Assembly: GCA_947179485.1 (NCBI GenBank)
Contig: OX359247.1
Location: forward strand, 48,953,131 to 49,017,130
DNA from: Allacma fusca
Taxonomy: Eukaryota; Arthropoda; Collembola; Symphypleona; Sminthuridae
Direction of reading: 5' to 3'
Length of the DNA stretch: 64,000 nt
Part shown: piece by piece, positions 1 to 64,000 of the stretch
Layout of the letters: every line of letters starts with the position of its first letter
How positions within the stretch are numbered: position 1 is the stretch's first letter
Translations under genes and position numbers: made by a program
The notes under the pieces: model-generated
Told to the model about the DNA's origin: nothing
Databases searched by the model: none
Seen by the model: only the letters and a program-made list of their open reading frames with translations

Positions 1-109
1 GAATTGCTTTGGGGCAAATTGAATCGAAAATCGGTTTTTCGATTCAATTCAAGCTTCAAATTGAATCAAATTGAAAAATTCGAATCAAATTGAATCGATC
101 CGACCACTA
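1..109. mobile_element. Truncated end of a hAT-like non-autonomous element
   Basis: The first 109 bases are filled with variants of the word TTGAATCAAATTGAA and end in CCACTA. Read on the minus strand the end is TAGTGGTC followed by GATTCAA words. The complete element at 38073-38687 has the same start (TAGTGGTC) and the same word family, so this is probably another copy of that family whose other end lies outside the window. The target duplication cannot be checked here; it would be CAAAGGAG at 110-117. Confidence 0.6.
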
Positions 110-2378
110 CAAAGGAGTCGCAGCACATGAAAAAAAAATCCTGTGAGCTCTTGTAAGGATTGCCACTTTTTATATTAAAGTAATTACACTACCCCAACAT
201 GTGCCGAGTTGTGACTCTCCTCTACTGTAATAGAACAGTAAACCAACTCGTAGTTGTAAGGTTGCGGATATATTGGGAAGGCAAATGAGTAAATTGACAC
301 TGCACGAAAAGCTGCCAGACGTTCTACTTCTAGAAGAAATTCTGCTAGGAGTTTACTATAGGCTTATTTCCACGTTCCATTTAAAAACATGAGGCATGTA
401 CACACTTCCAAAAATATATTTATATTCCAATGTATGTATACGGCACTTTATACTAGTGGATTCTGATAGATTGATAACTAAGAGCTGCCATCTGGAAACA
501 GCTAAAAATTGTTGGGTTAAACGCTAAAAATCTTCCTCATATTTTTTTTTTGCTACTTCTAATGTCAGTAAGGGTATTGCACTCGTTTGGCTACAGAAAA
601 GAAAAATATCTCCTGAGCATACACAAGTGACCATGCCAAGTTATACCAAACAATGGCATCTGCAGTCTGCATTATACGCATTCTGAGCATCAGTATGTGT
701 ACAGTCATGCACTTGAAAACACTTTGATTAACTAACTTCCACCAGAAACTCAGTCGAATCAATTTATAATGATTCCTATACTAAAACGAAGAAATTACAG
801 CCTTCAGTACAAAGTAATATAATATGTAATTACTGGAAGGGCCCATAATATACATAGTAAGCCGTGCTCATAAACTGCATCTTGTAAGGGAAATGGGATA
901 CTTGAGGCACGTTTCAGCCACGCGCAGAAAACATATGAATGCACAATATAATTGTATTGCTTCCCTATTAATTGTAAGTAGCTTGATTTATCTGCCTCAA
1001 GATATTCTGAAATGCGGCAATAACTATTAGAAATTTTGTAATAGAAATTACTATGCATGTGTTGAGGGCTGAGCTACATACAGTTCATATGATAAGGTAA
1101 CATAAATAAAAACGTGTATGTCTCCGAATGGAAACTATCCTGTTGCATAAACTCCTCCCGCAGAGATATATGTATGTATGTACTAGTACAGAATATTAAC
1201 TGGTAGCCAGTAAGTGGAGGATGTAACACATGAGATGAGGCATTACCTGTTTTTATAAACACTTTTCTCTTCATCTCGTACTTTCATAATTAGCAGTGGT
1301 AACCAAATTGTGGTCGTGTATATACCTCCAACTTTATTAGGGTTTAGGAAGTGCGGTCATTCGATCATACGGCTTGCTTCCACAGTTTCGGCTCAACAAC
1401 AGTTGTTCTTGGGCCATGTGAAATACTACTTCCTGGGGTGTATACTGTTATATCAAAAGCTCTCCGTGGTTATTTAACTACGGGAAATGGAAGAATGTGG
1501 AAGTACCACAAATTATTGTCTATATTGAAAATGAGGAATCTTAACTTGTTTAATGGAATAATCAGGGCATGGACCAGAGATTGATCTAATTATGGCAGAA
1601 AGGGCTAATACAGGAAGGAAGTCGTACGGACAAATGCTTATAAAGCCTTAAATACCAACACCAATAAGTATTTATAGGGAAATGAGACTCACTGAGCGAT
1701 TCAGTGTAACCTGAAAGTTGACTTTAATACAATAAGAGAAACTAAACCTTTGCAAATTAACACATCAGAAACAGAATGTATCAAATAACTTTGGTCCAAG
1801 CACGTACTTTGCACGCTACGAGGAGCAACATTGCGCCACACATTATTAAAGGTAATTGAAACAGTCTCCCTCTCCACAGAGGCTATACTATAGTACAGTG
1901 TTCATCGCTATATGTATGTCCGTCTACATTTGTTTGGGAAATTTAGGTACACAAGTCAGGTTGAAAGAATCCAAAGGAGAGAGAGATAAAAAAAAATGAA
2001 GAGAATAGAATAAGATCTTATGAGGTTCAGAAGAAGTTAGCCGAGTGAATATCTATTCATCAGTGATACACTTCCACTACTATACTATACTACACTGTAA
2101 TATGCAAAATATTATTGAGGAACGAGAAAGCTTTGAAAGTGAGAGTTTTGTTCCGCTCTTGACTCCTCATCAACCAACAACAACTGGTGGTCATAACGAT
2201 TTGTGGTAACCGAGCACACTTGACTATATAATAAGTGATCTCGCAGCCGGCTCTTACTCCAAGTCATCCCTGTCGTGTTCTTCAGCTGCTGCTGTGAACT
2301 CTTCGTTAGTATATCTATAGTATTTTGAGAGTATGTGAGTATGTATAGGGCAAATTTATACAAGAGACGGTTTCGTAT
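110..2378. other. Gene-free stretch, nothing recognised
   Basis: AT-rich sequence with scattered short open frames on both strands (up to about 85 codons). None shows a recognisable domain, signal peptide or plausible exon chain. No RNA gene or tandem array was seen. Confidence 0.5.
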
Positions 2379-3189
2379 TAGGCATGAGCGTATCGTTCAA
2401 TTTTAAAATATCGTTAATATCGGTATCGTTAACAAGAAAAATCACGATACCGATATCCATGAACGATATATCGGTATTTGATTAAATTTAAAACAATATA
2501 CTAATTTTGATGAAACTCTATCAGATTTAATGTAGTTTTGCAGAATATTCAATATTTGTAATTTATTCTCCCTAAAACAGCCTGTAAAATCAAATTCCTT
2601 GAAAGATTGAACTGTAAGACCTGTAATACTTCACTTATGACATGCCCTAGATTTTTTCATATTAGGAACTGGAGAGCTTGTAAGCGGTGGATCGTTTGAA
2701 CTTCAATAATTTAAGTAAAATGATTCCGTTCAATTCAAACTGAACCAATCGGTTCAGTTTCGTCTTGAATTGAATCACAATTTTCCGACACAGAATTGAA
2801 TATGTCCAAGCACTATCGGCCAGCTCAAGCAACCTAAGTTTGAAAATGCTTGTTTACTACAAACAAGGATTTTGTTTTTTTATTACTACAGTTCTAACTT
2901 CGAATTCGGACAAGTATTTTTAAAATGCTCGAGTTTTACCCGTTTTGCACAGACGTTTTCAATGACATTTGTAACGTTTCACATTCCTTGATAGATTGAT
3001 TCCTTTACTTAAAAAACTAGTAAGAGGGACACAGGGTGGCATTTTTGAAAATTAAGCTTCCTGTGTACGATATTAAAATTAACCGATATATCGCTTTAAA
3101 ATTGCGAGAAATATCGGGACATATCGTTGCTTAAAAATGTACGATATGGACCGATATATCGTATCGTTATATCGTTCCGCTCATGCCTA
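2379..3189. mobile_element. hAT-like non-autonomous element with ATATCG words
   Basis: The 811-bp element starts TAGGCATGAGCG and ends with its exact reverse complement CGCTCATGCCTA. It is flanked by a perfect 8-bp duplication, TTTCGTAT (2371-2378 and 3190-3197). Both ends are packed with ATATCG / CGATATATCG words. An 8-bp duplication with short TIRs is characteristic of hAT elements. There is no transposase frame, so it is non-autonomous. It lies about 320 bp upstream of the UGT start codon. Confidence 0.85.
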
Positions 3190-3197
3190 TTTCGTAT

Positions 3198-3507
3198 ATG
3201 GGTCATTAATTTGCATTCCATAACAACAAAGTATGCCTTTAGTCAGAATTAAGCTAAAAAGTGGACATCAAGACAATTACACAAGTGAATTCATATTGGA
3301 GTCTCATCACGTTACCACCATGAGGGAATGATTGTATGGTAATTTTTTATTATTAATTTCCTGTAGCACCTGAACCCAAACTGATGCCGTCTAAATGAAG
3401 AATTATGCAGTGTAAAGACAACAGACAGGACCACCAATTCCAATACAATCCAACAAGACGACTCAGCAATACGCTTTGAGAGGACATCGTCACTATCGAG
3501 CTGAAGA
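3198..3507 (+). promoter_or_regulatory. Presumed promoter and 5' UTR of the UGT gene
   Basis: This is the sequence between the hAT-like element and the UGT start codon. No clear TATA box or other motif could be assigned. The transposon end therefore lies within the region where a core or proximal promoter would be expected. Confidence 0.3.
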
Positions 3508-5710
3508 ATGGCATTTCTATTTGGAGATAGAAAGTTGTGGTTACTCGTGGTAGTGTTGTGCGTTAGTGAACTTGCGTCATGTGGAAAGATACTTATTCTA
3601 CATCCGCTCTATTCTGGGTCACACGTTCTCACGTTGAGCTCCGTGGCCGAGTCATTGACACAGCGGGGACATCAGATTCATATTGTCAGGTGGAAGGATG
3701 CTCATATCTTTCCAGCCCAAAATAATCCCAACATTACAACCACCACTCTCGCCATGGATAACAGTAATGGCCAGCACGCGTTCCTCACATCCGAAAAACA
3801 GGCTGCTTTTCAGGTACTACTTCTGCAGATAGATACTCATTGTCAGACCTCCTGGTCTTGACGTGCAAATATATGTATATGTATGTATACTTTAACTAAA
3901 GAACTCCATTTACCTCAAAATGGATTTTTCAATCTCCTAGCTATTAAATATTCTATTAAATTGCGAGTTTCAAGGGATATGCATGCATTGTAAGTTGGTT
4001 TGGGTTCATTTCACAGGTGCCATTCGACATCCTCTGGAATTCAGGTTTGAGTGCCAAGGCAATCCTTGATTCTTACCGTGCATTTCCCTTAATGGGAGCT
4101 CATTGTGAGACTCTTCTGGGGAACAAAAGACTATTTCGAGAGCTGCAACAAGAGAAATTCGATCTAGCCATAATTGACATTTTGTATAATGAGTGTGGTC
4201 TCGCTTTATTGCATCAATTACGAATCCCAAGTGTGGGGTACTGGGCATTCCCATTTGCCTCCGGTGAGGCGGACTACACAACAGCATTTCTACCCTCGTC
4301 CCATGTTCCTACTTTTCTGTCCAAGCAATCGGATCAAATGACGTTTTGGCAAAGGCTGTACAATACCTTGTTGAAAGCCGGGAGTCATTTAATTATGTGG
4401 ATTCATTGCTCCATCATTCACCGTGCAGTTCAAAGTCACTACCCCGGATCTCCGCACCCCTTCGATCTTCTCAAAGATATGAACGGCATGTTAATTAACA
4501 CGGATTACTCCCTGGACTATCCTAGACTTCTACCTCCAACCTTCGTCAATGTCGGTGGAATGCAAATCCGCAATCCCAGACCACTTCCAAAGGTAGCCAT
4601 TACAAAACTAATCATCCACTACTATACTAGACTAACCACCTATCTGTAACATGTAAAAAAAACCTCAGTCCTAGTCCTGAAGTATAAACATTTAAAATAT
4701 GTGTGTAATTTCAGGAAATTGAGAGCTGGATGGAAAGTTCGGGTGACCACGGAGTTATTCTTTTTACAATGGGCTTCATCTTCAACCCCAGCATAGTTCC
4801 AAAGAAGCTAATCAATGCATTTATGAAGGCCTTCAGTAGGTTCCCCCAAAAGTTTTTAATGAAATTTGACGGTCATATTGATCACATTCCTGCAAATGTC
4901 AAAGTTCTTAGTTGGATTCCTCAGCAAGATGTTTTGGGTAAATATTCGATCAATATAACCTTTGAATATTACATTAGCTGCGCCTGATTACTAGCCTCGA
5001 AGTAGTAGTACCATAGTTAGATTATTGTATAAACAATCTAAAATTTGTTTCTTTAACTCCCAGCACATTCAAGAACAAAAGTTTTCCTTACACATTGCGG
5101 ACTTCATGGCGTAATGGAGGCAATTTACTACGGAGTTCCAATGGTCGGAATGCCTATATTCATCGATCAAGGAGATGTTCTCATCAAAATGAAGGATAAA
5201 GGCATTGCAGTTGGTTTCCACAAAGAGAACACAACAGCTGAAGAAATTTATGCAGCTTTGAAGGAAGTCATTGATAACCCAAAATACAAGCATAACATTC
5301 AGAGATTATCTCACCTGATGAGAGACGTCAAAGAAAGTCCATTAGAGAGGGCAACGGAACTGCTTGAGTATATAATGAGACACCACGGTGCTGAGCATTT
5401 AAAATTAAGCAGCCGTCATTTGAACTTTTTCCAGTATTTTTGCATCGACACAATATTATTTCTTCTTCTCCTCATCGCAACAGTTTCCTACATTCAATTT
5501 CGTATATGGAAACAAATCTTCCGATTTTTCTGGAACAAATTGTGGGACCTAAAATTTGATCAAAATAAGCAAATCCAATCCCAGATATACCAAAAACTGA
5601 ACAGTATCAATGAGTCTGCGAAAGGAAAAGTGACGGAGAATTTAACTGAATTTTCCTACGGAAGTGTTCATTCTAGAAGGCAATTCTTGCATGAGAGGAA
5701 ACGTCAGTGA
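3508..5710 (+). CDS. UDP-glycosyltransferase (UGT), four exons
   Basis: Exons 3508-3813, 4017-4592, 4715-4937 and 5064-5710 join into 583 residues with consensus GT-AG sites. The enzyme transfers a sugar from a UDP-sugar to small lipophilic acceptors in the ER membrane (family knowledge). Visible features: a hydrophobic signal peptide (about residues 10-25); the likely catalytic His39 in SGSH; the region containing the partner Asp in FDLAIID; WIPQQ at 361-365; and the UGT signature from about 361 to D403-Q404, including THCG (378-381) and EAIYYGVPMVG. A transmembrane helix lies at about 492-514, followed by a basic cytosolic tail of about 70 residues, longer than the usual short tail. THCG replaces the commoner THGG but the family pattern allows Cys there. 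Acceptor substrate cannot be inferred. Arthropod UGTs usually occur in families, and no second copy is present here. Confidence 0.93.
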
Positions 5711-8700
5711 TTTCGAGTTTGATTTCGTCAGATAATTAATCAACGACTGTGCCATTTATGCCGATGATTCCAAATAGCTTTGTGCGTAGTTTTTTTTTGA
5801 GGCTTTATAAAATTATCCACTTGTGGTGAGTGAGCCTCACAAACACAAGATCTAATTTTCTTATAATATACTCCTCCCCTGTGACTCTTTGTAAGTCCTA
5901 CTCGTTCATGCAAACGATACTGTTCAGTATTAATCCCATCTTCCAAAATATTGTTTGTCAAAAACGAACATCTTTGTTGTGGTCTGTGTGCATGAGACTG
6001 CATTTTTGTGTGTGTGGGTGTTGCAATTTCCGGCTCATTATAAAATGTATACATTCTAATTGATAAGATTTGGTCGGTGCGGGTTTCCGTTATCTAAGAA
6101 GGTGTGTTTTTGTACAAATGTGAATAATCTCCACTTCTCTATAGCTCAGCTCTAAAAATGGTTTCAGGCTTTAAAAGGGTCATCCTTTCCAGAACTCCTT
6201 TCTAAAATATTTTAACTACAGAATTTCCATGAATCACCAAACTATTTAATTTATTATAATTTGTATTGCAATTATAGCCTTCAACATTTACTTTTCCTTC
6301 ACTGTGTAGACACACCTACGTATATTTTAGGTTAGGATCAAATGTGCATATACTTTAATATAGATACTCTATCTTGAATTTATTATTACAGAATAAACAA
6401 CTTCATTTTTTTGCCCAGAACATTGACTCCGCATTTAGCACACAATCTTTCATACTTCGGACTGTTTTACTTCCAGTATACTATCAGGCAAACGTCGATG
6501 GCAATATAAAAATAGTGCACCCATTTTACTGTCTAATCGCAATAACGATCCCTGCAAAAGTTATATACCTACACTTACTCATGGATCACTGCTTCAATAC
6601 TTCCATCTAGTGTTGCAATAAGTTCTTTGATTTGGATTGACTTAGCTGCTGCATTGCAAATCAGCAAAAATTTCGTTCCATGTTTTTTTATTTCGGGTTT
6701 GCTTTGATAATTTTACAAATAGGCCATTATTATTTCGACTTTTGATACTCAGACTGAACTCGTTTGAGCATAATAAATTCCAGCAATTCAACAGCAGAGC
6801 TAAACTACAAGATAACTCTAAAGAGCACCATCACAGCTTACATATGAGCATTACTTAAAGACAGCATCGAGGGGATAATGGACACTCTGGTCAATTTGGG
6901 CCCACTCGACGACACCTGTATACGGCAAACGAAATGACAGTTTTTATCAGAAACTGCGAATGCACAAGGTCTACATCAGATGACAACCCTCTAAAAACAG
7001 GTGTTGGAAATGACAATAATACCATGTTCAGTTACAGTGGGACACCCTGTCTTGTAACAATCATTACGGCCCAATCCTACTCATCCTGACTTCCAGACAG
7101 TCTACAAAAGTCAACAGGAATCGACAGTAAATGAACCAGATGCTACCACCCAAAAACAAGAGCGCCGTTCCTACAAGGATGTGATTTACAACTACTAAAA
7201 CAAACTCTAGTAAAGGCTTCCCATACTCTTTAAAGTAATGCTCCCAGTACCAGTTTCTCACGTGTAAGAAAGTGTCATCTTGAAATGTCATCGTGTTCAA
7301 CCCCTCTCTGCAATGTGGATAGCCATTGAACTAAAGGAATAAATTGACCTTGATTTACTACACACACCCGATAAGTTCCTCCAACAAGCTTGTAAATACA
7401 AATAATTCATACAAGTTTTTTTTCCCCCAATCAAATCAAATACAACAGCTAAATACTAAAAAATATCATCCTTACCAAATCACCAGAGATTTTGACACAA
7501 GAAAAATAACCTTAAGATAAATATCCCCGACACTGTCTCCTTTTGTCAGGACTGTCTGGGTCATGATTCATTCAATAGTGGTGGTGGTGGTGGGGGGGGG
7601 GGTGGATGGAAGGGGGATTTTAATTCCATCAAAACTATGCACACACCTAAAATCATTGAACCAACAATTAAATAATTACTCTCCAAAAATGATTACAAAT
7701 TACCTGGAATCAACTCAGGAACTGGAAACTACACCCCGGCCACCACACTCTATATAATAATAAGACTACTACTCTCTCAAAATGGAATGATTTACAGATT
7801 TTTTTTTGTTTTTTTTTACTCCTTGAAAATAGCGTCCCCATCTATTGAAGACTATGAGTTGGAGGAGGTCTTTGCCATGTACTATTAAAACTATTGCATG
7901 TGGAGATTTCCGAGTCCACCGTCTCTCTTATTTATTTCACTGCATCCAACAAAACTCTGCAGTAAAATCCCACACCGTCAAACCTACATACATTCCCCAA
8001 GCCCACGTCATCCGTGAAAATACCACACAAAAATTTATTATTTAACCACCAAATACTTGCTTACATTGACAAACTCAAATTTAAATCCAATCCCAACTAA
8101 ATCCTACAATCTAAAATTCCTTACAATTTAACCCCCCACACCTTCCAGTAGTACAATGGGAATTAATCCTCAACCTCCCCAAAACTACCGTCCAACTTCA
8201 ACTCCCCTCACTCCCAAAACAATTCTAAATAATTTATAGTACCAGTTTACACGCACTGCAGTCATTCCTCAGCCCAGACCATAAAGCTCCATATAACTTT
8301 CCACATATATCTATATACATAATTATATATATATACACACAAGGTCGACAAATCTGTTAAAGAATTTAAAAAATCCCTTTCCCTCTATGGAAATACCCTC
8401 CAAATGACTATTTCACCTGACCCTATTTTATATAACACACGTCCCCGAAAAACCGGTAATAATTATATGACCTTCCTCTCAACAACACACTTGACGGGTA
8501 AGGCTCAAAATTTTGAATTTTAAAGGTGTGACTTTACCTTTTTTTTGTTTTTAGAGATGTCCGTGTAGGAGAAGTAATCACGCCCAAAGTATATACAGTT
8601 GTTAATATTAAGTAAGTACAGATGTGATGGGAAGTTAAATATCCTTACGTTCAAATATAATATTTGAGTTGGAGAGGACTGTAAATAAAGTGAGGAATTT

Positions 8701-9101
8701 TTGAATTTTTTCACACAATTCAAAAAAAGGAATTAATGGAGGGTTAAGGAGTAGGAATTAGGTCAGTTAAGTAAGTATAAGTATATTTAAAAAAATAAGT
8801 ATATAGGAAAGTGAGGAGATTGATTTGGGAGGAATTCTGCTCACCCAACTGACGACGATCTTGACTTGAGCCGACGAAGGAGCATGAAAGAGTGAATGTT
8901 CCGTCGGTCTGTTCGATTGTTCGAGAAGCTGAGAATGGAAACTCTGGAAAGGAAGATGTCGTTTCCGAGCATTATTTCAGTCAGAGTTTGGAGCTATACT
9001 TATTATGAGTGGAGGATATAAGAATTTGTTTGCTCTTTTTTTCTAACGTGTATACAACCCCCCCCCTCCTCCGTCTCCCCCCTCCCCCCACTTGTTTATT
9101 A
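5711..9101. other. Gene-poor stretch downstream of UGT
   Basis: A possible poly(A) signal AATAAA for UGT is at 6392-6397. Otherwise I see a GT/poly-G run near 7578-7603, one candidate membrane-protein exon on the minus strand (7064-7300), a C-rich block (about 7.6-8.47 kb) followed abruptly by a G/A-rich block (about 8.5-9.05 kb), and a poly-C tract just before the element at 9102. No recognisable gene. Confidence 0.4.
7064..7300 (-). CDS. Candidate exon of an unknown membrane protein
   Basis: A 78-codon open frame (in-frame ATG at residue 4, 7291-7289) with a possible 3' splice site (ATTGCAG) just upstream. It begins with a polar, aromatic segment (WYWEHYFKEYG) and then has a long hydrophobic stretch that could hold one or two membrane helices, ending in a short tail. 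I do not recognise a family. It may be the last exon of a minus-strand gene, a degraded fragment, or chance; the strongly hydrophobic composition is the only support. Confidence 0.2.
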   Translation of the reverse strand: MNTMTFQDDTFLHVRNWYWEHYFKEYGKPLLEFVLVVVNHILVGTALLFLGGSIWFIYCRFLLTFVDCLEVRMSRIGP

Positions 9102-10132
9102 CTGTGGAATCACATAGAAATGGACCCTAGCCAATTAGCCATCCAGGTGTGCTGACACGCCTCCCCGACCCTCATTGGCTCGTTATTCCGGAATGAATGT
9201 TTTGTATTATACAGCGCGAATTTGACGGCACTATGTACGTACCATGTAAATTAGACGACCGATCGTTTACATTGGCTTTAACATTTAAGTGATTTAATTT
9301 AATATAATTTTAAAATGGGTACGGCAAACAAATTGCAACTAACAGTAAGTGAGCCACTTTGCGACAAAAAGTAATATGTTAATCGCACTACAGAAACTAG
9401 GATTTTATTGTGTGTACTACTAAAATTAGTTCAGTCCTCAAAAATCTTAAATAATTCTCCCGGTAGGACTTGCGAAACCAAATAGTATCTACTGGAACAA
9501 ACCGTCTAAAAAATTCCAGAGATTTTTGATTTTTGGTACTGCCACGAAAATGTGATCATGAAAAAGAAAATGTTGATCCAAAAGTGCCGAGACCAATTAA
9601 TAAACAAATTGAATGTGATACATTTACGGTCGCCGAAAAAAGGAGAGTAACATTACACTTTTAAGGCAAAAATTTTATTCACAAGAATGAATAAAAAGCC
9701 TGTTAGGAACAACAGGATATCTTTCTTCATAGGGAGCAATATCTTCGATCAATTAAGTCCTACCGGGAGAATTATTTAAGATTTTAAGATTTTTGAGGAC
9801 TAAACTAATTTTAATAGTACACACAATAAAATCCTAGTTTCTGTAGTGCGATTAACATGTTACTTTTTGTCACAAAGTGGCTCACTTACTGTTAGTTGCA
9901 ATTTGTTTGCCGTACTCATTTTAAAATTATATTAAATTAAATCACTTAAATGTTAAAGCCAATGTAAACGATCGGTCGTCTAATTTACATGGTGCGTACA
10001 TAGTGCCGTCAAATTCGCGCTGTATAATACAAAACATTCATTCCGGAATAGCGAGCCAATGAGGGCAGGGGAGGCGTGCCAGCACACCTGGATGGCTAAT
10101 TGGCTAGGGTCCATTCCTATGTGATTCCACAG
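9102..10132. mobile_element. Foldback-type DNA element with about 370-bp TIRs, TA duplication
   Basis: Left arm 9102-9471 and right arm 9755-10132 are near-identical inverted repeats starting CTGTGGAATCACATAG. Arm differences are scattered single-base changes and small indels. The element is flanked by TA on each side (9100-9101 and 10133-10134), as in Tc1/mariner-type insertions. The 283-bp centre carries no recognisable transposase. Each arm contains a short ATG frame (MGTANKLQLT) followed by GTAAGT. It sits about 830 bp upstream of the RMDN start. Confidence 0.85.
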
Positions 10133-10961
10133 TACTCATCATTTATCAATTAAACTATATCGAGGAGGAATGTCACTGATAACGGAGTAACTTTAACTGT
10201 CCATGCTTTTTTTTTTCATTGGGGGCATTTCATTAGATTATCCTAAAGTCCTTAAAGAAGAACTCACGATTAGATTATACTTACCTCGTATACCGTCCTG
10301 ACTGCGGATCCCTCACTAACTTATTATATGTAATCCGGCTATGCCTTCTACACTTTTTTTCCCCATGGATTTGTCTAGTAAGGCTCTGACTTTTAAAAGT
10401 ACTTATGTAAGGCAGGAGTAGTTATTGCGGACAGGAGTTGGGACTGTATGTAGTAATTACTCTGTTTTGAAACATTTGTCATATTGTTAGTGTTTTGAAG
10501 AAAAATTGTTCTAAGGCTTCCATCAAAAATGAGGAGTGGGGTGAAGTGAAGCAGGATATTTTGAGAGTACTTTTAAAATTAAATGTTTGTTAATTTATTG
10601 GGTAGTTAAAAGTGAGGTTAGGAGTCATTTGAGGGGGAATGTCATGGGAGGAAGATATGGATGTGTATTTTAGGAGGATGGAGTAAATGTATTATTGAGG
10701 GGTATTTTTAAATAGAGTTTTTAGGAATCAAGAGTAGTGTAGTTATAGAGTTGTGTAGAGTAAATTCTGTATTTTATGTTTGTGATTGTAGTATTTATGT
10801 GTTGTGATTTATGTTTTAGATTCTTGATCCCGGGGTTGGGACGCGAGGGGGGATTTCTTTGGAGATTGGATATTTTGGAGTACTTGACGGGCTGAGAGGG
10901 GACAGTTGGAGAGGACTTGTGGCAAGAGACTGGGGGTAGGCATTAACTGGGAGGGAAAAGG
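10133..10961 (+). promoter_or_regulatory. G/T-rich region upstream of RMDN
   Basis: From about 10.4 kb the + strand becomes rich in G and T and poor in C up to the start codon. It probably includes the 5' UTR and perhaps a 5' non-coding exon. No TATA box or named element was identified. Confidence 0.3.
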
Positions 10962-13730
10962 ATGGATAATATGACCCGGGGGAAAGTGGGCATTGCCTTT
11001 CTGGACAGGAGAGCTGTACTACTGTCCGCGTTTGGTTTGGTGGGCTTTGGAGCCCTGGTTGGAGTGGGTTCGGTGTATATTTTGTACATGAAGAAGCGCC
11101 TGAAGGAACATTTCCTCATTCAGTCGACCTTGCAGTCTCAGATAAATGAGTTGAGGAACGATATTGAGAGCTTGAGGGTCAAATTAGGAATTGAGGATAC
11201 TCCGGTAGTGAAACCGGCACTTAAGAGAAGGAAGAAAAATAGTGTGAGGGTGACATTCCTGGAGGGTACTAAAAGTGATGTGGAGGATGATGAATATGTG
11301 ACGGCCTCCTCCTCTTCGAATTCCGAGTATGATGAGGATGCAGTTGTTGTCTTTCGTAATAGGAAAAAGTTTGGGTGAGGGGGACAAGAAACTTTAGATT
11401 AAAAATACTTTTGAACAATGTATGAGAGTTTGACTGGGCTAGTGCATCGCATGGGTTCAGGTCGCACCCGGGTATTTGGGTTCAGGTCCAGGTTCAGGTT
11501 CAGTATGGGTGCATGTATTTTGGACCCAATAATTTTGGGTCCTTTCTGGGTACAATATTTTTTACCCATGAAATTGGGTACAGGTTCAGGTTCAGGACCA
11601 GGTACAGAGAAAAACCCGTTTTGAATTTACCTGTCAGGACCAGGTGTAACACAAGAAAGACCTGAACCTGATCACAAAAGACCTGAAATGTTTGGGTTCA
11701 TTAATTGAAAGTTAAAGGCCGGAGAATTTCAAGCTTCCAAGATGATTTCCATCGCAAAAGCTATGACAGGGTGTCCCAGGAACCAGAAAATTTGCATTCT
11801 TATTCATTTTAAATATATTTTGTGATATTTGTACTTTTAATACAAGATAGAATTTTAAAAAAGTTCGGATTCTCAAGTACCCAAACATGTTCAGGTCCGG
11901 TTCAAAAATACCCGGGTTCAGGTCGTCTTTTGGGTACTTTTTCGGGTTCAGGTACTAATCAGGTGCGGGTACTACAAAAATGCAATTGGGTCAGGTTCAG
12001 GATCAAAATATTTTAACCTGTTAAATGGGTACATTTTCAGGTACAGGTTCACACTTTTGAGGTACCCAAAGTTTGGGTCCAGGTTCAGGTTCAGGTTCGA
12101 CTGTTTTGAACCCATGCGATGCACTAGACTGGGCTAAAGTTTTTTGTATATTTATTCTCAGGACTGATTTGGAGGCTAATACTACAGAAGCTGGAGACCA
12201 TGCCAGGGAAGGTGAAAATAGTGAAATTCAAGAGTTTGTATCCAAAATCGACAAACTTTTTGAGGGATCAATGAGTGATCATCATGAGGCATATGTTACA
12301 CTGAAGACTAATCAGGACAGCGTAAGGAAAAAGTATATTTGCGATCGATAGCAATAATGGTGACCAATCTTTTCCCAAACTGTTGCAATGACACTTTCAT
12401 ATATTTCTGCTGACAGTTAGCGAATTCCTACGCCTTTTGGTGGCGCTTTGCCAAAGCTACACATTTGGAAGCTGGATTAGCTGCGCAGCAAAAAGACAAG
12501 GAATTGCAGAAAAGTTTGCTCGAAAATGGTAGGTATCCACATGAGGATGGGGCTTCGATTGATTTCTATAAGTTATTACTTGCCTGTTCGGAAACTAAAG
12601 TTTTATTTATGCGTTTGTTATAACGAGTAGCAATTAAAGTTATGTATGAGTTGATTGTAGTATTTTTATCTCAATGGGGAATGGAAGAAGTGTTTCTAGT
12701 TTCGATTTGGCATTGTCGTTTTTCAGTTTAATTATGTTCCCTTTTTTGACGAATTTTAGCTTCCTCGTATGCCCAAAGAGCTCTAGAGTTAAACGAAGAC
12801 TCAGCGGACGCTCATAAATGGCTTGCGATATCAACTGGAAGTCGTGGAGAATTCTTGAAAATCAACGAAAAAATTCAGAATGGATATTTGTTTAAAGAGC
12901 ACATTGACCGTGCTGTTCAGATAAACCCAGCAGACGCTTCCCTTTATCATTTACTTGGTCGGTTTTGTTTTGAAGTAAGATATTTAGACTTTTCTTTACC
13001 AGAACTCCTTAAAGAAGCAAAACTAGGTTTATATAGAAAACGTCGTTTTAAGCAGAGAAATGGTTTCGTCAGTGTATTTCCGATGCGGTTCCCTGTAGGA
13101 ATATAAATCATGATGAATAGTCTCATTTATCACTCAACTATTTTTTCTCCCTATAACAGATTTTTATTGTGGTATAAAACTTTGCTTCTTTAGGTTGCAG
13201 TAACAAATATATACTTTATTAATCCTGTGAATTCGTTCAACGTGTACTCATGTATAGCTCATGTTTTACAACATTTGAAAATATTGTTATTAAATGTCGT
13301 TTCTCCGGTTGTACATCTTATTTAGGTTTCACAATTATCGTGGGTTGAACGGCGTGTCGCATCGACCTTGTTTTCAGAACCGCCTTCATCAACTGTAGAA
13401 GAGGCTTTGCAACATTTTCTCAGCGCTGAAAATAAAGGAAAACCCTTCATTGAGAATCGTTTATTTATTAGTAAATGTTATATAAGTCTAAGTGATTACC
13501 CAAAGGCAGCACATTGGCTTACTTTGGCTTCCCAGTTGTCCGCAATGACTTCCAACGTGAGTGATATTTTTGCTGTTATACTGTATCATTGATTCACGTT
13601 TTGCCAGTTACGTTGGGAAAATCCTTTTTAGTAGTATTTTAATCAAAATCACAACAATTTCCAGGACGAAAAGGCCCAAGTTGAAGTACTGGAATTGCTG
13701 CCAAAGTACCGGAAGTATATATCTCCGTGA
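10962..13730 (+). CDS. RMDN3: Regulator of microtubule dynamics / PTPIP51-like protein, six exons
   Basis: Exons 10962-11374, 12162-12321, 12417-12528, 12760-12974, 13326-13556 and 13665-13730 give 398 residues. The family includes PTPIP51 (RMDN3), an outer-mitochondrial-membrane tether to the ER that binds VAP proteins and has a lipid-handling TPR-like domain. Seen here: an N-terminal membrane helix (about 19-43), a coiled-coil-like segment (about 54-76), a basic patch, an acidic Ser-rich stretch with EYVTASSSS (111-119) that resembles the phospho-FFAT motif of PTPIP51, and a C-terminal TPR-like domain (about 195-395) with motifs such as HKWLAIS, FKEHIDRAVQINP and GRFCFE. The resemblance to RMDN3 rests on the N-terminal anchor plus FFAT-like site; RMDN2 is the alternative. 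Intron 1 (787 bp) is almost entirely a hAT-like element. Exon 2 is partly hidden because the open frame runs out of the transposon. Confidence 0.9.
11440..12126. mobile_element. hAT-like element with GGTTCAGG words inside RMDN intron 1
   Basis: The 687-bp element has 20-bp perfect TIRs (TAGTGCATCGCATGGGTTCA) and a perfect 8-bp duplication GACTGGGC (11432-11439 and 12127-12134). The interior is full of GGTTCAGG and GGGTAC words in both orientations. There is no transposase. Without it and one duplication, the host intron would be about 92 bp. The right end lies about 35 bp from the exon 2 acceptor. Confidence 0.9.
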
Positions 13731-16700
13731 TTATAGAACTTTTATGTCATCCTGCTTTGCCTAAGCCGTTCAGATGGAGTAGGTCATCGGGAACAAGATG
13801 GTGCTATCAATAGTCCTCTTTTAAGTGAGTGCTGGCGATCAATGATGTGCTCAAATAATCAAGATGGAACGGTGAATTGATTTCTAAATATTAGTAGGTG
13901 CTGGTAAATACAGAATTGGGATAGGTGACTTAAACAAGGTATTCTAAGTGAAAGTAAATGCCAAATATATGAAAACCTAAAGGAGCATTAAGTAGCACTT
14001 AATTGTCGACAAACTGATTATTTACAGGAGCGTTGACCTTCAGGAATATCAATACGTAAGCTCCGATTATGTCTTACATAAAATGTACTTAAAATTGAAT
14101 GACTTGCTTTAGTCGACGTGTTGTCATCATTTAAATGAAGCTCTACTTGTTCAGGGAGCACAAGAATATAATGAATGTGCATAAATATATCTATTTTTCA
14201 CATTGATATTTGGCTGCATCCGTGCGACTTTCACGTCTTTCGTTTTATAAGATTATCGATCTACGATCTATGGACTCCTTGATTTTATCTCTCTCTCTCA
14301 TAAGCTGGATAAGAAAAACAATGATACAATAATTACAGTTATGACAAATAATTACTGTGCATTTAGAATGTTTCACAATATTGTAAAGTAATTATGCGCT
14401 GATTTCATGACGTTCCACGCGATGACTCCGTTTAAAATCCGTTGTCTTTCGTCGTACAATTAAATTTTATTCTTAAAATAGTTTATATTAAGCAAACTCC
14501 AATATGACATGTACTCCATTTCAGGTAAATGAGTTAGAAATTAAATATGTGCATACCGGGTACCGGGAAATTATTTTGTCATGTTTCCAATTATTTTGAT
14601 TAAAATGTTTACAGTTTACTAAAGCGATTTTACAGTCTTCACTTCCAACAAGTTCTGAATTTATTCCTTTTCATGCTATTGAATTATCTTGCTTCATTTC
14701 TTACATTTGTAGATTCCTGGAAATGGGTGTCGTATTATACGAATAGTAATTATGACAAAACTTTTGAAGTATTATTTAATCCTTATTGTGATCTTCTCAT
14801 TGTCAGTTTACTTCAACCTGCAAAATTAGCTGACAAACTGAGTCTGGATTACATTTTTAACAATTCATTGGTTTTATAGTACTTATTATCAGGTTAAAGG
14901 ATTTTCCTGCATCGTCTATATACCTCAATAATTTACTGATGCACGAGCATAGCCAATTGCAAATACAGCTCATTGTTCAAAAGTATTCACACGGTATATT
15001 CCGAAATTATATTATATTTATATAATAATACATAATTAGTTGGTATAACATATCAGCTATGTACTGTTTTTCTTACATACATACATACATACATTAGTGC
15101 AGGGATGCTGTTTGCCTGAGGCATGTAATAGCATATTCAATATAGTCTCAGTTTTGGAAATCTGTTTAACTTAAGGCTAGATTTCAAGCTATTTTGTTTG
15201 AAGAAAAAAGTGTCTCAGCAGCGCCTCAGGACATCAAGATCTCTTTCTCTCGACGAGTAGCATCTGTTGAGACTCACACGTGAAAGCTAAAGAGTAAAGT
15301 AGCTTAAGGAGTTGGGTAAATCTAAGAAAGCATCCTGTATTTTCCTTACAGTCATTATCTGTCCTCCCGCTCCGTTTTTAATGGTTTGATTTCCTTTTAA
15401 AATGTTTGAATATACTCATGAGTATTTTTATGTTGAAGGATAATTTGCTAGAGAAAGAGATGTGCGACAGGAAGGCGGCACTGTTTGCTCGTAGATGTAT
15501 ATATCTTTCGTAGTTGTTTAAAGTCCTGGTACTTGATGCTTGAAATTATTGGACGCTGTCAGAATTGGGTTGAGATGGTTTTCAACGGTAATTACGGGAC
15601 TTGAGGTTACGCTCATAAATAATAAGTTAAAGGAGGGAGTTGGTGATACGGCCGGCTGATTTATCTTTAGCATGCAAACGGACAGTATTATCGACGAAGA
15701 TGATAGTTGTGTGCGTTGTTGGCGGTGAGCAAGATCAATACTCGGGCCTGGCTTTGGATTCCCTGGATCTTCTCAATCTTCGTCAAGCATGCCCGAAAAG
15801 AAGCACAGGAAGGAGGAGGAGAGCAGACGCTCTCCAAGCTTTCACATAAGGAAGCCACAGTCTGAACCCAGCGTATATATTTATTGTCTCCCTACATTTA
15901 CGAGTATACTTTAGCAACTACTCTCCTCAGAACGAGAGATAAACGAGAGTTTGTACATTATCTACCGACAAGCGGGTCTCTCCCTGGTCCTCTCTCCACT
16001 TCACAACGTCGTCTCATCGTACCCAAAAGAGCGGGCGTTATACACGGAGACTCTCACGATGGACTCTTGTCGTAGGAAATCTGGGAAAAGCACAACTGGG
16101 AGACTGCAACTTTCTCAGTTTCTCTGACGGCTCGCAGTCGACACCATCATCTGCTCGTCTGTTGTCACCCGAGGATTTTTTGTATTCATTCCGTGTGTAT
16201 TCAACTGGTCTTTCTCACATACATTCAATCAAGGTAATCGCCTATTCCACTTTCCCTCCATTGTCATCTCACATTTCGCACGCAATGACTGACTATATAT
16301 TACTAATCCATCCACAATTTTCCCTTACGTCAAAAGTGTTAACCCAACTGTCGCTCTGGTCTTTTTACACACTCCGTACAATGCATCCCTTTTTTTTTGT
16401 ATTGCATTGGTACACCCAGTTTCTCCTTATCTTGTATTTTGGAGGGTTAGACTTTTGTAAACTATAATTTCCATACGTGTGTATTTATGTACGTATGTGT
16501 AAATGAGGCCTATTCTTGTTTATAATTAGGAGAGGTAATTGAAAATTAATTGAGGTAATTATTTAATTATTTTTGTAGGGCTGTAAAGTCTAACACTCAC
16601 TGAGCGATTAGCATTAACGATTGCATTAACACACTGTTGCTGTACACATTCCCAGGTTGGGGATTACCTGTGTGTAGCTATAAATCCCCACAGTCTATGT

Positions 16701-19700
16701 ACGAGCAGATGTGAACTGCACGAAGGATTGAGTTTTAGCATCCGTATCACCAAATAATTATTTACATACCATTATCAGTCATCAGTCTGACTCCCGGACT
16801 CTCCTCCCTTTATTTGTGTTCACGTCCATCCAACCCCAACCACCTTTCGTTCCATCCTAATTCAAACAAACGAGATAGGTTTTTGTTAGTTTTTTTCTTG
16901 TGAGGCCTGCATGTTATGACATACTAGTTTTAGCACAACTTGTTTCTTCATGATTGAGCAGCATACTGACAGCTCTTGTTATAGTACCTGTTGTTTCCAT
17001 AAGTATGCATTTATATGTACTGGAATCGGGATTAGATTATTTGAACAACCGCTTTCGGGCCATCATGTTTATCAGCCTCATTTTCTGAAATGAACCGTTT
17101 TAACCCTTTGAGGAAGGAAGTATCTATTATAATTTATAATTCTTCGGCTTGTATTGGATTTGTGGGCACAAAACACGAGTTGAGGTGAATTCAAAAATCC
17201 CTTCTTGAATGGAACATGGAACTACTTACAATATATAGTAGAATTTTCATGGAAACGATTGGACATATGAATAGGCGTATGAATTAGTAAGTAGGAGAAG
17301 ATGGGGACCCAGATAAAAATCTATGGGACTATGCTTATTATTATTACATTTTCTAGTTTCTTGTCAAAACTCTGAACCCTCTAGCGTGCACTCTCAACAG
17401 AGTATATTGTCTCCTTCTTTTAGTTTTAGAATTTCATTTAACCATTTTTACACAACTCTTGCTCTCGGGGTTTGTTGTAGGGTAGGGGTATTCCGTCTGC
17501 AGTAGGGATGATTTTTCTCATTCTTGGAGTCTTTGAAAACTTCTACGTAATAAACCTCCAAGTACATGCAGTATATAATATTTATTTCAAGGCGGAAACC
17601 CTTAAGAGCCTAAACTTGTTGAAAGAAGGATCTGAGAATGTGGATACAGGGGTATATGCATATATTCACAAAAGTAGTAGATAAGTGATTATACAATTCA
17701 TACTATACTGGAATATCCATACATCCATGGGAACTTTGATGGTTTGACGTTTGATGCTCACTCACAATCTGCTCCTCATACTTTAAGTATAAGCAATATC
17801 CAGAGTCCGTTGCTGTGTATGGAAGGACGGCTATTAGCATCTTTAAGGGACATTATAATAATTTGTATTTATGACATATGGCATACGGTACTTAAGCTTT
17901 GAGCTCTCTACAAACTAGAAAGTAATGAAAGGCTATGGTATGGCTCAAATCGGAGGTACATGGAAACTAGGAGTAGAATGTATGTACCTGTTCCAAGAAT
18001 GAGAGGAGAGGATCCTTGAAAACTTATTCAGCTGCTAAATTTAAGTTTCCCTTGATGTTTCATTTGTACTTTCTATTGAACAAAAATATTAAAAGTATAT
18101 ATACAAAATCAATTTTTGGTCCCATTTTCATTCAACTACTCCGTCTCTCAAGAAAGCCTATTAGTCCAGCGTCCTCGTGTGTACATATGATCTGGAGTTG
18201 AAGTGATGAAGTTGATGGTAATTCCTGACATAGTTTGGGAAATATATTGGGGAAAGTTTCCCAATACTTACAAAAGAAGTGACATGCCTTAAATAGCACA
18301 TTCTGCCAGGGCTTGGAAAATTAATCATTTGAGATCATTTAGCAGGGCAGGGAGATGAGCACGGTTCTAACCTAGAAAGCGAAAGGGTTGTTGTTATTTA
18401 GTTTGGCATGAGTCTTGTATTCAGCAGACAAGTGCATACATAGCACGCCACGACTTTGTTTAGACTCGGAAATGTTTCTACCACAGCATAGGGTTCAAGA
18501 GAACAATCATGGTTTGTGGCATTATGGTTCATTATTTTAAATCTACACAATTTAATGTAAGTTCGCACCCAATCAGAAAGGCACACATGTATGTAGATAC
18601 CCCAAGATCGACCTTATTTAATATTCTCATCAAATTCAGGGATTTTCCAATCAAAACTCATTGAGTAATTAAATCTTTTTCTGAATTACTATAATCACTT
18701 TATTCCCTACAGTAAGTTCCTACATACTCTCAAATAATAGACGCACATCATGCATGTCCGTGCAGTCGCTCACGTACGTACCATAATAACTCAACGGAAG
18801 AAGGAAGAACTGTTGCGCCAGAAAAGTTGCCACAGGAATTTTCTTTAGTGTGAGATTAAATGGGTTTATAATTTGAACTGAAGGATCCAGCACTCCTGCA
18901 CAAGTGTGATCCCAAGAAATACGTCAAGACAAGTGGGCACAAGTGGACGTCTTTATGGCGTCCTTTACAAGAGACATTTTTCCTGTTTCATTTTGATTTT
19001 TGTTGTTTAGATGAAAGGGAATTTCTTGGGAGTACCTCACTGAGTGAGGGACGACTACGAGGAAGAGGTGATTGCAAATACACACACACACACAAGAAAT
19101 GGAACAACTTAGTTAATTTTTCTTTTAGTTTTAGCTCCCATGGGAGACGCCGTTGAGGTACTTATTCTTTCTACATATACTCCTTTCCACATCAAATAGA
19201 CCATGCATGTGGTTCAGTCAGAGAATCTCACTAGGATTTCTACTTGCCATTTCCTCAGGCAATGGGGATATTCACGCAAAAACAATTCTCATATGTATGT
19301 ATCCACATATGAGGAGGAGGTAGTTTTTATATATTAAATCTTATTACTCCTCTGTTGTGTAATGATAAAAGCATATAGGGGAGATATTGCAAACGTCAAC
19401 ATTCATACGGCTTATTACCGAGAGTTTTAGTTGGACGGACGTGGAAGTCTGAGCTTGTGCATACGTCAAGGTATCCATACTAACTCTATTAGCCCAGCAC
19501 TGATATAGAAAAAGTTCAACATTCAAGTTTGGAAAGATGTGTTAGGGGCAGAAGGCACTCACACACATTCACATTTCATGTCCCATATATGTATCTCTGT
19601 GTATGGAGTCCCGTCCCTCTCTATACATGCAATTTAGCTGAAGTTCTCATTCCTCAGTCTTTCGATAGTTGTCTATACGACCGGCCGTCATGTGTGTAGA

Positions 19701-20480
19701 CTTATAAGTAGTAGCATTGTTACCCAATGTTCAAGAAAGCCATATTAATTTAATGTTCTCAAAAACAATCCTTATTTTAAAACCCAGTTTTTGTATACCT
19801 CCAGTGACGACAAAGTAGAGCATTCTTCTACAGTCTAGGAATTTTGTGGTGTGAGTTTTTTTTCCTGTGATGAATGACAGAGGAGTATGAAACTCCCAGA
19901 GCAGCCCTGGATGTTTTTGCGAATAGTTTCCGACCGTGGAATAATGTCAGTCTACCTGTATTTTCTTCCCTAACCATAGGAGCGTAGGAAGAAATATCCC
20001 CATCAGTTGTTCACACAAATAATAATTATTTTAGTTTTTGCTCTCCCCTATTATGGGATTATTTTCAGTGCAGGGTAATCTGGTGTCTTTCAAGTGCGTT
20101 GGAAAGGCTTCACTTCTCTAATGTTATCGCAAATCATAGTTAGCGAGAAAGATTTGTGAGTGCTGTCACCTGTGATATCATCGTTACTAAGTGCCTCATA
20201 TAATTAAATGTAACGCCGGTCACCTTCTGGGTCATCCATTTTGCAACTTTAGTAATAATTCATTTTTTCCTTCATTCAATTACAGATACGCTTAATTACA
20301 ACAAGTGTCTGGTGTCAGTGTGACAACTCATTTGACAACTTGGGGTATAGATTGTCAATTGTAGCACACGATTTAAGTGTGGATGTGTGAGTGTAATTTC
20401 GGGAATGTCAGTAGTGACTTTACATGGAGGAAATTTTTGTATTATTTAGGAGCTGTATAGAAGAACTGAGGGAATTCAGA
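13731..20480. other. 6.7-kb gene-free stretch
   Basis: No gene recognised. Noted: TACA-type simple repeat near 15077-15096, a somewhat richer CpG-containing block at about 15.6-16.25 kb that could be a promoter or 5' non-coding exon (a donor-like AAG|GTAATC occurs near 16235), and a CA run near 19080-19095. The block might belong to the downstream acyltransferase gene, but nothing proves it. Confidence 0.35.
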
Positions 20481-23400
20481 ATGAAGGGCATTCTCTTCGT
20501 CTTTCTTTGGTATTCCTCAATTTTTTGGAGGTAAGGATAACTACATGGTTAAATTAATAATTATTTGTGCCACTTTCGATTATGCCTTTGAGAGTTAACA
20601 TGTTATTCATTTATTTTTAATTGTACCCTAAACTAGCGTGTACTTTATGTACTGTCCATTGATTCCACTCATGTTCATAAACCGGACGTGGTTTCGGAAA
20701 CTCACGGATATAATTCTCTCATGCTGGGAAATGTACCCTGCGGTAAGTTCTAATCCATATGTACATGTACATAGTTATGTAGTACTACTAGATATCTACA
20801 TAATTGTGCTATTTGCTATTGCTCGTTGTGCTATTTGCTATTGCTCGTTGTGCAATTACCTCCTTGCCGAACTTTTACCATTTCAAAAGTCAATATTATT
20901 TCCACCATTTCCATGTTTCCTTCATTTTCTCAATTCCCCAATTTCTCCATAACAGCTTACAATTAGGTACGGTTGCAAAAATAGGGGGAAATATTTGATG
21001 ACAAAGTCCACAAGTAGTAGATAATAGGAGGGACATTTGTGCTTCCAGACAGGGTAGAATTCCCGACGGTGGTTAATTTATTTCTATTGTATCACGTTGG
21101 TACACGAAATGCAGTAGGTAGTTTTAGGCATTTGAAAGGAGAGCTTCAACAGATTTTTTGTTATGTACCCAAAAATCTAAATTCCCTTAAAGTTCTAAAT
21201 AAAGTCTACTCTGGCAGAGAGGGATTTCATAGTCGATAGGTAAAGTAAATGCTGGAAATAAGGTCAGTTGCCCAGCGTGTCCCATTCTCTCTTTCCCCCT
21301 AGCACGTGTTTTCAACATATACATATTGCATATATTGATCTATGGACTTGTTGTTGGAAATGATGGTGAAGACAAATAGTTACCAAAACGGTTTTCTAAA
21401 TAAGATAATTACTTATTATAGCATTAACTGTGCTGCTCAATTAAGGATAATAATTTATTATTCTCTCTTAAAATTTGATGTATGCCAAAGAATTTCCTCG
21501 TTGATGTGCCACCCATGCTGTTGGCATGTGATGAGATTAAATCCATTATGCATGTGGAACATCTTGTGTGAGTACACGACATACATTTAAAGAACACATT
21601 TATGCACCAATAGCATTTAGCATCTTAGGCAGATTAAAATTAAAATTCTGTACTTTGTCATATTTAACTTGATGAAATCTCTTTCCGATCAATCATGAAA
21701 ATAATAGTGGACTACATGGTTAATTAACGTCAGTAAAGTAAAAACTGAAATCTGTATTAATAATTCATATTCACCAACATTCCTCAAATTGCACACTGAC
21801 AGGCCTTTGAGTTGATGGAAAGTACTTTATAAAGACATGGATTGATTGCAAATCGCAGTAGAAAAACTCCTTTATTCAGATATACTAATATTCATGAAGA
21901 TTACGTTTGTACTTGTACGTACTTGTTCATTCCATTTCTATATGTACAGATATACGCAATGAGAAGATGATGGTGTATGGTGATTCACGAGGCAGCAGAC
22001 TATTTTGACAGACGAGGTCCACTTGCATGTACTTATTTATCTACATACTAGTAGTTACACTGTATGTACTATTGATTTTCCCCATCTATAGGAGAAGTGC
22101 TTTTATGAAGAGCCTGAAAAAGGAAATGCAAGTATTGACAATTCTATACATAACAACAAGACCATGACATATGATGTGACAGGGTTCTGCTCCGAGCCAT
22201 TTTTCAACTCTCACTTTCCGTGAAAACAAATTCTTTGAGAGGGAATGCTGAGAGAGCCTTATGATTTATACATACTTACCTTGTCCCAACAACTGTGACA
22301 GTATCTTCTGAAAATGTGTGGACAAAATTCAAATGCATGTGCGAAGTCTGTGTAGGGAAGGTACTATTACTATGTAGTATATGTATACAAAGGTTCAGAG
22401 CTTTTTCTGTTTAATAATAACAAAAATGTGAATGCATTTAAAAGACTATGCCTGCAGTAGTAATTTTATGCTTCTGTACATTTAATTACTTCCTACTGTA
22501 TATCTATGTACTCTGTCGTCCTGAGACTTGATCTTGTCCACTGAAAGTTATTCCTTCATGTAATTATCACATCCTTTTAAGCTAGACTCAGAAAATGTTC
22601 GCTAAACGATAGGGACAATGACGATAATAATAATTCATCCCTGAGACTATTTTTATACAAAGTAGTTGCACCTAAAAATTGAAGCCTATTTTTGAAGGTA
22701 CACTTTAGTGGGTACGACATTAGAATATAAAACTTCGCTGGTCTGTGAACTTCTTCTGTAATATGCTTCTGGAATTTTGTTTCAGATTCCATCGCTACTT
22801 GCTATACTTGCTTCATGAGAAATTAATTATGTATTACGGGCATTCGAAAAATCTATAGTGACATTGTGGCTTTTTATGCGTAGGTGCTGCTGGAGTTAGT
22901 GATTGGATGTCGGGTACATCTCTCCGGTGACAGCATCAGACCCGAAGATGGTGCTATTCTTTTAATGAATCACCGGAATCGTCTAGACTGGTTTTTTCTG
23001 TGGGCAGCTCTCCTCCATGGAGTTAAACCACCTGCCCACCGTTCTAAATTTGTTCTCAAATCTGATGTTCGTAACATTCCTGGAATTGGATGGGGACTTC
23101 AGCTGGCAGGGTTCCTTTTCATCCACCGGAACTGGGACAAGGACAAGAGTCTAATTGAGAGATCTCTTAACTATTTCCGAGACTTAGGAAATAAGTACCA
23201 GGTAGTCATCTAATCCCTATTTTTTAATGCTCTTATCACACGAGAGTGTTCATTCATACATAATGTATGACAACATATGGATATGTGTGAGTAAGCAATT
23301 TCGCATATCGTCCGCGAGTAGATAAGGGGAACTAATTGTAATTACAATAAAAACAGAAAGAACTACGCAATTACCACCAGATAAAAGTAATTATTGTAAT

Positions 23401-25037
23401 TTCAAGTGGTTCGGTGTTTTTATTTGAGGATGAATTTAAGTTTCCTTTGCCTCTTCACCGACGATAATTGTAATGTTGGGAGAGCATACAGTAATTAATC
23501 ATCTCCCTCAGTAATATTACTGTCAGTAAAAAATTAGATACATGGTACACATGGTATGCATGCGCACGTGTATGTACATATAAAGAATTTACTTTTGAAT
23601 GAAATATTTGCATATCTCAAATCTCAACGTATGGAGATAAATGTACTTAGGCATTTTTGTTTTTTCTTCTTCTTCCAGATTTTGATTTTTGCAGAAGGTA
23701 CAGACTTTTCTGCTGAATCCAAAGCAAAGAGTGACTCTTTCGCTCATAAAAACGGATTGACGCCGTATGACTTCGTCTTGCATCCTCGCACGACTGGATT
23801 CACTTACCTCGCCCAGAAGATGCGTGAAAGTGAGAGCAGTCTTAAATGTTTCAATGTTCTGTAATGAATATAGATTAATTAATTAATTACTTAATTTAAT
23901 TAAAATCCTTACTTGACTATTTCAGACAATCAACTTGACGCTGTTTACGATATGACAATAGCTTATCCGAAGGTAAGACATACTGTAGATAATTACATAA
24001 TATAATAATTATCATAGAGCTAGAAGGAAAGTTAAGGAAATATTAATTGTGAAACCTTGACTATTTCCCAGACACTTAAGGAAAGTTAAGGAAATATTAA
24101 TTGTGAAACCTTGACTATTTCCCAGACACTTCCTGAATGTGAGCTGGATATTCTTCAGGGAAAATTTCCACAAGAGGTTCATTTCAATATAAAAAGGTAA
24201 TTGAGCAAAATTAGAACAAATAGTATCAGTTTTTAAGTACCACTGTAAATAAGTTTCTAAAGGAGTTAATTATGCATAGCTATGTGGATAACGTATTTCA
24301 AGTTAAATTATGCACTACTTAAATATGCACATACCCTATGAGTACGTTAGAATTAACAGTTGGAATTAATGTGTATTTACACATTCCTTCTTTGCATGAA
24401 TTATGAGCTTAGGCTTGTAATTGCTATTGTGCTGATTTATTACTTGACTTGTTATGTGAATCGTATGTCACAGAGTTGTAGGTTGGGGTACCTGGGGACT
24501 AAATTTTACATGGTCATTACACTGTAGTGTTACAATTTAGCATTATTTTAAGATTAAGTGACATTTTCACTGCATCCTATATGTATCTATATTAAAACAC
24601 GAAAGCCAAGTACTACCAGATGAATTGAAGGTTCTTTTTTTTGGAGTAATTAAATTGTATCTACTCAATATGCACACATTAGGTACAAGACGTCTAGTCT
24701 GCCCGTAGAGGAGCTTCAATTGAAGACTTGGTGTGAGGACCGTTGGGGTGAGAAGGAAAACTCATTAAAGAAATTCTATGGGATGGAGAAACGGAAGGAA
24801 TTCAGCGAGGACTCAAGATGTGAAGCACCATGGAATGCCATGTATTTGGCGTTGTTTTTTTGGACATTATTCACATTCGCTGCTAAATATTTCTTCTTCA
24901 CATCCACTCTTGCATTCTATTGGGTGATTTTTTGTACAGTTGGGTTTGTCCTAGTCTCTTATTTTACAGATGGAATTCAACAGATTGAGATCAGCCTGCA
25001 TTCTGCAAACTCAAATCTGCAGAAAAATATCCAGTAG
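20481..25037 (+). CDS. LCLAT1: LCLAT1-like lysophospholipid acyltransferase, seven exons
   Basis: Exons 20481-20530, 20637-20742, 22884-23201, 23679-23829, 23926-23972, 24126-24196 and 24683-25037 give 365 residues. The family (lysocardiolipin/lysophosphatidylinositol acyltransferase 1) transfers acyl-CoA chains to lysophospholipids in the ER and mitochondria-associated membrane. The catalytic NHX4D motif is at residues 81-87 (NHRNRLD). The acceptor-binding EGTD motif is at 164-167, followed by a conserved LHPRTTGF stretch. WxEDRWGEKE is typical of the LCLAT1 C-terminal half. One or two membrane helices lie near residues 285-345. Length is close to the vertebrate protein. The start Met is the first of MKGILFVFLWY, an N-terminal hydrophobic segment. 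Intron 5 contains a 54-bp tandem duplication that duplicates the 3' splice site; only the second copy keeps the frame. Confidence 0.92.
20805..20848 (+). repeat. 22-bp tandem duplication in LCLAT1 intron 2
   Basis: Two identical adjacent copies of a 22-bp unit starting TGTGCTATTTGC, followed by a short partial third copy. It lies 60 bp past the exon 2 donor and has no visible function. Confidence 0.8.
24024..24131 (+). repeat. 54-bp tandem duplication spanning a splice acceptor
   Basis: Copies at 24024-24077 and 24078-24131 are identical by eye. Each includes the pyrimidine-rich TATTTCCCAG acceptor and the first bases (ACACTT) of LCLAT1 exon 6. Use of the first acceptor would add sequence with an in-frame TAA six codons in, so the second acceptor must be used for a full-length protein. 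Confidence 0.9.
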
Positions 25038-28000
25038 GATGAGGAAATACTTTTGAATATCTGTACGTTACATTATGGTACTTATATTGTTAGTTAGTGT
25101 CAAATATAAGGAGGGAGAAAGGAGATCAATACTTTCATTGCTGCTATAACCTGTAGTGTAGTGATAGGTCCGGAGCAGTTTTGAATTACTTGTATAAGAG
25201 CTCAATTTTTTTTCCAAACATTATATATTTTTTACTGTAAGCGTTCCTTTTTGCAACTTTTTTGCTCTCTATCATCCAAGGTTTGTTTATTATTTTGACA
25301 TGACACTGATTCCAAAGACAAATATATTTACGTGTATGATATTTCCTTCTAGTACTTTGGGTAAAAGCTATTGATATACATACGTACTACGTTGATAGGA
25401 TGTTCCGTAAAATGTCAGCCATTATGTAAACAGAACTTCCCGTAAATACTCTTTAAGTGATCATTTGTTATCGTACACACTACTATGCAAGAGCATAACA
25501 TTTACATAGAAATTAGATAATGTTGAAACGGAAAAAATGTATATTTAGTAATAATAATAATAAATAACCCTTGTATCGTACAAGCAATCACTGAGGTTAA
25601 TGATACTGATGTACAACAGTACAAGAACTTAATCCCTTATAAAACCCAGAGAAGTGTAATATGTATTTGTTAAGAGAAGGTCCCTATACAATATACCCTT
25701 CAAATTATTGTGATACTCTAAAACAATATTTAAATACCTTCAAGTGTTAATAAATGTACTACTGTAGGACGATGGCTCGGTCTAAGAAAACTATTCTTAT
25801 AAAATGTACTGATAGTGAGTTTCGTCAGGTTAGCACGAATTCAGCTACTCTTGTAATAAAAGCCACTTGTAAAAACATGAAGCTGGAATTCCCGTGAATA
25901 AATTGAACTTAATTTTGTGAATATTTTATTGTACATTATTATTGTTCTCGGCATTCACATTAGTGGTAATTCATTTGAATTGTTCCATACTACTTGGTTT
26001 ATTGTCCTTTTGCAAATCACAATTTACGGAAGTTTTTCTCGCTCCATTTGGGAACTAACAATAATAAAAACATTAATAATTATTATCCGAGCAAGTTCCT
26101 AACCCTAACCCAGGAATTAACACTTACCCATTGAATAACATGATTCTTCAAACCTTGTTTTCTTCTTCGCTTTTTAGTGCAACATAAATTTTGAATTTTA
26201 TTTTCAGTATGTATTTTAATAGTATTCCTCTTGTTATTGTCCAAGTCTTGTCAATGGGTAGGAAATTAATTGCTTTAATTTTTTTAAATTGAGGCATTAA
26301 AAATGTAAAAAATATAATCACAAATCCAGAAAATAGTATCGATACATCCAACTCGAAAAATTAAGGATTATTCGAGGATACTACAACCCGGGATTTTGGA
26401 CATGTAACTAGAAGAAAGTGCCAGTGAAAAGAATAATAATTTTATTATAATAAATAAATAAGAAACTTCAAGCTAAGTTTAGTTTAATCATTTAATTATT
26501 GTAGAAAATCTGAAAAAACTTTATACTAAATGAGAAAAGTGAACAAGCCATGGTCAGGCGGCCCTCATCTCATAAAGCAAAGCAAATTGGGCACTCTGTG
26601 TAAATAAATCTATAAAATATCCTCAAATTAAAAACTGTCTGTCCACACCTCCTTGGAGCTATACAGTAATCCAGACTAAACATAAGAAATAAAATTATAG
26701 AAAAAAATTACTCAATAGTAAAACATAAAGGAGCATTTAAAACATGTATTTCCGACTTCTGGTGCTGGGACGGCCAACAAAACAAAACAATTTCAATTTA
26801 GAGAGCACTATAGAGTCTGGAATAGAGCTTGTGAAAATCCTGCCTCAATGGAACCCTTGATCTGTAAGTAGTGACGGCGCGAAAACTCGTGTGCTCAGAG
26901 GCAAAACGAACTAAAAAAGAGAAAGGTATAATTATTTTAAATTATCCGAAGAAAATAGTCAATTTGACTTGGGAGAGACAAAATAATTCCTATATTTATC
27001 ATTACAAAAACCTTAAATTGACATCCTAAAAAAGTACGCGTGTCTATTTTAATTACAGTCTCCAGCCCATTTTAGTTCCTTCACTCTGGGTAATATTATG
27101 TAACTCATGTACATACATACACTTGACCGTGGGGAAAAACAGGAAAAATATTTACACACTTAAATTAAATAAGCGCTTTACTTTACAGCTGTGGTCCTGC
27201 TGTGTGTCATACTCAATTCCACTTTTGTTACCATCACTGCATGATAACCGCAACTACGAGTACGACCGTCTTATTTGCCTAAGTATGTAAACGTGAACGA
27301 GAGAAATCAGCATCCAATCAAGACTGCGGAAATGATAGGAGGACTTTTATTCTCCCTCGTACGTTTACGTTTTTGTACTTTCATTTTTTTCACTTTACCT
27401 GTACCTTCTCACTCTCACCTCAGCAGTAATTATGTATTTGCTTCCTCCATCTGTTTTTAGTCGTAGTCAAGACTGGCTATTTTTTTCTATTAGATAGAGT
27501 GGATATTTAACGCCAAGTATAATTATTATAATTTATTTATCCAAGATTAAATGCATACATGCATCTGTAGTCACAACTCTCATCTCCAATATAGTCACGT
27601 TATATAGTTATATTTTTTAATTAGGAGAGATAATTCTCACACGCAAGTTTCCGACTTTCACCTGCAAAAAAAACAGCCGTCAAACCTATCCTAATTGGGT
27701 AATAATAATTATTTCACAAACTGTGTTGTGGAAGCAACAAATTGTTTTTAATAAAGACCCATTATCTGATAACGCTTATCTCTCGCTCTTATACTGTATG
27801 ATAACCAGAACACGTTTTTAAATGTAAAGTGTCCAGGGCATGCGAGTATTGCTTCAAAAATTTGTGAATTTTTCATGGAATATCTTTCAAGAATCACTAG
27901 GATTACAAATTTAAATTATTATTCTAAGGTAAGCTTTGAGTTCGCAACTTGGGAAATACAGATATCAGCTCGGATTTGTTAAAAGCGTTTTAAGGGATCT

Positions 28001-28066
28001 GAGACGATGAGTTTGAACAAATGCAGTTTTTAGTGTAATTTAAGATAATTATAGTGAAAAATATTT
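25038..28066. other. LCLAT1 3' region and gene-free stretch
   Basis: AT-rich sequence with possible poly(A) signals for LCLAT1 at 25559-25564 and 25749-25754. No gene, RNA gene or complete transposon was recognised between there and the FAD synthase. The sequence shortly before 28.1 kb presumably includes its promoter and an upstream exon. Confidence 0.4.
25559..25564 (+). terminator. Possible poly(A) signal for LCLAT1
   Basis: AATAAA about 520 bp after the stop codon, within an ATA-rich run. A second AATAAA is at 25749. Which is used cannot be told. Confidence 0.3.
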
Positions 28067-28111
28067 TTGTGGAAAAAAGTAATAAAACTGGACGAATTGT
28101 ATTTCTTTCAG

Positions 28112-28195
28112 AGGTCCATTGGTTCCTGTCAGCAGACTTTTAGAAACAGTCACCTGGGATTATCATACCTTCGAGATCCGAGGCTATTCAAAGAG
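28112..28195 (+). CDS. FLAD1: Probable alternative N-terminal extension of FAD synthase
   Basis: After the acceptor TTTCTTTCAG the frame continues in phase into the 28196 ATG. It encodes about 28 residues rich in Arg, Ser and Leu with few acids, like a mitochondrial targeting segment. The exon holding its start codon was not identified. Human FLAD1 has mitochondrial and cytosolic forms that differ in the same way. Confidence 0.4.
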
Positions 28196-29692
28196 ATGAG
28201 TGCTTGTAAAAATTTGTCCTCAGCTTCCCACAAGCCCAAGACGGCTGGCGTGATAGTCATTGGGGATGAAATATTGAAGGGACAAGTGCTGGACACGAAT
28301 TCTCATTACTTGGCAAAAAAATTGTATTCACTGGGGGTGAGGCTGAAAAGGGTTTCGGTCATTGGAGATTTCAGGGAAGAAATAGCCCAGGAAGTGAAAA
28401 CATTTTCGGAGCAGTTTGACTTTGTATTTACAACTGGAGGGATTGGACCCACGCATGATGACGTTACTTACGCTGGAGTTGCAATGGCTTTTAATGAACA
28501 AGTGACGCGGAATGAGAAGATGATGACCATGATTCAGAAATGGCTGGGCCATAGGGGCTACTCGGAAGACGTAATTATGCGAATGGCAGAGATGCCGTCC
28601 AGTGCTCAATTATTATTTGATCCTCAAGAGCGATCACCATTGTCCAGCTTTCCAATTGTGATTGTACGTAATGTATACGTCTTCCCAGGGATACCAAGGT
28701 TTTTAGAGTCAATGTTTCCTCGAATGGAACCAATTTTAAAAGAGCTGGGCTCAACTTTTTATAGTAACAAAGTATACGTGAATAGGGACGAACTGTCCCT
28801 TACTCCAGAGTTGGATAAAGCAGTGGAGAAATTTAAAGACAGTGTTACCTTTGGCTCGTACCCTGTCATCGGGAATCCTTACTACTCTACGAGATTTACA
28901 CTGGAATCTTCCCAGCCCGGTCATGTAGAGTCGGCCGTGCAATTTCTTCATGAAACATTACCCGAGAATAGTGTCATTGATTTCGATGATCAGCCCTTAG
29001 TTTCTGCTGGTGATAAAGTATACGCTATAGCTGATGACCCGTCTCATTCACTTCATTCTGTTGTACGGCAGGCCGTGGAGATAATCGAAGAATCGCTGGA
29101 GCAATATGGAATTGATGGTGTATGGATTTGCTTTAATGGAGGCAAAGATTGTACTGTTTTACTTCATTTGTTTTATGCAGTCGTAGCTAAGAAATACCCT
29201 CACGCCAAAGACAAATTGAACGGCCTTTGTATCACTATTGACGATCCATTCCTGGAGGTCGAGTCTTTCATGAACGATAGTGCCCAAAAGTATGGATTAA
29301 ATCTTCGAATATTCGAAGGTCCTATAAAAGCCGGGTTGAGCGAGGCTTTGGAGAAGTACCCCGGAATTAGGGCAGTTTTAATGGGAACACGTCGATCAGA
29401 TCCGAGTGGAAAGAATTTAAATTATTTCCAAATGACGGACAGCTCTTGGCCTCAAGCTATGCGAGTTTCTCCGATACTTGAATGGTCTTATCAGGAACTG
29501 TGGAATTTCATAAGGTCTCTGACTCTGCCCTACTGTAAGCTGTATGACCAGGGCTTCACCTCTTTAGGAAGCAAGAGTAACACAGCTCCAAATCCAAAGT
29601 TATTAAGAAATAGTGACCAAAATGGAACAAATAGCTACATGCCAGCTTATAAACTTGAAAATGGAACTACTGAGAGGTCGGGTCGCTGCTGA
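28196..29692 (+). CDS. FLAD1: FAD synthase (MoCF-biosynthesis plus PAPS-reductase domains)
   Basis: One exon encodes 498 residues from the ATG at 28196. The enzyme adenylylates FMN to FAD; the C-terminal PAPS-reductase-like domain is the synthase and the N-terminal MoCF-like domain is associated with FAD hydrolysis (family knowledge). Seen: the MoCF-like domain with GVIVIGDEILKGQ and TTGGIGPTHDD (about residues 17-190), then the synthase domain with FNGGKDC near residue 313, MGTRRSDP, PILEWSYQELW and LGSKSNTAPNP. The tail PAYKLENG is also typical. The frame stays open upstream to 28067 without an ATG and contains a good 3' splice site (TTTCTTTCAG ending at 28111). The upstream reading is basic and Ser/Leu-rich, so a spliced mitochondrial form is likely in addition to the short form. 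Confidence 0.93.
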   Translation: MSACKNLSSASHKPKTAGVIVIGDEILKGQVLDTNSHYLAKKLYSLGVRLKRVSVIGDFREEIAQEVKTFSEQFDFVFTTGGIGPTHDDVTYAGVAMAFNEQVTRNEKMMTMIQKWLGHRGYSEDVIMRMAEMPSSAQLLFDPQERSPLSSFPIVIVRNVYVFPGIPRFLESMFPRMEPILKELGSTFYSNKVYVNRDELSLTPELDKAVEKFKDSVTFGSYPVIGNPYYSTRFTLESSQPGHVESAVQFLHETLPENSVIDFDDQPLVSAGDKVYAIADDPSHSLHSVVRQAVEIIEESLEQYGIDGVWICFNGGKDCTVLLHLFYAVVAKKYPHAKDKLNGLCITIDDPFLEVESFMNDSAQKYGLNLRIFEGPIKAGLSEALEKYPGIRAVLMGTRRSDPSGKNLNYFQMTDSSWPQAMRVSPILEWSYQELWNFIRSLTLPYCKLYDQGFTSLGSKSNTAPNPKLLRNSDQNGTNSYMPAYKLENGTTERSGRC

Positions 29693-30438
29693 CTGCCATA
29701 ATAATTTTAGGTATAGTATTTTTTATAAAATGTGTTTTCTTCACACAATACCTATATGTGGCTTGTGGTTCAATTTATTGAAACATCAAAACAACTGGTA
29801 CTCACATCAATGCTTGATTCACTACTGAGCGGATACAAATAATTATACTTGCAGTGATTATTAAAACTGTGTAACGATAATAAATTGTAACTGAACTTAA
29901 TGCAATTTACGTATATAATTTTCAAGGAGTAAGTTTTATAAGCTTACCGTGAAAACCACTAAATACAATTTGCAATGCAAAACAGCTTGCGAGTGTAACT
30001 ACGATTCTATGATTCGCATCACACAAACAATTACATGTACCTGTAAAAACAATTTTAGTCTTTACTAATCTTTGAAATAAGTGACATTACTATGAAAATA
30101 CATAATCAGTCTTAACTTTAGATTTTAGAATACAGTAGTTGTACAAATAATAATTACAAATTACAGTTACGTATTTAAAAAAAACTGACCGAATTTTAAA
30201 GTCAGTAATTCAATTAATAAAATAATTTACGAAATTACTTTGCTTCTAAACTCAATTTCATCTAGAGTGATGCCTCCAGCCACAGTAAAAAATTCATACT
30301 CCAGTTTGTAAAAATAATACGATAAAAAGTTACAGTTTGCATATACATAATAATTGGTATAAGTACTTATACTAATAGTAAAAAGCATGGAAATACATAG
30401 TTCTAGTCTCCATACTTGAGGAAATAACTCCATAATAA
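29693..30438. other. Spacer between convergent FLAD1 and zinc-finger genes
   Basis: A 746-bp AT-rich spacer holding both 3' UTRs. A FLAD1 poly(A) signal AATAAA is at 29879-29884, 190 bp after its stop. Nothing else recognised. Confidence 0.5.
29879..29884 (+). terminator. FLAD1: Possible poly(A) signal for FLAD1
   Basis: AATAAA at a typical distance (about 190 bp) from the stop codon, in an AT-rich context. Confidence 0.45.
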
Positions 30439-33400
30439 TCACCCAAACTTTATTTGTTCAACAACTACCGATGTTACTCCTTCCTCTGTATTCCCAGCAT
30501 CATTTGTCAACCCTCCGGCATGAAATTTATCATCATGCTGATCATCATCGGCGGTGTCATGTTCAACTTTTAATATAAAGGATGGAAGCTGTTCCTCATT
30601 ATCGTCGTCATTTTCGTTAGTTTCATTTGTAGTCCCGCCCACTCTTTTTCCGTGTCTATACATGCTGTGACGACACAAACCTTTACGAGTTCTGAATTCC
30701 TCTGGACAATGTTTACATTTGAAAGGTTTCTCTCCTGTGTGAATGAATCTATGACTCCGAAGTTTGAAATCAGATGGAAATTTGGCCTCACAAAATTCAC
30801 AAGAAAATGTAGGATCATGAAGCTCTAAATGTTTTGTTAAGTTTCGCTTCCGTTTGAAACTCTTGCCACAGACATGGCACACGTAAGTAGGTCTATCAGG
30901 TTTATGAATGTATTTATGAGAGTTAAAAGAATCTCTCCTTGAAAATACTTTTCCACAAACGTCGCATATGTAAGATTCGGCTGCGTCTGAAAGAAGAATA
31001 CATTTTAAATTTCAAAATAAATAAAACCTGGATGAATTGAAACAACTGATCCAAAAACTAACCCACACTATTACAATTAATAAATACTAATGAAGCCTCA
31101 CTTACTTATGTGTGTAACTCTTAAATGAGCTAACATTTTCAACTTTCCCTTAGTACTGTACCGGCAAGTCATGCACTTCCATCTTCCCCCAACTACCTCT
31201 ACTCTAAATTCATTAGCGTACAAGAACTGGTTTCCTCAAACCCGCTGTCCACAAATTATGAGAAATTAACATCTTTAACTTGCTAATATTTATTATTAAC
31301 ACATTTGTAATGCAGTCATGTGTTGTATAGACGCATTATCTGTACTTCATTGTCCATGTTTTCTTCCTCTTCTTATTAATATTTGTATTATATTAATATT
31401 GTACTTACGCTTAAAATGAAATTTCCTAACGTGATAAAGAATCTGATGAAAGTCAGGACATTTTTCTAAACAAGAACCACAACTAAATCCATGGTAAGTT
31501 TTTTTGAAGGGGTATCGATTCTTGTACAACCAATGACCCGGGCTTACTTCCTGGTTCATGCTAACATATCTGGAAGACCCTGCATTTACCCATAAGTTTA
31601 AATTACAAGATGTCTAAAATGTTTCTCAAGTCGCATAAATAATTGAATTGCAGATAGGAATACCTTGTCTTTCATTCGCATGGCGGTTGTTGGTTCGTTT
31701 CTCACTGCCACTCGCATTATTCTTAAATTAGAGATTCTATTTAAACAGATGCGTGTATATAATGTTCAATTCGATCATTCAGTAATGTTTTTAAAGCAAG
31801 CATGCAGCGGACTCATTTGATATAGCGTAGATAATTCTTAAGAATAGCCAAAGATATTTGCTTGTCGATGAGTGAACATGGTATTTTCTGAACGACCGAC
31901 CTGGTCATATGACCTCAAAAACTTGTGGCTTACTCTGTAATATGGATTCATTCACTGTCACTACCAATATTACATAATAGCCAATCGCTTTTTATGTCAA
32001 AGTACCTTCAAGTAGATATTTAATTTGATCGGTATCATACTAATCTGGACTAGCAATGTTATTAGTTTCACATGCAAACGTTTGAATGACAGAGAAAATA
32101 ACTGATACAGCAACTATGCCCAACAGCCGTAGTGTTAAAAGTTAGTTTCTTTCGAAGCCCTGTGAAGATGTCTCTCTGCCCTAACCCCAGTTGTCCGATT
32201 TTCTGCGTTTATCCTGTGTTTCTCGTCAATATCAGAGTATAAGTAAAAGCGGAATTTTCCCCCAAAAAAACAAAAATTTGTAGAAGGAAAAACACAAAAC
32301 CAAGAAATGTATAATTTGTCCTGAAATACTTAGAGTAAAAATCTGTAATTTTGGTTTCTTATTTACTTCAAGGGACAACTTCAACTCTAAGAAGCTCAGG
32401 AATATCCTGGTTAAATCGGACTCCTGCCCGGCTGGTATCTGTGTAAAACAGCTCGAGAAAAATGCAAGAATGCATTCAGAGACAGTCTACTAGTTCAGTG
32501 CACATAGCCATACAGTCGAGAGCAAACGTAAATTTAAAACGAATTAGCCTGTTTAGTAGTAATGACCAGTAAGCATGATAGATGAAGGCTCTAATCAAAT
32601 TTGTATTTACCAAGTAAAAATATTTTGATCATTATTATTTTTGTGCCATTCATATGCTGTTCATATGCCACACGAATTTGATATAAAATGTATGAAATAT
32701 TAGGGGAAAATACTTATAACTGCAAACTTGCCGGTACGCATGAAAGTTGTTTTGGCTCAGAAACACTCCAAAATTCAAAATTTGATTCCACAAAATTAAT
32801 ATGCTGGAAGTTTTTAACTTCAAGCTAAATATCTAGAGTTAATAATATATAATACTTTCCATTTGCCTTGTTGGGTAGTCTAAATAAACTATAATAATGC
32901 CAGAACATAAATCCAACTCATTTTGTCATTTTTCTCTCAGCAATTAAAGCAAATTCAAACCAAGAACTTACTCGACTTAGTTGTTACAATCGACATATGA
33001 ATATTCCTTATGTGGACGATGGTTTTTGATTTCACCTTTCGGGAGAAACCACACAGGGAACAAACATATTTACCGTCAACAAGATTAACGTTGTACTTCC
33101 CTCCATACACGAACTTATTTGGTTCAATTTCTGATAGTCTCAAGTTTCTTCTAATGACATTTTTATCTAAAAGTAAAATAGAAGATAAACATTTTCGAAA
33201 AATTAAAAATGGATTACACTTCAGTAAAAAACAATGATGATGTGATAACAACAACTTCAAACAATTTATAATACCAGTAATAACAATAATTATTATTGTA
33301 GCCAGAAAAGCAAAAATTAAGCTTGAGGTTATTTAGGCGTACTGTTGCATCTTGCATCCGTTTGTAGAACGGGTGGGCTTCATTGAATTTAAAAAAATAT

Positions 33401-36400
33401 AGAAATCAAAAGTCAAGCCAAAAACTCCATATCCTGCCCCTTAAAAACCTACCATTATATGTATACACTATAAACCCCTTCCTGTCCGTAACCTCAAAAG
33501 CTTCCCTACTCCTACAAATATTTGAGTACCTTCCACCATTCACTAGATCTGGATACTAGAATACATGACCGAGTCCGTGTAACCGCCAACTCTACATTTT
33601 CTAGTACTGAAGTTGACTCATTTTTACGATTCTAGTGACTTGTTTACAACGTAATTCAAGTTTAAAAATAGTTTATATACTTTTATACAGTTTAAACAAT
33701 GATTATTGGTAGTGCCCAGCAATTTTTATCATATGCATGACGATATAGATCATTACAGAAATAACAACATTTTATACAGGTGTAGGTCAAGGTACCGAAT
33801 TTTTACACGCCCATAATTTGGGTAAAGGCACATGTGTGTACAGGTACAGTGTTTATGGACTCAAGAGAAGCATTATGCAATACTACAAATAATATTTGTA
33901 ATGGCTGGATCATACTTTTCGGCGGCGTTACTAGATTCAATAATTATTCACGATTTGACTTACTCGAGCAATGAAACTTTCTCAAATGGGTAGTCACCCT
34001 TAGAAGATCTGGAAAAGTTCGACCGAAACAGTATTCTCCGCCGCATCTAAAGACGAGTCCGTCTGTTTCAAAAGGAAATTTATCATCGAATAAAAATTTG
34101 CCAGGACTAACTTCTTTGTACCTTGAAAACTTGGAGGGATGGAAACTAGTCTTTTTAACTGTAAAAAAAGATATACATATTATTATTAATATCCGGCACG
34201 AAAACAAACAGAAACTTGAGCTAACGCATCAATATAATTCTATTTTACTTTCATTATTTAGTTGTGCTAGCTATAAGGACCATCGAATCAGATTTGGGTT
34301 TACATTAAAGTAAGAATCTATGCGAGAACCGGAGCACCGCTTTGGATTGGTTCCCGATTCAGAATTTTATTCATTCTGAAATCCTCAGTAAATTAACTGC
34401 ACACATATTCCCCATTAGATTTTGGATTAACTTTTCGGTTTTAAGAATTCGCTTGAGAATTGCGCTCAGCAGTATTGTTCAGCCACAGCAACAGCATTAC
34501 AGAAAACATAAAGAACAATATTAAAAAACTGGGTGGGCATAGCTGATTTTTTCGAGATTTCACTTCTAACTTGAAATGTCAACGATCTATCGAAACTTAA
34601 TCTGATTGTCAAAATACATCCAAATCTGAAAACGATTTAGAGTCCGTGGTATAATTTCTGAAACAAAAATAGCAAGTCGATACCGAAAGTGAAATATAGT
34701 CCAATTTTGGTGCTTTTATAGTTTTAAGATTTGATGAAAGATCATTCGAATTCCTTAAATCCAAATCTGATTCACTTGACTCTACAATCAGTTTTACTTT
34801 CTTCGCTGTTGTCGGTAGTCTAAGAAGAACTGATGTTTACACAAGACTTGTTTTTCTCATGTATAGAATTGTTAGCTAAAAAGTGTATATACTTATGTTA
34901 TTAATAAGTACACACTTTTCAGGAACAAAGCATTAACAAGAACATCAACTAAAGACAGCCTAAACAAAAAACTTACCAGGGGCAACAGCTGTGGTCCCAT
35001 TATCAATATTTTTGGGGGGTTTTGGTGGCAAATTATTAATGTGAACCCTTTTAATATGGTCAATTAGTTTGTATTTGCTTTTCCTGTTGAAACTGCATAA
35101 GGTACAAATGAACCGATCATCAATATTTTCAATTTCGTACTTATTGCCGTAAAGCCACTTCGTTGGAGCAGTCTTGATAAGTCTTCTCCTCATTCTCCCA
35201 GTGGTGCCTAAATAAGAAAGTGAATTACTCTACTATGGTCTGAAAATAACCCCTTTCATCTAAAAGACGCTGTTGAATAGCCCCAACGATTCACCTATTT
35301 TGATATTTTCTTTGGTACTTATAAGCCACAAATTAAAACTAAACTATAACCACATAAAATGAATAACGAGAATATGTCTACCTTATTCTGGTAATTGATT
35401 GTAATTTTAAATAAATGAACTTAATACTTACTTCTGTTATGAATACGAAGGTGCTTGAGAATTCGGCAGTGTATGTTTGTTCTGTATCCACATAGGCTAC
35501 AGAGGTATGTTCCTTCTTTCAATTCGAAATTAAACTTGTCAGCATAACGGAACATACCCGGACTCAATTCAATGTACCTGCCACTTGTTATGCTATTATT
35601 GCGCACCACTTCGTTTTTCTTGTCGGATTGGGTCGTCCTGAACTCTGCATAAAGCCGAGATTTGAAAAAAATACCATTTGTAGTTGCAAACATTTGATCA
35701 ACCCACCATATTTTGTACGTTGTTTACAGTACACGTTTTAAAAATGTACAAATATCCACATTATCTCATATATAGGACAACAAAGCTAATATGATTATGG
35801 CCAGTTAGAAGTATTGTGACGGGTTAGTACTATTGTTTACGGTAGATGTGCAGTGCAGCACATCAATAGTCGGGTTTTTCGATTTTGGTTAACCAAATTT
35901 CGCAGGAATCTGAAGATCCATTTTGGAATAAATTGAATCAAAATAAAACTAAAGGAGGTGACTATGACTGATTTTTTCTTTGTTAATATTCATTAGTAAA
36001 GTTTTCTTTTCTCAATTTATTTTTAACCCTTTTTGTACCTTCTTTTTACGAAACCTGACTTTCTGGGTCGTACCCAGTTTACCATAAAACATACTTTACA
36101 AACCATCACAGTCCTTTTTGGTGGCTCCAATTTCCATATAAAATCCTTGTAAATTAAATCATCCCTTTTGTTAGTTTGCATTTAAAATAATTTTACACAA
36201 AACAGGTCAGAGAAAAGATCTGAAGGTTTTTAAATGTCAACTGACCATTTCATGAACAAGAGAATAATTTAAACACGCTTACGAACAAAATTTTTACTTC
36301 GAAGCTTCTTTGGCTCGGCCCAATCATCGCTATCACTATCAGGTACAGAATCCTCGGAATAATCTTTATCTGTTAATTCTGTGTCGTCGCAAACAGAAAC

Positions 36401-37608
36401 ATGATCTCTGGATAAATCCTCACCGTGGTTCAATTGTTTACTTACCTCCGAATCTGAAAAGATCAAATATTATTTACACTAAACTGTCACAACTCACAGC
36501 CTAATTAATTACCAAATTAGTCCAAAGTTCGAACTTACGGCTAACTGCAATAAAATTATCGCTCTTGCGTTTTGTAGTTAACGTTAACAGATCTATTTCA
36601 TGTTCAGTGGAAGTTATAATGCTTTCCATTTCTCGTGAACCGGCTGTAACAATTGGAGGAGCAATATCGCTATCATCGATTGGTGGAGTTAATTCGCGAT
36701 CTAAATTTTCCTTAATTTCTTCCGTTTCGCCTTCCAAATCTGAAACTATGGACAACAGACACTTAAAAAATATACAATATTTGAAACATACAACGCACTA
36801 GATTTTAAAGACTTGCTACTCTTCGCAGGTGGCTACAGCTACTCAGTCCTCAAGTACCATAATAATAGTACCTTCATTTCCGCTGTAGTTGTCCATACCA
36901 TCTCCACAATTCGCAAGCTGAGAATCACTACATTCCGGTTCTATAACTGCTCCTTCATACGGGGAGACTGATGCTCCAGACAACTGTTTCTTAGGTGGTA
37001 TAACAGTAACGGCAACATCAAAACCTACGAAACAAAGACAATGAGCTCAGAATTATACCGCGTTAAAACATTTAACAATCTTTGACCAAAAACAAAACAA
37101 AAAAATAATGAAGCAAGGGAAAAGATTGCTTACGTCGAAAAATAGAATTTCGCCAAGCGGTAACACACTTATAAACAGATTTGGAGAACTTAATATTTTC
37201 AAGGGTGGATATCTCCGGCTGTGATCCAAATTCGAAATGGATGCCCCGATCATTAGTAAATCGGACACTCCTCGGGTTGCAAAAATCAGTGCCCTTATTC
37301 ATGTGAGTATTTTGTGATTCCATAATTTCAGCCGTGAGTTTCAATTTTATGGAAAAAATTCGTGTGAACATTGCCTGCACTTCTGTATGCAGGGCTTTTA
37401 ATTCTACTAAAGTTATTTTACAAAGGCCACAGAATGGAAATTCCTTTGCCACAACTTCACAGTCCCCTTGAACGTCCATGTACTCGCAAAATGCTTCGAG
37501 GAGGGAGACATTCCGGTTTATAAGAATTTCCGAATCCTGGAAAGGTTCCGCCAAAGGACTAGTACAAACCAAACAGGCAGCACCGAAGGATTCCCTCAGT
37601 TGTGACAT
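30439..37608 (-). CDS. ZAD-like / multi C2H2 zinc-finger protein with six cassette finger exons
   Basis: Eleven exons on the minus strand: 37608-37134, 37024-36872, 36739-36539, 36453-36283, 35644-35432, 35207-34977, 34158-33964, 33166-32972, 31579-31409, 31234-31106 and 30986-30439. Joined they give 893 residues. All ten introns are phase 1 and every internal exon is a multiple of three. Exon 1 has paired CxxC motifs (CLVC near 12-15 and CGLC near 60-63) like the arthropod ZAD dimerisation domain. Exons 2-4 encode an acidic Ser/Thr-rich linker ending in a basic patch. Exons 5-10 each encode one C2H2-type finger with a shared preamble. Exon 11 has four classical fingers (including a HTGEKPF linker) and an acidic tail. 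The product is likely a nuclear DNA-binding regulator; target unknown. Exon 10 (31234-31106) has a weak acceptor. The exon chain is inferred from phase and consensus, so real transcripts may use subsets. Each finger exon, if read through its donor, soon meets a stop. Confidence 0.82.
31106..31579 (-). repeat. Finger exon pair 3 (A3 31579-31409, B3 31234-31106)
   Basis: A3 has EVSPGHWLYKNRYPF and CGSC...HVRKFH. B3 has the shortened preamble NQFLYANEF and CMTC...HLRVTH. B3's acceptor (TTTGAG) has a poor pyrimidine tract, and an in-frame TGA overlaps the acceptor just ahead of the exon, so B3 may be skipped or decaying. Its donor is a good GTAAGTG. Confidence 0.65.
32972..34158 (-). repeat. Finger exon pair 2 (A2 34158-33964, B2 33166-32972)
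   Basis: A2 has the preamble EVSPGKFLFDDKFPF and an unusual finger with four residues between the cysteines (CGGEYC...HLRKFH). B2 has EPNKFVYGGKY and CSLC...HIRNIH. Both exons are 195 nt, phase 1-1. Confidence 0.75.
34878..34919. repeat. Hairpin in the intron between finger exon pairs 1 and 2
   Basis: AAAAGTGTATATACTTAT is followed a few bases later by ATAAGTACACACTTTT, giving a stem of about 16 pairs with one bulge. It could form in the pre-mRNA near the donor at 34976. No function is shown. Confidence 0.45.
34977..35644 (-). repeat. Finger exon pair 1 (A1 35644-35432, B1 35207-34977)
   Basis: First of three A-B exon pairs in the zinc-finger gene. A1 has the preamble ELSPGMFRYADKF and a finger CSLC...HLRIH. 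B1 has APTKWLYGNKY and CTLC...HIKRVH. Each starts after one base of a codon and ends one base into the next. Confidence 0.75.
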
Positions 37609-37820
37609 CTAAATACATTGACACGAAAATACAAGTTGTAATTATCCTTGCCTGGCATAAATCATTTGACCTTAAATGACTTCTGACTCAATAACTTAAT
37701 TTAATATCTTAACCTTACTTCCTGCGATTTTAAATCCATGTAAACTTGTTCTCAATTTTTCTGAAGCCTACGAAATTTTGTTTACACATTAATGACAGTA
37801 TGACACCACAAAAGTCATAA

Positions 37821-38914
37821 GGGGTGTGCCACAAATGATGTCATGTTTTTTCAGTCTTTTTGTCACCCATCCACTGCTTTGTCATTCCTTGTCATCATTT
37901 ACATATAGGATGGACTCACCCTTGAGGGTGACGTCATGTATTACATTCACTGAATTCAAAAGCAAACGCGCTAATAAGAAATCCCTCAGAAAGGAAGGGT
38001 CTTTACCGAATCGGAATCCACCAGTCTCAAATTCATGGAGTGAAACATTGAAGTTCATTCTCATGTCCAGAGTAGTGGTCCCGGTCTTTCAATTCTGAAT
38101 AAAAAAACTCCATTCGATTCAATTCAATTCAATTCTGATTCATCATTTTTGATTCAATTCAAAACATGAATTAAATCATTTCATTCAATTCAGTTCATGA
38201 ATGAAATCACGCGAAATGCCTTGAATCGCGATTCAAATGATTCACGTGCAACGAATTTGTTTGCATATCCCATTAAAAAATGCAGCTAGTAAAGCATCAC
38301 ATTAAAAAACCCGCACGTGTTTCTGAGAAATTTTTGTTGGAAACCGACTTATCAATTATTTCGTAAATAATAATTTTGTTTGCGTTAAATACATCAATTA
38401 TTATTAATTATTATTAGAGCATTTACTAACGGTCCAATTTAGGCAATAATGGGCCAATTAATTAGCAGGATATGCAACTCGAATTTCCTAATGTTACAGT
38501 CAACGTTACCACCTTTTACTGTCTGAATGATTTGAATCATCATTCGATTCAATTCAGGACGCAAAGATGAATCAAATTGAACCCTGTGAATCGTGAATTG
38601 AATCGAATCATTGTATTTCATTCAATTCATAAGTTGAATTGAATCAAAACGAATTTTTTGAATTGAATTGAAAGATTGGGACCTCTAGTCCAGAGTATCG
38701 TCACACTATATAAAATATAGTGGTTTTTGTACTCGACATTTAAACTTCGCTCCGTGCTCCACGGAATTTTAAGAAATATGTATACTTTATTTTCTCCACT
38801 TTCAACGCATGACGTCAGGACTCAACGCAGGGATCCATCCACTATGTCATTGGCGTCATTCGTTGCTACATCCATGCACCCACATTTTGCATGACATCAT
38901 TTGTGGCACACCCC
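37821..38914. mobile_element. PIF/Harbinger-like MITE, interrupted by a hAT-like element
   Basis: Termini GGGGTGTGCCACAAATGATG and its reverse complement form 25-bp perfect TIRs, flanked by TAA at 37818-37820 and 38915-38917, the 3-bp duplication typical of PIF/Harbinger. Subterminal regions also pair loosely. Removing the nested hAT-like element and one of its duplications leaves about 471 bp. No transposase is visible. The element lies just upstream of the zinc-finger gene start. Confidence 0.8.
38073..38687. mobile_element. hAT-like element with GATTCAATT words, nested
   Basis: The 615-bp element starts TAGTGGTCCC and ends GGGACCTCTA, with a perfect 8-bp duplication GTCCAGAG (38065-38072 and 38688-38695). 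Both ends are filled with GATTCAATTCAATT-type words. No coding capacity. It lies inside the Harbinger-like MITE and so inserted after it. The window's first 109 bases look like a relative. Confidence 0.9.
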
Positions 38915-38917
38915 TAA

Positions 38918-40021
38918 CTCTCCAATTTCAGCCCTGCGTCTGTTTATAGCTTTCATCCACATGTAATACAAGAAGTAATATTATTTGTAATGTACACAAA
39001 CAAACGCACGTCTTAAGTCAAGTTTTAAAATATCCCCTTCGCTTATATTCACAATTTAAAACTTTCCCGCTTTTAATTCATACAGCCAAGAGGATCTAAA
39101 CAACAAGTATTTAGGCTGTACTTCCCGCAAGACCCAGTCTTCAAAAAGCTGTATCAAAATTTTGCACTAAAAGTTGAGGAATTTTAATTAAACAAAACAC
39201 TTGTTTAAAATTGCTTCTTCCTATAAAACATCGTATTGTGGTGTTGAGGGAAATATTTTGCACTTGCAAGACACTTGTAATTAACGGTGCTGCTGGATTG
39301 GGCAATCCATGGAATGTGTACGAGACCCCTATCTCAACTACACTTTCGCTTGTAGGGGACTCCGTTTCATTCCACTAATGGTCCAATCCACAGCCAAGGG
39401 TGCGAAGTTCCAATTCTTGGGACGAAGGTTTAGGTCTCAGCTCTCGACTCTACTTTTGTTGATGGAAACGATCATTTGGACGGTGTAAACTTTGTAATTC
39501 AATTTTAATTTTAAGAAATTACTTAGCCGACAGTCCACCGGCTTAAATTTAAGTGATGGCAGCTTAACATTTAATTAAGATAGTTGTGTCTGCTGAAATT
39601 GCCATTTTGACGTTTGTGCATTCTGCATTCCAAAAGCATCCTCCGCCCTCAGGTCATTTAATGTCATAACCCAATTTTGTCATCACTCATTGTCTGTAAC
39701 GTATCGAGCTAAAGTAGTTTTTCCCCGTTTTGTTGTGGCAGAATATACTGTTATAAATTCCTTGTTTGAAAGTATTTTAGGATTTATGGACGTGCTTATT
39801 AAACACTCGTGACTTTAATGTATTTCACATTTTTCGATATTAAAAAACAAAATTATAGTACAATTCCGTAATATGTGAGTGGTGAACCTGGACGAGGACA
39901 AACCTAATAATTTAAAATGTTTAATCTGAATAGGTGGATCAAAAGGAAGGCTTTTAATCATAATTCCCGGCGGACCTACCAGGGACAGGAGACGTAGACG
40001 TCCAAGTTACATACTTTTGAA
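38918..40021. other. Region upstream of Sgf11
   Basis: 1.1 kb between the MITE and the Sgf11 start codon, presumably containing its promoter and perhaps a 5' non-coding exon. No specific motif or other gene recognised. Confidence 0.4.
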
Positions 40022-41166
40022 ATGACAATGGACTTCTCGGATAACTTTATCAGCGGTGACGGCCCATTGTCACCGGATGAAGACAATAAATTAACTGTTA
40101 ACTCAGTAAGTGAAACTGTTGGTTAGGGTCTACTGTATGCTGTCTAATCATTGAATCACTTTGTCGCTATTTAGTTTTACTTTTATGATACCCATTGAAC
40201 ATGGAACAGGTGCATCCAAGTTGGAGTATTTTGTTGCTTGGTGTACCTGAAGGAACGTAATTATTTTGTTTTGTAGGAGACGCTATTACAGGCACTTGAG
40301 GAGGTTGTTGGTATGTTTGTCGAAGATGAAGGAGTTTTGATGGTAGCGCAGATGGGAAGGGAACTGAGATATGGAGAATTGGAAGAGATAGGCGTGTTTG
40401 ACGACGTACCTGAGGAATTCCAGGTTGTCAATTCCCCAGGAATGGATATATTTGGCCAACCCGTTACGAAAACGAGCAAAGGCAACTTTGAGTGCGAGTG
40501 CCCTAAATGTAAAAGAACATTAGCAGCAGCCAGATTCGCTCAGCATTTGGAAAAATGCATGGGTATGGGAAGAAACAGCTCCAGAATTGCAAGTCGGAGA
40601 TTGGCTGCGGCTAGTACTAGCAATAATAGTAATGCCAACGCCAATGCGGAAGCTAAAGCGGCATCTCAAGCGAATTCTGCGAGTAGCTCCGCAAGTCAAG
40701 TAGGTTTGGTTAATCACAATATTATGAGCTTTTCATTTGTTTCTAGGATAGTTACAATAATTACCATTGTATTAACTTGGAAATTGCTTGTTTATTAAGC
40801 TCAATGGGGACTTAGGACTTGGAACGGACGATGAACATTTTAGTGATGAGGACGACGAAGACTGGACTATGGAAAAGAAAAAGAAGACAAAAAAGGGTGC
40901 TGAGAAGGGCACACCTAAAAGGTATAGTTAATAAAATTTTTGGTGGGGGGAAGCTTTCGGAGGATTTTAAAACCTTTTAAAATGTGACGTGTTTGCTATT
41001 GCGACTTTACAGAAAAGGGCCTGTGAGTAGACTGAAAAATAACGAAAATGTGAAAAGGAAAACTGGCTCTCCTTCTGTTAGCGTGGCAGCGTCTCCTGTT
41101 TCTAGTGAAGCTTTGTCCAATTCAGAAGATGATTTTAATATGAATGCTCTTTTGCCGCAACCTTAG
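40022..41166 (+). CDS. Sgf11: SAGA-associated factor 11 / ATXN7L3-like, four exons
   Basis: Exons 40022-40105, 40277-40699, 40800-40921 and 41013-41166 give 260 residues. Sgf11 belongs to the deubiquitinase module of the SAGA coactivator, where its zinc finger helps place the module on nucleosomes to remove ubiquitin from H2B. Seen: an N-terminal helix-forming stretch (about 29-60), the conserved PGMDIFGQP (82-90), the Sgf11 zinc finger with C103, C106, H118 and C122, and the following Arg-rich [11 protein letters not shown] (126-136) expected to touch the acidic patch. Then come low-complexity Ala/Asn/Ser, an acidic DDEDW-like patch, a Lys-rich patch and a Ser-rich tail. No SCA7 domain is present, as in fly Sgf11 and unlike vertebrate ATXN7L3. 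Confidence 0.93.
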
Positions 41167-41614
41167 TAGAGTATTAACTAATAATTAATATTATTCGAAG
41201 CTATTTCGCAGACTTCTGCACGTAAGAAATGACACAAAATACTCGTGAAGTAGAGTAGGAGTAACGTTCCAGTTTTTGCATCCAAATATGAAATTGCGTT
41301 TTTGCTCGTTCTCTGTGGTATTCAGTGTAGGTAAGTGCATCTGGTATAACTTGGGTTGGATTTCTAACGTAAATAAAAAAAAATACTACTGATTCTGAAA
41401 CAGAGGAGATTCAAAGAGGGCTTCATTAGTTCACTTTAATATGGTGTGGAATTTGTTAGCATTCGCATAATTAATCCAAGATTAAGTGAAAAATTTCGCG
41501 ATTTGTTCCTTCAGGGATGGTATGGATTGAGTGTGTTACAAGAAATGGTATGTCACAATATATTCCCAAGGAATACAATAACTTCATTATGTGTCAATCC
41601 CAGCAGCTTTTTAT
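41167..41614. other. Spacer between convergent Sgf11 and SETD3
   Basis: A 448-bp spacer. AATAAA for Sgf11 is at 41372-41377. On the minus strand the SETD3 stop codon itself overlaps an AATAAA-like run (GAATAAATAAAAAG). No other feature. Confidence 0.5.
41372..41377 (+). terminator. Sgf11: Possible poly(A) signal for Sgf11
   Basis: AATAAA about 205 bp after the stop codon, followed by an A-run, in the spacer between two convergent genes. Confidence 0.4.
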
Positions 41615-44431
41615 TTATTCAGCTGATGAACTTTGTAACTGGTTCAGTAAGTTATTTGTACCGGATATAAGCATTTCTAAGACTGTTTGTTCATTTGTTA
41701 ATACTTGTAGTATCATAGTGACTCTCTTGGAAAATGTCTTGTCCCCAGAATTGTCGATTGCTTTCAGAACATTTGTTTTTGAGTTTTCAACCGACCGCTT
41801 CAGGATCATAAAGCGTGTGATCAGGAACTTCAAACTTTGCTCTGTTGGATCATTTAAGTAACTCAAGTCGTCGGCATTTGATTCCATTGACTCTAGAACC
41901 ACTGTAAAGACAAATAATGCATGGTTAATTCTCTGTACTCTCTCAATGGAGCAGATTAGACTGATTGATATAACAATCCCGTAATCTACGGGTGTACGCT
42001 TGAAAACGCCATTACATTCTTGACCGTGAGTATGAATACATACTGAATTGCATGCAATATATTTGCACTAGTTGGTATATGCTAATGTGATACAAGTAAA
42101 TATGTGTATTCACAGTCGCAACCGATGTTTGTAAGATCGTGTCGCTTCACTTTGTATCGTTACAGCTGAGATGTAATGGCATGGTTTCACACTTTTACGA
42201 CAATAATGACAGAATACCCAACCAACCTTTGTCAGCCAAAAATATACGAACAAACATAAAGAGTCCTTTCGAAGAGAGTAATCTATCAGGTTTGACGGCA
42301 AAAATATTCTGGCTCATAAGATTGACGTGCCCTAAAATTGCTTTCTTCCGAGTGTATGTAGCGTCATTGATCCCAACTCCAAGCTCTAAATAATAAGTGT
42401 CATCCCGATAGCCGGGCGGGACGAATCCATTGTGAACGAAGTACTCAATCGAGTTTCTGTGACCGTAATAGATTCTAAATTCGCTTCCCTTGGCGAAATC
42501 CCTCGCAGCATGACACAACAAGGTTTTTGTGGAACCATCAAAATCAGTGGAAAGTTGTCCAAGCTCTTCTTCATGGTTACACAAATCCCACAACGGAATT
42601 AGACTCATGACTTCTTCTCCATCTGGGTTTGGAAGGTAATTTATTCTCGTCGTAACCGAAGAAACGCCCCATCTGAAAAGAGATTGAAATTACATTGCTT
42701 TTATAATTTTAGTTTCTAAGCCGACTTGAAGAATACAAAAAAACTTACACATATCGATTAAAGGTAAGGATGCTCCGAAGAGTTCGACTGACGACATCCG
42801 TTGCTTTCTATACGACACAAAGGAATGATAAATGTATATTTAATATCTTACCAGGATTAATATTACGAAGGCTAAAAATACTATAAGGGTATTAACGACG
42901 TCATAAAACACCTACTCCGTCAATTTCGACGACGAGATATATACCGAAAAAAAACACCAGAAATAAAATAAATGTTATATTATCTTAAGTAATACCTTAA
43001 ACTTAACGTGAAAGTAGGCATACTGACGAGCCACATTCCGGAACATTTTAAGTGATTCTCCTGCAATAAAGTCAAGGAGACGTAAAAAATGAAAATTCAA
43101 ATAAACATGTCTCAATGATTTAAAACTTACGAAAGGCAGCCGGTGAATGCTTTAAAAGTACCATCTCTTCTTCACTAAAGCTTAGGACAGTGTCATACCG
43201 CAAGGGCAACGTGTCGATGTAAGGTAACCACTGAGAATCTTTATTGCCATATTTCTCGAAGACCAGAAATAGTGCGATTGCTACATTTTGCATAGATCGA
43301 AGTATAGGATCCTTATCATAAATCAGTTCTGGAAAAAGGAATACAAATATTAAATTTCCAAACTAGTTACCAAATTAATAAGCTCACATCCACCTCTGTT
43401 TACAATATCACTTACTCAGCTTGGATTCCTTGACTTTGGTGCTGGTCAAAATAATATCCTCCGACACTGTAAACACCGCATCGCCCTTCCTCAAATGTTG
43501 TTTCACTACAAGACCGAACCCCGAATCTCCAGTTTGTTGGATCCCTACCTTGTCACATTGAACTCCATGCTTGACCAACCATTCCTTGAATGCCGGGAAA
43601 CTCTTCTCCCTCCTTTTATCCTCCGATAAATGCTCATCCTCCGAATTATTCTTCGCATCCCTACTCTGCTCCTTGACTTGGATTTTAGAAACTAAATCAC
43701 GAATTTTAGTATAGTGTTCCCATTCCCATTTGAGTCCAATGGTTTCCTGAAACTGTCGGCTGGACTCTGTTTTCAGATCATTAAATCAGGAATAACGACA
43801 ACATTTTATGCTCAAAGATTTCGAACTGTTAGTATACGCTAAAACTTTTTGAATTCAATCAAGTTTCTACGTGTGTGTCACATAATGTAGCTCATTAACA
43901 CGGTGTCCAGTGGCCACACGGACTGCAACAACAAAACTTATTCCAGCAACAATTAAAAAAAAACAATTAAAATATTAGTTACTGCAATTTAGCAAGTGCG
44001 CATGGTGTTTTGCTCTAGTCCCATTTGATTATCTATCACAACAACAACGATTTACAATAAATTATTACATTTCGGCAAAGCCATCAAAGCATAGAAATTA
44101 CTATGCATCAAGCTATTTTTTAAAACTCCTCTTGTAGTTATATACAAAGCTACCGGGATCACATATTCACCCAAAATTGTCTCATAAACATGAAATCCTT
44201 CAACAATTCTTGACTTATTCCAGAAGCCAAAATTGTACCAACACTGACATTCTATCTCTCTTTTAAACACAGTCTCTCCGAAGTACCCGATAATAATAGT
44301 TTCCTTCAACTCGAAACCGTATATAATAACAAAAAGTTTCGCAATACAACAGGACGAACAAATCAAATCAATAGTTAATTACCTTCAAGTAAGGAGTCCA
44401 CCAGAACCTCCAAAGAGACTTTTTGAGTCAT
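41615..44431 (-). CDS. SETD3: SETD3-like actin-histidine methyltransferase, seven exons
   Basis: Minus-strand exons 44431-44383, 43766-43416, 43328-43131, 43060-42996, 42807-42749, 42672-42227 and 41901-41615 give 484 residues. SETD3 methylates a histidine of actin in the cytoplasm. Order seen: an N-terminal helix, then the split SET domain starting GDSGFGLVV, the WLPYIDTLP segment, the insert, VWGVSSVTTRIN, PLWDLCNH (267-274), and the catalytic-site YYGHRNS with Tyr310 and Arg313. The C-terminal LSMT-type substrate-binding helices follow, in the last two exons. Most exons use good splice sites. The exon 6 donor is a weak GTTGGT, and the region around it is about 12 residues shorter than in the human protein. 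The long low-complexity C-terminal tail of the human enzyme is absent. The gene is convergent with Sgf11. Confidence 0.9.
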
Positions 44432-45479
44432 GTCGGGCCGCGTCACAAGGTCCAAATTACAGTAGTACAAGTAATTTAAATTACCCGGAACTATGTACAA
44501 AGTCTAAACAATCTCGAATAATTACCCTTGAATAATTATATGATATTCCTGGATATATTATTATTATTATTTGTAAAAATACACAAATTCCCCTTCAAAC
44601 CTTCAAAAATAAGAAAAAGGCCGGTAGAAAGTGTAACCAAAATAAAACATGAACTCTCGGGTCTGTTTATTTTGGGAGAATAGACACCAAAGTCTTATCT
44701 GTCGCTCTTCAAAGGCTGATGTACAAAAGAGCGTGTGTCATTATTATTGGAAATCTCCTTTCGGAACTGTCGTGGGAAGCAGGTGGATTAAATTACTTTT
44801 TCTGCATTGCAGGAAATGACTCTCTAAATGAGCATTGGTGGCTCGAAAGAAGAATTGCCTCAAGATCTGCCCCAACGTCTCATCTCACTCACACATTTAC
44901 TGGCACTCCAAACACACTAAAAATGAAGATCTTGTCTTGAATCCTGCATCTCTTCAAAATCTTGGGAAATACTTATTTACTTGAAGGAGAGTATAGTAGC
45001 TCAGAGACTCAGAGGGCTTTCCCCATTGAAATACTTAATAATAATAGATTGGGAGAAAAGTCGCGTGGGCCCCGGAAGCGCGTGGGAACATTCGTTGGAA
45101 GTTTGGAGTGTATGTTAAACTATAGGGTTATCATATTATCCCCGAAAAAAAAAATGAACCCACCGGTTGCACACACCGGTGACTGGTGTAGAAATGCTCT
45201 ATATATTTACAGGATATTGTGTGTACAGAGAGAGAGAGGTTGCTTAAAATAGTACACTATTCCTTGAAAGTTCATGAGACCAGGAGTGAATGCATCACGT
45301 GTCGGAATTCTTCCGAACATCATATACAAATCCTACAAATCCCACCTTTCCTTTCCGAAGTTCCAGAAGAAATGTGAGGAGCTCAGTGTTCATAAGGATT
45401 TTGTACACGGAGCATGTTGTATATGAACGTACTTATGGATAGTTACCCGGGTTCTCGTAAACTCCGGTATGCATGGAAT
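44432..45479. other. Region upstream of SETD3
   Basis: Presumed promoter of SETD3 followed by about 1 kb with no recognised gene. Short open frames here have no domain. Confidence 0.35.
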
Positions 45480-47389
45480 TAGTGCTGTAATATTGTTCGC
45501 ATTTTGTTTGTTCTTTTGTTCAGTTCTTGTTTTTTGAACAAAACAAAACAAACAAAATCAGTTTTCGAAAAAACAAAACTAGAACAAAACAAAACCGCGA
45601 TAAGATAAAACAAAACTATAACAAACAAACCACCACAACAGCGGGTAATAACCTTTTCAAACTTTGAGTTTGGAAAAGTGCCCAAAAGTAACATGACCTC
45701 AAATCGACGTGAGTGAGTGACAAATAGATACATGACCTCAAATTGACCTGAGTGAGTGACAAATAGATACATGACCTCAAATTGACCTGAGTGAGTGACA
45801 AATAGATACATGACCTCAAATCGACGTGAGTGAGTCACAAATAGCAACATGACCTCAAATCGACGTGAGTGAGTCACAAATAGCAACATGACCTCAAATT
45901 GACGAATTGACCTGAGTGAGTCACAAATAGATACATGACCTCAAATCGACGTGAGTGAGTCACAAATGGCTACATGACCTCAAATTGACCTGAGTGAGTC
46001 ACCAATAAATACGTGACCTCAAATTGACCTGAGTGAGTCACAAATAGATACATGACCTCAAATTGACCTGATTCGCAAAAAATATCAACATGATTTCAAA
46101 TTCATCTTACAGTATTGAGTCACAGATAGTAACATGACCTCAAATTGACCTCAGTGAGTTACAACAAGTTCCTTGACCTCAAATTGACCTCAGTGGGTCA
46201 CAAGAAATTCCATGACCTTAATTTGGCCTCAATGGGTCACAAGAAATTCCATGACCTTAATTTGACCTCAGTGGGTTACAAGGAGTTCCTCATTTTTCGA
46301 TGGGTCATAAGAACTCCCATGAGCTTAATTTGACCTTTGTGGGTTATTAGTAGACCCATGACCTTACATACACTTTATAATAAATCTCAAATAACATCAT
46401 AATGACCATTAGGAGCTATTGAAGTGCACGGTTTTATTTACATTTATACTTTGAAACGCTGGGCTTAAGTAAGGTCAACAAAATCTTTGCACTATTTACA
46501 GATGTTTAAGGCCAATCTAAAGTTATTGAACAACGCGTAACTTAGAATGCCTACTTGAGGTCAATAGAGTAATTAATTGTTACCTGCTATGACCATAACC
46601 TGTACTGATATTAGATGTTTGGGTACATCGGATATTGTAAATGAGAGCAATTTCTGTTGGACACCAGTAATTACTTATTGTTAGTTGGACAAATGTCACC
46701 TCTACTGCTGAAATTCGATTTTGTTTTGTTGTTTTTAATAAAATGCAGAAGGATGACTTGGATGCTAAATTTTAAACTTGATTTGATCCCAAAATGTTGA
46801 AACTAGTCAGACTGTGAGTAGACAGGATGGCAGAAATAAAAGAGGCCTAAGCAATCCAAAAAAAAAACAATAAAGGTAATTAATTCAATCAAGTCTTCGG
46901 GCGAACCCAAAACGATGCGTATCGGTAGCACTAGGTAAACCCCACCACAATCGTTTGTTCATATATTATGTCTATATATGCGGTCATATCAGGTCTTGTG
47001 GAAGTATGGAATTACACTACACCTTACACTCCTAGAAACTATCAACAGAAGTTTTAATGATTGTATTAAATAAGAGTTGTAAAGCATATCCGCCTAAAAT
47101 TAGTTAAAGCCCGTTTTTTTTGGTTTGAACGTCCTTTGTGAAGGGACCAAATTTACACGAATCAACTTCTATATGCTCTATTACTACTTTACGACAATCA
47201 ATTTCACAAATTTCTAACATCTTCTACATCGGTAGAACAAAACAATATGGATTGTTTTTTGAACAATACGGATTGTTCAAAAAACAAAACAAAACAAAAC
47301 TCGGTGAACAAAACAAAACTCAAATTGTTCTAGTTTTGTTCATTTCCGAAGAGAACAAAACAAAACAAAACGAACAAATTACAGCACTA
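45480..47389. mobile_element. hAT-like element with GAACAAAAC words and an internal minisatellite
   Basis: The 1910-bp element has ends TAGTGCTGTAAT and its reverse complement, and a perfect 8-bp duplication CATGGAAT (45472-45479 and 47390-47397). Both ends are rich in GAACAAAACAAAAC words in direct and inverted orientation. The left half carries a 39-bp minisatellite. No transposase frame was found. Confidence 0.9.
45688..46370. repeat. 39-bp minisatellite (ACATGACCTCAAATTGACCT units)
   Basis: Roughly 15 or more units of about 39 bp containing CATGACCTCAAATTGACCTG followed by AGTGAGTCACAAATAGATA. The first units are nearly identical and later ones diverge steadily towards 46.37 kb. Because 39 is a multiple of three, it creates a repeating 13-residue antisense open frame that is not a gene. 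Confidence 0.9.
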
Positions 47390-47544
47390 CATGGAATGGT
47401 ATTTAGGCAGTTACCCATGGTACTGTTTTTATGACATAAGTTTTGGCGTGTAACCAACCAACTCCGATTTCCCCCGGAATCCTCCTCATATATGTACATA
47501 CATACACTCATAGACACTGACTTTTGAGGTACTTTCTCTCCTCA

Positions 47545-47548
<4 letters not shown>

Positions 47549-47598
<50 letters not shown>

Positions 47599-47616
47599 GT
47601 CTCTGTCTCTGTCTCC
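47549..47616 (+). repeat. CT microsatellite
   Basis: Pure CT dinucleotides to 47594, grading into TGTCTCTGTCTC variants. Any open frame across it (Leu-Ser repeats) is an artefact. Confidence 0.95.
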
Positions 47617-49405
47617 GGCTCAGAGCTCACCATGTGGATTCACATGTTCAATTCTGGAAGAACCTTTTACCACAACAGGGGGACAGATGGCAATGGTTGT
47701 AGTATGTGGTTTCCTTGGACCAGACAATTAAACCTCTCGTATAGTCAAAATGTGTCAGAAAAATCCAGTGGGGGAAAGGAAACAGAGTATTTTCATAGTG
47801 TAAAGGAGTTACTAATTGCGATCGTAATTACTATTAATTATGGATGTAAATAATACTACAAGTGTGATTAAGTGCTTTCATGTCAAATTGTTGTGTAGGC
47901 TCGGGATGAGAACTTGGACATGTCAAGGAAGGGAAAATATTGGATTAATTACTCATTATCACAGGAGATTAGTGGGATCGTGTCATGAGACTTTTTTCAA
48001 GGTGTTTTTACTGGAGTTTTTTTTAAAAAAAGACTATACGCCTTCTAGACACCGTATACAGCTGAAGAAATGATTTGGACAAGAGTCCATATTTGGTGTC
48101 AGGGGGTAGAATTTAGAGGGGATTTATGTAAGGTATGAATTTTGAGGTTATGGGCGCGGAACTTGTGGGAAATGGAGTATGATCAAAGGGAGCTGATAGT
48201 GGATCTGTAATTTGCTCCACACGTAAAATTTCAATCGGGCCCCTGGAAAATGGGAAAAATTAGTGGAATTTATGGGAAATTGTGGAATTTCTAGGGGAAT
48301 ATTTCTGTGGGATATAGGGAGGATCGGCTGATGTCGTGAAGGAGAGCCAATGGCAGTCAGTAATATATTTAGCACTCGAATCACGACACGACCAGACCAG
48401 AAATAAAAATTTGTAACCATATAGCGCGACTCAAAGGCACTAAAAACTAAAAATATTTACTGAGACAACAGAGAGAGAGGGAATATGGTATATATCTCTA
48501 TTAATAAGTTGTGACAACACCACGGATAGTGGGAATACAGTTTATGCATGATTCATGTTTTTTAAACGAGAATCTATGTATGTGTATAAATACCTTTTAG
48601 AGGAGATTCCTCCGATTTAATATTTATGATTTGAGGGGGAAATGAAATATTCCTTGAATTATGAGGTATATAGACCATAACTCTGGAGTTCCAGAGCTCC
48701 GTATGGGAAGTTAATTTTTATGGAGATACTTGATTGTTTTGGCGTGTATAAGCTCCATCCAGAAGTGTGTATAAGCTCCATACATACAGTAGTACACACA
48801 CATGTAATGCGGTTAATTTTCGTAATGCGTTAATTGTTTTGTTGACAGCTGCAGATGGAGTATGGAAGCTTGGGATATAGGTTTTTATGGATATATGTAT
48901 GAAGGTATAGTTTCTTTGTGAGTCCAAGTCACGTTAATACTTGTCTCGATCTTGTTTCTTACAACTAAAATAGGTAAGATTATTGTGGGAAGGAGACAAG
49001 GAGTAGGGTTGGGAAAAGCACGGATATACAAAAACAACTCCATGTACATAGCATGTATAAAGTGCAAGGATTTTGAGAGGTTCCGAGGACTGAGGGACTC
49101 TGGGTTTTGCTGGTAACTTTTGTGTTGAGTATCGCTATTTGTGAAACGGTTTTAAAAAATCAGATTTTCTGAGTGAGGTACTTTGCATGGCATTTAATGT
49201 GAATGCAGATAGAGGTGATTTACAGTAGGATTTCATTGACGCTGAGATAATAGGTCGGTAGTAGTAGAGACGATGCATATTCTACACTCCTCGTGTGTTT
49301 CCCATGTTTTCTCAAGCTTCGAGCATTAACTGAGGTAGAGATATGGGCTGGATGTAATTCTTTTTTTTTTCTCTCGTCTTTTTCCTACGTGGAGAGAGAG
49401 ACTCT

Positions 49406-49714
49406 GTGGATCGATGTGTAAAAAGGTTGGTAGTTAGCAGCGTGTTCCATTCCATGCTGTGTGTATACACATCAGGAGCAAGAGGTATTTGGGGAAGATG
49501 CGTTTTAGGTAGTCACGTAATGTTAAGTTTGAGGAAGGTATGTTCATATGTTGTACTAGTATTGATTTTCCTGGCGCTCCTGGCGAAGTTCATGAGAAAA
49601 ATGCGACGAGGGAAGGAAAGGACAGACCTGACACAGCACTTGAATCCCGAGCCGTATACGTCACTTCTGTCCCATAAACCTCATAGACCAGTCTTACCCG
49701 CAATTCACAACTGA
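49406..49714 (+). CDS. Candidate short single-pass membrane protein, uncertain
   Basis: An open frame of about 100 codons whose first ATG is at 49454. It has a hydrophobic helix (VCSYVVLVLIFLALLAKF) followed by a strongly basic stop-transfer (MRKMRRGKER) and a Pro/His-containing tail. A donor-like AAG|GTATGT lies inside it, so it could equally be an exon end plus intron. No family is recognised. Confidence 0.15.
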   Translation: MDRCVKRLVVSSVFHSMLCVYTSGARGIWGRCVLGSHVMLSLRKVCSYVVLVLIFLALLAKFMRKMRRGKERTDLTQHLNPEPYTSLLSHKPHRPVLPAIHN

Positions 49715-52313
49715 GAACTCGACTTTACCACATCCAGCGTCATAAATATAACATGTACTTACTCGAGAGAGGGTCCTTCCATTTAACAAAACCGAAAGGC
49801 ATGTACCTTAGTGGGGAAAAGTCTTCACGCTCTGGTCCTATAATATGTCCCATAGTATAATAATAATTAATGAATTCACTATTTCTTTTACACATATTCC
49901 CAAGCTGGAAGCACTAATGTTCACGTGCGATTTGATGCTCTTACTTTTGGTCATAGAAAAATATGCCTCTCCAAAACTGAATTTAAGAAGACGGTCGTGA
50001 AGTCTTGGGCACTGCCAAGTGCACAGGGATTGGTCGTTGACAAGTTCTATTTATTTATTTTTTCTATTATCATTTGCAAATTAACCATTTAGGATCTCTC
50101 ACGTCGATTTTTGGACTGCAGTCTGAGCTTAAATGGTGTGTTGTGGCTCCATGCACTTTTTTTTTTTACACAAGTGAGCAATAATGCAAGGGGCTCTCCT
50201 CATCCTGCGTCATAAAAAGTGCGGGCGCTCCTCTCTATCTTTTTTTTTCCTTTTTGAGATTAACGTGCTAAAACATGTTACATGGGCTAGATATGTGTCC
50301 GAAATCAAACTGATTTCAAAATCTGTGGATATTTTGTCGGGATGAATCATTTCACATGTAATAATATAAACGACATTCGCAAATAATTGTTTAGTCCAAC
50401 TGCTACTTTTTTATCTTATGATTGCATTTTGGAAGGATACTCAAACCGCTGTCCCCATCAGTAAATATTTTGTGGAAGTATACACTGTAGTGCTGAGTTT
50501 TATCTTTTGTCTGTGCGAGTAATATGAGTAGAAGATACTTGAAGCTAAATAAATGACCACTCAATTTTTATAGGAATCAGCATATGTACCAGATGCTCCC
50601 TAATTTCATGAGCCCAATACTTGAGCTCACGTCACAGACTGACTGGATGCACCCCGTAATAATTATTTAAAGTATGTTTAATTTAAAATTGGGTGTGTGT
50701 GTGTGGTTGTGTATATATAGCATATAATATATACAGGAGAGTGTGTAATGAGAAAAATCGCAATCATATATTGTCAGAACTGGAACATGATTGTTGCATT
50801 CACCAGATCTTCTCTCTGTGTGTGTGTTGGGAAGAAGCGGTCTTAAAAAGTAACAATGAATGTATTGCGGTTCTGCATGGTAGGGGTTCGTGTGCTGCGT
50901 GGAGTCACTTTTTGGAGTGAGTCCATGGTACACTGAACATATATGTACACAGAGACACGACAAGATGATCGTGGCATCCTGAGTACCGGTATAAGGGAGT
51001 AAAACTTCAAATAGATAAAGTGTACAAATTACAAATGTATACTTGAGCGATGACACTCGCCATGTTCCATCCACCAGGTTTATAGAATATTCCATATGTA
51101 TGTTAGTAGGGAACTTGAGGATTTTAAGACTCAAATCACTTTATTGATCAACTCCTCTTCAACTCGTACTTTCAGTGAGTCCAAACAACCTTACATAGAT
51201 ACATAATTGAGGAGACCTGTTTTCCTTCTCGTGACTTGACTATAGAGAAGAGTGTAGAGACAAGATATAGAAACAGGGAAAAACTAGTAACACTCCGTCC
51301 TGCACTTATGACCGTGACATATAAAAATCTAATTCGACAACGTTATCCAGGTTAATTTTCTTAGAATATTAATTGTTTTTCTGGCCTGAGCTGCTGAGCT
51401 GAGCTGAGAGGGAAGAGAGGACGAAGAACAGGTTTACGTCCAGACTGCTAATTCCTACTACACTCTCACACATCCATTTTTTAAGGAACGGAGAAAGGGA
51501 AAGATGGACAATGGACTATGAATTTATGATTGATACAAGTCAATGGGTACGGGAGGACTTCGAATTTAGAGACGTGCAGTACCTACTAATTTTGAATGCT
51601 ACTCATAAATAGTACCAGAGTAGAATATGCTATAGGTGGATCTTCCTTTAAGGTAGAATAAGGAAATGAAATACGTTACAAAATTAGCGGATACTCTTGA
51701 CTGAGCCCGCATGTCCTTATGGATACTGCGGGCGGACTCCCGGAGTGGGTCAATACGGGAACCGGTTACATGAAAATGTAACCAAATGATACAGGAAGAG
51801 GAATCATTTTAGAAATGTAAAAGACTACGGAAAGTTTTTCATCCTTTAAAATGATGCTCATAAATACAATTATGTCCGTGGTGCTGGTGCTTGGTAGAGT
51901 CCAACAGGAAAGGCTGGGGCATATGGAGATACATTCTCTGATGAGACGAAACAGCATATTATGTTGGTATATCTGTAGATACTTGAGTCAAGTAACTTAT
52001 AGAAATCCTATATGGTTTCCGAGTAGACCTAGACTGAGACTGTTCACTCACTAATTATGCATACACGCCTGTGTTCAACTTTTACTCTCCCATGTGAGCG
52101 TAGAACAGGGCTTGGGCTTGGACTTTAACAAACTTGTAGATGAGAAGCGGTGATGTTTGTTCACCCTTTGAAAATAGTGTTGTGAAACCTCTTGGCTTGT
52201 AGCCTGTTTATACGACTGCAGTGGAATGTCTGGATGCATGTACGCAATGTATAGTATTCATGTAACGAACGTGTGGTTCTTGATTCTTGATCTTCAGGGA
52301 TTTTTTTGCAGGC

Positions 52314-52320
<7 letters not shown>

Positions 52321-52368
<48 letters not shown>
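52321..52368 (+). repeat. GA microsatellite
   Basis: About 24 perfect GA units, near the 3' side of a gene-free stretch. Confidence 0.95.
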
Positions 52369-52370
<2 letters not shown>

Positions 52371-53212
52371 CCGAGGAAAGCAGAACTTTTTTTGACGTAT
52401 AGCAACAAACTCTGTTTAGTTATACATGTTCATAGTAGTAGGAGTAGAAACAGTGTGTACATGCGACATCACATCTCCGTTCGTGTCTGATCTTTAACGA
52501 CGCGATGTTATGTTATGTTGCAACTGTACTGCATTCACACATTTCCAACCTGATCATGGGAGCAATGTTGGGATACAGACACAGAGGAAATACATAATTA
52601 CCAACTGACTCTACGCGTCTATTCGAGTTTAATTTGTATTCCTTGTAAACCTCCAGTATCTTCATGATGATGTACAAGTTTTCCTACGTGTGAAATATGC
52701 CATGCAGTCTATCACTTTTACTACTCCAAACATCTACATTATCCGTTTAGGCTCCGTGGGTGTGTAACCCACTGGCTATATCTATATATACATCGGAGTA
52801 ACAAAGCTCCACAAAATACACACGACACAGAGGCACCCAACACCCAGCTTGGTTAACGTAGGAATTTCGGAGGCAAATTTTATGAGAAACTTGGAGACTT
52901 TTACCACGAGGGAGGGAGGATGCGGAAAGCAAACAACGTACAGTATACACGGAGTAGGTCTGTACTCTCATGCCTACAGTATGTGACGTTGTTGAGGAAA
53001 CTGTATATCAAGTGCCTTGGGTCCACGGGATCCTGGTTTTATCAACGTGCTAATGCATTGTTAATATAATTTAGGTGAGTGTAAACATGTGCAAGCTATT
53101 ACTTACTCTGGACCGACCCACTACTTTCTTATGTTTCTGTTTTCGTTCCTTGTCCGCATAACGAGAACATTGAAAAATTATTTTAGTAGGTCTCACACAC
53201 ATACATACATAC

Positions 53213-54072
53213 TAGTGTTGGCAAGTGCGATACTGCGATACGATATTATCGCAAATATCGCAAAAAATATGTGCGATATTAGTGGCGATACTTATCGCCA
53301 ATCATGTCGAGAATATCGGGTATCGCCAATGGAAATTATTTTAAACTGCAAGTACTTTCTGGCATATTTCTTTCGCGCGAGTCAAGTAAAAGGGTGCATA
53401 AGCAAGCATGTCGTCGCTGAAGAGGCAAAATGGAGTATGTGCGCATGCTTTTGTACAGCACTTAGACCATTTTGCCTCTTCATCGACGATCTCCACCTTT
53501 TGTTTTTACAATACAATTCGAAACATTGTAGGAGATAAAACTTTTGAACGGTTCAATTAGAAATTTTGAAACAAGCGCAGATAGTCTCATATAAACCCTA
53601 GATGTGCAACTTGAGTTTGCATTTTTAAATTTTCACAATTTTACAATTTTTTAAAAATTTGGAATTTTTAAAAAAGTATATAATTTAAGGCACATACATT
53701 AGATGCCATACAACCACATTTTGACAAATTTCCAGAAAATTAGAAAGTATTTTAAAAATTTCAGTAACATCACATGACAGCCAGAATGGTTGTCTTAGAT
53801 GTAATATAGATAATTATAAAATTCAATATTTTGCATACTAGCTTCGCTCTCCATGTAATCGCCCAGTGATTACAAGATTCAGATTTTTCATATATCATGA
53901 CAACAATGCTAGTAGCTAGTTCCGTTGATGTTAACTCTTTATACTTCATGTGCTAATTGACTTTAGCAAAAAGTATCGGCGATACCCGATATTATCGCAA
54001 ATATCGCAAAATAGCATTCTACCGATACCGATATTCCCGATACTGACAAACTGGCGATACTTGCCAACCCTA
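53213..54072. mobile_element. hAT-like element with CGATA / ATCGCAAATATCG words
   Basis: The 860-bp element starts TAGTGTTGGCAAGT and ends ACTTGCCAACCCTA, with the 8-bp duplication ATACATAC (53205-53212 and 54073-54080). The duplication lies in a TACA repeat, so it is a little less decisive. Both ends are dense in GCGATA and ATCGCAAATATCG words. Inside is a 22-bp near-perfect inverted repeat at 53409-53430 and 53468-53489. No transposase. Confidence 0.85.
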
Positions 54073-54080
54073 ATACATAC

Positions 54081-56213
54081 ATGAAGATACTCACGACCCA
54101 GACTCACTCACCTGCAACCCCCATTACGGTTCTTACTCTGAAAATTTTCAACCACGATCATAACCGGAAGGAAAGTCATATCAAAGTTAGATCAAATCCA
54201 GGATGCGTAAAAGTAATCAAAACAATTACGAGGGAACACACACTGCATACCTATCCTTGGAGGCTCTAAGCTCCCAATTCCCAAAGTAAATGAACATACT
54301 TACCTTACACCCGGTACTGGGTCCGTAAGAAAAAAAAAACTCGCAGAAAAATTACTGATAAGTATATATACCGATCGATTGACTGAAAAGAGGGGAAGCA
54401 ATGGTTCCACACACCCCGAACTATTCCCATCTACCTACTAGTAAACCTCCCGTCTACCGAAGTTTACGCTCGAACTTCGAAAAAAATACTCCAGGAAGTA
54501 AGTGTAGACCCTTGTACTTACTTACGTCGGGGAAAAATCCTTGCGTACTCTCACGTAACAATTTCTCATATACAAGTAAATAAACCACCACGGTGGACAA
54601 TAATACCAATACAGCCCTCCGTTGTTATAGGATGCTAATCTACTCCTACTTCTACTGTATCTACAGTACCGCACGTCACACCGAAACTCCGAACACATTT
54701 ACGAATCATCCCCCATATACTAGGATTCCTAATAATACAAAATCCCATACATTCATCCATAAAAGTCCCACAAGACTTCCCCACAGGTCACGTCTTCCTC
54801 CAGCCCTCATCCCATACTGCTTCACAAACTCATCCAAAAAAAAAAAAAAAAATCCCACAAACATTGCAAAAGTCTCCGTCTGGACTCCGTCTGAGGAAAT
54901 GTGTGTGAATGGGTGAGATATGTCATAAAAAGATTCCTCACAGTATATACGTCAAGACTACTACTCAAGATCAGTCAACACTCGAGACAATGAGATGCTA
55001 CAATGATCATGTCCGTCTCATGAGTGTCTATATCAAGGCCATATATACTAGTCTCTCTCAAGAGTCCAGGAATTATGTATCATCATACTAGTCTGATTCT
55101 GATTGTATCGAAGATAAACATTTTTATTGAAGGAAAGGTGGAAATGCACTCTGGCTTGACGTTGACCGCGGCGGAGGATGACAGCAAGGACTGCAAGCAA
55201 GATCATATAGTTTGTATTGGAATTGCATTTACAGAGGTCTGGTCTGAACTGAGCTATCCATGCAGTGCATATAGACCGACAAAATAACGAGAGCTAAAGC
55301 ATTAAAATGAATTGATTGGTGAGTATTTGTATTGGGTCGTATTTGTATCTATCTATCTATATTGGTATGGGAATTGAGAGATGAGATAAGGCTGCTAGTT
55401 CTACGCTCCGTGTATTATGTATTTAGGGTTAAGTAAGGCTTGAAACGTGAATGGAGGGATAAGGATGTTGGAGTTGTATTTAAAAAGGAGGTGGAGCATG
55501 GGTTGATGCGCACTGGGATCCAAGCTCTGCTCTCAGTCTCAGCCTTTCCATCGTATACCGTGTCGTCGTCGTCGTCACACACACACACATACACACACAG
55601 ACACACACACTCGGTGAGAAGGTTGTTGTGGGAGTTAGGAGAAGAAGAACTCGACTCTGCTCGTCCAGCCCAATGCAATAGCTCCACTCAGCCCTATATA
55701 GTTTGCCTAGTCTCTCCCGTCCCGTTTCCAAACCAGTCGTCATCAGTATTCAATACTTGCCCCTGTGTCCTATACAGCCGCCCGGGAAAGGAAGCACATT
55801 GCCACGCTAAAATCATGTTCGAATTTTTGTAGTTATTTTTTTTTGTTTTATACAAAAAAAAAAATTAAAGGGAAGTCTTGTTCCCACTATACTTTTCATC
55901 AACTCACAAGACACCTTCAGTGTTCCAGTGACCCCACCTTCCAAGGACACACTCATGTCACAGAAGAGTCATCCTTGTGGTTTATAAATTCTTCCAGCAA
56001 GATAAATGCATTCAATTGTTCTTCAGTCGTGTCACTCCATCTGTAATATTATTAAATAGTGGTAATAGGAATAATAGCCTGAAATAATTGTGCTCGCTTT
56101 CCCATATAGCGGTCCTAAATATAATTAAGTATATTGGAGTTGAGAGGAGTTGTTTGATTTTTGGTGGGAAAAATATAGTTACCTAGTTACCCAGTGATCA
56201 ATCAGTTGGAATC
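54081..56213 (+). promoter_or_regulatory. Region upstream of IRF2BP with composition switch
   Basis: From about 54.1 to 55.0 kb the + strand is C/A-rich and G-poor. From about 55.1 kb it becomes G-richer up to the gene. A GTC/CA simple repeat lies at 55562-55610. The stretch probably holds the promoter and 5' UTR of the IRF2BP gene. No TATA box was identified. Confidence 0.3.
55562..55610 (+). repeat. GTC and CA simple repeat
   Basis: GTCGTCGTCGTC followed by CACACACA interrupted by single T and G bases. Open frames on both strands through it are artefacts. Confidence 0.9.
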
Positions 56214-59200
56214 ATGTCGATGGCCAAAAGACAGCACTGTTATTTGTGTGACCTGCCACGGATGCCCTGGGCGATGATCCACGACTTTAGCGAGCCGGTG
56301 TGTCGGGGCTGTGTCAATTATGAAGGGGCGGATAGAATTGAGAATGTTTTGGAGACGGCTCGGAACATGAAGAGGGCCCATCATGCTGCATTCCCGGACA
56401 CGGCCAGTCCCAGCTCCAGGTCAGGGCAGAAGAATGGAGGGATCTTCCATTTACCCCCACCCCATCATCCCCCGCCCCCACCTGTCCATCCCATGTCACA
56501 CTCTCATCACGGTCACCGGATCAGTAGCACCAGTATCGGAGGAGGCAATAGCATCAGCAGCATTCCGCCAGCGACGACAGTCCCCACGTCCCACAGTAAT
56601 ATGACGACAATAACGAGTGAGTTTTTCCTTTTCGTATGAAAGTTGGAGGGGGGGAGGGTTCCTTCCCCTGAGGGTATTGTAGTTGTTTAATTAGTTACTT
56701 GATCTTCACAGTGTTTACCTCTTGCCTAAATTAGATCCTTGCGTTTGGTGTGTGTAACCTTGAGGGGGGGGGCTGTGATTAGGGGATGATACTACTGCTA
56801 CTCCTGCTACTACTAGTTAAGGATACTAGTGAGGTCGCTGTCATACAGTTGGACTGGGAGATGGTTGATATTGACCTTGGTCCTTGGGGCTCCCTGGAGG
56901 GAATTAAGGGTCGTATTTTGGACCCTTGGCAGTTATTGCAATGCTTGTCTGGGAGGCTATTGTGTGTGTGTGAAGTTGGGATATTATCTGGTGGGGATAC
57001 ATTTTTCCGGGTGTCATTGCCATGGTTTAAAGTTTTGAGAGTTGTAGTGGTGTGTGGTATGTAGTGGAGATGATGAGTTTGTGACAGTGAGTTTTTTGTT
57101 TTTGTTCTGATTCTGTGGGAGTATTTTTACTACTTATTCCTTGAGTCGTTGTCTTCGCATTTTTAAAAAGGGAGATAAGGTGGTTGGAAGCAAGGATACT
57201 TACATTTGTGGCTGATAATCCCGTTACGACTGCCTGATAAGGAATGAAAGAACTAATTATATGTAGGGAATGAATCTATTTCTGAGTATAAATGATAAAC
57301 CTTTTGACATTGGTATCTCTCCGTTGAGTTCCGTGGTAGGGATAGCTTATTTTGAGTTCACTCCTAGAATTATGTGTTCATATATACAGATATGTCGGAT
57401 TTAAGGAAGGATTCAGGGGTATATGGAATTTTTAGTATATAATTATTCGTCGTGCCTCATCCGGGGGGACAATAAATCTTTCATTACCTTGGTAGAGAGT
57501 CTGTACACAACCACAATGTACTGACAATTAGTTAAATGAGTCAGGAATATTATTTAAAGACATAGTTTTGCATACTATGTGGGGAGAAGCCCCCTGTCGT
57601 CATTCCAGGTCTAGTAAAAATAGTTTGCTAATTATTGCTATTTTATCCAAGTTCCTTGGCTATGAATGCTAATTTTAAGATGTAATGGTTGTGTCTATCT
57701 CGACTTACTTACTTGTCACTGGAGACTTGTTCGGCTCAGGAACTTAGAAATAAATCCGCATTAGAATTTAAACATTGAGAACTGCGTGCTCACCGACTGG
57801 AAATGTGTTGAGAGCTATGATGATAAGATTTCTTATCCTAAAGGACATGTTTTCCTTACAGGAAATACAAGCGATTTAAGTAGATTCCTTGCAGGTTCAT
57901 GCACATGTAATTATATTTGCGACGGACTTGATATCTACACGTGCATACTGTTCACGTTATGAACAAGAAGTGATTGCGTTTATTAGCATGTTATTAAGCC
58001 CATGGATGGAAGTATCATTTGACAAGCATTTTTCCAATGAGGAACCCGATAAAGGCGCCTGATCATCGACCTCTACCCCAAAGGTATTGGGATGCATCCA
58101 ATGATTTCGTAGACTGGATTAGATCGGAACTAGTTAACTTTGAATAATGGAATTCCAATAATTAAATGAATGTTAAAATTAAAATTGAGGTTTTTTTTTT
58201 CCTTGAGATAAGTGAAACTAACTTGGTACATGTAATGAACGCATCGACTTATTCTACATAAACGTTTTTCAAGTCTACAGTATTAGTTGGTCACTTTTAC
58301 AAGATAAGGATAATGGTTGATGACGATGTGAAATTTTTATCTATCTTTCTCTACGAATAGGCGCTGGTTTATCTTACTTGGAGTGTTTGATAGTCAATTC
58401 TGTTGGATCAGCGCAGTCACAGTTGATTTGATGAGTTTGAAGTCGAGAGGTCAAATATAAACCATACGGTCTCCATGATGAATATGATAATTTTCTGGCC
58501 TACTGCTGTAATCATCAGCTAACATGCTCAAATTCGAGATAATTTTATGTGACTAACCGAAACGTACATTGATAAAATTCTAACTGATATTAAATTTAGA
58601 ATCATGGATCTTGTTCTGTCCACTTGTGTCAAATGTCTATATTTTCATCATTTCTGCAAGCTGTTGGGTTGTGGCCAGTGATTTTATTGCGTGCTGTGTA
58701 TTTTATTTCTGACCTGACTGCAGTAGTAGCAGTTTCCCACCCGTTTAATTTTTCCCTATTACGCTGATGATTTCATTTTACCCATTTTGAGCCGCTACGC
58801 TTTGCGGTGTTAGATTTAAGCTTATATATTGTTACTCGGCTTACTGCTTTAATGTAATAATAATCGTTGTCGTGTTTATGTTCCTTCTGTAATGACTGTC
58901 TACGTCTTTGTCTTTACTGTCATTCATTTAGTGCTGTATTTGAAATAAATGGTTATTTTGGGTAGGATTGTGTAATAATTCTTTCAAATTTACCATGAAT
59001 GAATGTTAATATGAATGCAAGTCCTGGGCCAATGATGTATGAATTTTTTTATGCATAAAACTTTTTCGCACTTTTAAAAGTTTATAGTTTTAGAATCCGA
59101 TCACACTAAGGAAATAACTAACTGAGAGAAGGCTGTCGCCGTTTTAGCTTTTAACAATTGCATTGTGTGTTCTTCCGTTTTATGATTTCCTTCAGGGTCA

Positions 59201-61597
59201 AGCCTGAACTTTCGATGGGCTTCCATGACGTGATTAGATTGTTCGGGACCAATAATTTCGGACGGTTACAAAAGTCTCTTGAAATGGTAGGGTGGATACG
59301 TGCTCACAATAAGTTGTTTTGTGTGAAGTCTGGAATTGATTAGCTAGCCGTATTTTCGAGAATTTCACGTGTAGGACAAAGTAGTAAACGACGTGGTAGT
59401 GGGGTGCGTGTGAATACAGTTTTGGTGGGCTGGTTTATTGATGTTCCATGCATAGTTGATGTGCATGTTGCATGCAAAGTTGATGTTGGCTCCATGTCAC
59501 AGATTATTTGTGTATAGTTTTTTGATAATATGCATGAGAAGTTACCTGTGAAAAAATGCGAGGGTATTCGCTCACTCACTGCATACAACAACATCTATTG
59601 CATGACAGATGACAGCTACAGGGAAGAAAATGATTTACTCCGACGGGATCCGTTCACGAGGATCCGAGCTTTACGAAGAAAATAAAAGTCTCGTGACATG
59701 CCAGCTCCATTGGAAGATTGCATGTGCTGGCAATAGTCAGCATGAATTGTTCACATGCGATCCTCTGAAATAGCTGACTCTCGGTACCCTTTATCTCTCC
59801 GTCTTACAGTTCATTCGGTCCTGTCTATGAGACACGGGGAATGAGAGAAACCATGCAATTCTCATTTCTACTGAATCGCATGGCTTTCCACCGTTTCTTT
59901 GCCTTCCTCATTTTCATTAAGGACTCAATGAAATCCCCTCAAACTTTTTCCTCAGCCATATACATAATTTTGACAAAGCTGCATATATAAACTAAATCGA
60001 CTTTTCGAGTTGATGCCCATTTTCGAACGGGGCTATAACCACATGTGAAAGTCTAGTTTAAATTAATATTCATTTAAGATGCTGGTTTATTAGTTCTTCT
60101 ATAGATGTTGATTCGCCCTCTACTGTAAATAGCCTTTTAAAAGATGAAATAAATGCTATAGGACAACAATTTTTTTGGTACCAACAGATCCCTGATTTTT
60201 ATGACGTTATATGTAAATACACTGCATGAAGATTGAACTTAATTTTAGCGGAATTTTTATGCTTAGACTGAGACAACCGCAATTTCTTTAGTGTTTAGAG
60301 AATTTTCTAATGTTACTTCTTTTGTGAGGTTATTTTTGATAGCTGATAAATAATTACGTAATAAATGAGCACGTTGTTTTTCAGCAGAAGGAAGCTCTCA
60401 AATGTTGTTTCCACCCATGAGGACGGGAGCGGGACTGATGGCGGTAATACCTCAACAGCAAGTACATCAAAGCCAGTCACAATCGCAAGGTCAACAGCAA
60501 GCACAGCAGCAGTCTGCACAGCAACCATCTCATAGTCGGCCTAATTCTCTACCTTCAACACCTATTACTCTGACTGGATTGAAGAGGTTATCCGAGGAAG
60601 ACTCCGATCAGAGCAGCAGTGAATCTAAAAGGTATTCCAAAATAGGCAAATAAATTAACGCCGTACTGTGTAGGGCATTGAGCATATCAGATACAATTGA
60701 AGCATGTGGGGCTCATTGTGAGATAAAATAAATTAGTCTATGAATATAATATTTTGTGTTTGTTTTAAATAAGGGCTGTGTTAGAGGATCAGTCTATTGG
60801 GCGTCCGCCGCTCTCCCGGGGTGAAAGTCTTCCTTCAGGGGCAGAAGCTGTCTTGACTGTTGGCAAGGATAAACCTCATAGAACGTCATCTTTTGATACT
60901 GCCACTTTGTATGCTAAGCAAGGAAACATTACCACAACTAATGGTATGCATTCAATTCTCTTTTGATTATGCTTTCAATTATGATATAAATAGTTGTACT
61001 TTCAAAATTGATAAATAACGACTAATCAGTAATCAGTTCTGATAGTATTAGAAATGTTCGTCAAAATTAGTTAGTCTATTATTTTCCTATAACAGTAAAT
61101 TTTCCAATATTGCAGTGAGTCGTCGTCCATCAGGATCATCATCGAGGCACGGAAGTACTCCACCTAGTTCGGACGGTGACTCGACTTCAAATGCTCTAAA
61201 ATGCACATTATGCCAAGAGAGATTGGAGGATACCCATTTTGTTCAGTGCCCATCTGTTCCAAACCATAAGTTTTGTTTTCCCTGTTCGAGACAGTCAATT
61301 AAAAGACAGGGAGCGGGTTCAGAGGTAAGAAATGCTTTATTTACTTTCATTCCTACTAAAGGGAAAATGAGTTTTAGGATAATTAATTTGATACGTGAGA
61401 TAAGTAGATTGAGTTTGCAATTTTAGCTAGTAGAGAAAAATTAACTAATGTTGTTTTGCAAATTGCAGGTTTACTGTCCGAGTGGAGAGAAATGTCCTTT
61501 AGCCGGGTCAACCGTGCCATGGGCTTTTATGCAGAACGAAATAGCTACTATACTCGGTGAAGATAGTTCAAAAGTCAAGAAAGAGAGAGAGACTTAA
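56214..61597 (+). CDS. IRF2BP: Interferon regulatory factor 2-binding protein homologue, five exons
   Basis: Exons 56214-56616, 60385-60631, 60774-60943, 61116-61324 and 61469-61597 give 385 residues. IRF2BP proteins are nuclear transcriptional corepressors with an N-terminal C4 zinc finger that mediates self-association and a C-terminal RING-like domain that contacts partners. Seen: C9, C12, C30 and C33 in the C4 finger, with [10 protein letters not shown] and [14 protein letters not shown]; a His/Pro-rich and Gln-rich disordered middle (about 70-300); and the C-terminal RING-like domain from about 303 with [35 protein letters not shown] and [14 protein letters not shown]. Both end domains match closely while the middle is much shorter than in vertebrates. 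Intron 1 is 3.8 kb; exon 2 has a tandem CAGCAG acceptor. Confidence 0.95.
56617..60384 (+). other. IRF2BP intron 1
   Basis: 3.8-kb intron, G/T-rich near its start and AT-rich later. No nested gene, transposon with clear ends or RNA gene was recognised. Short frames at 56786-57064 and 59158-59343 look non-coding. Confidence 0.6.
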
Positions 61598-64000
61598 AGC
61601 TTCCTAAAGTTTTCTTAAGTTGACATTTATGATATAATTTGGTGTTAAGTATAAATGTATTCTTAATGTTTCCTTCATCACTTACGTTCGGATAAGAATG
61701 AAAAGTTACACAATGATTATGTACAATTTCTGTTTCATGCACACAAGAAGCAATGTATGAATGTGGAAGTTAGATTTTCGACAGTAGGTGAAAACTGTGC
61801 ATGTGTTTAGTTTACATTCATTGGACACGGAATTAGATAGCCATGTTACTGTAAAGTTGAAGTAAGTCGTATGTGTTCGTCATATAAGGAATTCTGCTAT
61901 CACCGGTACAACGAACTTGTCTTGTAAAGTAGAGGATTTTTTCAAACGAAAGTATATTATACAGAAATCAGAATTGGTAACTCAATATATATGAAGTAAC
62001 ATCAGCTAGATTACGGAGGTAAATCAAGAATTAGACGCCTCCTGAAGGAAGTGTGTCAGTTGTGAACGGATTGCTAAAAGTGTTAAATTAAATACTTAAA
62101 TATAGTTCAGTGAACTAGTGAGTTGTAGATTTTGACTTGTAGTGGCTTAACCTTGAATTTTAATGTGAAGATAGTATAAATTGAACTGCCTTTGCGGGAT
62201 TTGCAGTAAAGAATGATAGTATATACATTTTTAGTGTCGGCTGCACAGTTTTCGTTTTTTTTTCGAAATGTTTTCGGATAGCTTTCCTGTTGAAATATGT
62301 TGAATACTTAATATTGTAGTTCTAAGGCAATCAAATATTTAATTGTAAATGGTAATAATAATTATTTGAAGAATCAACGTAATAATACCTATGTATTCAC
62401 GGTATGGAAAAAACAAGAGTTCAAATGAAAGCTAAAAATGTAGTAAGTTACTTGATCACGTCTTTACTTTGTACTGCATAAGAAAGTATGGGTAGTAATA
62501 TCTTTAAGCTTTGATATTCAGATTTGGTTTTATGGTAGTTGTAATGTAATAAATGGATGACAACTGTTACATTTTTGTTAAAGGCCAAAATAATTGTCTT
62601 CTCCCGTAAGCGTTCGGGTAGTTTCTTCTACACACTATACCTTAAATGCTGAAAAGTTTCAGCCCCAAATTTATTTAATGCATCTTTTCGTTAAATTGTT
62701 AATTGTATGCATTGTGTTACGACAGCTCGGCGATTCATTGTTTATTCTTATTCTTTCATTAGAATTCGAGTTTGGGTGCTCTGGTTTCGTCTTCTAAATT
62801 CGTTTCAGTTTTAATGTCATTGAGTTTTTTTTGTACGCATTTAAAGTTCAGATAGGAGATTGCTGCATTAAAAGGAGTCTCGTCTCAACACAGCCCCAAA
62901 GCGATCATTAGACTATTACGGGTTATCCGTAATTTTGTGTAGGCTTTACATACCTTCCTGAAATCTTGTTGCAACCAAGGAAGCTAGTATAAAATTACTG
63001 TGGACGTGCGGTCAACTGTATTTTTAAGGAAGGTTTAAGGTCTTGTTATATTTATGTACAGCTGTGAAAGACAATTTTGAATTACCCAAATGATTTACAA
63101 GACCTAGTTTTTTTGGAGGATACAAATTAAAAGCAATTTATTATTATCTGGCAAACTCAATGGATAAACAATACAATAATGTTTTACCCTTGTCTTTAAA
63201 TTTCTCCCATTATTTAAAAATGTACTAAGGACATCATAATTACAGTGACTCGAAAGCAACAAAGATGATTTAAAATATAAACATTTATGGAACAAAGCGA
63301 AACATCCAAGCCTTTGAGAGTGCAAAAGCAATTGATTTGTTAACTACAAAAGGAACATTTTGCATTTATAATATCATTGACATTATAATATATTTGTAAA
63401 ATTTGCGATGAATAATTTGCTTATTGCATTAATTACCTACTTTGAGATGCGGGCTTTTGCCGGTTGATTTCTACAATTCAACGGAATCCTGATAAGTCAC
63501 CACCGTCTATATTCTTATTCCTGTACTGTCTCTTCTTTACATGACAAGAGCTTGAAGTAGCCAACTATCAGCAATATTCTATGGGACAGCGATTGTCTAT
63601 TTAAACTCATTCCAAATGTACAAATTTTACGTGTAAATTGCGTTTTAATTTTGGGGTAGATGACAGGTCACTGAATTTATATTCTGAGTTTACACAATTT
63701 TAAATGTGTCTCGAAATTTTCCTCTAACATTTCCCAAGGATTTTCTTCTCTCTTCAATGATGCAAATATTTATGTAATATTTCCCACAATCTCCTGCAGA
63801 ATTGAGCACAAAATGATTACAGAAGTTTTCGAAATTGCCTATAAAAGGTTTTCTACACTACAGTAAAAAAGTCTCAGAGCGATTTCTCCAGGAATTTGTC
63901 TCCCAGTGTTGTAAAATGTAGGTATCCGAATTTAAGATAGGAATCAATTTAATTCTAATCTTAGAAATGCATTCACTATGCTGTTGATATAATTACATTA
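61598..64000 (+). other. Probable 3' UTR of IRF2BP and flanking DNA
   Basis: AT-rich sequence after the stop codon. AATAAA occurs at 62548-62553, about 950 bp downstream, which would give a long 3' UTR. The remaining bases to the window end show no recognised gene. Confidence 0.4.
62548..62553 (+). terminator. IRF2BP: Possible poly(A) signal for IRF2BP
   Basis: AATAAA within TGTAATAAATGG, 950 bp past the stop codon. Not verifiable without transcript data. Confidence 0.3.

Follow-up and report, generated by a model that had tools for sequence, protein, structure and literature searches.

Does a gene in which all but one doubtful single-finger exon lie between phase 1 introns choose among its zinc fingers by splicing, or does the uniform phase reflect how the finger exons arose? 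The question is raised by a gene in a 64,000-nt stretch of the Allacma fusca genome (contig OX359247.1, 48,953,131–49,017,130; hereafter the window). The reading that we consider likely is that the gene belongs to an expanded family of ZAD-like C2H2 genes, that its symmetric 1-1 finger exons were multiplied by tandem exon duplication, and that its default product is one protein, with the sixth finger exon, F6, skipped.

Organization of the gene

The gene lies on the minus strand, running from an ATG at 37608 to a stop codon ending at 30439, and its exons encode, in order, a ZAD-like domain, three acidic linker segments, five single fingers (F1–F5), a damaged sixth finger and a terminal group of four fingers. 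Exon 1 (37134–37608) carries the two cysteine pairs of the ZAD-like N-terminal domain (C12-x2-C15 ... C60-x2-C63) and ends in phase 1 (CGA C|GTAAGC). The linker exons 2 (36872–37024, 153 nt), 3 (36539–36745, 207 nt) and 4 (36283–36453, 171 nt) are all 1-1, and an alternative AG 6 nt downstream of the exon 3 acceptor (start 36739) is also in phase 1. Each of the following 1-1 exons encodes one C2H2 finger: F1 (35432–35644, 213 nt), F2 (34977–35207, 231 nt), F3 (33964–34158, 195 nt, with a C-x4-C spacing), F4 (32972–33166, 195 nt) and F5 (31409–31579, 171 nt). The F4–F5 intron (31580–32971, 1392 nt) is the gene's largest. F6 (31106–31234) has intact C2H2 ligands and a consensus donor, and its N-terminus and a good acceptor are missing. 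The terminal exon (30439–30986) encodes four C2H2 fingers 5–8 residues apart (Pfam zf-C2H2, E = 2e-17), an acidic tail and the stop, and the extra fingers, each in its own 1-1 exon, are spaced by 36–59 residues. As the original prediction has it, F1–F5 are finger cassettes flanked by a ZAD-like N-terminal part and by a C-terminal part with four fingers.

Intron phase and splice sites

When F6 is skipped and F5 is joined to the terminal exon, each of the nine introns interrupts a codon behind its first base, and all eight of exons 2–4 and F1–F5 have lengths divisible by three. The prediction had counted ten phase 1 introns and nine such internal exons; the tenth intron, between F5 and F6, is doubtful, with weak phase 1 acceptors, and the ninth exon, F6, measures 129 nt only with a GAG acceptor. 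The donors are GTAAGT or GTAAGC at eight of the nine introns, the exon 2 donor being GTACTA. Leave-one-out acceptor scores range from 0.6 to 11.3 (89th to 99.8th percentile of AGs in the window) and are lowest for F3 (0.6) and F5 (2.2), on a matrix that was built on nine sites and discriminates poorly, with hand-placed acceptors of a paralogue (see below) scoring as low as −0.4.

Uniform phase exceeds the expectation from chance. With the usual phase ratio of about 5:3:2 (PMC7259759), ten of ten introns in phase 1 would occur with a probability of 6e-6; because the finger exons are duplicates, only about five introns count as independent, and the probability is then 0.0024. Such uniformity is expected from tandem duplication of a symmetric exon whether or not the exons are alternatively spliced. 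With F6 started at 31234, every one of the 64 possible combinations of the six finger exons keeps an open frame, an outcome that 1-1 phase makes automatic. Of the proposal that six finger exons can be joined freely in frame, what stands is that F1–F5 are frame-neutral cassettes; F6 looks damaged.

Homology among the finger exons

The six finger exons are linked by tblastn, directly or via one another (best pairs F2–F4, 9e-14, and F3–F5, 2e-8), and the only invariant columns in their alignment are the C, C, H and H ligands. Because resemblance alternates along the array, pairing F2 with F4 and F3 with F5, doubling of a two-exon block may account for part of the array. In a tree of 34 modules, F2 groups with its paralogue counterpart (support 0.95), F4 with its counterpart (0.85), and F3 and F5 with the paralogue F3 (0.88); within the last group F5, not F3, adjoins the paralogue F3 with a support of 0.22, and F6 joins its counterpart with just 0.28.

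Several further candidate exons were rejected. Two decayed finger exons picked out by eye (36181–36026 and 33555–33409) were not recovered by tblastn (E ≤ 5) or by a profile search (E ≤ 50), an F2 match in intron 5 (z = 3.9) is marginal, and a coding stretch in the F2–F3 intron (34836–34700) has as its most obvious acceptor, judged by eye, one that would be in phase 2.

A paralogue with a different set of intact fingers

A paralogue located about 0.5 Mb away (C10:48.467–48.471 Mb) retains F2, F3, F4 and F6 in the same order and all in phase 1. All 14 of its hand-placed boundaries are phase 1, its six modelled internal exons are all divisible by three, and its counterpart of exon 2 measures 156 nt. 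Identity between the two genes is 44% for the ZAD-like exon, 61% for F2 (over 54 aa), 47% for F3 (62 aa), 67% for F4 (49 aa) and 52% for F6. A counterpart of F1 was sought in the paralogue and not found. F5 is present there in decayed form, with small indels and the first cysteine gone, and its nucleotide alignment scores 57, against no more than 36 in any shuffle (z = 11.5). F6 matches in two of the paralogue's introns (z = 4.1 and 4.9) exceed the shuffle maximum by one point and were not taken as exons. The finger exons are under constraint at the protein level: pN/pS between the paralogues is 0.39 for F2, 0.39 for F3, 0.19 for F4 and 0.30 for F6, values that are rough because synonymous sites are near saturation in most exons.

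F6 is complete in the paralogue, unlike in the window gene. The stop-free phase 1 acceptors available to the window F6, at 31234, 31201, 31198 and 31192, score −3.4, −8.0, −10.3 and −2.0 (68th, 39th, 26th and 76th percentiles of window AGs), which is by a small margin below both the nine other acceptors in the leave-one-out scoring (lowest 0.6) and the seven paralogue acceptors (lowest −0.4). An in-frame TGA, also reported by the genome search, lies two codons 5′ of the F6 NQFLY motif, and an exon begun at ACAG|CGGGTTTGAGG (31244) would be 139 nt long, not divisible by three, and would soon reach a stop. We rejected a normal acceptor for F6 on these scores and on the completeness of the paralogue's exon; use of the site at −2.0 or −3.4 is conceivable because the acceptor matrix discriminates poorly. 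The damage fits two possible alignments, one in which the acceptor was deleted and one in which it was kept and 29 nt behind it were lost. The remaining exon retains its open frame, zinc ligands and donor, and is probably passed over, with F5 spliced in frame to the terminal exon.

Relatives in the same genome

A genome search with F4 at E ≤ 1 returned 45 places, including four inside the gene itself, and a search with the ZAD-like exon returned 33 matches at E ≤ 10 (11 at E ≤ 0.01). Among 39 distinct finger modules from fetched relatives, the best donor is in phase 1 in 36, versus 174 of 436 in control open reading frames, and the best acceptor in 29, versus 151 of 426 in the controls; the other best acceptors, all automatic picks, are in phase 0 (seven) or phase 2 (three). 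One relative has two fingers within a single uninterrupted open frame. The gene probably belongs to an expanded family of ZAD-like C2H2 genes.

C12, C15, F59, C60 and C63 are invariant in the window protein and 15 relatives, the four cysteines thus being present in 16 of 16 aligned sequences. These were taken from 29 match rows; of the 13 left out, three repeat places already listed, two are near-copies, three are truncated and three are weak, and the remaining two are distinct sequences (L030 7746, whose repeat in L045 is among the three repeats, and L036 7480) omitted without special reason. The Pfam zf-AD profile (PF07776) does not match the window protein and gives weak matches in four of the 16 aligned members at E ≤ 1 (best 0.0041). 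PDB sequence searches returned no ZAD, and the N-terminal extension that accompanies the extra fingers has no match in Pfam or among the best 60 of 168 PDB matches. The product may dimerize through its ZAD-type domain and bind DNA.

Does splicing choose among the fingers?

If F1–F5, and F6 at a weak acceptor, were regulated cassettes that are independently skipped or included, many finger combinations would result. We regard this as unlikely, though it is the most plausible of the alternatives. The open subsets that it predicts are explained by symmetric phase alone, the finger exons carry consensus donors, and both the conserved exon order in the paralogue and the relative with two fingers in one open frame would fit joint inclusion. 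On the other side, F1–F5 are 171–231 nt long with separate introns, and acceptors are weaker at F3, F5 and above all F6; the weak F3 and F5 sites would suit regulated cassettes and count against a one-protein default. The broader proposal that phase 1 is kept across the family because splicing draws on it, so that ZAD-like genes vary the number and kind of spaced fingers by tissue in a way unlike lola or Dscam, seems more doubtful still. Free choice of fingers through splicing is possible, if unsupported, and we infer that F1–F5 are all included in the main transcript.

The idea that the locus yields many variants in the manner of insect genes that swap finger exons found no backing in its anatomy, which is not lola-like, or in intron 4, where no docking signal was detected. 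Mutually exclusive splicing, in which competing RNA pairings pick one finger per transcript, is very improbable. Tandem-duplicated exons of similar length are its usual substrate (PMC6071210), but intron 4 offers no better common pairing (sum −97.8, 40-nt windows) than 17 simple shuffles do (mean −101.7; one shuffle was used for intron 10), and repeats of at least 20 bases over the gene form just two two-copy families, neither preceding several finger exons. We give equally little credence to alternative terminal exons, by which read-through and intronic polyadenylation would end a separate isoform at each finger exon. A stop is soon met on reading past each donor, and the downstream introns of F2 (34371) and F5 (31294) contain AATAAA and that of F4 (32024) ATTAAA; however, AATAAA is found in just two of the six following introns, all six finger exons have consensus donors, and a common four-finger exon lies downstream. 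Judged from the genome sequence, the finger exons do not qualify as terminal exons with 3′ ends of their own, and the Pfam listing of 17 families for the whole protein includes no BTB domain.

Probable exon birth and death within a conserved frame

In the duplication model, repeated copying of a symmetric single-finger exon would have multiplied the fingers, and the default protein would probably comprise the ZAD-like domain, the acidic linker, the spaced fingers F1–F5 and a compact four-finger DNA-binding cluster. Phase symmetry would then be useful chiefly on an evolutionary time scale, allowing finger exons to be gained, skipped or lost with the protein unharmed, since skipping keeps the frame. 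F5, intact in the window gene and already dead in the paralogue, and F6, failing in the window gene and complete in the paralogue, would be zinc fingers caught being born and dying exon by exon within a conserved reading frame. Should cassette splicing prove true, the family would offer a test of finger diversification by splicing versus by duplication alone.

Comparison with known systems

The finger exons resemble the symmetric phase 1 modules that, according to PMC7259759, are a classic substrate of shuffling and duplication in metazoa; the 1-1 exons treated there belong chiefly to membrane and secreted proteins, whereas the present product is a putative nuclear zinc-finger protein. Like Dscam1-type arrays, the gene has tandem-duplicated internal exons of similar length, but no docking or selector signal was detected for its intron 4, and nothing points to exclusive use of the exons. 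Like Drosophila lola, with which mod(mdg4), tramtrack, broad and fruitless are grouped, it places several finger-coding exons of one locus behind a common N-terminal domain. According to PMC1947980, lola combines common N-terminal (BTB) exons with alternative C-terminal ones; in the present gene every finger exon of the array is internal and symmetric, and the terminal exon is shared.

Other likenesses are to expanding C2H2 families. The ZF271-like/APEZ genes of Hemiptera are described as C2H2 genes that expanded in that lineage, form tandem clusters and include probable pseudogenes (PMC6444547). The present family likewise appears to be a lineage-specific expansion, but those proteins consist of finger arrays alone with penta-peptide linkers, whereas this family combines a ZAD-like domain with isolated fingers. 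Arthropod ZAD-C2H2 proteins, as described in PMC5509000, have two cysteine pairs, a C-terminal C2H2 cluster and a clustered lineage-specific expansion. The window protein shares with them two N-terminal cysteine pairs about 50 residues apart and a C-terminal C2H2 cluster, and differs in its lack of a zf-AD match and in its spaced extra fingers, each in a 1-1 exon of its own, with their unmatched N-terminal extension.

Gene structure and intron phase

The zinc-finger gene lies on the minus strand of the window (C10:48953131-49017130, C10 being the contig that holds it, in an assembly of 392.7 Mb and 91 contigs), with its ATG at 37608 and its stop ending at 30439. The N-terminal exon (E1, 37608-37134) is followed on the same strand by three acidic linker exons (E2, 37024-36872; E3, 36745-36539; E4, 36453-36283), by exons that each encode a single C2H2 finger (F1, 35644-35432; F2, 35207-34977; F3, 34158-33964; F4, 33166-32972; F5, 31579-31409; and a doubtful F6, 31106 back to an uncertain start at 31234) and by a terminal exon with four fingers (30986-30439). 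All eight exons from E2 to F5 have lengths divisible by three. Donors from E1 to F5 read GTAAGT or GTAAGC in eight of nine cases, the exception being GTACTA at E2, and the acceptors, each scored with that site omitted from the matrix, reach 0.6 to 11.3, placing them between the 89th and 99.8th percentiles of AGs across the window. We also note two candidate acceptors for E3 six bases apart (36739-36745), both phase 1 and differing by two residues.

The original prediction placed all ten introns in phase 1 and held that splicing could bring together any subset of the six finger exons. With the exons joined, the frame stays open (852 aa without F6; 895 aa with F6 begun at 31234), as it does in 64 of 64 finger-exon subsets, but acceptor scoring finds no good acceptor at F6. 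The pattern C-x2-C-x12-H-x4-H is preserved in this exon, as is a consensus donor. The four phase-1 AGs that avoid a stop score -3.4, -8.0, -10.3 and -2.0 (68th, 39th, 26th and 76th percentile). All nine window acceptors, each left out in turn, score higher (lowest 0.6), as do all seven hand-placed acceptors of a close paralogue (lowest -0.4), in both cases by a small margin and with a matrix built on nine sites only. The first of the four F6 sites, at 31234, preserves more of the module than the other three do but ends in GAG; the top-scoring AG nearby, at 31203 (2.3), is phase 2. A TGA stands two codons ahead of NQFLY, inside the match of the F4 genome search at 31104-31241. Given the weak acceptors and the upstream TGA, uniform phase 1 is shown for the nine introns that remain when F6 is left out of the model; for a tenth it is possible but weak. 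As to a possible splicing choice among the fingers, a pairing test gave no RNA pairing signal in intron 4, and among finger exons AATAAA is present only after F2 and F5.

A close paralogue and the history of F6

The close paralogue lies at C10:48.467-48.471 Mb, with 44% identity in E1 and 61%, 47%, 67% and 52% in F2, F3, F4 and F6, in unchanged order. Its hand-placed boundaries are phase 1 in 14 of 14 cases, with a weak E3 donor (GTATTG), and all six modelled internal exons are divisible by three, the E4-equivalent linker lying outside the model. A sequence search of the locus found no counterpart of F1. The paralogous F6 has a complete N-terminus and the acceptor TTTTTTTCTGCAG. F5 is still detectable there as DNA (z 11.5), with small indels, the first Cys gone and an AG persisting at the acceptor place. 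With F5 decayed in one gene and F6 damaged in the other, each paralogue has lost, or is losing, a finger exon retained by its partner.

Comparison of the two genes gives a pN/pS of 0.45 for E1, 0.39 for each of E2, F2 and F3, 0.19 for F4, 0.30 for F6 and 0.60 (interval 0.36-1.24) for the terminal part, ratios that are rough because pS is at least 0.73 in five of the seven parts. On these values the fingers have been maintained as protein. F6 would have been constrained for much of the time since the paralogues split, so that its damage in the window gene is probably a late event.

Duplication of finger exons and the wider family

Sequence comparison identifies the finger exons as duplicates of one another. 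Searches with exon peptides (tblastn) link all six, directly or via one another, and similarity alternates, the best pairs being F2-F4 (9e-14) and F3-F5 (2e-8). Only the zinc ligands are invariant. The shared region reaches about 30 residues ahead of the first Cys (consensus SPGKFLYxNKYxFE); the PDB matches, 60 listed of 168, are confined to the finger (roughly profile positions 27-60), and Pfam gives weak matches only. The six-exon profile, which recovers F1-F6 by construction, was run over the window, where no seventh finger exon passed the inclusion threshold. Tree support is 0.88 for F3, F5 and the paralogous F3, but only 0.22 for F5 with the paralogous F3, and F6 pairs with its counterpart at 0.28.

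In the genome, the F4 search finds at least 45 places at E≤1 (50 candidates scored), four of them within the window gene, and the E1 search at least 33 at E≤10 of 35, with 11 at E≤0.01 including E1 itself. Twelve stretches assembled from 16 fetched regions yielded 63 profile rows, some weak; 44 pass a cut-off of 1e-6, giving 39 distinct modules, four from the close paralogue. The best-scoring open-frame donor is phase 1 in 36/39 modules (three phase 2) versus 174/436 in controls, and the best acceptor in 29/39 (seven phase 0, three phase 2) versus 151/426, the controls being drawn from 448 ORFs. In one relative an uninterrupted frame of 247 aa holds two fingers, whose starts are 67 residues apart, together with an acidic stretch; the first finger is a weak profile match (i-E 0.011). 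This frame is probably one exon, in which case both fingers are always together there. At C10:29.649-29.664 Mb, one finger-exon gene occurs in three copies at a spacing of 6.8 kb, and the finger peptides of the first two are identical; we read this as a recent tandem gene duplication within the family.

Across the E1 domains of the window gene and 15 relatives (16 of 29 match rows), C12, C15, F59, C60 and C63 are invariant and F57 and P58 nearly so. Their commonest Pfam match is zf-AD (4/16, best E 0.0041); the window protein itself has no Pfam zf-AD match, and no ZAD occurs among PDB sequence matches of the domain, which we term ZAD-like. The source is probably an insect or other arthropod.

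Neighbourhood of the gene

In tail-to-tail orientation to the zinc-finger gene, a 544-codon open frame (28058-29692, plus strand) carries MoCF_biosynth, FLAD1_M and PAPS_reduct domains and is predicted to encode an FAD synthase without interruption. Pfam also identifies, on the plus strand, UDP-glucosyltransferase frames (3960-5710), a frame with an Sgf11 domain (40277-40798) and IRF-2BP zinc-finger and C3HC4 domains (56187-56639 and 61052-61426). Upstream of the gene start, 38100-38660 is rich in CAATTC-like and GAATTG-like words and includes a 31-base tandem pair (38148-38209). A tandem array of a 39-base unit (78 and 117 also detected) occupies 45691-46281, with 12.8 copies in 45691-46203.

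Model for the finger-exon array

The best-supported mechanism is that an exon flanked on both sides by phase 1 introns (1-1) was duplicated repeatedly, perhaps partly as a two-exon block, as the F2/F4 and F3/F5 alternation suggests, and that an array of isolated fingers was then retained ahead of a normal four-finger cluster. The literature consulted includes PMC5509000, PMC1947980, PMC6444547, PMC7259759, PMC7570057 and PMC6071210. Among the literature matches listed, no title or abstract opening concerns ZAD genes with arrays of 1-1 exons that each encode one finger, which is no proof that such arrays are unreported. Successive fingers of F1-F5 are separated by 36-59 residues and those of the terminal exon by 5-8. 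With such wide spacing F1-F5 are unlikely to form one continuous DNA-reading array, and they may instead be contact modules placed ahead of the conventional cluster.
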